A stretch of DNA of 44,489 bases, from positions 1 through 44,489 of the forward strand of contig PWHU01000081.1 in assembly GCA_003555395.1 (NCBI GenBank), written 5' to 3'. Positions 1 to 44,489 of this stretch are shown here, one piece after another (the stretch's first letter is position 1; every line of letters starts with the position of its first letter). The notes under the pieces were generated by a model. That model was not told the DNA's origin and ran no database searches. It saw nothing but the letters and a program-made list of their open reading frames with translations. Source of the DNA: Thermoplasmata archaeon (GTDB lineage: Archaea > Thermoplasmatota > Thermoplasmata > Halarchaeoplasmatales > Halarchaeoplasmataceae). Made by a program: the position numbers and the translations under genes.

Positions 1-1
1 G

Positions 2-142
2 AAGGCAAAAGAAAGGTTCGAAAAGTGTTCGTGTCGAAGTGTGAAAGGATGTCCTACATGTACGTTTTCATCCAACTGTGGCAACGATAACGAGCCGCTG
101 AATAGACCACTAGCGATCGAGCTCCTAGATAAGATGAACTAA
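2..142 (+). CDS. C-terminal end (partial) of a DUF1998-type DEAD/DEAH helicase (MrfA/YprA-like)
   Basis: Frame from nt 2 reads KAKERFEKCSCRSVKGCPTCTFSSNCGNDNEPLNRPLAIELLDKMN*; the C-x-C..GCP.C..CG..N..L...A..LL pattern is typical of DUF1998 helicase C-termini. 5' truncated by the window. Confidence 0.7.
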   Translation, partial: KAKERFEKCSCRSVKGCPTCTFSSNCGNDNEPLNRPLAIELLDKMN

Positions 143-197
143 GATCACCTTTTAAAATATGAATAAAAAGAAAAAGGGTTTTAAGATTTTCTAGCTT

Positions 198-3100
198 TTA
201 TTCATCGAAAAGCTTACCGTCTTCGTCTAGTTCGTCTGATTCTCCGAACAAGTCCTCTTCATCTTCTTCAAAGAGGTCGTCTTCTTCAGTTTCCTCTTCG
301 AAGAGTTCTTCTTGTTCTTCTGGTTCTTCTGGTTCTTCTGGTTCTTCTTCTAAGAAATCTTCTGTATCATCCTCTGCTTCCTCTTCAAAGAGAGCTTCTG
401 GTTCTTCTTCAACTGGTTCTTTTCTCGCCAACATGATAGTCAAGATTATCACCAGTATCAGCAATATGATCACCAGTATCCACAAATAAGGTACTATGGC
501 CGTACCGGTTATCATACCTGGGTCTTCCTCTTCTTCTTCCTCGACTTCTTCGACTGAAATGGTCACTTCTTCAACGATATCATCGCTTTCAACTTCTATA
601 TTATAATCTCCTGCATCACCTTCTTCCGTATACCAGACAAATTCAACTACCTCAAATTCGCCAGCTCCTTGAGTTATCTCCTGCATATCTTCTATATCAT
701 CTTCGACTCTGAACTCTATCTCCTGCGTTCCCTGTTCTCCTCCTGCGTTCATAACTAGAACAGAAACCACTAGTTCTTCGCCTTCTTCTACCTCTTCGTC
801 GTATCCCACTATATACACTTCAAATAACTCGGGTTCTATTTCTGAGGCTTCAATAGTGATCCAATTGTCGTCGTCTTCAGTTCTCAAGCCAATCTCGTAT
901 TCTCCAGCTTCCTCAACTTGCCAGGTGAATTCTCCATGGTACTCCTCTCCAGCTCCAAGGGTGATCTCAATTGTTTCTATAACTTCGCCGTTGACTTCGA
1001 ATTCTATCTCCTGTGTTCCTTCCTCTTCTCCGGCATTGGTCAACATATATGATACGATGACTTCTTCGCCTTCTTCTACTTCTGTGTCGTAGTCAACGAT
1101 GGTCGACTCAAAGTATGCTGGTTCTCTTTCTGAAATCGTTACCGTTACTTCTTCAAGTTCATCCTCACTAGCGACTTCGATGGTATGATCTCCTTGACCT
1201 TCAGCTTGCCAGGTGAATTCAACTATCTCGTGTTCACCTGCGCTAAGGGGTATCTCCTTGCTATCCATTAAAGAGCCGTCTACAATGAACTCTATCTCCT
1301 GTGTTCCTTCCTCTTCTCCTGTGTTCATCAATAGTGTCGAGACCAGTATATCCTGATCTTCTTCTACCTCTTCGTCGTATCCAATCACATTTACTTCGAA
1401 ATACGCTGGTTCTGGCGGATCCTCCGGTTCCATGACCACGACTGTTTCTCTACTATCATCATCTTCGCTTCTCAAGACTAGGTCGTATTCTCCGGCTTCT
1501 TCTGCCAACCAAGTGAATTCTCCGTTATATTCTTCTCCTGGTTCGAGTGTGATGTTCTCTTCGATACTTATCAATTCAGTACCTACTAAGAATTCTATAT
1601 CCTGAGTGCCGTTCAAACCACCTTTATTTGTGACGTTGTATTCTACCAGCACTTCTTCGCCTTCTTCTACTTCTGCATTGTGATCAACGAGTTCTACAGC
1701 AAAGTAGGCCTCGTCGACGAAGTGTGCCGTGATGTTTTTGTCTTCATCCATCACTATGGTGAGCTCTTCTTCTGTGCCTTCGTAGTCTCCAGTCCATTCA
1801 ACGAATTGCCAACCTTCTTCCGGTATCGCTGTCAATTCTACCTCAGTACCGTTCTCATATTCATCCATGTGTGGATAAACATCAACTTCTCCTTCTCCTT
1901 CAACGTTAACGTTCAGTTCGAACAGTTCGGAATCCACGATCATCCATATCGAATCCGTATCACTGTTGCCTTCGGCATCTCTTACCTCTAGAGTGACGTC
2001 GTAAGTACCTTCGTATGGGAAGACATACTCTACCGTTTCTCCTTCTACTTCGTCATCGTATCCGTCAGCCTCGCCTGAGACTCCTTCTATGTACCAAGTC
2101 CATTCAACGACTTCGACGTTATCAGACGAACCTGTTCCATTCAATGTGTACTCAACTCCGACCTGGGTCTGATCAGCCACACCAGCATCTGCAACGGGAT
2201 CTTCTGTATCGATGGCGTAAATCTCTATCGCGTCGGTGTCCGAGTTGCCAGCTCCATCGTAAACTGTCAATGTGACATCGTAGTATAAGGCATAATCCAA
2301 CGTGTAATCGACTACCGGACCGTAAAGTTCTGTTATGTCGCCTGTCGGATCTTCGATTGTCCACGTCCAATTGACCACTTCTACGTTATCCGTTGAGCCA
2401 GTTCCGTTCAATGTTATCGTGTCGCCCTGATAGGCCTCTATGTCTTCTCCTGCATCCGCTTCCGGCGGTATGGTGTCCAACAAGTGGAAATGCCAACCCA
2501 TCGGTTCAAATTCTAACTCTCCGGAAACATATTCGACTGAATTAGCTAGTAGACTCCAAGATTCTTCCGTCCATCCATCGTCGTCAGCCGTCGCAAAGAA
2601 ATCTATACTCATAGCGGGTAGCAGGATCTCTCTGCCATCTTCACTTATTCCTACACCGTGTCCCGTGGTTCCATCACCGTATTGTACTTCTGCAAGGTTA
2701 TCACCGCTGTAATCATCGTAATATGAACCCCAGATGGTATCTCCATCATAAAGTTCGACTGTTTCTCCTGCCTGCCCGATTCCTTCAAAGATAGGATGGT
2801 CTTCATATATCTCTATGTGAACAGGAGGCTCAGTAGATGATTCTGCCCATCTGTAACCTGGATCATCACGTACATTGTGGAGTCTAGCCATAGCATCTCC
2901 ATATCCTTCAGCACTAAATCCCTCATAAGAGTCCAGATACACAACTGTTTGATGATCTTCTAGTTCATCTAGGAAGTCTTCGGCTAAGCTGTCACTGCCG
3001 AAACGCCATGGTACGAATACCTCGTAATTTCCCATCTCATCTATGAGTTCATCTGCCTCTAACGTATCAACGGTGTACTCGTCGGCTAGGTGATCCTCAA

Positions 3101-6100
3101 GATTGTATTGGATCTCATTTTCCTGGTAGTTCACTTCATCGATCACCGCGACGTTGAGCTCTTCACCTGCCATCAAGCTGGTATCCTCGTTTCCACCTGT
3201 TGTTTCTGGTATATCAACGAATGCCTCTAGTGCAAACGCGTAATCCAAGTCAAATTCTGATAAATCGTCCCAATCTTCTGGATCATGAGGATCTCCAAAA
3301 TTGGCCCACTGTCCATCATCGACAGCCGGCTCGATAGCTCCAAATGGGAAGTTACCATCGCCGAGATCATCGATCTCGAGCACTATCCAGTACTCTCCGG
3401 GTTCATCTATCTCAACTGCTTCATCGAGTTCTAATTCAACCCATTCGTCACCAATTGGAGTGTATTCAGCAGTCGAAGCCAGCCACTCTCCTGGTGCACC
3501 ATCATCTTCCTCAGCAACATGGGCCTGCACATAGTTAGCCTCATCCGCCCAATCGAAGTAGGCCACTTCTGAGATATCCTGGCCTATATTTTCAGAAAGA
3601 TCGAGTACCATAGCACCATACCAGACTCCGGCTTCAGTCGCTCCTATAGCCGTGTCGGCAGGAGCCCTATGTTCGGCATCGTAAAGCCAGTGCCAGTAAC
3701 CATCGGCGAACCTTGGCCGTACGCTTCTGTCTTCATCCATGGTTAAGACGATCTCTTCATCTTCAGCTATATCTTCAGGCACGTCTCCTGTCCATTCAAC
3801 GAATTCCCATCCACTTTCAGGATCGGCTTCCAGCGTGGCTTCAGAGAATTCTTGAATATCTTCTGTGTACGGATATTCTTCGACCAAGTTGCCGTCCACA
3901 TAAACATCTCCTTCGCCTTCTGGCTCTTCGATTTCTAGTTCGAAGGTTCGTGGTGGATTTATACTGCCTATGTTGTAGTCTTCGTAGGACGTAACCACAA
4001 ACCAGTAATGATCTTCACCCATATCTTCTTCTTCTAGTTCAACATAATCGACTTCTAGCGTTTCATTCATGACACCGCTGAATTCCCCTAAAAGTTCTCG
4101 ACTTGTTCCATGATAGAACTTGACTTCTAAAGGTTCACCCGTCGGTGTTATGATGTTTGCAGTCACGGTCTGATCGAGTTCTTCTACCTCTTCTCCATCA
4201 GCAGGATCAGGATCAACCGCACTGGGTAATGGCCGTTCTGAGGCTACGTTTTCGTTCATCTCCATGTTGTCAACACGATCGACGGCTCTTACAACATAAT
4301 GCCATATCTTTGCATCGTCGCCTCTTCCTTCGTCAAAGTACGTATAGTCCGCTGAACCTTCGGCAGGAACTGTATCTATCCTAGTTGTTTCGTCCCATGG
4401 TCCGTCAGCAGAATCAGACCTGTATACTACGTAATGATCGGTATCATCGGCACCTGCACCATCGTCTGGTGAAGCGTCCCATGTGACTTCATTTCCTTCG
4501 ACGTTCCATATATCGTCATCCCAATCAACTCTTAAGTTCTCGACCGGTTCTGGTGGTTCTGCGTTGATGTCCGCTGTAGCGGTCTTCCACATGCCCTCTG
4601 GCTCGTAGGTGAAGAACTCCCATGTGGCAGATGTGACGTTCGCTATACCGTCGTCGACTTCTACGTACCATTCGAACCTTGAGTTCGTTTCCAGCAGGAA
4701 GAACTGCACTTCTGCAACGGTACCGTTAGATACGCCTTCGTCCGTTTTGTTCCCAATCTCGTTTCCGTCATCGTCGTATAAGTAGAACGTTACGTCCATG
4801 TCTAGAAGTTCATCGCCGTAAACCGTCACGTTTAGAAGTGGCGAGTGTGTTACATCTTCTTCTCCATCATATGGATTCGGATCCTCTGGAGCTTGTGGTG
4901 GCACATGCTCACGAGCGAATACTCTTTCATATATCTCGACATTCTCCATATTGTCGTCCTCTGGATGATCGCTCGTCATCCTTATGATATAGTCGCTCGG
5001 TAATTCCTCAGGACCCCAATCATCGAATTGGAGCTGTGTGGATTCAGTAACGTTCAATTCTTCGACATAGGCGGTAGAATGGTATTCTTCCGTAGTGTAT
5101 TCATTGGTTATCTTAACGTCGTCTATCTCCCAGAACTCGTCATCTTCCGCTTCGAATGAATAGAATTCCCAGCCGATCATGACTTCAGCTTCCTCGGATG
5201 CGTACTGGGTTATGTCGTAGATATGCTCGCCTTCCTCGATGTTCCTTCCTATCTTACGGTAATTCTCTCCGCCATCTCTAGATATCAATAAGTCCCTATC
5301 GTTAGGCCCTTCGAAGTCAGAATAGAATTCTAAGAGAACTCGATGCTCTCCCATCGTACAATCGGCGATTTCGGTCCACAGCACATCGTGTTCCATGTCA
5401 TCCTCCGGAGTGATCATAATCGATTCATCTTCTTCGGACCATTCCCACGTATTGTCGTTTCCATCTCTGTCTTCAACAGTCCAACCGGCGGGCATCCCTT
5501 CCGAGAAGTCTTCGTCTATCGGTATATCCTCATGGATAGGTTCGATGGTCATGTTGACCGGCGTCTCTTCAGTTATATTCTGGTTACCGACGTTGGTCAC
5601 TGTTCCGAGCACTTCTTCTTCATACTGATAGATAGGCTCTTCGGGTGCATCTATGGATGTCGCTTCAAGGTCGTAGATTATCGGTCGAACGTGAACATCC
5701 TTGATCACCGTGGCGTTATCTGGATTAGCATCCTCGGGATGGTGAGCTGTTACGTTGAATATGTAATTGCCCGCAACTGTGGGCGTCCATTCAACGAACT
5801 CGACTGTGGTACTTTCACCTATATCTAAATCCACCATGACTTCATAGGTATATTCTTCTTCAGTGTATCCCATCATCACATCGTCGATGTACCACTGATT
5901 TATGTTCCAAGAATCTCCATCGAATTCGAACATGACCTGTGTCTCAGGACCTATATATTCAGTTATGTCTATTTCATAAGCATCAGGCCCGACATCCCCC
6001 TCTATGGGATTCTCCCAGGGGCTAACATCGGTCCAATCTTCTCCAGATTGAGACCTTACTAATACTCTAGCGTCGAACGTATCCGTGTAATGATTGATGT

Positions 6101-9100
6101 ATGATCTGAACTCGAGGGTTAAATCCTCTGCATCATTAGTATCTAAAGTCGGGGTCTCCAAGTATGCATAGTCATCTTCTATAGCCGCCCAAGAGAGCAT
6201 AGCTTCCGGTGGCTCTCCACCTGCATTGTTCGTATCGGATTGAGTCCAATCGTCGGTATCCCAACCTGCAGGCGGGAATTCTCCTGAGAAGTCTTCCATT
6301 ATACCAACTACGCGTTCCGCTGTAGCATTGACAGGTACGTCCGTTTCGTCATAATCACCGTAGTTCGAAACCGTTGCGTTAACCGGTTGAGTCTCATTCC
6401 ATACAACGGATTCGGGATTGGGTATCTCGTCCACGGCCACGTCATGTTCAGGATCGGTCACTTGCACTATCTCTTCCTGGTAATCGTTGGTCGGATCTTC
6501 ATCTGTATCTAGATCCGTGGTGATATTCACTCTATAGTCGCCTATACTGCTCGGCTCCCAATCGGCAAATGTCACGTTCATCTGTTCCTGTGCAGCCAAG
6601 TCGAATGTCGTGGTGTTGAAGTATTCTTCAGTCAAGTAATGCACATTGACCTCGTAGATATCCCAGTCATCCCAGTCGTCATCGAAGCTCTCCCATTCGA
6701 AGCCGACCTGTACTTCATCTTCTCCATCAGCTATATCGGAGATATCATACTCTTGTAGTCCGTCGGCCTCGTGGTCGGGTCCGTATTCCTCTATCAATTC
6801 CCAGGTGTCGCCTCCGTCTGGACTCACTTGGATTCTACCCCAAGAGTCATCATTGAATGTGAAAACATGGTCAACCTCAAGAATCGTCCCCTCTGCGTCA
6901 GTTGCATCTATCGTTGGTGAAATCAACCATTCTTCTTGGTCAACTGTAGCATCTCCTTCTACGGTAGCCATCGGGATATCATCCCAAGTTTCGTCCCAGT
7001 GCCAAGTGTTGGGTTCTTCCGTAGTATTCTCTATCGTCCAGTCAGCAGGGATCTCTTCCTCGAAATCCTCTTCGAGCAGATACACGAATTCTTCTATCGT
7101 AGCGTTCGCCGGGACATCTACCTCGTCGAACGTTCCGAAGTTCTCGGCCTCGGCAAACACCTCATGAGTATCATCCAACATTACAGAACCAGTCGGTGAG
7201 AATATCTCCGTGATACCGACATCATGGATATCCTGTACGATCATACTTTGCGTTTCATAATCATTACTCGGGTCTTCGTCTCCTTGAAGCTCAGTGGTAG
7301 CGTTCATGAAGAAACTCCCTTCTTCGCTCGGTGTCCAATCAGCAAATGTCGCGGTAACGTTCTCACCGGAGGGGACGTCCACTGTTGTTTCATCCGTATA
7401 TTCTTCATCTACAGTGCTAAATATCACGTCATCAACGTACCAATTATTTATATTCCAAGAATCACCGTCAAACTCGAACATGACCTGTGTCCCAGGGCCT
7501 ATGTGATCAGTTATGTCCACTTGGTAACTGTCAGGTCCAACATCCGATGTTATTGGATTTTCCCACGGTGTTATGTCTGTCCAACCTTCTCCATCTTCTG
7601 ATCTCACTGAAACATCGGCGTCAAATGGTCCGTCCTGATAACAGTCTATATAAGACTTGAACTCTAGGAAGAGTGTATCTTCACCTGAAGTATCTACAGC
7701 TGCGCTCTCGAGGTAAGAGTAATCGTCTTCAATGTCAAAATAATACAGATGCGCTTCCGGTGGCTCTCCACCAGCATTATCTGAATCCGATTGGGTCCAA
7801 TCGTCCGTGTCCCAACCGGTCGGCGGGAATTCACCGGAGAAATCTTCGTGAATCAAGATCTCTTCTTGACCGATCGTTACATTAACAGGCACATCCGTCT
7901 GATCATTATCTCCGAAATTGTGAACGTTGACCTCTACACTCTGCGCTTCTGTATTCACCAATTCATCAGGGGATAATATCTCTGTAACCCCTACATCATC
8001 AGCCTGCATCAACTTCTCAGTAAGGCCTTGTGAATCCGTGCCTTCCTCTAGATCATCGGGATGACCAGGATCCTCGTCCCAGTACCACCCTATTATCTCG
8101 CCGTCGTGTTCCACGTGAAGGCCTTCGTCAGCAGGATCTTCGGTCAAGGTTACGTTACCTTCGAAAACACCGGTAGGTTCACCTTCATCGTCGAAGACTT
8201 CATCCAGAGTGACGGTCATGTTCTCGAGTTCTTCGCCGTCGGCATCTAGACTAGATATATTGACATCGTGAGTTCCTTCCCCTTCTAGTATAACATCACT
8301 CAACGTGATCTCTACAACCTCGTCTCCAGCGTATTCATCTCTCTCGAACATTATCTCGCCGTCTTTGTCCGGAACGGTCACATCCGGCACGTTGTAAACG
8401 CTCAAGGCGAAGTCCTGATTCGCCTCACCATCGTCGTTAGCGTCTTCAGGCACGTTGGTACCCATGACTCTAACGGTATAACTGCCAGATTCTAACTCGT
8501 CGGGATGGATGAAAACGTTCTGAACGTTATTAACTTCGTCCCATCCGTCATCGTTATAATCGAAGTCTGCCATGACTTCCGCTTCCGGATAAGTGAAACC
8601 GTCGTCGCTTACACCGTCTCCAGTTTGATCGAACGCATTACCCCGGATCACCTCACCACCGGGAGTCTCGACTTCTAAATCAAGGTTATTCTTCAAAGTC
8701 GGTGTTCCGCCTTCGCTGTCACCTTCAAGAGCGTTCTTGTCCGTCCAAGTGAGAGTCACTTTCAGCGGTTCGTCTTCATCGCCAACAGAAACCGTATATT
8801 CCTCAACATCTCCTGTCTCCAAAAGCGTTTCTTGATCTACAAATTCAAATCCTAGTGGGTCGTCGGTCGGGTATTCAAGCTTTGATATATCTGGGACTCC
8901 CCATCCTTCGTCCCTATTTGGAATATGACCTCTCGTGTCTCCTATCTCGGGGTCCAACTCGTTAGCTGTGTTTATCAATATAGCTTTAACCAAAGCCGGA
9001 CTCGGAGTCTCCCCATAATTTTGCTGATACCAGTCAACTACTATCGTGGCTGCGCCTGCAGCAAGAGGATTACCAAAAGAGGTTCCGCTTGCCGAGATGT

Positions 9101-10841
9101 ATGTATCTGGTTCATCTTGAGGCGTGTTCTGTGAGATCACACTCTCAGAAGGAGCGATTATATCCGGTTTAATCCTGTTGTCTTCAGTCCATCCACGAGA
9201 ACTAGCGTCATACATGTTCTCAGGATTCTCGTAACCTAAACCGGGATTGTAAGGTTGATTACCTCCAACGGTGATAACGTTCTTAGCGTTACCCGGACTG
9301 CCGGTTTCCTGGTCATAATCTCCTCTACCCCCGTCGTTGCCAGCGGAAACCGTTATCGTCATCGGCCTATTTTCTTCAACGTCCCTATCCGCATCTCTAA
9401 CAGTCTGGTCATATACCTCGTCAGTATCACTGTAAGAACCCATAGTTCCGGCGCCCCATGAATTGCTGTGGATATACGCGTCTGAACGCTGTGCCGGCTC
9501 TTCAACTATAGGATAATATTCATCTGGGAGGAAACCTCCGCCGTCGTCGAAGATCTTCGTCGCAAAAATCTCGGAATCATAAGCTAAACCCTGTCCCATG
9601 TAATATTCCATCTCGCCGTCTTCGAATTCATCCCACGTAGCTCCTGTTCCACCGTGAGTATCACCAGCGACTAAACCAGTACATGCCGTACCGTGATAAT
9701 GGCCGTCGCCCCAGTAATCTGGATCTGGTCCGAAACCGTATCCCCCTATGACCCTACCTGTGAAATCACTCACTCCTGAGTCGCCAACTTCTCCGGTACC
9801 TATTCCAGTGTCCGCGGTAGTGATCGTTAGGCCTTCTCCTGTGTAACCCAACTGGTTGATATAAGCGCCGTACTCACCATGTAGCCTGTAAGGCTCCTGA
9901 GGATCTCCTTCTCTCGGCTCTGGATCAAGATCTTCGTTAGTGGGATACTCGTCATCCATGAACCACATCCCGCCGCCTATCAACTGTATATCCATTTCCG
10001 CATGAAGTTCTGGCTCGACATAAGGCGAGATAAAATAAATGTCCTCCATCATAGCTATGTCTTCCAATTCATCCATATCTTCTGCATCCACAACGAGTCT
10101 ATAACCGTTCTCTCTAAGGTTTTCGGCACCGATAACGTCAACTCTGGATTCGAGCTGCATCAAACTGCTCGGCTCGAAACCAGGTCTCAGCCTCACGTTC
10201 ACTGACATATCCTCATCAAGCGCCTCATCTAGTCGAGAATGGAGCTTGAATTCAGGCTGATAGACGCCTACCCAATCGACGAAGAAGAGGTCTTCAACGT
10301 ACTCTGCCTGTTCCGGCGTCATGACCACTTCGTAAGCGTAGTTGGGCTGATAATTTACGATCCCAACACCTTTCTCTAAAAGTTCTGCGCGCCATTCTGG
10401 GTTAACGGGACCTATCATGTCTACCACGTAAAGACCTTCCGTTCCGGATCCGTAATCCTCTATCTTCAATTCAGGATCCAGTTCAGGAAGACCACGGTTG
10501 GTATCGAAATGATAACCCTTCACGCTTATCTCGTTTCTATGCTCCAACCTGTCGACCTGATAAGAGCTCTCTAGTTCCTGCACACCACTAGGTGTCGTTT
10601 CTATCAGCACGTTGCGACCATAATGATCTATTATCTCGCCGTGCTGAGAGATATCTTCAAGTTCTTCTTCATTCCAAACATGCACCAAAACTATGCTGTT
10701 TCCACTGTCATCAGCTTCAAAGGGGGATCCTTCCCCGATCTCTCCACTTCCAAGAACCATCATCCCTGGGATGACGGTCCCTATCACCAGTACAAATGCT
10801 ATCACTAAAACAGATACTCTATTTTTTAGGATATTTTCCAT
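198..10841 (-). CDS. Giant secreted, membrane-anchored S8 (subtilisin-like) serine protease / surface protein, 3547 aa
   Basis: Signal peptide (MENILKNRVSVLVIAFVLVIGTVIPGM); S8 motifs TADTGIGTG (Asp), GHYHGTACTGLVAG (His), ITVSAGNDGG (oxyanion Asn), SASGTSFGNPLAAG (Ser); then CARDB-like, MAM-like, FN3-like, InlB-type (EWTGD..ITAHF) and PKD-like modules; C-terminal TM and polyacidic tail. Confidence 0.95.
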   Translation of the reverse strand: MENILKNRVSVLVIAFVLVIGTVIPGMMVLGSGEIGEGSPFEADDSGNSIVLVHVWNEEELEDISQHGEIIDHYGRNVLIETTPSGVQELESSYQVDRLEHRNEISVKGYHFDTNRGLPELDPELKIEDYGSGTEGLYVVDMIGPVNPEWRAELLEKGVGIVNYQPNYAYEVVMTPEQAEYVEDLFFVDWVGVYQPEFKLHSRLDEALDEDMSVNVRLRPGFEPSSLMQLESRVDVIGAENLRENGYRLVVDAEDMDELEDIAMMEDIYFISPYVEPELHAEMDIQLIGGGMWFMDDEYPTNEDLDPEPREGDPQEPYRLHGEYGAYINQLGYTGEGLTITTADTGIGTGEVGDSGVSDFTGRVIGGYGFGPDPDYWGDGHYHGTACTGLVAGDTHGGTGATWDEFEDGEMEYYMGQGLAYDSEIFATKIFDDGGGFLPDEYYPIVEEPAQRSDAYIHSNSWGAGTMGSYSDTDEVYDQTVRDADRDVEENRPMTITVSAGNDGGRGDYDQETGSPGNAKNVITVGGNQPYNPGLGYENPENMYDASSRGWTEDNRIKPDIIAPSESVISQNTPQDEPDTYISASGTSFGNPLAAGAATIVVDWYQQNYGETPSPALVKAILINTANELDPEIGDTRGHIPNRDEGWGVPDISKLEYPTDDPLGFEFVDQETLLETGDVEEYTVSVGDEDEPLKVTLTWTDKNALEGDSEGGTPTLKNNLDLEVETPGGEVIRGNAFDQTGDGVSDDGFTYPEAEVMADFDYNDDGWDEVNNVQNVFIHPDELESGSYTVRVMGTNVPEDANDDGEANQDFALSVYNVPDVTVPDKDGEIMFERDEYAGDEVVEITLSDVILEGEGTHDVNISSLDADGEELENMTVTLDEVFDDEGEPTGVFEGNVTLTEDPADEGLHVEHDGEIIGWYWDEDPGHPDDLEEGTDSQGLTEKLMQADDVGVTEILSPDELVNTEAQSVEVNVHNFGDNDQTDVPVNVTIGQEEILIHEDFSGEFPPTGWDTDDWTQSDSDNAGGEPPEAHLYYFDIEDDYSYLESAAVDTSGEDTLFLEFKSYIDCYQDGPFDADVSVRSEDGEGWTDITPWENPITSDVGPDSYQVDITDHIGPGTQVMFEFDGDSWNINNWYVDDVIFSTVDEEYTDETTVDVPSGENVTATFADWTPSEEGSFFMNATTELQGDEDPSNDYETQSMIVQDIHDVGITEIFSPTGSVMLDDTHEVFAEAENFGTFDEVDVPANATIEEFVYLLEEDFEEEIPADWTIENTTEEPNTWHWDETWDDIPMATVEGDATVDQEEWLISPTIDATDAEGTILEVDHVFTFNDDSWGRIQVSPDGGDTWELIEEYGPDHEADGLQEYDISDIADGEDEVQVGFEWESFDDDWDDWDIYEVNVHYLTEEYFNTTTFDLAAQEQMNVTFADWEPSSIGDYRVNITTDLDTDEDPTNDYQEEIVQVTDPEHDVAVDEIPNPESVVWNETQPVNATVSNYGDYDETDVPVNATAERVVGIMEDFSGEFPPAGWDTDDWTQSDTNNAGGEPPEAMLSWAAIEDDYAYLETPTLDTNDAEDLTLEFRSYINHYTDTFDARVLVRSQSGEDWTDVSPWENPIEGDVGPDAYEIDITEYIGPETQVMFEFDGDSWNINQWYIDDVMMGYTEEEYTYEVMVDLDIGESTTVEFVEWTPTVAGNYIFNVTAHHPEDANPDNATVIKDVHVRPIIYDLEATSIDAPEEPIYQYEEEVLGTVTNVGNQNITEETPVNMTIEPIHEDIPIDEDFSEGMPAGWTVEDRDGNDNTWEWSEEDESIMITPEDDMEHDVLWTEIADCTMGEHRVLLEFYSDFEGPNDRDLLISRDGGENYRKIGRNIEEGEHIYDITQYASEEAEVMIGWEFYSFEAEDDEFWEIDDVKITNEYTTEEYHSTAYVEELNVTESTQLQFDDWGPEELPSDYIIRMTSDHPEDDNMENVEIYERVFAREHVPPQAPEDPNPYDGEEDVTHSPLLNVTVYGDELLDMDVTFYLYDDDGNEIGNKTDEGVSNGTVAEVQFFLLETNSRFEWYVEVDDGIANVTSATWEFFTYEPEGMWKTATADINAEPPEPVENLRVDWDDDIWNVEGNEVTWDASPDDGAGADDTDHYVVYRSDSADGPWDETTRIDTVPAEGSADYTYFDEGRGDDAKIWHYVVRAVDRVDNMEMNENVASERPLPSAVDPDPADGEEVEELDQTVTANIITPTGEPLEVKFYHGTSRELLGEFSGVMNETLEVDYVELEEEDMGEDHYWFVVTSYEDYNIGSINPPRTFELEIEEPEGEGDVYVDGNLVEEYPYTEDIQEFSEATLEADPESGWEFVEWTGDVPEDIAEDEEIVLTMDEDRSVRPRFADGYWHWLYDAEHRAPADTAIGATEAGVWYGAMVLDLSENIGQDISEVAYFDWADEANYVQAHVAEEDDGAPGEWLASTAEYTPIGDEWVELELDEAVEIDEPGEYWIVLEIDDLGDGNFPFGAIEPAVDDGQWANFGDPHDPEDWDDLSEFDLDYAFALEAFVDIPETTGGNEDTSLMAGEELNVAVIDEVNYQENEIQYNLEDHLADEYTVDTLEADELIDEMGNYEVFVPWRFGSDSLAEDFLDELEDHQTVVYLDSYEGFSAEGYGDAMARLHNVRDDPGYRWAESSTEPPVHIEIYEDHPIFEGIGQAGETVELYDGDTIWGSYYDDYSGDNLAEVQYGDGTTGHGVGISEDGREILLPAMSIDFFATADDDGWTEESWSLLANSVEYVSGELEFEPMGWHFHLLDTIPPEADAGEDIEAYQGDTITLNGTGSTDNVEVVNWTWTIEDPTGDITELYGPVVDYTLDYALYYDVTLTVYDGAGNSDTDAIEIYAIDTEDPVADAGVADQTQVGVEYTLNGTGSSDNVEVVEWTWYIEGVSGEADGYDDEVEGETVEYVFPYEGTYDVTLEVRDAEGNSDTDSIWMIVDSELFELNVNVEGEGEVDVYPHMDEYENGTEVELTAIPEEGWQFVEWTGDYEGTEEELTIVMDEDKNITAHFVDEAYFAVELVDHNAEVEEGEEVLVEYNVTNKGGLNGTQDIEFLVGTELISIEENITLEPGEEYNGEFTWLAEEAGEYDLVLRSEDDDSRETVVVMEPEDPPEPAYFEVNVIGYDEEVEEDQDILVSTLLMNTGEEEGTQEIEFIVDGSLMDSKEIPLSAGEHEIVEFTWQAEGQGDHTIEVASEDELEEVTVTISEREPAYFESTIVDYDTEVEEGEEVIVSYMLTNAGEEEGTQEIEFEVNGEVIETIEITLGAGEEYHGEFTWQVEEAGEYEIGLRTEDDDNWITIEASEIEPELFEVYIVGYDEEVEEGEELVVSVLVMNAGGEQGTQEIEFRVEDDIEDMQEITQGAGEFEVVEFVWYTEEGDAGDYNIEVESDDIVEEVTISVEEVEEEEEEDPGMITGTAIVPYLWILVIILLILVIILTIMLARKEPVEEEPEALFEEEAEDDTEDFLEEEPEEPEEPEEQEELFEEETEEDDLFEEDEEDLFGESDELDEDGKLFDE
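540..1700 (-). repeat. Four tandem CARDB-like modules (about 280-300 bp each) in the C-terminal part of the giant protease
   Basis: Repeated protein pattern YFEV.IVGYDEEVEEGEE..V...MNAGEEEGTQEIEF.V......I.L.AGE...FEFTWQ.E..G.Y.I...S.D; similar DNA also visible. Confidence 0.85.
5866..6299 (-). repeat. MAM/jelly-roll-like module, copy A of a near-identical internal duplication
   Basis: Encodes EDFSGEFPPAGWDTDDWTQSDTNNAGGEPPEA...VMFEFDGDSWNINQWYIDDVM. Confidence 0.8.
7425..7850 (-). repeat. MAM/jelly-roll-like module, copy B of the internal duplication
   Basis: Encodes EDFSGEFPPTGWDTDDWTQSDSDNAGGEPPEA...VMFEFDGDSWNINNWYVDDVIF; strong nucleotide similarity to 5866-6299. Confidence 0.8.
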
Positions 10842-10988
10842 ATATATCTTTCCTCTTTTATCGAATTCGACTCCTTATTGGCTAGAGGTACAAATTATTT
10901 ATAAATTGGGGTAAACTTTATTGCAAATTTTTCATATATATAGATTCAGAAAATGAAAATGTACGAAGTATTTATTCTTCACCTGACC

Positions 10989-11789
10989 TTATTTGTATTT
11001 CCCACAGGTGTAGCAGTACCACTGTTGAGACGCATCGATGTATTTCATGGGCTCACCGCAGTCGGGACAGGGCTTTTCTTCCTCTCGTGGAGGAGGTGTA
11101 GGAGGATATCTTTGTTGTGGTGGCTGCTGTTGTGGTGGTTGCTGTTGTGGTGGCTGCTGTTGTGGTGGTTGCTGTTGTGGTGGTTGCTGTTGTTGTGGTT
11201 GCTGTTGTTGTGGTTGCTGAGACATCGGGTACCATGTCTGCTTATAGATAGAACCGTCCTCTTCCTTGACAACATAGGTCTTAGCCAATTTATCGCCTAT
11301 CCTCTGGTTTTTGGTCGCTACAAGTACCACGTCTATTATCAAAATTATAAAACCGATACAAGGTAGGCTCCATAACCATCTAGCGATGTTTCTGATGAAA
11401 GATTTGCTTGTAGCCACATTCCTGCCGTGTTTATCCACTACCTGTATACTCAGAAGTCTTTTGGCGAGTGTAGCTCCTCCACCGGATCTTGATTCAAGAT
11501 AGGTGAAATACCCTAGTGTGATGAATACGTGTAGAAAAAACCAAAAGAGATAGAACCCACTGAAGTAAATTGCTGTAATATCGGCGCCTGGATCTGCAAG
11601 GTCCGGAAGTGTCAGTAATCCTGTAAAAAATACGACCAATACTATTAACCCCACTAAAATACTCAACAATATCGAGTCGATCACATATGCACCTATCCTC
11701 CGGAGCGTAGAAGCGTGGTTGAGCTTACGCCCAGAGTCCTGTGGTTGTTGATATCCAATTCCCTCCTGATATCCATGATCCTGCTGCAT
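10989..11789 (-). CDS. RDD-family membrane protein with Q/P repeat linker and C-terminal zinc ribbon
   Basis: RDD-type N-terminus (RRIGAYVIDSILLSIL...), TM helices, (QPPQQ)n linker, CPDCGEPMKYIDASQQWYCYTCGKYK. Confidence 0.85.
   Translation of the reverse strand: MQQDHGYQEGIGYQQPQDSGRKLNHASTLRRIGAYVIDSILLSILVGLIVLVVFFTGLLTLPDLADPGADITAIYFSGFYLFWFFLHVFITLGYFTYLESRSGGGATLAKRLLSIQVVDKHGRNVATSKSFIRNIARWLWSLPCIGFIILIIDVVLVATKNQRIGDKLAKTYVVKEEDGSIYKQTWYPMSQQPQQQQPQQQQPPQQQPPQQQPPQQQPPQQQPPQQRYPPTPPPREEEKPCPDCGEPMKYIDASQQWYCYTCGKYK
11111..11220 (-). repeat. 15-bp in-frame tandem repeat encoding QPPQQ/QPQQQ units (about 7)
   Basis: Plus strand shows tgttgtggtggttgc repeated with small variants; lies inside the RDD CDS. 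Confidence 0.9.
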
Positions 11790-11844
11790 ATTATCTCAAA
11801 CCGTGAAACAAATAACGAAGAAATATATAGTTTCTATGGATGTC

Positions 11845-12100
11845 TTAACTCTCGGTCAACTCGATGAAAGACGACGCCTTAAATTCTGGTTTCCCTGTTA
11901 TAATGCCTATCAATTCGTATTTTCCAGATGGTAGATCTTCGGGGCTTAAATTCCCAGTATAAGAACGTTCCTCTCCAGGGTCCAAAGTGACAATTTCGGT
12001 CGCCAAAAAGAAGATAAAAATTTTTCGAGTTGTGCTATTATCGCCGGCATCTTTTCAGGCCACGTTGTTTTTTAAGGGAAAAGTAGATATCTTACTAAGA
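11845..12100 (-). pseudogene. Decayed fragment of a BsuPI-like (intracellular proteinase inhibitor / Ig-fold) protein
   Basis: Minus frame ending at 11845 reads ...SKISTFPLKNNVA*KDAGDNSTTRKIFIFFLATEIVTLDPGERSYTGNLSPEDLPSGKYELIGIITGKPEFKASSFIELTES*; an in-frame TGA (12055-12057) sits where BsuPI-like proteins usually have Trp; no 5' part and no start found. Confidence 0.5.
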
Positions 12101-12177
12101 GCATATATAATGATAAGAGAGGGATCTCATGAAGATTTCTTCATCGGCAAAGCCGTTGTCAAAGAAGGACGGGAGTA

Positions 12178-13308
12178 GTGGCGGGTGTGGAAGTGGATAT
12201 TATGATTTTGATGGTGTGTAAAGAGAAGGAAGAAAAAGGACTGGGTGAAGAACGACTCAAAATGAAAGTTAAAGATCCTGTCGTCAAAAAGGATTTCGCC
12301 GCTCTTCTAGATTCCATGGTCGATTGGGCCTGGGAGATGGATATCGATGGAGTCCACACCTATTCTAACCGGGCTGTTAAGGACATCCTAGGTTACGAGG
12401 TAGAAGAGGTAATAGGAAAGTCCTCTTGGGAACTCTGGCCCGACGAGGACAAAGAAAAGATAGACGAAGACGATTTCAAAGAGATACTGAAGGAAGGGAA
12501 GGGATGGACAAGCTATCCAGGCAGATTTCAACACAAAGACGGTTCTATCATATATCTTGAATCCACCGCCATTCCTATCTACAGCGAAGAGGACGAACTT
12601 GAAGGATACAGGGGGATAGACAGAGATATCACCGAGCGTAAGAAAGCAGAAGATAAAGAAGCGTTGTTGGATTCTCTTTTGAGACACGACATAAAGAACA
12701 AGCTGCAGATAACTAAGGCCTACTTACAGCTAATGGAGGACGAAGAAATATCCGATGAAGCAAGAAAACTTCTCTGGAAGGCTCAAAGCTCGGTAAGAGA
12801 GGAAGAACGTCTCATCAACAAGATAGAGAAACTGAGGATGGTCAATGATAGTGACGATGTGAACCGGGTCAGGTTGAAGAGATATGTACACCGAAGCATC
12901 GATAACGTCGACTCGATAACTGAAGAAAAGGATATCAAGATAAAGACCGACGAATTCGACGATGAAAATGTTCTAGGTGGGGAGCTTTTAGAGGAACTTT
13001 TCACCAATATACTAGAGAACTCCCTGATACATTCTGACTGCAGTGAGATAAAGATATCTAACCACCGGGATTCGAACAAGGTCATAGTTGTGCTGGAAGA
13101 CGATGGTAAAGGTATACCCGACGACGAAAAGCAAAAAATATTGATGAAAAGATACAAGGGTAGAGGTTCGAAGGGATCCGGACTCGGGCTTTATCTCGTC
13201 AAGAAAATATTGGAGTTGTACCACGGTGACATAGATATCGAGGACTCCGAAGAGTTGGGAGGAGTCAAGATCAAGATATATTTTAATAGGGCGGAAACGG
13301 ATCAGTGA
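12178..13308 (+). CDS. PAS-domain sensor histidine kinase
   Basis: PAS/PAC (SNRAVKDILGYEVEEVIGKSSWELW...GYRGIDRDITERKKAE), DHp with LLRHDIKNKLQ, HATPase N/G boxes (NILENSLIHS, EDDGKGIPDDE, GSGLGLYLVKKI). Start may be ATG 12264 instead of GTG 12178. Confidence 0.93.
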   Translation: MAGVEVDIMILMVCKEKEEKGLGEERLKMKVKDPVVKKDFAALLDSMVDWAWEMDIDGVHTYSNRAVKDILGYEVEEVIGKSSWELWPDEDKEKIDEDDFKEILKEGKGWTSYPGRFQHKDGSIIYLESTAIPIYSEEDELEGYRGIDRDITERKKAEDKEALLDSLLRHDIKNKLQITKAYLQLMEDEEISDEARKLLWKAQSSVREEERLINKIEKLRMVNDSDDVNRVRLKRYVHRSIDNVDSITEEKDIKIKTDEFDDENVLGGELLEELFTNILENSLIHSDCSEIKISNHRDSNKVIVVLEDDGKGIPDDEKQKILMKRYKGRGSKGSGLGLYLVKKILELYHGDIDIEDSEELGGVKIKIYFNRAETDQ

Positions 13309-13899
13309 CTACCTTCTTTTTTGTTGGAGATAAGGTATCCTCTCAAAGAATGCTGGAGCTAATATTGCTGCGCCGACGATACCGAAGACTACAAGCAGCA
13401 TCGCCACAGGAAAGTACAGGTTCCCTATAGGTTCCGGATCGACTTCTAAGATCGCTGATCTGCTGCTCCAAGGCAGGCTCATGTTCAACAGCTGGATCTC
13501 AAAGAACATGACGGCGGTGAAACTGTGCATTCCACTGGTAGCTTGCCAAGTGAATTCGAACGTTTTAGAGCTGTTCGCCCCCACGGTGATGTTCTCCCAG
13601 GCAAACAGAAAGTCTTCAAAGTGCATCAGGGTTATATTCACCTTGTCTATAAAGGTCAGTTCGCCTAAATCCATAGATTCGTTATTCATGACCGTAACAA
13701 AGATGGTTACATTTTCTCCTTCCCTGGGTTTTTCCTTCGAAAAAGTCAGGTTAGATATGCCGACATCGATGACTTCCTCGTCCGGAACGTCCTGCTCTAT
13801 CATCTTGGACGGTTCAGCCTGAAACGAACATAGTAACGTCGATGAGAGCATCATCATCCCCACGACGATCAAGACTACAAAATAATACTTACATCTCAT
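13309..13899 (-). CDS. Secreted CARDB-like protein with C-terminal TM; third gene of an ABC-2 operon
   Basis: Signal peptide, CARDB-like fold (DVGISNLTFSKEKPREGENVTIFVTVMNNES), TM near C-terminus; 5-nt gap from the permease gene. Confidence 0.75.
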   Translation of the reverse strand: MRCKYYFVVLIVVGMMMLSSTLLCSFQAEPSKMIEQDVPDEEVIDVGISNLTFSKEKPREGENVTIFVTVMNNESMDLGELTFIDKVNITLMHFEDFLFAWENITVGANSSKTFEFTWQATSGMHSFTAVMFFEIQLLNMSLPWSSRSAILEVDPEPIGNLYFPVAMLLVVFGIVGAAILAPAFFERIPYLQQKRR

Positions 13900-13904
13900 C
13901 TATA

Positions 13905-14720
13905 TCACCTCATCCTCCTCTTGATCGAGATCAAAATACCTAGAAACAAAAATACCAGCGTGTATACCACCATGACAACGAGGCCTAAATGAAAGTCCGG
14001 TGTGAAAAGTAGGAACTGTCCACCCGGTCCTCCACCTATAGTCATGGTGACTGCGAACACGTCAGTGATCAATCCAGCGGAGTAAGTCACGATGTACCAA
14101 GGTTCCACCTCTACGATGAACTGCAGAACGTTGCTTATGACCGGAAGGATCATCATCAGTGAAAAGAACCCTAACAGCATAGAGGTTATCTTTCTTTGGA
14201 GCAGGCTGCTGAAAAAGAAAACAACGCTCACAGCGCTGGTGGTGTAGACCAAGGCTACGAGGAAGGACTTCGCCATGTTGTGGTTGAGTGCTCCCGTGCC
14301 GTAGATGCCTATGACTTCCACAGAGGTTGTGAGGTAATATATAGATACGACCATCATCGTTGGGATCAGAGCGCCTATGTACTTTCCGATAAAGATCGTC
14401 ATGTGCCTCTGGGGTGTGGGAAAAAGCAACAGTCCGGTCTTCTCTTCGAATTCGCCGGATATGACGTCTCCAGCGAACAGTGAGCCAGCTATTATTATCA
14501 GGAGGTTGACGAAACTGAGGCTGAGGCTGGCAAACTCGTCGGCAGAGTCAGGAAATTCGGCCCATATCTTCGGAACTACGTAAAATATAAGAGGTAATAT
14601 CACCGCCAGAGAGAATGAGATGATCACCCGTTTCCTCCGAAAGTGGTTCTTTAACTCAAAAGATATGGTAAGCCAAGTGTTATAGAGGTCTTCAGCGATA
14701 TCATCTCTTATCGATTTCAT
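13905..14720 (-). CDS. ABC-2 type transporter permease
   Basis: Six hydrophobic segments; ISGEFEEKTGLLLFPTPQRHMTIFIGKYIGAL typical of ABC-2 permeases; overlaps the ATPase gene by 4 nt. Confidence 0.9.
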   Translation of the reverse strand: MKSIRDDIAEDLYNTWLTISFELKNHFRRKRVIISFSLAVILPLIFYVVPKIWAEFPDSADEFASLSLSFVNLLIIIAGSLFAGDVISGEFEEKTGLLLFPTPQRHMTIFIGKYIGALIPTMMVVSIYYLTTSVEVIGIYGTGALNHNMAKSFLVALVYTTSAVSVVFFFSSLLQRKITSMLLGFFSLMMILPVISNVLQFIVEVEPWYIVTYSAGLITDVFAVTMTIGGGPGGQFLLFTPDFHLGLVVMVVYTLVFLFLGILISIKRRMR

Positions 14721-15676
14721 CTAGATCCCTCCTTCTCCTTCATCAGCGAGACGTAAAAATCCTCAAGATTTGATCTCTCAGGGCTGTAAGACACCACTTT
14801 GAATCCGTTCTCAACGACTTCTCTCAGTATCTCAGCAGTTGAGACCGGGTCCCCATCGGTTTTGGTCAGTCTCAGTCTGTTCTCACCAAGCTTTTGCACC
14901 TGATCGATGACTTCCATGTCTTTCAACTTATTTAGATCGTGCTCATTTATCGAATTCAAAAGTTCCACATCTATCAGGCGGTACTGCTTCAATATCTCGT
15001 CTATCTTTTTGACGGAATCTCGTTCTATGACCTTTCCACCGTAGAGGAAGATAACTGAATCGCAGACCCTACTGACCTCGTCTAGAAGGTGGGAGCTCAA
15101 GAACACTGTAACGTCCTCCTTTTGAAAGCTCTTTATGAGCTCCCGGATCTCCTTAATACCCTCTGGATCCAAACCTAAAACCGGCTCGTCCAATATCAAA
15201 ATCGAAGGATCGTGAAATATAGATCTAGCTATCGCCAATCTTCTCTCCATCCCTGTACTGAATGTGCCTATCTTCGAATCCTTCCATTTCAACAGGTCTA
15301 CCATCTTCAGCACTTCCTCTATCCTCTGATCTATCTTTTCTTTAGGCATGCGATAGACCCTGCCGAAATAGTTGAGGAACTCAGCCGGTGTCAGGTAACT
15401 GTAGACTCCGGGTACGCCTATGAGTGAACCGACGTCCTTCAACGCGTCTTTTGGATGTCTGTTAACATCGAAACCGTTGATAAGCGCTCTTCCAGATGTT
15501 GGTTTGATCAGGTTGGTGAGTATCTTTATCGTGGTGGTCTTTCCCGCACCGTTAGGACCGAGGTAGCCCACGATTTCTCCTCTCTCTATCTCAAAAGAGA
15601 CTCCGTCAACTGCTCTTACACCGTCTCCAAACTCCTTGACTAGTCCTTCCGTCTTTATCACGATGCTGTCGGCCAT
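14717..15676 (-). CDS. ABC transporter ATP-binding protein (CcmA/NatA-like)
   Basis: Walker A GPNGAGKTT, signature FSTGMERRLAIARS, Walker B SILILDEPVLGLDPEG, H-loop SSH. Confidence 0.97.
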   Translation of the reverse strand: MADSIVIKTEGLVKEFGDGVRAVDGVSFEIERGEIVGYLGPNGAGKTTTIKILTNLIKPTSGRALINGFDVNRHPKDALKDVGSLIGVPGVYSYLTPAEFLNYFGRVYRMPKEKIDQRIEEVLKMVDLLKWKDSKIGTFSTGMERRLAIARSIFHDPSILILDEPVLGLDPEGIKEIRELIKSFQKEDVTVFLSSHLLDEVSRVCDSVIFLYGGKVIERDSVKKIDEILKQYRLIDVELLNSINEHDLNKLKDMEVIDQVQKLGENRLRLTKTDGDPVSTAEILREVVENGFKVVSYSPERSNLEDFYVSLMKEKEGSR

Positions 15677-15758
15677 GTTGTATAGTCTTGAATGTTTTCC
15701 GGTTATTTATCTATTTTCTAGGTCTGCGTTACAGGAGATTGTTTTATGATCCTCTTGA

Positions 15759-18233
15759 CTAGGCTTTCTCTCTTTTCATCAAGAATGCTAAGACGATTAT
15801 AACTACTGCCGCGAATAAAAGAATCGACCACCATACGATGAAAGGATCTTCTTCCTGCTCTTCCTCTATCACAGAAACAGTAATACTAGTTGTACTCTCC
15901 TCATCCTCATCTTCATGACTGATGATCTCAAGTTCGAAAGTCCCATTTTCTTCAGACTGCCAGGTAAAATTGCCTTCGTACACCTCGTCGGATCCGAGCG
16001 TGATTTCTTCACTATCTTTTAACTCGCCGTCTACTCTGAATTCGATGGTCTGCCTGCCCTGGATTTCTCCAGTATTCGTTACGGTATACTCTACAACGAC
16101 TTCTTCCCCTTCTACGACTTCTTTATTGTAATCGACTATATCTAATTCAAAGAACGGTTCACGTAAAAAGTGTGCTGTTATCTGCTTGTTGTCGTCCATA
16201 GTTATCGTTATTTCAGATTTTTCTTCTTCTCCTTCGGGCACATCGCCTTCCCAGTGGCTGAACACCCGATCGTCTTCAGGTATAGCTTCTACGGTCACGT
16301 CTTCTCCTTCCGTATAAGTGTACGTATCGGGCTCAGGTATTGTAGTTCCGCCTTCTTCCGCTTCTATAACTAGTTCAAATTCGACTTCTTCTTCTATCTC
16401 TTCAAAGTGCGCGGTGATATCGTGATCGTCTTCCATTGTTATGGTAGTCGAGTTGGATAAGGTATCATCTATTGTTCCATCGTCGCCAGTCCAATTCACA
16501 AATTTGTAACCTTCGTCAGCTACCGCTTCTAACTCAACGACATCTCCTCCTTCATAAGTATGCGTGCCTTCAACGGGTTCTACTACGCTACCTCCGTCCG
16601 TCGATCCTATCGTAAGACGATATTCAACACCAGGATCTTCCTCTTCCACTGAGAACTCGCTCTCCCATCGATCATCAAATTGCTGATAAAACTCGACTCT
16701 AACGTCATAAGTGCCCTCATCATCTTCAGAGTGTTGGAAAGTTACCGTAGTGGATTCACCGTGTTCTACGTTCACACTTTCATTCTCTACAAAAGAATCA
16801 TCGATGTATAGTTCTACAGCATCAACTCCCGTCTCCTCACCGATATTCTCAACCTGACCTTCGATGGTTAGTGTTTCGCCAGAACCTACAACTTCCGGCT
16901 CGATCGACCAATCCCGTAGAACGAGTTCAGCTTCATCCTCATCTTCTTCCACTATCTCGAATGAACTGTGCCACGTGTCGTCAATCCCTTCCTTTGTTCC
17001 ACACCACGCATGGATATGTACATCGTATGTGCCTTCTTCGCTCTCCGAATGAGTATGCATGAACGTTTCTGTCTCGCTAGGATCTAACGTATTCCAATTC
17101 GTGGATTCATAATCGCCGTCTATGTACAGTTCTGCAGACACGTCGCCGGTCTCATCGCCCACGTTCGTTATCTCGCCCTCTATGGTTACGGTCTCGTCAG
17201 ACTCAACCGTTTCCGGACTTACAGACCAGCCGGAAAGTTCGAATTCCGGAGTTCCATCCTGAATATCTGATATGTCCAAATCGGAACTCCATGTGTAAGG
17301 ATAATCTATCCAATAAAAATTTATCACGTCTCTAGCGCTCTCACCCTGCTCTTCATAAGGATACGGATTACCTGCGGTATACTCCTGATTATGATCGTCA
17401 TATGGGTTATAGGTATAAACGCTAGTACCCCTAGCGTCCCAATGCATTATGTGATCACCCATATAACCCGCTCCAAGGCCGGATATCCTCTGAGATCTAG
17501 AGTCCCAGTTCTCCCAATTATCGCGGATATGATGAAGTTGATCCTCCCAATGCCATCCCGAAACGTACGCGTCAGCGGCGATACCCATCCTGTGCGAATA
17601 TCCACCGAAGTTCCTGTATCCACTGATTATTATCACTGGTTCACCCGTTGATGTCCTAAGACCCTGTAAAAAATCTACGACTTCATAAGTGATCGACCAC
17701 TTGAATTGACCTCTCTCCGGGTCCGTAGTCCTTCTGCCGTCAGTATCATGATCGAGGCCCACGAATACAGTCTGACCGTCGGCATCGGCGTTGCAGTAAA
17801 ATTCACGTAGAACGAAATTAGGAATATCCAACGGGTTTATGTTGAGATCATTAGTTACGTAAAGATATCCCTGGTCAGTCGATACTTCTGGAGTGTATAT
17901 ATGATGGACATAATTTCCATCGAGCTCGTCTCCTGGTTGTATACCGTCCCAGCTACCGGTTTGGTGCAGGTGATCATAGGTATCGTCGTTCATGTAAACC
18001 TCCCACGTATCCTGATACATCTCCCAGCCGTTATCATTATACTTCACACCCGTTCTCGTTTCCTCATAGTTCCAGCTCTCAGCGATGACCGATTCAAGGT
18101 TTCCTTCGTTCGACCTTAAATCACCTAATCCGGCAGAAAAAATGGTCGTACCAGAGAACGTAGCTATTAAAAGTAGTAGAACCGCCAGAATAGGGAAAAA
18201 TTTAATTTGCTTTTTCATTTTTTCCTGCTCCAT
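15759..18233 (-). CDS. Secreted M15-like (D-Ala-D-Ala carboxypeptidase fold) peptidase with CARDB and InlB-type repeats, C-terminal TM
   Basis: Signal peptide; SGYRNFGGYSHRMGIAADAYVSG and HIMHWDARG match M15/DUF882 zinc-ligand motifs; CARDB-like and FVNWTGD..ITAHF repeats; C-terminal TM. Confidence 0.8.
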   Translation of the reverse strand: MEQEKMKKQIKFFPILAVLLLLIATFSGTTIFSAGLGDLRSNEGNLESVIAESWNYEETRTGVKYNDNGWEMYQDTWEVYMNDDTYDHLHQTGSWDGIQPGDELDGNYVHHIYTPEVSTDQGYLYVTNDLNINPLDIPNFVLREFYCNADADGQTVFVGLDHDTDGRRTTDPERGQFKWSITYEVVDFLQGLRTSTGEPVIIISGYRNFGGYSHRMGIAADAYVSGWHWEDQLHHIRDNWENWDSRSQRISGLGAGYMGDHIMHWDARGTSVYTYNPYDDHNQEYTAGNPYPYEEQGESARDVINFYWIDYPYTWSSDLDISDIQDGTPEFELSGWSVSPETVESDETVTIEGEITNVGDETGDVSAELYIDGDYESTNWNTLDPSETETFMHTHSESEEGTYDVHIHAWCGTKEGIDDTWHSSFEIVEEDEDEAELVLRDWSIEPEVVGSGETLTIEGQVENIGEETGVDAVELYIDDSFVENESVNVEHGESTTVTFQHSEDDEGTYDVRVEFYQQFDDRWESEFSVEEEDPGVEYRLTIGSTDGGSVVEPVEGTHTYEGGDVVELEAVADEGYKFVNWTGDDGTIDDTLSNSTTITMEDDHDITAHFEEIEEEVEFELVIEAEEGGTTIPEPDTYTYTEGEDVTVEAIPEDDRVFSHWEGDVPEGEEEKSEITITMDDNKQITAHFLREPFFELDIVDYNKEVVEGEEVVVEYTVTNTGEIQGRQTIEFRVDGELKDSEEITLGSDEVYEGNFTWQSEENGTFELEIISHEDEDEESTTSITVSVIEEEQEEDPFIVWWSILLFAAVVIIVLAFLMKREKA

Positions 18234-18436
18234 GGGATGATTTTAGGTATATAACTATCTCTTTTACAATACTTATAATCTCCGGAAAATGTAGATCCAC
18301 AAAGATTCTATGTGATGTAAAAGAGGATGATCTCGACCGAATAATAAAAAATATGCCTAATATTATCGAGCGTGGATTTTATATATATCAAAAACGATTT
18401 GCCTCTTACACACATCGAAGAACTACCTTACTAGTG

Positions 18437-21400
18437 ATGAAAAATATGAAAAAAATAAGCGACAGAGACAAGATACTACTTCACCTCTCGCATCATAAGG
18501 AATATGAGAGTGAAGATGTCGTCCCCCACGGCGTGTGCCAAAGAGGTATATCTGAAAGTATAGACCTGAATTATGATCGTGTAGGGGATTGTTTAGAAGA
18601 ATTGATACAGCAGGGATTAGTGAAACGTGAAGCTCGGTCCGTAGTAGGTCTCCAGCGCGACAGGAAAGTTTACTTTCCCACTGAAGAAGGCTATGAAAAA
18701 GCGGAGGATGAGCTTCGTGAGTCCTTAGGTGAGAAAGAGGTCACCGTGAAGACCAGAGATGGTGAAGAGAGGGTGAGATTAGAGGACATCCACGGGTATA
18801 CTGACGACGAACATCCCATGCTGTCCGGTTTGAAGAAGATGAACGAAGACGGTTTGATCGACCTTACTAGAGAAGTAGAGAATAGAGAAGATATCTTCGT
18901 AGGACGTGAAGACGAGCTTGAGAAGCTCAAGGAAGTGATGCAGAAAGTTGAGGAGCAGGGGTGCTCTATCATCTTTGTTACAGGTGACGCCGGAGTTGGA
19001 AAGACACGGTTAGTATCTGAATTTAAAGACTACGCGACTTCACACGGCTTCGAATTTCTAGCGGGCAGTGCTCACTACGACACTTCTGAGCCATACCTGC
19101 CTTTAAGGGAAGCCTTTGAAGAATATATGGAAAAAAGAAGTGAGGATATCGAAGATTTTACCAGCATGGCGTTGCTGGGTACGTCGGTAGGTGAAAAGAG
19201 TATAAAAGTAGAAGATAAGAAGATGTTCGACGCCGAGAGGACGGCGGACTGGAACAAGAGTACAGAGAGGGTAAGAGAAATAGCTTCTAGAAAACCTCTC
19301 TTAGTACTGTTAGACGATATGCAGTGGTCCGATCAAGCGACTTTACAGCTCTTACACTATATGATGAAAGAACTTTCAGATTCTCCTGTACTTTTCATCG
19401 TGGCTTTTCGATCCGAGGACGTGATAGAAGACCACGCCTTGGTGGAATTCAAGAGGAGAATGGTGCGTGAACGTCTCTTCTATGAGTTACAGTTAGAGCC
19501 GCTTGATAGCGACGACACGAGAGTGATCATAGAAGGCGAAATAGGAAGTGAAGACCCACCGGACGGTTTTGTTGAATTGGTGCATGATACTGCCGAGGGG
19601 AATCCTCTTTTCATACGTGAGGTCTTAAAGCAGATGTTAGAAGAAGGGGAGGTGGACCTAGAGAAAGGAGAATATCCTGAAAGAGTAGAAACCGCAGATA
19701 TGTTGGACGTTATCGACGACATTGTCAACAGAAGGATCAGGAGATTGAGTGATACTGCTGAGAGAGTTTTGTATAGGGCAGCAGTTATCGGAGAAAAAGT
19801 TCCTTTCGAACTGTTGACAAAAATGGTGAAGATGGATGAACTCGATCTGCTAGACCATCTAGATAACTTGGATAAGACCGGCCTGATATACGAGGACTTT
19901 TCTTCAGAAAATTTCATCTTCTCACATGGTTTAATACATAAGGCGATCTTCGATGGGATCTCGATGAGAAAGAGGGAGAAGATCCACCAGTTGGTCGCGA
20001 AAGGGATGAGAGAGTTATACAAGCAACGCGGAGAACTCGAAAATTATTATTCAGATTTAGCTTATCACTACGAAAAAGGAAAAAACTACGGGAAAGCGGT
20101 CGAAAATTACTACAAGGCCGGACAAGAGGCCGAAGAAGTTTACGCACACGAAGATGCCATCCAGATGTATCAGCATGCCTGTGAACTTTTGGAGAGAAGT
20201 GATGAGGACACTAGTATCGAGAAGATCACAGTGCTCGAGAAGATAGGCGACGCTAACAGGATCATAGGGGAGTACGAAGAAGCTGTAGAGTATTACAAGA
20301 GAGGTATAGATACAGCTCGAAAGGGAGAAAAAAAGGCCGGCCTATGCAGGAAGATAGCAAAAGTTTACGAAGAAAAAGGCGATTTTGACAGTTCTCTGCA
20401 GGAATGCGAAAAAGGATTCAAAATGGTGGATCAGGAATCGAGTGTGGAAGGTACAAAACTGCTTGGAAGTAAAGGCTGGGCGTTGTTGAGGAAAGGGGAA
20501 TATGACAAGGCTGAAGACATATTCTCCCGCAGGATAAACATCGCCGAGACCTTAGGTGATAAAAAAGAGGCTGCTCAAGCACAGCACGATATGGGCACCG
20601 TTTATCTACAGCTAGGTAACTATGAAGCAGCCTTGGTCCATCTGCAGAACGCTCTTGAGATGAGAAAAAAGATCGATGACGAGTCTGGTTTAGCAAGCAC
20701 TTTAAACAATCTAGGTATACTCTATGACGGTAAAGGAGAATTGAATAAGGCTCTTGAGTATCACAAGAAGGGGCTAGATATAGACAAGAAGATAGGTGAC
20801 AAATGGGGGACCGCTATCTCTTTTAATAATATAGGCACACTTTACCTTCGCAGCGGTGAACTTGATAAAGCGGTGGAGAAATATAAGCGTAGTATGCAAA
20901 TAGAAGAGATGATAGGAGATAAAAGAGGGATCGCATCTTCTCTCAGTAATTTAGGGAGAGTTCACCTGCTCAAAGAGGAATTCGAAGAGGCTTTGGAACA
21001 TTTTGAACACAGTCTAAATATATGCGAAGATATCGGGGCAAAGCTCTACAGTATAGACGCTTTGAGCGGTCTCGCAGAAACTAAGCTTTTGGAAGGCGAT
21101 TTAGAGGAGGCGTTTGTGAAAGCCGAAGAAGCTGTCGATAGGGCCGAGGAAGTAGGAGTTGAAAGCATGGAAGCCACAGCTCACAGAGTTCTGGGAATGG
21201 TATATAGGGAGAAAGAAAAATTTGTTAGAGCAGAAAAAGAGTTCCAGAAAGGTAAAAATTTATTGGAAGAAGTCGGCGAAAAGGTCGAGATTCCGCCGCT
21301 CCTCCATGAATATGGATTGTTGTTGAAAAAGATGGGGAGGAAAAAAGAAGCCGAACGTGAGTTATGTAAGGCAGTACAGATGGCTGATGAGATGGGCATG

Positions 21401-21442
21401 GAATTTTGGGCGGAGAAGTGTGAGATCGAGCTAAACGATTAG
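18437..21442 (+). CDS. wHTH-STAND/AAA_16-TPR protein (paralog 1)
   Basis: Walker A GDAGVGKTR, Walker B LLVLLDDMQWSD, STAND-type EGNPLFIRE motif, about 10 TPRs, N-terminal winged-helix-like region. The track start at 18353 lies upstream of a TATA-like box (18377-18389), so ATG 18437 or 18446 is preferred. Confidence 0.9.
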   Translation: MKNMKKISDRDKILLHLSHHKEYESEDVVPHGVCQRGISESIDLNYDRVGDCLEELIQQGLVKREARSVVGLQRDRKVYFPTEEGYEKAEDELRESLGEKEVTVKTRDGEERVRLEDIHGYTDDEHPMLSGLKKMNEDGLIDLTREVENREDIFVGREDELEKLKEVMQKVEEQGCSIIFVTGDAGVGKTRLVSEFKDYATSHGFEFLAGSAHYDTSEPYLPLREAFEEYMEKRSEDIEDFTSMALLGTSVGEKSIKVEDKKMFDAERTADWNKSTERVREIASRKPLLVLLDDMQWSDQATLQLLHYMMKELSDSPVLFIVAFRSEDVIEDHALVEFKRRMVRERLFYELQLEPLDSDDTRVIIEGEIGSEDPPDGFVELVHDTAEGNPLFIREVLKQMLEEGEVDLEKGEYPERVETADMLDVIDDIVNRRIRRLSDTAERVLYRAAVIGEKVPFELLTKMVKMDELDLLDHLDNLDKTGLIYEDFSSENFIFSHGLIHKAIFDGISMRKREKIHQLVAKGMRELYKQRGELENYYSDLAYHYEKGKNYGKAVENYYKAGQEAEEVYAHEDAIQMYQHACELLERSDEDTSIEKITVLEKIGDANRIIGEYEEAVEYYKRGIDTARKGEKKAGLCRKIAKVYEEKGDFDSSLQECEKGFKMVDQESSVEGTKLLGSKGWALLRKGEYDKAEDIFSRRINIAETLGDKKEAAQAQHDMGTVYLQLGNYEAALVHLQNALEMRKKIDDESGLASTLNNLGILYDGKGELNKALEYHKKGLDIDKKIGDKWGTAISFNNIGTLYLRSGELDKAVEKYKRSMQIEEMIGDKRGIASSLSNLGRVHLLKEEFEEALEHFEHSLNICEDIGAKLYSIDALSGLAETKLLEGDLEEAFVKAEEAVDRAEEVGVESMEATAHRVLGMVYREKEKFVRAEKEFQKGKNLLEEVGEKVEIPPLLHEYGLLLKKMGRKKEAERELCKAVQMADEMGMEFWAEKCEIELND

Positions 21443-21444
21443 TT

Positions 21445-24400
21445 TTATTTTTCTTTTTTTAATTCTTCCAATGAGTTAAGGATCTTCCTTGATAAGCTGG
21501 GTCCGATGCCTTTAACTTCTTTCAGGTCCTCTTTCGAAACGTCTTTCATATCTTCTATGGAACGATAGCCCTCTTCGTAAAGATTTTCGGCTTTAGAAGA
21601 TCCGACCCCTTTGAGCCGCTTAAGTTCTTCTAAAGCTTCCTCTTTCGATATCTCTTCAGGGGTTCCTTCATCTTCTTCTACTTCTTTTTCAGTATACTCT
21701 ACTTCCTCTTCCTTCGATACAGGCGTAGGAAGTGGTTTTTCTCTTCTAGCCGTTGCCTCGGTGATCTCCTCTGTCTCTTGCACATCTTCAGGTTCAAATT
21801 CTTTTTCAGGTCTCCATGTATCGAACTCTTGACTCCCTTTCGTCTCTTCACCCTCATAGGTGATATTCAATTTGTAGTGGTCTCTCACATCTTCGTCCTC
21901 TTTGTGCACAGCTCTTAAACAGACTTCCGAACTCTCCCCTTTCTCTGCGGATCGAGGTATATCTACATTGACGAGAACGAGTTCGTCGCTCTCTCCTTCC
22001 ACTACTATCTCATCCTCTACTTCCGTTTTCCAGCCCCTTGTAGACGATTCAACTGCAAGTTCGTAGGTCTCGCTCCCTTTACCGTGATTGGTAACTACGA
22101 AATCGTATGTATAACTTCTATCGAGTTCCATCTCGATCTGATCTTCCGGCCCAGTGACTGAAACATCATGTGATTCACTATTATAAAACAGAATGAAGAA
22201 TAATAAGATTACGGGGACGATCATGGCTAAAAGGCCCACAAGCCAAAATTCCACAGGCAGCAGTGTACTTTCCTCCGCTTCTTCTTCAAAATGCACAGTG
22301 ATAGATATGTCATCTTCTATAGTGATACTAATCTCCTTTTCGTCTGCTTCGTGTTCACCGGTCCATTCGACGAACTTCCAACCGTCTTCCGGCTCGGCGG
22401 TAAGCACAACTTCGGTCCCTTCCTCGTATTCATCTTCATCAGGATATAGCTCTACATCTCCTTGACCTTCTAAATCAACCGTAAGGCCATAGAGTCGGAT
22501 GAAGTGTGCTGTCAAAGTCTTATCTTCATCCATCACTATGGTTATCTCCTTCTCCTCTTCCTCTCCTTCGGGCACGTCTCCTGACCACTCTGTGAAGTTC
22601 CATCCTTCCTCAGGAACCGCTCGTATCAAGATCATCTCCCCCTCGGGATAACTGTATGTCCCATGCTCAGGATCCGTGGTGCCGCCTTCCTCTTCGTTAA
22701 TGGTAAGGTTATACTTAGTGATGTCTTCTTTGAAGTGCACAGTTACCTCTTTATCTTCATCCATCACTATGGTTATCTCCTTCTCTTCATCGCTGGTTAC
22801 GTCACCGGACCAGTGACTGAAGGCCCAACTCTCAGCGGAGATAGCTTCGACAGTGACTTCCTCTCCTTCTTCGTAGGTATGTGTACCTTCCTCAGGCTCG
22901 GTAGAACCCTCTCCTTCAATACTTATAGTAAGGTCATACTTTTCCTTCTCTTCCACGGTCAAAGTAGTCACGGGAGATACTACTCCTTCAAAGGTGGCTG
23001 AAACATCATACTCTCCGCTCTTTTCTTCGTAAAAGATCGCTACGTTCTCTTCGCCATCAACTTCAGATATATTCTCCCACTCGAACTCCGTCACATCGTC
23101 CGTTATCAAGTTACCGTATCTATCATTGCCTTCTACAGTGAACTCTAATTCCTCTCCAATAGATACGGATCGATCAGCGGAAGGATAGATAGTCACTTGT
23201 TCTAAATCCGCGGCCTCTACCGTCAAGTGAGCGGTATCTTCGGATCCTTTGTACTCACCATATACGGCCCAATCTCCGACGAATTCTGAGGTATACTCGT
23301 TTGCATCCCATCCGCCTCCTGCTTCAGCTTCTATACTCCAGTTAGTCTCTTCCGTTACATCTCCTATCTCGTTGTCGAATACATCATAGGCGGTAGCGTT
23401 ATAGGTCACGTTACCTCCCGCTGTAGTGGTCTCCTCCTGCGGCTCTATAGCTATATTTTCAAGTTCCGCCGACTCTACCGTTAGAGTGGTCACAGCCGAT
23501 TCCACCTCTGCACCTTGTCCCGTGATCTCGTGTTCCCCCGCATCTGTGTCGTAGTAGTAGAAGTCCACTGCACTCTCACCATCGTTTATCACCACTTCTG
23601 TAACTACTTCTCCCCCGGGTTCCTCTCTAAACTCATAGGGACCTTGAGAAGTAGTTGTAAGACCGATTGTCAGATCCCCCATCGTCACCTCGTCACCGTC
23701 TTCATCCAACCGTTGGATCGTGAATCCCTCTTCGTTGCCGGCGGTCATGGTCTCGACTGGGTCTAAATAAACCAGTTCATGCGCTTCTTTCGGCTCCAAG
23801 TAAAAATCTTCTGTCAAATCTTCACCGGGCGGTAAAGTGATCTGAACTACATCGTCTTGATGAGCCGGCACCTCGGTCACTTCTAAAGCGTATTCGGTGT
23901 AGTCAGCATTTAGGTCTTCGAACAGATAACTTGCATCTGCGGAGAGGTCGTGCGTTTCCACCTCGTTGCCGTCCAAGTAGAGCGTCACTTCACCGGCGGA
24001 GGCTTCCTCTCCCTCATGCCCATAGACAGTTCCACCGATAGATCCTTCTTCAGCCTCTAGTGCAAATAACGCTAGGAAGCCGACGTTCGAGTGTTCACCG
24101 CCATCCCACGTGAGTGTGGTCTCCCAAGGGTGATCGCCGTCGTGAACAGAGGTAAAACCCGTGACACCGTGTACCTCAGAACCGTCTTCATCTCCGATAG
24201 CGTGAACTACGTCACTCAAATTTTCATCATCGAATCTCGGATCTTCAAAGTCTCCGCCGTCACGACATGCGGCACCGCCTATGACGAAGACGTTCGAGGA
24301 AGAAGGTGCGGATGTCGTTCCTATGTGAAAACCGGTCTCATTATCCACGCCGGTCTCAGCAGCGGTCGCAGCATCTTCGAATCCGACCGTGTAAGGGCCT

Positions 24401-24846
24401 TGAAATTCCTGGAGGACGAAAAATCCATTCCGACCGTCCTCATCTTCATCCCATGTGACCGTGACCTCTTCAGGCTCGTTTTCAGAGGCGATCTTGGACC
24501 ACATCGCCACAGCACGGCGTTCACCGCCATCGTCTAGGTCCGCATATACTTCCACATTAAGGTCCCAATCTTCATCGTCAAGGTACGGATCTTCATAATC
24601 CACCCGGTGTCCAGAGAAGGCGATGAGTAGGTTACCTTCCACAGGGGACTGATCCCATCCTGCCGTTATACCGTCCAAGGAACCGTCGGCGTCGACGGAC
24701 TGGACCCTCTCCAACGGTGGTTCTTCCAACACCGCATCTTCCGCACTAACGAGAGCGTTCACTCCTGCGGTAAATCCAGTTAAAATGAGAAATATCAGGC
24801 AAAAAAAAGTGATCATTTTCTTCATATTCCTATCCATATCCTTCAT
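21445..24846 (-). CDS. Secreted surface protein (CarboxypepD_reg-like, Big-like, three InlB-type repeats), TM, NEW3-like domain and C-terminal tandem helix-hairpin-helix
   Basis: Signal peptide MKKMITFFCLIFLILTGFTAG; repeats W.FVEWTGE..ITVHF; TM LLPVEFWLVGLLAMIVPVILLFFILFY; C-term LKRLKGVGSSKAENLYEEGYRSIEDMKDVSKEDLKEVKGIGPSLSRKIL. Track start is 24912; ATG 24846 fits better with TATA at about 24893. Confidence 0.88.
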   Translation of the reverse strand: MKDMDRNMKKMITFFCLIFLILTGFTAGVNALVSAEDAVLEEPPLERVQSVDADGSLDGITAGWDQSPVEGNLLIAFSGHRVDYEDPYLDDEDWDLNVEVYADLDDGGERRAVAMWSKIASENEPEEVTVTWDEDEDGRNGFFVLQEFQGPYTVGFEDAATAAETGVDNETGFHIGTTSAPSSSNVFVIGGAACRDGGDFEDPRFDDENLSDVVHAIGDEDGSEVHGVTGFTSVHDGDHPWETTLTWDGGEHSNVGFLALFALEAEEGSIGGTVYGHEGEEASAGEVTLYLDGNEVETHDLSADASYLFEDLNADYTEYALEVTEVPAHQDDVVQITLPPGEDLTEDFYLEPKEAHELVYLDPVETMTAGNEEGFTIQRLDEDGDEVTMGDLTIGLTTTSQGPYEFREEPGGEVVTEVVINDGESAVDFYYYDTDAGEHEITGQGAEVESAVTTLTVESAELENIAIEPQEETTTAGGNVTYNATAYDVFDNEIGDVTEETNWSIEAEAGGGWDANEYTSEFVGDWAVYGEYKGSEDTAHLTVEAADLEQVTIYPSADRSVSIGEELEFTVEGNDRYGNLITDDVTEFEWENISEVDGEENVAIFYEEKSGEYDVSATFEGVVSPVTTLTVEEKEKYDLTISIEGEGSTEPEEGTHTYEEGEEVTVEAISAESWAFSHWSGDVTSDEEKEITIVMDEDKEVTVHFKEDITKYNLTINEEEGGTTDPEHGTYSYPEGEMILIRAVPEEGWNFTEWSGDVPEGEEEEKEITIVMDEDKTLTAHFIRLYGLTVDLEGQGDVELYPDEDEYEEGTEVVLTAEPEDGWKFVEWTGEHEADEKEISITIEDDISITVHFEEEAEESTLLPVEFWLVGLLAMIVPVILLFFILFYNSESHDVSVTGPEDQIEMELDRSYTYDFVVTNHGKGSETYELAVESSTRGWKTEVEDEIVVEGESDELVLVNVDIPRSAEKGESSEVCLRAVHKEDEDVRDHYKLNITYEGEETKGSQEFDTWRPEKEFEPEDVQETEEITEATARREKPLPTPVSKEEEVEYTEKEVEEDEGTPEEISKEEALEELKRLKGVGSSKAENLYEEGYRSIEDMKDVSKEDLKEVKGIGPSLSRKILNSLEELKKEK

Positions 24847-24941
24847 GCTTTCTTCACCTATTATCTTCGGAAAATTTAAACCGACGTGTTTATAAACTAT
24901 AAGCAACCACATGATATAAAAGTGTTAGGAAGAACTCCCTT

Positions 24942-25304
24942 TCAAAAATCATGCCAGCTCTTGTGAGCCTCTATCTTCTTGAATTTTGTCCCACAATTGG
25001 GACAGACCTCGAATCTTGCCGATATCTGTTTGCCGCATTTACCGCATTGGACATAATTAGGGTCGTATTCAGTTCCACACTCGGGACAAACGTCCGCATC
25101 TCGCGGTATCGACTCGTGACAGGACCCGCATTCCGCTATATCTCCGGAGTCTCGATGTTTTATCTTCTGTACCGAAGAAGGGAGTCTAGAACCTCCTTCG
25201 GATCCTTCACCTTCGACTTTTAGGTCCTTCCCGCAGTCCCCACAGTAATTGGCTGTTTCATCGACTTCCGACCCACAGTTCGAACAATATGGCAAATGTA
25301 TCAT
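24942..25304 (-). CDS. Multi zinc-ribbon protein
   Basis: Repeated CxxC pairs: CSNCG..CGDCG, CGSCH..CPECG, CGKCG..CPNCG. Confidence 0.85.
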   Translation of the reverse strand: MIHLPYCSNCGSEVDETANYCGDCGKDLKVEGEGSEGGSRLPSSVQKIKHRDSGDIAECGSCHESIPRDADVCPECGTEYDPNYVQCGKCGKQISARFEVCPNCGTKFKKIEAHKSWHDF

Positions 25305-25418
25305 TCCTCCGCCCTAATAAGTCCATCCTGAACCGTAACAGGGCAAAAGTGTATCTATTTTAGATTATATATCTTTTAGGGTCTGCAATATAGAAAAAAT
25401 AAAAAAGAAATGTTTTTA

Positions 25419-25868
25419 TCAGAAAAACATACCGAACGGAACTGTGTTTATCACCAGGGCAAATGCGATCATGGACGCACTAGCCACCATACACAGCATG
25501 AGTTTTTCTTGATCGGATAGGTCGTACCTGCTGTAAAGAAGATATGCCGATCCTATGGCCGGGATGAATATACCTATAGTTATCAGTAGAGAACCTATAG
25601 ATCGCAGGTACCTGATGTTATCGAAGGCGTCTTCCCGATCTTCCATATCATCAGGATTAGGGTCGATGAAACCCGAGACCGATATCAACATAGCGCCGGT
25701 CAACAGTATGATCATCCCGAGAACCAATATGATCCCCAAGGTATGTTTTAGATCTCCTCTTCCTTGATACGAAGCAGGCGGCTGTTGTTGTTGAGGAGCA
25801 GGCTGTTGATATCCCTGGGAATAGTTTTGTTCCCGTTGTTGTCCTTCACCATTCATTTTTTCACTCAT
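25419..25868 (-). CDS. Membrane protein with Q/P/Y-rich N-terminal tail
   Basis: MSEKMNGEGQQREQNYSQGYQQPAPQQQQPPASYQ followed by three to four TM helices. Start at 25868 preferred over 25886. Confidence 0.7.
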   Translation of the reverse strand: MSEKMNGEGQQREQNYSQGYQQPAPQQQQPPASYQGRGDLKHTLGIILVLGMIILLTGAMLISVSGFIDPNPDDMEDREDAFDNIRYLRSIGSLLITIGIFIPAIGSAYLLYSRYDLSDQEKLMLCMVASASMIAFALVINTVPFGMFF

Positions 25869-25915
25869 AAATCGATATCGTATCAATTATTTATACATTC
25901 GGTTGTAAAAACTGA

Positions 25916-28447
25916 TCAAAGATACTCCATACATTTTTCCATCCAGAGATCCATACCTCTTTCATCAAAATAGCTTTTAGCTTCTTCAAACAGTCTTTCC
26001 GCTTTTTCGTCCAGTCCTTTCTCCAGGCACAGCAGACCGAAATCGTACATGCACATAGCACCGATATCCATGGGTTCTGTCTCTTCAAATATCTCCAAAG
26101 CGTTTTCAAAATGTTCCATTGAGCTCTCAAAGTCGCATTTTTCACGGAGGACCGCCCCTTTCAAATACTCCGTCAAAGCACTGTCTCTCTCCACGTCTCG
26201 ATCCGAAGTTGCTTCTACCAGGTTTTCCAAATGCTCTTTGGCCATTTTGTAGTCGCCTCTCTCGAGTGCCAACTGTATCCACACGCGCTCACACTGTACA
26301 GTTTTGTCAAGATGACCTGTCCTTTCGGACAGCTCTAGGCCCTCTTTCAGGTAATCTAGCGCTTTATCGTATTCACCTTTATCGAAGTATACCTCCCCTA
26401 TGTTCACCACGGTATGGCACTTTATGAACTCGTTATCCATCTTCTCAGATATATCATAGCATTCCCGCAGGTGTTTCAAAGCCCTGTCGTGATCACCCTT
26501 CTTCTGATATATCAGGCCGATGTTGTTATGTATGCCGCCTATTTGGACTTCGGCACCCATGTCCTGGTATATATCTAAACATCTTTTGTACTCCTCTAAC
26601 GCCTTATCAAGGTCGCCGATATATGCAAATACTCCTGAGAGATTGCTGAGCGTCCTGGACAGCCCCATCTGATCGTCGATACGTTCACGTAAATCCTTGG
26701 CCTTTTCAAGATTCTTTAAGGCATCCTCGTGTTTTCGTCGCATCAGAGCTATGGTTCCAAGATCGTGGTAAGCCTGGGCGACCTGCTTTTCATCTTCTAG
26801 ATCTTCAGCGACCTCTTTTTCCTTGTTGAACGCCTCTACGGCTTCATCGTAGCTGCCCATCTGCATCAATGACCAACCCTTCTTTCCGAGCAGTTGGCTC
26901 TTTTCAAGGTTGTTCTCGTTCTCAAGAGATAGCCTTTTCTCTATGAGGTCTAAAGCTTTTTCATACTCTCCGTGCTCCTGCCAAGTGTTGATTATGTCAA
27001 GATATATTTTCTGCTCCTCTCTAAAATTAGAAGCGATACTCAAGGCCTTATACAGGTGATCCTGACTCTTTTCGTAATCGCCGTTTAGCCTGTAAGCGTC
27101 TGCCATCTCCTTCAATATTTTCATCTCCTGTATGTCGTCGATCCAGGACGATATCGCCCTAGCTTCTTCGTACATCCTTATAGCGTCCTCATTGGCATAA
27201 ACATTTTTCGCTCTCCGTGCTCCCTTCAGATAATAGTCGAGGGCCTCGTGATATCTCTCTGCCTCCTTGTAATGTTCCGCCAGTTGAGCATATCTCTCAT
27301 CTAACTCCTCCTCATAGACATCCTCTAAGGCTTCAGCTACTCTCAAGTGTAATCTTTTCTTCTCCAACCATTTTCCTATACCATTATAGACGGTCTCGGC
27401 GATGACTTCGTGCGAGAACAAAAATTTGTCCTCTATGGGATCTTCTATCCAAAGTCTAGTTTTTATCAACTTATCGATCTCGTCCAAGAGTTCGAATTCA
27501 TCCATCTTCGAAGCGCTAGCCAGCAGAGAGAAAGGGATCTCTTTTCCGATCACACTTCCGAGCTGGAGCATCTCTCTAGCTCGGTCGTCCATCCTGAAGA
27601 CTCTTCTCTCAACAACGTCACGTACCAAACCTGCAAAAGAGAACTCTTCCTCCTTCTCAGGGAATTCGCCTTCATCTAGAGAGATAACGTTAGATTCGAC
27701 CATCTGTCGTATACTTTCTTTGATGAAGAGTGGGTTACCTTCGGTCTTTTCATACAGTATCTCCACGAAGTCAGAAGGCAAGTCCTCGACGCCGGTGATA
27801 TCGTTCACGAGGTCCCAAGTCTCATCAAAAGTAAGAGGTTCTAATTCTATCTCGTCGAAAAGATTCTTTCGAGACATCTGCTGCTTCATATCTATGAAAG
27901 AAGAACCAGAGATCGCCTCACCGGGCTGATACGTTGCTAAAAACAATATGGGTGTGTTTTTGAGTCGATCCGAAAGGTAGTGGAAGAGATTCAAAGTTGC
28001 CTTATCGGCCCAATGTATATTCTCTATTATTATCAGATGTGGAGTTTGACCCACCGCTTGTCTAAGCTGTTCCGTGGTTTCGTAGAAAGCTACTCCTCTG
28101 TACTGTCTGTAAGTTTTAACATCCTCCTTTTCTTCCAATAGGTCCTCCTCACCTACGGTAAAAGACAGAGAATCCAAAGCTTCTTTCTCCGAATCCATCC
28201 ATATCTGCTGAAACGGAAGATAGGGTTCGGCCGTGGTTTCACTGCATACACCCTCCAAAACATCGAAACTTCTGTCACCGGCCATGGTTTTTATCTCTCT
28301 CATCAATTCGGATTTACCCACACCCGGTTCGCCTGAAACAAAAATCGTGTTTCCTTTTCCGTTTTCTACTTCGGCCAATATTTTAGAAAATACATCTAAC
28401 TCGTCCCTGCGACCTATCATCTTTCCTTCTTCGAGAACACGTTCCAT
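25916..28447 (-). CDS. STAND/AAA_16-TPR protein without wHTH (paralog 2)
   Basis: Starts directly at IGRRDELDVF; Walker A GEPGVGKSE; Walker B LIIIENIHWAD; TEGNPLFIKE; TPR array. An SD (ggaggt) lies in the last codons of the upstream gene. Confidence 0.92.
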   Translation of the reverse strand: MERVLEEGKMIGRRDELDVFSKILAEVENGKGNTIFVSGEPGVGKSELMREIKTMAGDRSFDVLEGVCSETTAEPYLPFQQIWMDSEKEALDSLSFTVGEEDLLEEKEDVKTYRQYRGVAFYETTEQLRQAVGQTPHLIIIENIHWADKATLNLFHYLSDRLKNTPILFLATYQPGEAISGSSFIDMKQQMSRKNLFDEIELEPLTFDETWDLVNDITGVEDLPSDFVEILYEKTEGNPLFIKESIRQMVESNVISLDEGEFPEKEEEFSFAGLVRDVVERRVFRMDDRAREMLQLGSVIGKEIPFSLLASASKMDEFELLDEIDKLIKTRLWIEDPIEDKFLFSHEVIAETVYNGIGKWLEKKRLHLRVAEALEDVYEEELDERYAQLAEHYKEAERYHEALDYYLKGARRAKNVYANEDAIRMYEEARAISSWIDDIQEMKILKEMADAYRLNGDYEKSQDHLYKALSIASNFREEQKIYLDIINTWQEHGEYEKALDLIEKRLSLENENNLEKSQLLGKKGWSLMQMGSYDEAVEAFNKEKEVAEDLEDEKQVAQAYHDLGTIALMRRKHEDALKNLEKAKDLRERIDDQMGLSRTLSNLSGVFAYIGDLDKALEEYKRCLDIYQDMGAEVQIGGIHNNIGLIYQKKGDHDRALKHLRECYDISEKMDNEFIKCHTVVNIGEVYFDKGEYDKALDYLKEGLELSERTGHLDKTVQCERVWIQLALERGDYKMAKEHLENLVEATSDRDVERDSALTEYLKGAVLREKCDFESSMEHFENALEIFEETEPMDIGAMCMYDFGLLCLEKGLDEKAERLFEEAKSYFDERGMDLWMEKCMEYL

Positions 28448-28452
28448 GGCTC

Positions 28453-31400
28453 TTAACCTCCTACTGATCTCAAGGTATCCTTCATAGCTCTATCACATCT
28501 TTCGATCCAAAGTTGCATACCTATCTCTTCAAAATACTCCGATGCATCTTCGAGCACTTCTTCGGCCCGGGGGTGATCTTCTTTTTCTAGAAAAAGTAAA
28601 CCCATCTCATAAAGAACTTTCGAATATTCGATGATCGATATGTCTTCGAGTATCGCACCCGCCTTATCCAGCTCTTCCTCCGCCCTATCTATCTTTCCTT
28701 CTTCCCTACATAACTTTCCGAGCACTCTTCTGCATTCTCCCTCCACTTCATCGGTATCGATTTTTTTGGAAAGCAGCAGGGCTTTCTCGATCTTCTCTCT
28801 CGCCTTTTCTATTTCATCTTTTTCAAGATAAACTTCAGACATGGTTATCAAAGTGGAGGAGACGTCCAATTCTTCTCCCACGTCCTTCAACAGACCGTAG
28901 GCTTCTTTAAGGGAGTCTAAAGCCTTCTCCGTGTCTCCTCTTTCGTGATATGTATCACCCAACGACTGAAGCACCCAGCCTACTCTTACCGGATTACCTG
29001 TTCCTCTGAACATATCGAGACTTCTCTTTTGAAGTTCCAAGGCTTTTTCCAATTCGCCCTTCAATCTGTAAGTTATCGCCATATTGTTCAAACACATAGC
29101 AAGACCTATCTCGTAGTCTACTTTCTTTTCGACTTTTTCGGCCCTTTCGAAGTGCTTCAGTGCGGTATCCAATTTTCCACTATCTCGATAGATATCGCCG
29201 AGATTGTTTAGAGTTATACCCACGCCGAGGATATCTCCCATCTTCTGAAAGTTTTCTAGGTTCTGTCTGAAATAATCTTTCGCTTCATCCCATTCCCTGA
29301 GATACATCTTGACCAAGGCTAGGTTGTTGAGTGACGAGGCCAATCTTTCATCTTTACCGCATTCTTCCCATGTCTCTATCGCTTTTCCGAAGTGATCCGC
29401 TGCCGTGTCCATGTTACCCTGAAGGTAATTGAGAGATCCAAGATCATGCTTGGACTGGGCCAAGGCCTCTTTCTCGCCGGTCTCGTACGCCATCTCTTCC
29501 TCACGCTGGAACAATATCCTCGCCTTCTCGTGCTCTCCTTTGTGCATGTATGCCTGCCCTTTATTGCTTAGAAGTTTACAAAGTTCGTGTACGAGTTCAT
29601 CTTTATCGTGCTTGTCCAAAAGTGAGAGCCCTTTATCCGCATATTCTAGACCTTCATCGAGGTACTTTTGTTCCAATTTCATACCGGCTAACTTTCTGTA
29701 TGTCCTAAGGCCCCTCTTCTTGTCGATATCGCTGTCGAGTATAGAGCGGAGGAACTCCTCGCACTTGTCGTACCTGCCCAACGTCTTGTAGACCGATGCC
29801 GCTTCTTCTCTTATAGCAAGCATCCTATCTCTACCATCATCCTGTTTTTCCGCTGTTGAGAGCGCTTTACGATACATCTCCAAAGCGTCTTCGTGGGCAT
29901 ATATGCTCTTAGCTCTCTCTCCCGCTTTTGTGTAGTAGTCACAGGCCTTTTCGTACTCATCGGCTCTCTCGTAGTGATAGGCCAATTTAGGATATTTCTC
30001 ATCTAGATCTTCATAGTGTACTTTTTCCATGGCCTCGGCGACCTGTTTATGTAAAAGCCGTTTTTTGAGACCTCTCAGATTGCTGTAGACCGTATCCCTC
30101 AATATGCTGTTATGAAAATAGACCTTCTCCTCATCTGGACTTTCACGCCATAGGTCCGCTTCGAGCAGGATATCCATCTGATCGAGAAGGTCGAACTGGT
30201 CGAGGTCGACTACCTCAGAAAGCACTTTGTAGTCCACTTCATCACCGAAGACACTCCCTATGTCAAGTACTTTTTTAGCCTCGCCGCTCAAACGGTCTAT
30301 CCTTCTTTCCAGCACATCCTTGATTATCTCCGGAACGTCGATGACACTCTTACGGGAAGGATAAACGTCATCGTCCGGCCGGACTATACCTTCTTCCACC
30401 ATGTGTTTGACTATCTCCCTGGTGAAAAGGGGATTGCCTTCAGTCTTTTCGTGTACGAATTCTACATACTTAGATGGAACCTCCTTTGTCTGAAGCACAC
30501 CTTTTATCATCCTTTCAGTACTCTTTTTACCTAAAGGCGAAAGTTCCATCTGAGAGACGTTAGGATAGATGGTGATCATCTGATGGATGATCTCCTTTAT
30601 CTGTTTATTTTCATCTATATCTTCGGGCCTGTACGTGCATACGAAAAGGACCGGCGCGGACCCGAGCTTATACGTCATGTACATCAATATCTGTGCGCTA
30701 GCTCGATCTATCCAGTGAAGATCGTCAAGAAATACCAAAAGAGGATTTTCTTTTGCCAGATCCCTTATATATTCAGTGGTCTCATAAAATGTCGCCTCCT
30801 TTTCTGCATCGAACATCTTTTTGGTGGGTACATCCCTGGTCTTATCCATACCCATGAAGGCGATCCTTGCACCTTGGTCCATCTGGGCTTCTTCCTTCTT
30901 TTTAAGATGAGAGCGAAAAGCCTCCTTGAAAGGAAGATATGGATCCCCGGTCTCTTTCACACAAGTTCCTACCAGGAAGTCGAAACCTTCCTCCAAAGCG
31001 TAGCTCTTGAACTCAGAAACGATCCTCGTTTTCCCCACGCCCGCTTCGCCGGCGATGAAAACGGTGTGGGCACCGGATCTTTTCACTTCTTGAAGTCTTT
31101 TCCAAAGATCGTTCAACTCCTGTTTCCTCCCAACGAAAACGTATTCCGAGCTGATATCTTCGTCAAGTCGTACCGTCCCGTCTCTTTCCATCCTGCTCAA
31201 GATATTGAGCATGGGATCCTTCAAGTCAAGGTGATCTCTCACTTCCTTCAGCGGGATCTTCTTGACTTTCTGACCCACTTTTATACGGACCTTTTCATCT
31301 TTTATACTTTCTCTCAAGTCTTTTTCTTCTTCGATGCCCTCGTCGGTCAAAAAGTAAACGTGCCTTTTCCTCTTTCTGCCTTTCACGTGCTTCTTTCTCT

Positions 31401-31581
31401 TTTCGATCAAACCCTCCTCGAGAAGAGATCCGATACCTTTGTGTATCTTTTTTCTCTCGTTTTCGATAGCGCTAGCGATACCCGACAGAGACGTACCGAA
31501 GGGTACCACGTCCCGTTCTTTGTGAACTTCGTAGTCTTTCAAGTGCAGCAGGATGAGTTCTTCTATACCGTAAACAGTCAT
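28453..31581 (-). CDS. wHTH-STAND/AAA_16-TPR protein (paralog 3)
   Basis: N-terminal wHTH (DVVPFGTSLSGIASAIENERKKIHKGIGSLLEEGLIEK..HVYFLTDEG), Walker A GEAGVGKTR, Walker B LLVFLDDLHWID, TEGNPLFTRE, TPR array. Confidence 0.93.
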   Translation of the reverse strand: MTVYGIEELILLHLKDYEVHKERDVVPFGTSLSGIASAIENERKKIHKGIGSLLEEGLIEKRKKHVKGRKRKRHVYFLTDEGIEEEKDLRESIKDEKVRIKVGQKVKKIPLKEVRDHLDLKDPMLNILSRMERDGTVRLDEDISSEYVFVGRKQELNDLWKRLQEVKRSGAHTVFIAGEAGVGKTRIVSEFKSYALEEGFDFLVGTCVKETGDPYLPFKEAFRSHLKKKEEAQMDQGARIAFMGMDKTRDVPTKKMFDAEKEATFYETTEYIRDLAKENPLLVFLDDLHWIDRASAQILMYMTYKLGSAPVLFVCTYRPEDIDENKQIKEIIHQMITIYPNVSQMELSPLGKKSTERMIKGVLQTKEVPSKYVEFVHEKTEGNPLFTREIVKHMVEEGIVRPDDDVYPSRKSVIDVPEIIKDVLERRIDRLSGEAKKVLDIGSVFGDEVDYKVLSEVVDLDQFDLLDQMDILLEADLWRESPDEEKVYFHNSILRDTVYSNLRGLKKRLLHKQVAEAMEKVHYEDLDEKYPKLAYHYERADEYEKACDYYTKAGERAKSIYAHEDALEMYRKALSTAEKQDDGRDRMLAIREEAASVYKTLGRYDKCEEFLRSILDSDIDKKRGLRTYRKLAGMKLEQKYLDEGLEYADKGLSLLDKHDKDELVHELCKLLSNKGQAYMHKGEHEKARILFQREEEMAYETGEKEALAQSKHDLGSLNYLQGNMDTAADHFGKAIETWEECGKDERLASSLNNLALVKMYLREWDEAKDYFRQNLENFQKMGDILGVGITLNNLGDIYRDSGKLDTALKHFERAEKVEKKVDYEIGLAMCLNNMAITYRLKGELEKALELQKRSLDMFRGTGNPVRVGWVLQSLGDTYHERGDTEKALDSLKEAYGLLKDVGEELDVSSTLITMSEVYLEKDEIEKAREKIEKALLLSKKIDTDEVEGECRRVLGKLCREEGKIDRAEEELDKAGAILEDISIIEYSKVLYEMGLLFLEKEDHPRAEEVLEDASEYFEEIGMQLWIERCDRAMKDTLRSVGG

Positions 31582-31689
31582 CTTGTCTCATGTTATGTTT
31601 TTAAAATATATATAGCCTGCGCTTAGTAGTGTCTTCGAAACCCATAACTCAAATAAAAGATATTTATCGTATAGTTGGAGGTATCAAAA

Positions 31690-32646
31690 TTGCAGATCCC
31701 AAAAGAGGATGTTTTAGATAAATTCAAAGGATGCATGCTGGGCAGCGCTCTGGGCGATGCTATCGGTGAACTAGCTTTCAGATATACCTCGAGAGAAAAG
31801 TTGTTATCCGCTGTTGATGAGAATGACATGCTACGATACACGGACGATACGGCCATGGCGATCGGTATAGCGGGATCGCTGATAGAGAACGAGGGGGAGT
31901 TGAACCTGCATCATCTGGGGGAGACGTTCAGGAAGAACTTTCAAAAAGAACCGTGGCGCGGTTACGGCCAAGGACCGCCGCACATATTCGATATGGTGAG
32001 CAAAGGTGAAAAAGAGAGTTACGTAGAAGCGGCTAAAACTCTCTTCGGCGGCGAAGGTTCCATGGGTAACGGTTCCGCCATGCGGATAGCCCCCGTAGGG
32101 ATCTTCTTCAAAGACGAAGAAAGAGTGGTGAAGGAAGCGGAGAGATCCGCCGAAGTGACCCATGCACACGAACTAAGCAAGGACGGAGCCGCAGTGCTGG
32201 CTTCAGCGATAAATATAGCATCTGATCATCATTGTAAAGCCTCGGCGGCGGAAAGACTCAAGCCTGTAGAGACCGCTGAAAGATTGTCCAAAATAGCTAG
32301 AACTGAAGTATTCGCCGAAGCGTTAGAAGAAGTGAAAGAACTCTTAGAGAGCGAAACGAAGAGAGAAGAAGCCGCACGAAGACTCGGTACCGACATATTG
32401 ATACACCGCTCCGTTCCTTATTCCATATTCAGTTTTTTAGCCGCACCACATTCATTCGAAGAGGCGCTGATGAACGCGATAATGGTGAGAGGTGACAGAG
32501 ACACCATAGGGGCCATGACCTGCGCCTTATCTGGAGCGTACCTAGGAAAGAGTTCTATCCCCGAACATCTTCTTCAAAAGCTGGAGAACCACGAATATAT
32601 AGAGAGTTTGGCGATCCAGCTGTTCGAACTCAGTCCCTATATTTGA
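31690..32646 (+). CDS. ADP-ribosylglycohydrolase (DraG/ARH) family protein
   Basis: FKGCMLGSALGDAIGE, RYTDDTAMA, GDRDTIGAMTCALSGAYLG; SD ggaggt at 31677-31682 before TTG 31690. Confidence 0.9.
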   Translation: MQIPKEDVLDKFKGCMLGSALGDAIGELAFRYTSREKLLSAVDENDMLRYTDDTAMAIGIAGSLIENEGELNLHHLGETFRKNFQKEPWRGYGQGPPHIFDMVSKGEKESYVEAAKTLFGGEGSMGNGSAMRIAPVGIFFKDEERVVKEAERSAEVTHAHELSKDGAAVLASAINIASDHHCKASAAERLKPVETAERLSKIARTEVFAEALEEVKELLESETKREEAARRLGTDILIHRSVPYSIFSFLAAPHSFEEALMNAIMVRGDRDTIGAMTCALSGAYLGKSSIPEHLLQKLENHEYIESLAIQLFELSPYI

Positions 32647-33790
32647 ACACGGAGAGAGGCACGTACATCTCCTTCTCGGAAGTCCCGCCGTGATTACCTA
32701 CCATGAAGTGCTCTTCCTCGTTCTGAAGCGTATCATAGAATATGTAATCGTCTTTCATCACAAGAGTATAATCGCCTATCCTGTCGTGAAGATCCGGGTT
32801 CGGTTCAAAAAGGCCGAAATAATCTTTCTCCACCAGATCCTCGCTCTTATGCAGTTCGCAGAAGTCCCGCAGATTATCTTCCCAGTAGTTTTCGAACTCC
32901 TCGGTTCTAGACGGACGTACGTAACAGAAGACGGTTCGATGGTCGCCGCAGAAAGGCAGAGTAAGGCATCTCTTGAAACTAGGATGATCTTTCAGCCTCA
33001 AGGCACGCTCCTTCTCCGTATCTATGAATCCGTGATCCGAGGTGACTAGTAAAGTGGTAGATGTTTGGTCTATCCGTTCAACGAACTCTCTCAGCCGATG
33101 CTCGATCGCGAGAAAGTGCCTCGCAGCGGAATCGCTGTTTATACCGTCTTCGTGGGCCGCAGCGTCGAAACCGTTCCAATAAGCCCTGATGAACTTTCTT
33201 TCCTCCTCTTTGAGTAACCTTTCAAGGACTTCAAACATCTCCTTCAAAGAAGAATAGCCCTTACGTTCGAGGCCCCGGGCGTAAAAGGAGTTGAATGCCG
33301 AATCTTTCAACTTTTTCAAGGTCACGTCATAACGCTTTCGAGGGACTTCCTTCATCAGCGGCTCATAAGATAGTATGGAATCGATATCCACTTCAGACTC
33401 GCTCAAACACTCCCCGCCGAAGCGGGGTTCGAAGGGAAGTATAGTAGAAACTACGCCCAATTCTTTTATCAGGGTATACCAACCCGTCACCGCGTGTTCC
33501 TGGGGAGCGAGACCCGTAAAGAGCGTAGGTATCGCGGAAGCGGTGGACGAAGGAAACACCGAAGTCAACTTCTCTTCAAGATGTTCGTTGAGTATCGTGT
33601 CCTTCCCCTTCTCTTTCAGATACTCATAGCCGAGTCCGTCCAAGATCAAAAGAACTATGTTCCGCTTTTCCTTCAATCCCTGGATGTCGAGAGACGGTAA
33701 AGGCTCGTACGGCGAATCCGCACCGATGCTCCTCAGAACGGAACTCATCAGGTTTACCAAACTCTTTTCTTCATAATCGGGTGATACCAT
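32630..33790 (-). CDS. Type I phosphodiesterase / nucleotide pyrophosphatase (alkaline phosphatase superfamily)
   Basis: NIVLLILDGLGYEYL, SVFPSSTASAIPTLFTGLAPQEHAVTGW, TLLVTSDHGFID, GDHRTVFCYV. ATG 33790 (GTG 33805 in track) sits 29 nt from a TATA-like gatttatcg. Confidence 0.88.
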   Translation of the reverse strand: MVSPDYEEKSLVNLMSSVLRSIGADSPYEPLPSLDIQGLKEKRNIVLLILDGLGYEYLKEKGKDTILNEHLEEKLTSVFPSSTASAIPTLFTGLAPQEHAVTGWYTLIKELGVVSTILPFEPRFGGECLSESEVDIDSILSYEPLMKEVPRKRYDVTLKKLKDSAFNSFYARGLERKGYSSLKEMFEVLERLLKEEERKFIRAYWNGFDAAAHEDGINSDSAARHFLAIEHRLREFVERIDQTSTTLLVTSDHGFIDTEKERALRLKDHPSFKRCLTLPFCGDHRTVFCYVRPSRTEEFENYWEDNLRDFCELHKSEDLVEKDYFGLFEPNPDLHDRIGDYTLVMKDDYIFYDTLQNEEEHFMVGNHGGTSEKEMYVPLSVFKYRD

Positions 33791-33829
33791 CAAAGCAACC
33801 CACACGATGAAACGATAAATCGTTTTTGT

Positions 33830-34906
33830 TCATGCAACATAGCGCTCCAACTTTTCCGGTATCAATTCGACACCTAGCCCCGGTCTATCCGAAGTGAAAA
33901 GTTTTCCGCTCTCGAAGGTGAGCCCACGGCATAGAGGTTCTGGGAGCATGAAGTGTCCGTCTAGATCCGCGTACTTTATATTATCACTGGAGTTGAAAAG
34001 GTGCACAGCGGCGGCCAAAGACTGCTCTATCTCCAGCATACAGCCCACCATCGCCTCCACGTCATAGCGTTCTATGACTTCGACTATCTTCCTGCCGCCC
34101 GTGAGGCCTCCACACTTCATCAGCTTTATGTTAACCATGTCCGCCACTTCTTCGACGCATATCTTCTCTGCGCTCTCGTGGCCCTTCATCGACTCGTCCG
34201 CCACTATAGGTATAGACGTGTTCTTCGTCACCTCTTTCAATCCCTTCAGGTCTTCCTCGTCCACGGGCTGCTCCACGAATTCGATCCCGTGTCCTTCCAA
34301 CCTGTCACAGAAATCTTTCGCCTCTTCCACGGAGTATCCCTGGTTCGCATCCAAATATATCTCTATATCGGAGCCTACGGCCTCTCTAACGGCCTGTATC
34401 CTCTCCAGATCTTTTTTCATGTCCAGACCGACCTTTATCTTGATAGCCTTGAAACCGCTCTCCAAGTATTCTTTAAGGTGCTCTAGAGTTTCCTTCTCAT
34501 CCATTATGCCTATCGTTCTATCGGTCATTACGCCCTCGTCTTTTCCGCCGTAAAGTTCGAAGACTCGTTCGCCTTCTAACTTTCCTTTCAAGTCGTGAAG
34601 CGCTATATCTAGACCCGCTAGAGCGGAAGGATCCGCCGGATTCATTTCTCTGAACTCACTCCATACTTCCTCTATATCCACGTCCTTGGAGATCAACTCA
34701 CTTCTGAACTCTTTCAAACAGCTCAAGATCGATCCGTTCGTCTCTTGGGTCACGCCGTTGGAAGCTCCGCTACCCCAACCTACCTTTCCTTCTCCCTCCA
34801 CTCTAACCACCACGTTCTCAGTGGTGAAGGAGGTACCGGTGGCGATCTTGAAGACCTCTTCGTTCTCTATCTCCAAAGGATAGAAGTCTATCTCATCGAT
34901 AAGCAT
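33830..34906 (-). CDS. Dipeptide epimerase (L-Ala-D/L-Glu epimerase-like, enolase superfamily)
   Basis: FKAIKIKVG (KxK), IYLDANQGY, EFVEQPV, IVADES, KLMKCGG and the DxD (YADLDGH) motif typical of dipeptide epimerases. Confidence 0.88.
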   Translation of the reverse strand: MLIDEIDFYPLEIENEEVFKIATGTSFTTENVVVRVEGEGKVGWGSGASNGVTQETNGSILSCLKEFRSELISKDVDIEEVWSEFREMNPADPSALAGLDIALHDLKGKLEGERVFELYGGKDEGVMTDRTIGIMDEKETLEHLKEYLESGFKAIKIKVGLDMKKDLERIQAVREAVGSDIEIYLDANQGYSVEEAKDFCDRLEGHGIEFVEQPVDEEDLKGLKEVTKNTSIPIVADESMKGHESAEKICVEEVADMVNIKLMKCGGLTGGRKIVEVIERYDVEAMVGCMLEIEQSLAAAVHLFNSSDNIKYADLDGHFMLPEPLCRGLTFESGKLFTSDRPGLGVELIPEKLERYVA

Positions 34907-35295
34907 CTTGACTCAACTCAAGGGAACAATCTACTCAAAACATATCAAATTTTTGTTCAATTGTTCGATCCTATAGAACCTAGTTCGAAAACGTGGATGT
35001 CGACTTAAGAAAAAAGTCATGATCCGAGTAGGGGATCAATAAAGGAGATCATGGAATACGGCATCTACTGTCTGAGTTTCATCCCGTTGATCTCCTCTCG
35101 AAAAGAATGGTAACATATTTATAAGACACACCTATCGAGACCAGATGAGGACTCCACCATGGGCATGTCAAACGGTCTTCGGTCCGATTCAAGGTTTCAG
35201 GACCTGTGTGAAGTATTTTTATATAGGTTATCATCTATGGAATTACAGTGGTTGAGTCCTCTTAACGTCAAGAAACATATAGGTAGGGAATATAG

Positions 35296-35601
35296 ATGAG
35301 TGAAAAAGAAGAAGATGACGACGAGAACGGATCTGGTGAGAGGTGTTATCCCGCTGAAAGTAAGAACAGGGAAGGCAGTATCTGCGTTATACCCGAGAGG
35401 TGCAAGGGATGCGGATTCTGCATCGAATTTTGTCCAGTCCAGGCATTAGAAGCGTCGGAAGATACCACGGAAAAAGGCTATCGCCCTCCGAAGATGACCG
35501 GAGACTGCGTGTTATGTGGGAAGTGCGAGAAGGTCTGCCCCGAATTCGCTATATATCTCAAAGAGAAGGAAGAAGATGAAGAGAGAGGTGAATGGATATG
35601 A
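35296..35601 (+). CDS. korD: 2-oxoacid:ferredoxin oxidoreductase, delta (ferredoxin) subunit
   Basis: Two 4Fe-4S motifs CKGCGFCIEFCP and CVLCGKCEKVCP; first gene of korDABC. Confidence 0.9.
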   Translation: MSEKEEDDDENGSGERCYPAESKNREGSICVIPERCKGCGFCIEFCPVQALEASEDTTEKGYRPPKMTGDCVLCGKCEKVCPEFAIYLKEKEEDEERGEWI

Positions 35602-36764
35602 TGGAGCCAGGTACCTATTTCATGGAAGGCAACACCGCCTGTGCGGAAGGCGCTATAGCCGCAGGATGTAGATTCTTTGCGGGCTATCCGATAACTCCGG
35701 CTTCCGAGATACTAGAGAGGATATGCGAACGTTTTCCCGAGGTCCACGGCAGCTACCTGCAGATGGAAGACGAACTCGCGAGCATAGCTTCGATTTTAGG
35801 TGCGTCCTGGGCAGGGAGGAAAGCGATGACCGCAACTTCTGGACCCGGTTTCAGCTTGATGATGGAGAACTATGGTTTAGGCCTGATGACCGAGACTCCA
35901 TGCGTTATAGTCAACGTGATGAGAGGAGGACCTTCAACCGGATTACCCACGATGGTCGCTCAAGGAGACGTGAACCAGACAAGGTGGGGAACCCACGGAG
36001 ACGTGGGTGTGGTGGTTTACGCCCCGTCATCTCCTCAAGAACTCTTCGATTACACGATAAAAGCGTTCAACACCGCCGAAAAGTACAGACTGCCAGTAGT
36101 CATTCTATCAGACGAGATGGTCTCGCACATGACGGAGAAAGTGGAAGTTCCGCCAAAAGACGAGATAGAGATAGTGGACAGGAAGAAACCGGAGGATCCT
36201 CCGGAAGAATATCTTCCGTATCGCCCAGATGAAGATCTAGTGCCGCCCATGGCTAATGCCGGAGACGGTTATTCCGTCCACGTCACCGGTTTGACTCATG
36301 ACGAGAAAGGACATCCATCGGTAGACGAAAAAACCCAGAGCGTTCTGGTCACTAGACTGATAGATAAGATAAGAAAGAACGCTGACGATATACTAGAATA
36401 TGAAGAGTACAAGGTGGAAGACGCCGATACGATGATCGTGGCCTACGGCAGCGTTTATAGAGCCGCTATCGAAGCGGTTGATATGGCGAGAGAAAAGGGC
36501 TATAAAGTCGGTCTTCTTCGACCATTGACCATATGGCCCTTCCCTGAGGAGAGGATCTACGACCTCGCGAGAGAAGGCATAGATTCGTTCCTCGTCGCGG
36601 AGATAAACTTCGGCCAGATAGTTTACGAAGTGGAGAGGTGTACTGGTGGCGCATCTGATACGTATCTCGCTCCGAGGATGGGCGGAACCATCCATACGCC
36701 AGAAGAGATAGTAGACCGGATAGAAGCCATAGACCGTGGAGAGATCCCGGCCTTCAAGGAGTGA
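35592..36764 (+). CDS. korA: 2-oxoglutarate:ferredoxin oxidoreductase, alpha subunit
   Basis: GNTACAEGAIAAGCRFFAGYPITPASEILE, QMEDELASIASILGASWAGRKAMTATSGPGFSLM. Confidence 0.95.
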   Translation: MDMMEPGTYFMEGNTACAEGAIAAGCRFFAGYPITPASEILERICERFPEVHGSYLQMEDELASIASILGASWAGRKAMTATSGPGFSLMMENYGLGLMTETPCVIVNVMRGGPSTGLPTMVAQGDVNQTRWGTHGDVGVVVYAPSSPQELFDYTIKAFNTAEKYRLPVVILSDEMVSHMTEKVEVPPKDEIEIVDRKKPEDPPEEYLPYRPDEDLVPPMANAGDGYSVHVTGLTHDEKGHPSVDEKTQSVLVTRLIDKIRKNADDILEYEEYKVEDADTMIVAYGSVYRAAIEAVDMAREKGYKVGLLRPLTIWPFPEERIYDLAREGIDSFLVAEINFGQIVYEVERCTGGASDTYLAPRMGGTIHTPEEIVDRIEAIDRGEIPAFKE

Positions 36765-36769
36765 TTATC

Positions 36770-37687
36770 ATGAGCATAAGAAAGAGTAGAGATTGGTTTT
36801 CCCCGGATTATATGGAGCAGAAGTCAAAGAAAGAAGGCACGTACGGTCTTCATCCTTTAGACAATTACCTGAGAAAGGACAGGATCCCGCACATCTGGTG
36901 CCCGGGCTGCGGATTGGGCATAATACTGAACTCTTATCTCAGGGCGCTGAAGAATTCAGACATAGCTCCCGAAGATACCGCCGTCGTCTCCGGTATAGGC
37001 TGCAGCGGGCGAGCCGCAGGTTACGTCGACGTGGATTCCTTCCATGTGACTCACGGTAGGGCCATACCCTTCGCTACAGGTTTGAAAGTCGGGAACAAGG
37101 ACCTTGTAACCACCGTATTCAGCGGAGACGGCGATCTTTTCGCCATAGGCGGCAACCATTTTATCCACGCGGCCAGGCGCAACGTAGATTTCAACGTCAT
37201 ATGTGTCAACAACTTCAACTACGGCATGACGGGGGGTCAGGCGGGACCGACCACGCCACAAGGCGCCAAAACATCCACCACGCCTTGGGGCGGTTTCGAA
37301 CAGCCCTTCAATCTTCCGGCCGTAGCTGCCGGCTCGGGAGCGGTTTACGTGGCTAGATGGACAACTTATCATGTTGAGAAACTTATCGAATCCTTTGAAG
37401 AAGCTCTCAACAAGCAGGGTTTCTGCTTCATCGAAGTCCTCTCCCCTTGCCCGACAGGTTATGGTCGAAAAGTTGGATTGAAGACTGGTAAAGAGACCAT
37501 GAAGTACTACAAAGAGAACAGCGAGATAAAGCCGGATGCCGATCCTTCCGAAGTGGCCTTAGATCCCGAGGACCCAGAAAGCAAGATAATCGTGGGGAAC
37601 TTTGTCGATAGGGAGGCGCCGACCTATCAGGACGAAAGAGGTAAAGTGTTCGGAGAGGCTAGAAAAAAAATGGAGGTGGACGGATGA
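36770..37687 (+). CDS. korB: 2-oxoglutarate:ferredoxin oxidoreductase, beta (TPP) subunit
   Basis: IWCPGCGLGIILNSYLRAL, GDGDLFAIGGNHFIHAARRNVDFNVICVNNFNYGMTGGQAGPTTP. Start ATG 36770 preferred over GTG 36761. Confidence 0.95.
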   Translation: MSIRKSRDWFSPDYMEQKSKKEGTYGLHPLDNYLRKDRIPHIWCPGCGLGIILNSYLRALKNSDIAPEDTAVVSGIGCSGRAAGYVDVDSFHVTHGRAIPFATGLKVGNKDLVTTVFSGDGDLFAIGGNHFIHAARRNVDFNVICVNNFNYGMTGGQAGPTTPQGAKTSTTPWGGFEQPFNLPAVAAGSGAVYVARWTTYHVEKLIESFEEALNKQGFCFIEVLSPCPTGYGRKVGLKTGKETMKYYKENSEIKPDADPSEVALDPEDPESKIIVGNFVDREAPTYQDERGKVFGEARKKMEVDG

Positions 37688-38202
37688 AAAAAGAGATACG
37701 CTTTTCCGGCTTCGGCGGACAGGGCGTTATCCTGATGGGACACATCTTCGGAGAGGCGGCGGTCATCGACGGCAAAGACGTCACCTTGACTAAAAGTTAC
37801 GGCCCCGAGGCCAGAGGAGGCGCCTGCAGCACCGACATAATAATAAGTGACGACAGAGTCCACTATCCACAGGTCAGAGAACCGGACATATTGATATCCA
37901 TGTCGCAGTCCGCTTTGGACACGTACGTTTCCGAGCTCAAGGAAGACGGCCTGCTTCTGATAGATACCGGTCTGGTGGAATCTTCGAGAGAGGCCGAAGG
38001 ACTTCACGCCACTGAAATAGCCGGGGAAGAACTGGGCCTTAAGATGGTCGCCAATATAGTGATGCTGGGCTACTTCACGGCTAAAACGAAACTGGTCAGT
38101 AAAGATTCCATGGAAGAAGCCGTGGCTAAACTGGTGCCGGAGGGCACCGAAGAGAAGAACATAGAGGCCTTCAACAGAGGATACGAGGAAGGAAATAAGT
38201 GA
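37684..38202 (+). CDS. korC: 2-oxoglutarate:ferredoxin oxidoreductase, gamma subunit
   Basis: EIRFSGFGGQGVILMGHIFGEAAVIDGKDVTLTKSYGPEARGGACSTDIIISD; ATGA overlap with korB. Confidence 0.95.
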   Translation: MKKEIRFSGFGGQGVILMGHIFGEAAVIDGKDVTLTKSYGPEARGGACSTDIIISDDRVHYPQVREPDILISMSQSALDTYVSELKEDGLLLIDTGLVESSREAEGLHATEIAGEELGLKMVANIVMLGYFTAKTKLVSKDSMEEAVAKLVPEGTEEKNIEAFNRGYEEGNK

Positions 38203-38888
38203 GTATGAAAGGGCCTAGGCTCATCGCGCTGCCGCTGGTACTGACGTTCTTCCTCTTCCTTCTTATCATACTTGTAATTTTATCACTCGTTATCGGCTCA
38301 GTTTTCAGAGCTTTGGGCTTCTCTCCTTTAGCCACTATAGCCATCTTTTTTTTCTCTCTGCTGGGAAGTACCGTGAACATACCTATCTATACGAAAAAAC
38401 TGAAACGACCGATCAGTATGAACAGACCCAGATCGATGTTAGGCCTATTATATACGGGCATGAGTGACAAGACCATCACCAAGACCACGGTAGCTGTCAA
38501 TCTCGGAGGTGCGGTGATACCCATGCTCGTTTCTTTTTACCTTATCTTCACTAACCTGGAGCTTTGGACTCAGTTCTTGATCGGTATCCTAGTGGTCAGT
38601 GCGGTATCTTACAGGTTCTCCAAGATACTTCCTGGTGTCGGCATAACTCTTCCTCTGTTCATACCTCCCATAATCGCGGCGGTTATAGCTGTGCTGCTCC
38701 CCGGCGAACCTAACACCATCATCGCCTTCGTTTCCGGAGTTTCGGGTGTACTCGTAGGAGCGGATATATTGAACTTGGTTAAAGCCGAAAAGCTCGGATC
38801 TAGGACCTTGAGCATAGGTGGAGCGGGAACTTTTGACGGTATATTTTTGACCGGTATCGTTTCTGTACTCCTTGCTGCTTTAGGATGA
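38199..38888 (+). CDS. DUF1614 family membrane protein
   Basis: Multi-TM, SLLGSTVNIPIYTKK and SIGGAGTFDGIFLTGIVSVLLA pattern; overlaps korC stop. Confidence 0.75.
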   Translation: MSMKGPRLIALPLVLTFFLFLLIILVILSLVIGSVFRALGFSPLATIAIFFFSLLGSTVNIPIYTKKLKRPISMNRPRSMLGLLYTGMSDKTITKTTVAVNLGGAVIPMLVSFYLIFTNLELWTQFLIGILVVSAVSYRFSKILPGVGITLPLFIPPIIAAVIAVLLPGEPNTIIAFVSGVSGVLVGADILNLVKAEKLGSRTLSIGGAGTFDGIFLTGIVSVLLAALG

Positions 38889-38934
38889 GTAAATTCAGAA
38901 AGATATATTTTTGAAGACATCTTTTACTTTGACG

Positions 38935-39699
38935 ATGGATATGAGCGAAAACGTGAAGATGGAAGAGATGAGCTGGAAAGAGTTGGAAGAGAAGATGGAA
39001 GGTGGAAAAGACACTATTGTGATCATGATGGGGTCGTTCGAACAGCATGGACCGCACCTTCCGCTGTATACCGACAGTTTCATCTCGGACGAACTGGGAG
39101 AGAGGATAGCGAACAAGTTGGACTACGCTCTCATGGGACCGACCATACCTTTCGGAGTCTCACAGCACCACATGGATTTTACCGGGACCGTTTCGCTGTC
39201 GGATAAAACTTTCATAGAACTCGTCAAAGAACACTGTAGAGCTTTCGACGAGCATGGATTCGAGTTCGTTGCGCTCGTACCTTTCCACGGGGGGAACTTC
39301 GCTCCGGTCAAGGCCGCTGCTCCCGAGATAAAAGAAGAGATGAAAAATTCGAAGATCATTACCGTTGCGGACCTGGAAAAGAACACCGAGGTGATGCTGG
39401 AATCTTTCAAAAAAGCCGGTATAGATTACGAAGAGAAGCCGATACATTCTGGCGCCACCGAGACATCGATCATGCTCGCCATAGATGAGGGACTAGTCGA
39501 CCGAGATGAGATGGAGAAGGGCTATGAAGGCGAATTGTCAGAATCCGAACTTTTCACCGAAGGTCTCAGGTACTTTACCGAGAACGGCGTTTTAGGAGAC
39601 CCGAGAAAAGCTTCGAAGAGAGCCGGCAAGATCATGCTTGAAGATCTTTCTCAGGATCTCGCTGAAAGGATCGATAAAAAAAGAAAGAGGTCCGTATAA
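38935..39699 (+). CDS. Creatininase / creatinine amidohydrolase family protein
   Basis: MMGSFEQHGPHLPLYTDSFI, PFGVSQHHMDFTGTVSL, LVPFHGGNFA, HSGATETSIML. ATG 38935 preferred over 38911 (TATA-like at 38903). Confidence 0.9.
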   Translation: MDMSENVKMEEMSWKELEEKMEGGKDTIVIMMGSFEQHGPHLPLYTDSFISDELGERIANKLDYALMGPTIPFGVSQHHMDFTGTVSLSDKTFIELVKEHCRAFDEHGFEFVALVPFHGGNFAPVKAAAPEIKEEMKNSKIITVADLEKNTEVMLESFKKAGIDYEEKPIHSGATETSIMLAIDEGLVDRDEMEKGYEGELSESELFTEGLRYFTENGVLGDPRKASKRAGKIMLEDLSQDLAERIDKKRKRSV

Positions 39700-39771
39700 G
39701 GTACGAAACGTTTCATCAGAGCCCGATAACATCCGGTCGAGATCTATCTCCATCCGTATCCCCGTCCAAGA

Positions 39772-40002
39772 TCAATCCCAACCATATTCTGGGTCTTCTG
39801 GCATTATCACCCATAGGATTATGTATATCAAGATGGCCGTACCTAGAGACGCGAAGGCAAGGACGATCCATATGATCCTGACGAGAACGGGGTCTACATC
39901 AAAATACTCGGCGAAACCTCCGCATACGCCTCCTAACAATTTTTCCCTCCTGGATCTTCGCAGTCTCTTTCGATCTCCAAATCGGTCCGCCTCTCCATCC
40001 AT
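39772..40002 (-). CDS. PspC domain membrane protein
   Basis: RRSRREKLLGGVCGGFAEYFDVDPVLVRIIWIVLAFASLGTAILIYIILWVIMPE. Confidence 0.92.
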   Translation of the reverse strand: MDGEADRFGDRKRLRRSRREKLLGGVCGGFAEYFDVDPVLVRIIWIVLAFASLGTAILIYIILWVIMPEDPEYGWD

Positions 40003-40161
40003 ATTTATACACCTGGGTATGTTCTATAGTGGATAAACTTCTTCATACTTTAATCTTATCAAACCTCGTCAACATCAGATCCGATCACGCCCTTCTATGG
40101 GAGAAGATATATATCCTCTCTGATCTCTTTAAACCGAGAAGGTCTGTGGAAGTGTTAGATC

Positions 40162-40480
40162 ATGTGGATCCAAGCGGCGGAACTGGCGGTTATGATCGTT
40201 CTCATGTTGTGGGTCAATAAGGATGTTATAGGGGAAGACATTATCTGCGGAACAAAATAATGTCATCCCCTGCTAGTGAAGGACCCAGAAAATACGAACA
40301 TCTGTGTCCTTCACTATAGAGAGCATGATTTTATAACCTCGTTTTTTGGATCTGGGTCGGCGCTACGGTTCTGGCTTATTACTTCGTATATTCGATAACG
40401 GGAGTGATCGTCGTTTTTCTTTTGTACCTGGGCTGGAGCAGAGCGTTCGTGAAAAGGATGGAAGAGGGAAAGATCTGAGT
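40162..40480 (+). pseudogene. Small two-TM membrane protein gene split by a palindromic insert
   Basis: 5' part ATG 40162: MWIQAAELAVMIVLMLWVNKDVI.. then stop at 40258-40260; 3' part from about 40347: WIWVGATVLAYYFVYSITGVIVVFLLYLGWSRAFVKRMEEGKI* with no in-frame start codon upstream. Confidence 0.55.
40225..40337. repeat. Double-hairpin palindromic element (MITE-like or structured RNA)
   Basis: Stem 1 40230-40244/40257-40271 (aggggaagacattat / ataatgtcatcccct, 14 of 15 paired); stem 2 40275-40284/40306-40315 (agtgaaggac / gtccttcact, perfect); outer GTTATA/TATAAC 40225-40230/40332-40337. Confidence 0.65.
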
Positions 40481-40568
40481 CTGTAAAGGATCAAACATTA
40501 GCCGGGTCATGACCGTCTTCCGTCACATAAATTTTACTCTTTTTAAAAATGACAGCTTACCAAATTCC

Positions 40569-40610
40569 GTTTCATAGGAAACTATTTTATAAGACCGTTT
40601 CATGCGAAAC
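40569..40610 (+). promoter_or_regulatory. Two palindromic operators GTTTC-N4-GAAAC flanking a TATA-like element, upstream of MATE-MarR
   Basis: GTTTCATAGGAAAC (40569-40582) and GTTTCATGCGAAAC (40597-40610), 28-bp period, with attttataag in between. Confidence 0.8.
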
Positions 40611-40622
40611 TAGTATCGGACC

Positions 40623-42173
40623 ATGACCGACGATCCTTCAACCCTAAAGAACGTTTATAAAAAACTCAAACAAAAGATGGGTAGACCCAGTAAGGACGAG
40701 ATCTTGGAAGGGAATACAATAGGGGTGATGTTCAAACTGGCCTGGCCCATAATGGTGGCCACTTTTCTAAGGACTCTTTACAATCTTGTCGACACCATCT
40801 GGCTGGGTAGATTACCGGCGGAAGAAGCACGTTACTCGGTCACGGCGGCCAGTCAAGCCTGGTCCGTGGTGTTCATTATCATGTCAGTAGAGATCGGGAT
40901 GGGCATCGCGGCTCTAGCATTGATATCTCAATATACAGGAGCAAAAAAATATGATAAGGCATCTGAATACGCGGGTCAACTCTACTTTCTCGTCATCGTC
41001 TTATCCATCGTCTTGGGAGTGATAGGCTACTTTACCAGTCCCATCCTGTTAGAAGTTCTTACCGGCCCGGAATCTGCGGAGCTGGCCGCATACGGTACCA
41101 GTTATCTACAGATCATCTTTATGGGCATACCCGCGATGTTCCTTTTCTTCGCTTTCATGTTCATCTTGAGAGGGTGGGGAGACAATATCACGCCCATGAA
41201 GATAGTGGCGGTCACCTCTGTGTTAAATATGGTGATAGACCCCATACTGATATTTGGATCTGGGGCCGTTATAAATCTAGGTCCTGTAAGTTTCACGGTT
41301 CCGACGATCTTCGGATATTCGATACCAAAGATGGGCTTAGAGGGTGCCGCTTATGCGACGATAGGGACTAGAGCGTTGGGTGCGATATATTCTTTCTACT
41401 TGATGTTCTCAGGCAAATTGGGTATAGAACTCAAGCTCTCATATCTCATCCCGGACTTCACCAAGATAAAGCATTTCATCAAGATCGGAATCCCGGCCGC
41501 ATCGGGAAGATTTTTCAGTGCACTGGGATTCCTTATCCTCTGGGGGATAATCTATAGATTACCCAACCCCGATGTGGCAGGGGCCGCCTACGGCGCCGCC
41601 AGCCGTATACTCAACATCACATTTTTGGTCGTGGGTGGGGTGACCATGGCCATGAGTACCATGGTAGGTCAGAGCCTCGGCGCCGACATGATAGAGAGGA
41701 CGGAGAAGGTTACAAGGACAGGACTCATCGCCTTGGCCGGGCTGACATCCGTGATAGCGGTAATGATATTCCTTACGAGGAACATCCTCATGGGCTTTAT
41801 AGTACCTGAAAATCCTGAGGTGATCAGTTCCGGGGCTGAATTTTTATTTATATTCTCATTATCGATGCCTTTCTTCGGGATCTTCAGGGGTATCACGGAT
41901 ATTTTAGGGGGTTCTGGACATACGACGCAAAAGATGGTGCTCGATCTTAGCAGGATATGGGCCTTCAGATTACTTTTCGTTTTCATCTTAGCACTGGTCA
42001 TAGGGATGGATTCTACCGGTGTATGGATCGGCATGGCTATCAGCAACGTAGTGGCTGCGGGAGTCGGCTTCTTCGTTTACTCTATGGGTTGGTGGAAAGA
42101 AAAAGTTATACACGACGAACCGACTTCTAGACCCGATCTGCACACAAAGAAAAATGATGATGGATATAATTGA
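40623..42173 (+). CDS. MATE family multidrug efflux transporter
   Basis: 12-TM protein; FKLAWPIMVATFLRTLYNLVDTIWLGRL, GAASRILNITFLVVGGVTMAMSTMVGQSLGA. Confidence 0.95.
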   Translation: MTDDPSTLKNVYKKLKQKMGRPSKDEILEGNTIGVMFKLAWPIMVATFLRTLYNLVDTIWLGRLPAEEARYSVTAASQAWSVVFIIMSVEIGMGIAALALISQYTGAKKYDKASEYAGQLYFLVIVLSIVLGVIGYFTSPILLEVLTGPESAELAAYGTSYLQIIFMGIPAMFLFFAFMFILRGWGDNITPMKIVAVTSVLNMVIDPILIFGSGAVINLGPVSFTVPTIFGYSIPKMGLEGAAYATIGTRALGAIYSFYLMFSGKLGIELKLSYLIPDFTKIKHFIKIGIPAASGRFFSALGFLILWGIIYRLPNPDVAGAAYGAASRILNITFLVVGGVTMAMSTMVGQSLGADMIERTEKVTRTGLIALAGLTSVIAVMIFLTRNILMGFIVPENPEVISSGAEFLFIFSLSMPFFGIFRGITDILGGSGHTTQKMVLDLSRIWAFRLLFVFILALVIGMDSTGVWIGMAISNVVAAGVGFFVYSMGWWKEKVIHDEPTSRPDLHTKKNDDGYN

Positions 42174-42208
42174 GTGTGAAAATATGAGAGTTGGATAGGA
42201 GGAAAAAG

Positions 42209-42646
42209 ATGGTTGAAGACTACTCTGAGGAGGATTCCATACATAAGCTGCACCAGATAGTTCATAAAAAATTGATCAGCTTTATCCGAAAGGAGATGGA
42301 GCCCTACGATTTCAGTAGGGGAGAATTCCCGGTTCTCTTCAAGCTTATAAAGAACGGAGACGGCAGGACCCAAAAGGAGATATGTGAGATGCTGTACGTC
42401 TCAAAATCCACCACATCCAAGATAATCCAAAGCCTGGTGGAAAAGGGCTATCTGAGGAAGGAAAAAGATGAGGAGGACAAAAGAGCGATGAGGATATTTC
42501 TCACGGAAAGGAAAGATGAGATAGAGGACCTCATCAAAGAATTGGACGAAAAAGCGGAAAACAAGATGCTAGAGGGGTTCGAGGAAGAAGAAAAAAAGCA
42601 TCTGAGGGATTACTTTGAGAGGATTTTAAAAAATTTGGAGCGTTGA
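42209..42646 (+). CDS. MarR family transcriptional regulator
   Basis: wHTH QKEICEMLYVSKSTTSKIIQSLVEKGYLRKEKDEEDKRAMRIFLTERK; SD aggagga before ATG 42209. Confidence 0.93.
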   Translation: MVEDYSEEDSIHKLHQIVHKKLISFIRKEMEPYDFSRGEFPVLFKLIKNGDGRTQKEICEMLYVSKSTTSKIIQSLVEKGYLRKEKDEEDKRAMRIFLTERKDEIEDLIKELDEKAENKMLEGFEEEEKKHLRDYFERILKNLER

Positions 42647-42647
42647 T

Positions 42648-43028
42648 TTAATACCGAAGAGAGAACCAGAGGAACGATCCGATCAAGACCCCACTTACTA
42701 GTCCGGAGATAGCACCCGCGGAAAAGGCTGTGGTATAAGCGACTGCGGTACTCCACGCGAACACGAGTCCGAGCGCGATCCCAACAAGCGTTCCCCATCC
42801 CATGCCGAAAGGTATGATCAGAAATTCTCTTTGACCGAACCACTTTTTTATCAAACCCAAGGCACAGATGGAACCTATGATTATACCTGCGGCAACACCG
42901 TTGGTAAGTCCGATGCTAGTCCCCATATTGAATAAAGCACCGGTGATTATCCAAACCGGCGTTCCGACCACGAGACCTAGCGTAAAACCCGTGGCGCCGA
43001 GATGTTTAGATGAATCATTATTCTCCAT
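42648..43028 (-). CDS. Small glycine-rich membrane protein, unknown function
   Basis: About four hydrophobic helices with GxxxG-type spacing; convergent with MarR gene. Confidence 0.65.
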   Translation of the reverse strand: MENNDSSKHLGATGFTLGLVVGTPVWIITGALFNMGTSIGLTNGVAAGIIIGSICALGLIKKWFGQREFLIIPFGMGWGTLVGIALGLVFAWSTAVAYTTAFSAGAISGLVSGVLIGSFLWFSLRY

Positions 43029-43067
43029 AGGATATCATACAGCCTATATTATTTATATTATTCTATC

Positions 43068-43628
43068 TCATCTCTCTCCGATCACCCAGTAGTGATCCTG
43101 CGTTGATCCGGTATCGATCATCTTGAAATCTTTTTCCTCCAAAATTTCCACTGCCTCCTCTTTGGTCAACCTCACATGCGAAGGAGGGCCGTTTTTTGTT
43201 ACTTTTTGCTTGTCCCAATCCACTATCAAAAGTCCGCCGTTTTTTTTCATGACTCTATGGACTTCATTCAGAGTCGAGAAGTCGTCGAGCTCGTGCAGAA
43301 CGTTCAACATGAAAGTCTTGTTTACCTCGCTATCTGGTAAAGGGATCTCGGTCTCTTCGGAGAGAAGGACTTCGACGTTCTTTGCTCCATGTTCTTCAAG
43401 CCTCTCTTCAAGTTTCTTCACCATCTCTTCCTGCACATCAACGGCGTAGATTTTTCCGCGCTTTGCTCTCTCGGCGGCGGGAAAAGTCAAGAAACCGGTA
43501 CCGGCACCGAGGTCCAATATAACGTCGTCTTCTTCTACCTTCAATAATGAAAATATATATTCTGGCCTCTTCCTTTCTTCGGAATCTAAGCAATCTGCTC
43601 GACTTGGATCGTACTTATGACCGCTCAT
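43068..43628 (-). CDS. Class I SAM-dependent methyltransferase
   Basis: Motif I VILDLGAGTGFLTFPAAERA, YAVDVQEEMV, NVLHELDDFSTLNEVHRVMKKNGGLLIVDW. Confidence 0.9.
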   Translation of the reverse strand: MSGHKYDPSRADCLDSEERKRPEYIFSLLKVEEDDVILDLGAGTGFLTFPAAERAKRGKIYAVDVQEEMVKKLEERLEEHGAKNVEVLLSEETEIPLPDSEVNKTFMLNVLHELDDFSTLNEVHRVMKKNGGLLIVDWDKQKVTKNGPPSHVRLTKEEAVEILEEKDFKMIDTGSTQDHYWVIGER

Positions 43629-43707
43629 GGTGAGGGATTTGAAACATTCTCTATTAATCTTGTCCTAGGGCGAAAAGGTTTATCTACGCCGGCTCTTATA
43701 GACAAAC

Positions 43708-44489
43708 ATGAGCAAGGGAAGTATAATCGCCATGGGAGGCAACATAGATCTTAGACCGGACACACCGCTTTTCAAGGAATATTTCAACATAGCCCAGAAG
43801 ATAACTTCCGGTACGCCGACCATAGGGATCATACCCACCGCCAGCGGTACACCTGAAGTGAGCATGCAGGGTTATACAGAACTTTTCGAAAGCTTCAGTT
43901 CTAAAACAGTAGTTATAGATCCAAAGGACAGAGAAGAAGCTAACAGCGAGGAGACGGTAAAGAAGGTAGAGAAGAGCGACGCCTTCTTTTTGACCGGTGG
44001 TCACCAGTTACGGATCACTGCTCTCCTAGGCGGAACAAAACTGGTAGAGAAGGTTAAAGAAAAATTTGAAGAAGGAGCTTTGATCGGAGGTACCAGCGCC
44101 GGTTCCGTCTGTTTGACCACCATAATGATCTCCGGCGACCTACTGAAAAGACCTTTCGTTCACGGGCAGGTCGAACTGACCCAGGGACTGGGTTTCATAC
44201 CGGATATGGTGATAGATACACATTTTACGGAGAGGGGAAGATTTCCCAGGTTGATCCACGTCGTGAGTGAAAATCCGGCTATGAAGGGCATAGGGATAGG
44301 AGAAGGCACAGCCGCGGTGTGGAACCTTGAAAAAGAGGAGTTCCGAGTGATCGGTAGGAATACCGTAGCGGTAGTGGACGGCGTGAACATATCTAAGAAC
44401 AACGCTCCCGATCTGGAATTCGGAGAACCGATCTCGGTGAGCGGCGTAGAGGTCCATGTGTTAAGCAGCGGCGCCCGTTTCGATTACGA
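43708..44489 (+). CDS. Cyanophycinase-like peptidase S51 (3' truncated by window)
   Basis: Open frame from ATG 43708 to window end: MSKGSIIAMGGNIDLRPDTPLFKEYFNIAQ...FFLTGGHQLRIT...ALIGGTSAGSVC...DTHFTERGRFPRL; nucleophile motif GTSAGS. Missing from the ORF track because no stop is present. Confidence 0.9.
   Translation, partial: MSKGSIIAMGGNIDLRPDTPLFKEYFNIAQKITSGTPTIGIIPTASGTPEVSMQGYTELFESFSSKTVVIDPKDREEANSEETVKKVEKSDAFFLTGGHQLRITALLGGTKLVEKVKEKFEEGALIGGTSAGSVCLTTIMISGDLLKRPFVHGQVELTQGLGFIPDMVIDTHFTERGRFPRLIHVVSENPAMKGIGIGEGTAAVWNLEKEEFRVIGRNTVAVVDGVNISKNNAPDLEFGEPISVSGVEVHVLSSGARFDY

What the first reader, a model, noticed from the sequence alone, without database searches (positions are those of the whole stretch)
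15759..31581. Candidate uncharacterised system: STAND/AAA-TPR triad interleaved with modular surface proteins and zinc-ribbon proteins
Seen: three long paralogs share GxxGVGKxx, hhhhDDhxWxD-type Walker B, (T/A)EGNPLFxxE and C-terminal TPR arrays. Two carry an N-terminal wHTH-like region and one lacks it. They bracket an M15-like surface peptidase, an HhH surface protein, a multi zinc-ribbon protein and a Q-rich membrane protein. Knowledge: MalT-, GutR- and Avs-type STANDs use the NTPase as a switch and the repeats as a sensor. Inference: this could be a ligand- or threat-sensing regulatory module controlling surface proteins, or a defence-like switch.
Basis: partly seen in the sequence, partly recalled or inferred. 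Interest (0 to 1): 0.62.

Follow-up and report, generated by a model that had tools for sequence, protein, structure and literature searches.

The report
Switch proteins paired with surface proteases
Salt-lake archaea carry a large family of ATP-driven switch proteins with a DNA-binding head, and in relatives of this genome these genes repeatedly sit back-to-back with genes for giant cell-surface proteases, with a palindromic DNA site at the protease promoter, so they look like dedicated on/off switches for the cell surface.

Summary
The window has three AAA_16-TPR paralogs; two carry an N-terminal winged helix and one lacks it. They are not a self-contained triad: the genome holds about 15 relatives, and the three fall in different clades.

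Across 16 genomes of one halophilic Thermoplasmatota family, 18 of 37 wHTH paralogs are divergently transcribed from a large secreted protein, usually a giant subtilase. Controls give 4/462 and 0/198, and wHTH-less paralogs 0/12. The wHTH folds as a PadR/MarR-type domain (pLDDT 88.5).

In 12 of 18 divergent gaps an ACATGT palindrome lies about 10 bp before the surface gene's TATA box, against 5 of 220 other intergenic regions. Two gaps outside the discovery set also have it. Most subtilase genes without a neighbouring switch gene lack it.

Best explanation: locally acting MalT-like transcription switches, probably activators, of adjacent surface-protein genes. In the window only P0001/P0002 has the divergent layout, and it lacks the palindrome, so the claim there rests on analogy.

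Zinc-ribbon and defence readings are not supported. The closest known architecture is PH0952 of Pyrococcus, whose target is unknown to me.

The parts
28453..31581 (-). P0005, wHTH-AAA_16(STAND-type NTPase)-TPR regulator; wHTH about 31132-31581, Walker A ending at aa 185, Walker B DDLHW at aa 286, GNPLF at aa 382
25916..28447 (-). P0004, wHTH-less AAA_16-TPR paralog, 5 bp behind P0005, with altered Walker B (IIIENIHW); tandem P0005-P0004 pair also in G010 (L198) and G014 (L210)
18353..21442 (+). P0002, wHTH-AAA_16-TPR regulator; probable true start 18446; divergent from P0001
15759..18233 (-). P0001, secreted/anchored modular surface protein (CARDB, Flg_new_2, C-terminal TM); weak M15-like N-terminal domain; divergent partner of P0002
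18234..18445 (.). Divergent control region P0001/P0002. A 10-bp inverted repeat (18259-18268 and 18316-18325) brackets the probable P0001 TATA element. No ACATGT palindrome
   Evidence: P about 0.02 by shuffles
21445..24912 (-). P0003, surface protein with Flg_new_2 repeats, TM segment and C-terminal HhH; convergent with P0002 and last gene of the P0005-led run
24942..25304 (-). P0006, multi zinc-ribbon protein in the P0005-led same-strand run
25419..25886 (-). P0007, Q-rich small membrane protein in the P0005-led same-strand run
198..10841 (-). Giant (3547 aa) surface subtilase with intact D/H/S motifs. Same family as the giants that sit next to wHTH-STAND genes in relatives, but not adjacent to one here

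Best explanation
The wHTH-carrying paralogs are STAND-type transcription switches. The TPR array is the sensor, the NTPase with its GNP motif is the ADP/ATP latch, and the N-terminal winged helix binds a palindrome as a dimer or higher assembly. They act mainly on the neighbouring surface-protein gene. In most relatives with the link this is a giant subtilase transcribed divergently from the switch gene. The palindrome lies directly upstream of the BRE/TATA of the surface gene, where archaeal activators usually bind, so activation is more likely than repression. P0002 would control P0001 in this way. P0005, with its wHTH-less partner P0004, would control the same-strand run down to the surface protein P0003. 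Shown here: architecture, predicted fold, recurrent linkage, palindrome and its fixed spacing in relatives. Inferred: DNA binding, direction of control, ligand, and every step for the window's own two regulators.
For: Divergent large surface gene next to 18/37 wHTH-AAA16-TPR genes, against 4/462 genes in control regions (Fisher p 2.6e-19), 0/198 in-locus control genes, and 0/12 wHTH-less paralogs (p 0.0015). Most neighbours are giant subtilases sharing a ~900-aa N-terminal part; the catalytic D/H/S motifs are intact in the window's member. wHTH model pLDDT 88.5; Foldseek probability 1.00 to PadR-operator, MarR and AspA structures, although no E-value is below 1e-3. ACATGT is the top 6-mer in the divergent gaps: 12/18 against 5/220 other intergenics (p 2e-12), at least 10-bp palindromes 8/18 against 0/220; shuffles give a mean of 0.84 and a maximum of 4. 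AT-rich TATA-like run at 9-12 bp on the surface-gene side for most sites, scattered on the switch side. Gaps outside the discovery set, L204 and L199 (same-strand switch then subtilase), have ACATGT before the subtilase TATA. About 40 subtilase genes not chosen for a switch neighbour: ACATGT in only 2, one of them at a contig edge. Presence of ACATGT follows an Arg in the recognition helix (12/14 against 0/4, p 0.005, post hoc); L180, L181, L172 and L207 have other full or partial palindromes near the TATA.
Against: The window's own P0001/P0002 gap has no such palindrome, only a 10-bp inverted repeat (P about 0.02), and P0005 is divergent from an ADP-ribosylglycohydrolase, not a surface gene. 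The window's giant subtilase is not next to a switch gene. About a third of the wHTH paralogs (for example L173, L174, L175, L187, L191, L211) have no large surface neighbour. Trees of partners are only weakly congruent (Mantel r 0.30, p 0.037; not significant within G002). Eleven of the linked genes form one clade from three genomes, so the Fisher p values overstate the number of independent events. Surface proteins were called with a hydropathy rule. No expression or binding data exist.
Confidence: 0.6

Rival explanations
1. Shared genomic islands. Surface genes and switch genes both accumulate in variable regions and end up adjacent without a regulatory link.
For: In the window the block lies against a conserved housekeeping flank: G003 has only the P0004 ortholog there and G002 has no switch gene. 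P0001's N-terminal domain is absent from all relatives. Partner trees are only weakly congruent. Flg_new_2-type surface genes are very abundant: 81 matches in this genome, 110 in G003.
Against: The arrangement is specifically divergent and specific to wHTH-bearing paralogs. The palindrome sits at fixed spacing from the surface gene's TATA and is rare at subtilase genes without a switch neighbour.
Confidence: 0.2
2. The switches are regulators of wider regulons, or regulate mainly themselves; the surface gene is only one incidental target of a divergent promoter.
For: Divergent regulators are often autoregulated (general knowledge). Several paralogs have no surface neighbour. The wHTH domain occurs in 220 of 300 genomes of the class, in several open-frame sizes.
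Against: In same-strand loci L204 and L199 the palindrome is before the subtilase, not before the switch gene. Spacing is fixed on the surface side, not the switch side.
Confidence: 0.12
3. Defence or threat-sensing STAND system (Avs-like) in which the NTPase-TPR proteins recognise invaders and kill or shut down the cell.
For: STAND-type architecture, rapid paralog expansion, variable genomic setting; an ADP-ribosylglycohydrolase is the neighbour of P0005.
Against: No Avs or other defence-specific PADLOC hit. No nuclease, protease, NADase or pore effector domain fused; the effector position holds a DNA-binding type wHTH. Neighbours are surface genes and housekeeping genes.
Confidence: 0.05
4. 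The P0005/P0004 pair is a signalling hub whose wHTH serves protein contacts or oligomer assembly rather than DNA binding; P0004 is a catalytically altered partner.
For: Tandem P0005-P0004 gene pair recurs in G010 and G014. P0004 and two orthologs have departures from the DD Walker B (EN, ED, DN). No operator found upstream of P0005.
Against: The wHTH is of the PadR/MarR kind with a basic wing, and close relatives have promoter palindromes.
Confidence: 0.1

Closest known systems
PH0952 of Pyrococcus horikoshii (PDB 6MFV; [quoted passage not shown]
   Same: Same domain order: wHTH, NTPase with GxP motif, helical part, TPR sensor. Also an archaeal putative transcription regulator.
   Different: No sequence match to it in the PDB searches. 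Described in the paper as a putative regulator without, to my knowledge, a known target. Not described there as a large paralog family paired with surface proteases.
MalT of Escherichia coli (STAND transcription activator)
   Same: NTPase switch plus TPR sensor controlling transcription; TPR region matches the MalT-like TPR model.
   Different: MalT has a C-terminal LuxR-type HTH; here the DNA-binding domain is N-terminal and of PadR/MarR type. MalT controls a dispersed regulon; here the predicted target is the neighbouring gene.
AAA_16-TPR modules of TOMM kinase/cyclase and AfsR-type proteins
   Same: Best NCBIfam stretch matches are the AAA_16-TPR part of TOMM_kin_cyc (E to 5e-55) and AfsR.
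   Different: No kinase, cyclase or SARP domain, and scores far below the family cut-offs.
Avs (antiviral STAND) proteins
   Same: STAND-type NTPase with C-terminal repeats.
   Different: No Avs model hit, no effector domain, and a wHTH in the effector position.
PadR/MarR family regulators
   Same: Fold of the N-terminal domain; binding of palindromes by dimers is the family habit (general knowledge).
   Different: Fused to an NTPase-TPR switch instead of a small ligand-binding dimer.

Membership tests
STAND NTPases | Walker A and hhhhDD Walker B | tested here: met
   P0002 and P0005 met; P0004 has IIIEN, so the second acidic residue is lost there
STAND NTPases | GxP motif in the helical domain contacting the nucleotide | tested here: met
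   GNPLF at aa 416, 382 and 237; sequence position only, no structure of this region
STAND NTPases | STAND-specific winged-helix domain after the helical domain, closed ADP-bound resting form | not tested
   Region 420-560 of P0005 was not modelled; nucleotide state needs biochemistry
STAND NTPases | C-terminal repeat sensor | tested here: met
   TPR_12 E 3e-48 to 3e-57; TPR_MalT E 3e-13 to 6e-25
PH0952-type archaeal STAND regulators | N-terminal DNA-binding wHTH followed by NOD and TPR | tested here: met
PH0952-type archaeal STAND regulators | Sequence kinship of the NOD with the PH0952 clade | tested here: inconclusive
   6MFV not among PDB matches with a single sequence or the 5-row profile; no clade phylogeny made
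MalT | C-terminal LuxR-type HTH | tested here: not met
   C-termini end in TPR; no LuxR HTH among the listed matches
Avs antiviral STAND | Match to Avs models and an N-terminal effector | tested here: not met
   PADLOC hits only generic TPR/NTPase; effector position holds wHTH
PadR/MarR-type DNA-binding wHTH | Three-helix wHTH with beta-hairpin wing | tested here: met
   H6-20, H32-39, H43-55, E59-66, E72-78, H80-93 at block pLDDT mostly 95-98; Foldseek probability 1.00
PadR/MarR-type DNA-binding wHTH | Binds palindromic operator DNA | not testable with these tools
   Palindromes found at the promoters in relatives; binding not measured
Giant S8 surface subtilases (window 198-10841) | Intact catalytic D, H, S | tested here: met
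   TADTGIG, GHYHGTA, SASGTSFGNP; Peptidase_S8 E 1.1e-31
M15 peptidases (P0001) | Match to an M15 family model over the cut-off | tested here: not met
   PF08291 E 0.071, 13.7 bits against cut-off 23.2

The most novel reading that the evidence does not exclude
Each genome of this halophilic Thermoplasmatota family carries a repertoire of largely orthogonal modules: one giant surface protease (or other giant surface protein) plus its own STAND switch that recognises a module-specific palindrome. The cell could then choose its surface proteases in response to separate signals, comparable in logic to dedicated sensors of polysaccharide-utilisation loci, but built from an archaeal STAND.
Probability: 0.33. 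Interest if true: 0.75.

Novelty: new variant of a known kind. Interest (0 to 1): 0.6.

Why it matters
Large archaeal STAND transcription regulators such as PH0952 have a structure but, to my knowledge, no assigned target. Here a whole family gets a predicted target class (giant surface proteases), a predicted operator and a predicted position on the promoter, all testable with single-domain DNA-binding assays. If right, it shows STAND switches used as dedicated, multiplied controls of the archaeal cell surface, with recognition helix and operator changing together, which would also make paralog-specific DNA recognition testable.

Tried and rejected
Defence reading: PADLOC gave only background. 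Zinc-ribbon and Q-rich protein as partners: no recurrence. Strict co-inheritance of switch and protease pairs: weak Mantel signal only. ACATGT as a general subtilase promoter element: rejected by about 40 subtilase genes. The ACATGT operator in the window or own genome: only two ACATGT in the window, neither at these promoters, and 5 pattern hits in the genome; this fits the absence of the Arg-type recognition helix in the own-genome paralogs examined, but it means the window itself has no operator evidence. M15 identity of P0001: below threshold. Shared motif upstream of P0002 or P0005 relatives: nothing convincing. The truncated gene upstream of L316 as a hidden switch gene: it is not one. 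Literature searches found no earlier description of this pairing; most subscription journals are not covered.

Full report
What is in the window. The window is a whole contig (C144) of a 2.03-Mb, 94% complete genome. The three long paralogs are real: P0002 on the + strand, P0005 and P0004 on the - strand with a 5-bp gap. All are AAA_16-TPR proteins, and P0002 and P0005 have an N-terminal winged helix. P0005, P0004, P0007, P0006 and P0003 lie on one strand with gaps of 5, 29, 114 and 29 bp and could be one transcription unit. P0001 and P0002 are divergent; the gap is 119 bp to the annotated start and 212 bp to the probable start.

Not a triad but a family. The own genome has 15 matches to the wHTH-AAA profile at E<=1e-20, some of them parts of genes cut by contig ends; relatives in the genus and family have 2-20. 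P0002's nearest relative is a paralog on C79 (69% identity). P0005 groups with single genes of G010 and G014, and P0004 with different genes of G003, G010 and G014. The P0005-P0004 tandem recurs in G010 (L198) and G014 (L210). The block is variable: beside the conserved flank genes (32630-38888) G003 has only a P0004 ortholog, and G002 has no switch gene.

Link to surface genes. I fetched neighbourhoods of the best matches without regard to their neighbours, plus control regions. wHTH-AAA16-TPR genes have a divergently transcribed large (>=600 aa) surface protein as upstream neighbour in 18 of 37 cases. Control regions give 4 of 462, in-locus control genes 0 of 198, and wHTH-less paralogs 0 of 12. 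Same-strand surface genes follow in L185, L199 and L204. Most partners are giant subtilases (S8) with a shared N-terminal part of about 900 aa and modular remainder. The window's 3547-aa protein at 198-10841 belongs to that family (72% identical over the N-terminal part to the L194 giant, which sits next to a switch gene) and has intact catalytic motifs, but here it is 7.5 kb from P0002.

Caveats on this statistic: eleven linked genes form one clade from three genomes (G002, G008, G009), so p values overstate independence. Linkage also occurs in other clades (L196/L182/L207/L209; L201/L208; L199/L185/L204; P0002/L172). Surface proteins were called with a hydropathy and acidity rule.

The wHTH. 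The N-terminal 150 residues of P0005, modelled with 41 relatives, give pLDDT 88.5 with helices 6-20, 32-39, 43-55, wing strands 59-66 and 72-78, and helix 80-93. Foldseek finds AspA of pNOB8, PadR bound to operator DNA, MarR and others at probability 1.00, though with E-values of 3e-3 or weaker. The domain is widespread in the class: 220 of 300 genomes.

A promoter palindrome. In 18 divergent gaps (including the window's), ACATGT is the most enriched 6-mer: 12/18 against 5/220 other intergenic regions, p 2e-12. Palindromes of at least 10 bp on this core are in 8/18 against 0/220. Shuffled gaps give a mean of 0.84 and a maximum of 4 in 2000. Flanks differ between paralogs but are palindromic: TATCACATGTGATA, TAGAACATGTTCTA, CTTACATGTAAG, CGACATGTCG, CCACATGTGG. 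On the surface-gene side an AT-rich TATA-like run begins 9-12 bp after the core in most sites; on the switch side it is scattered. L181 and L180 have other full or partial palindromes at a similar distance from the TATA, and L172 and L207 have palindromes near it. Gaps outside the discovery set: L204 and L199 both show ACATGT before the subtilase TATA. Subtilase genes not chosen for a switch neighbour: 2 of about 40. Arg in the SRxxxS recognition helix goes with ACATGT (12/14 against 0/4). This association was noticed after the fact, but the own-genome paralogs examined lack that Arg, and the own genome shows almost no such sites.

Mechanism. From established knowledge of STAND proteins (PMC6468293): the resting form is closed and ADP-bound, the sensor binds an inducer, ATP replaces ADP, and the protein multimerises and activates its target. 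Here the effector is the N-terminal wHTH. A site directly upstream of BRE/TATA is where archaeal activators usually bind (own knowledge), so I favour activation of the surface gene. The signal is unknown. Transfer to the window is by analogy: P0002/P0001 has the layout but not the palindrome, only a 10-bp inverted repeat around the probable P0001 TATA (P about 0.02), and P0005 has no operator that I could find.

Known or new. Architecture: known kind (PH0952; MalT as functional archetype with the DNA-binding domain at the other end). Deployment as a multiplied set of local switches of giant surface proteases with module-specific palindromes: not found in the literature searched. I therefore file it as a new variant of a known kind.

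Noticed in passing
own genome, L051 (C79) 2-16052 and L057 (C165) 5400-9056; also L399, L405, L415: Another subgroup of these NTPase-TPR proteins has a ~160-aa domain inserted between Walker A and Walker B. Its model (pLDDT 72) has longin/roadblock topology and matches AP2 sigma, Ragulator, VAMP7 longin, TRAPP and MglC at Foldseek probability 1.00. The genes sometimes sit next to Ras-like small GTPases: own genome, G001, G053 and G039. This suggests a GTPase-gated STAND and deserves its own study.
   Followed up: partly
window 198-10841: A 3547-aa surface subtilase with PKD, Flg_new_2 and CARDB domains; this genome has about 10 subtilases of the family, some fragmentary.
   Followed up: partly
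L051 804-1832 and window 21445-24912: The HhH domain at the end of the surface protein P0003 is 50% identical to the HhH tail of a Ras-like GTPase on C79, an odd sharing between a surface protein and a cytosolic GTPase.
   Followed up: no
window 25916-28447 and orthologs L186, L198: P0004 and two orthologs have departures from the DD Walker B (EN, ED, DN), as expected for a catalytically altered partner of P0005.
   Followed up: partly
window 12178-13308: A PAS histidine kinase beside RDD-membrane and ABC-transporter genes, between the giant subtilase and the switch genes.
   Followed up: no
window 31675-32646: An ADP-ribosylglycohydrolase gene is divergent from P0005.
   Followed up: no
L209 2415-2758: The gap between switch gene and subtilase holds a long inverted repeat (GCAAAATTGAGGGCACTGTAAAAAGG and its complement) that looks like a small inserted element.
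   Followed up: no
L098, L100: Contigs filed under Syntrophomonadaceae and Nitriliruptoria encode close wHTH relatives and are probably misbinned archaeal contigs.
   Followed up: no
family genomes: Flg_new_2-type (InlB B-repeat) surface segments are extremely abundant: 81 matches in this genome and 110 in G003.
   Followed up: no
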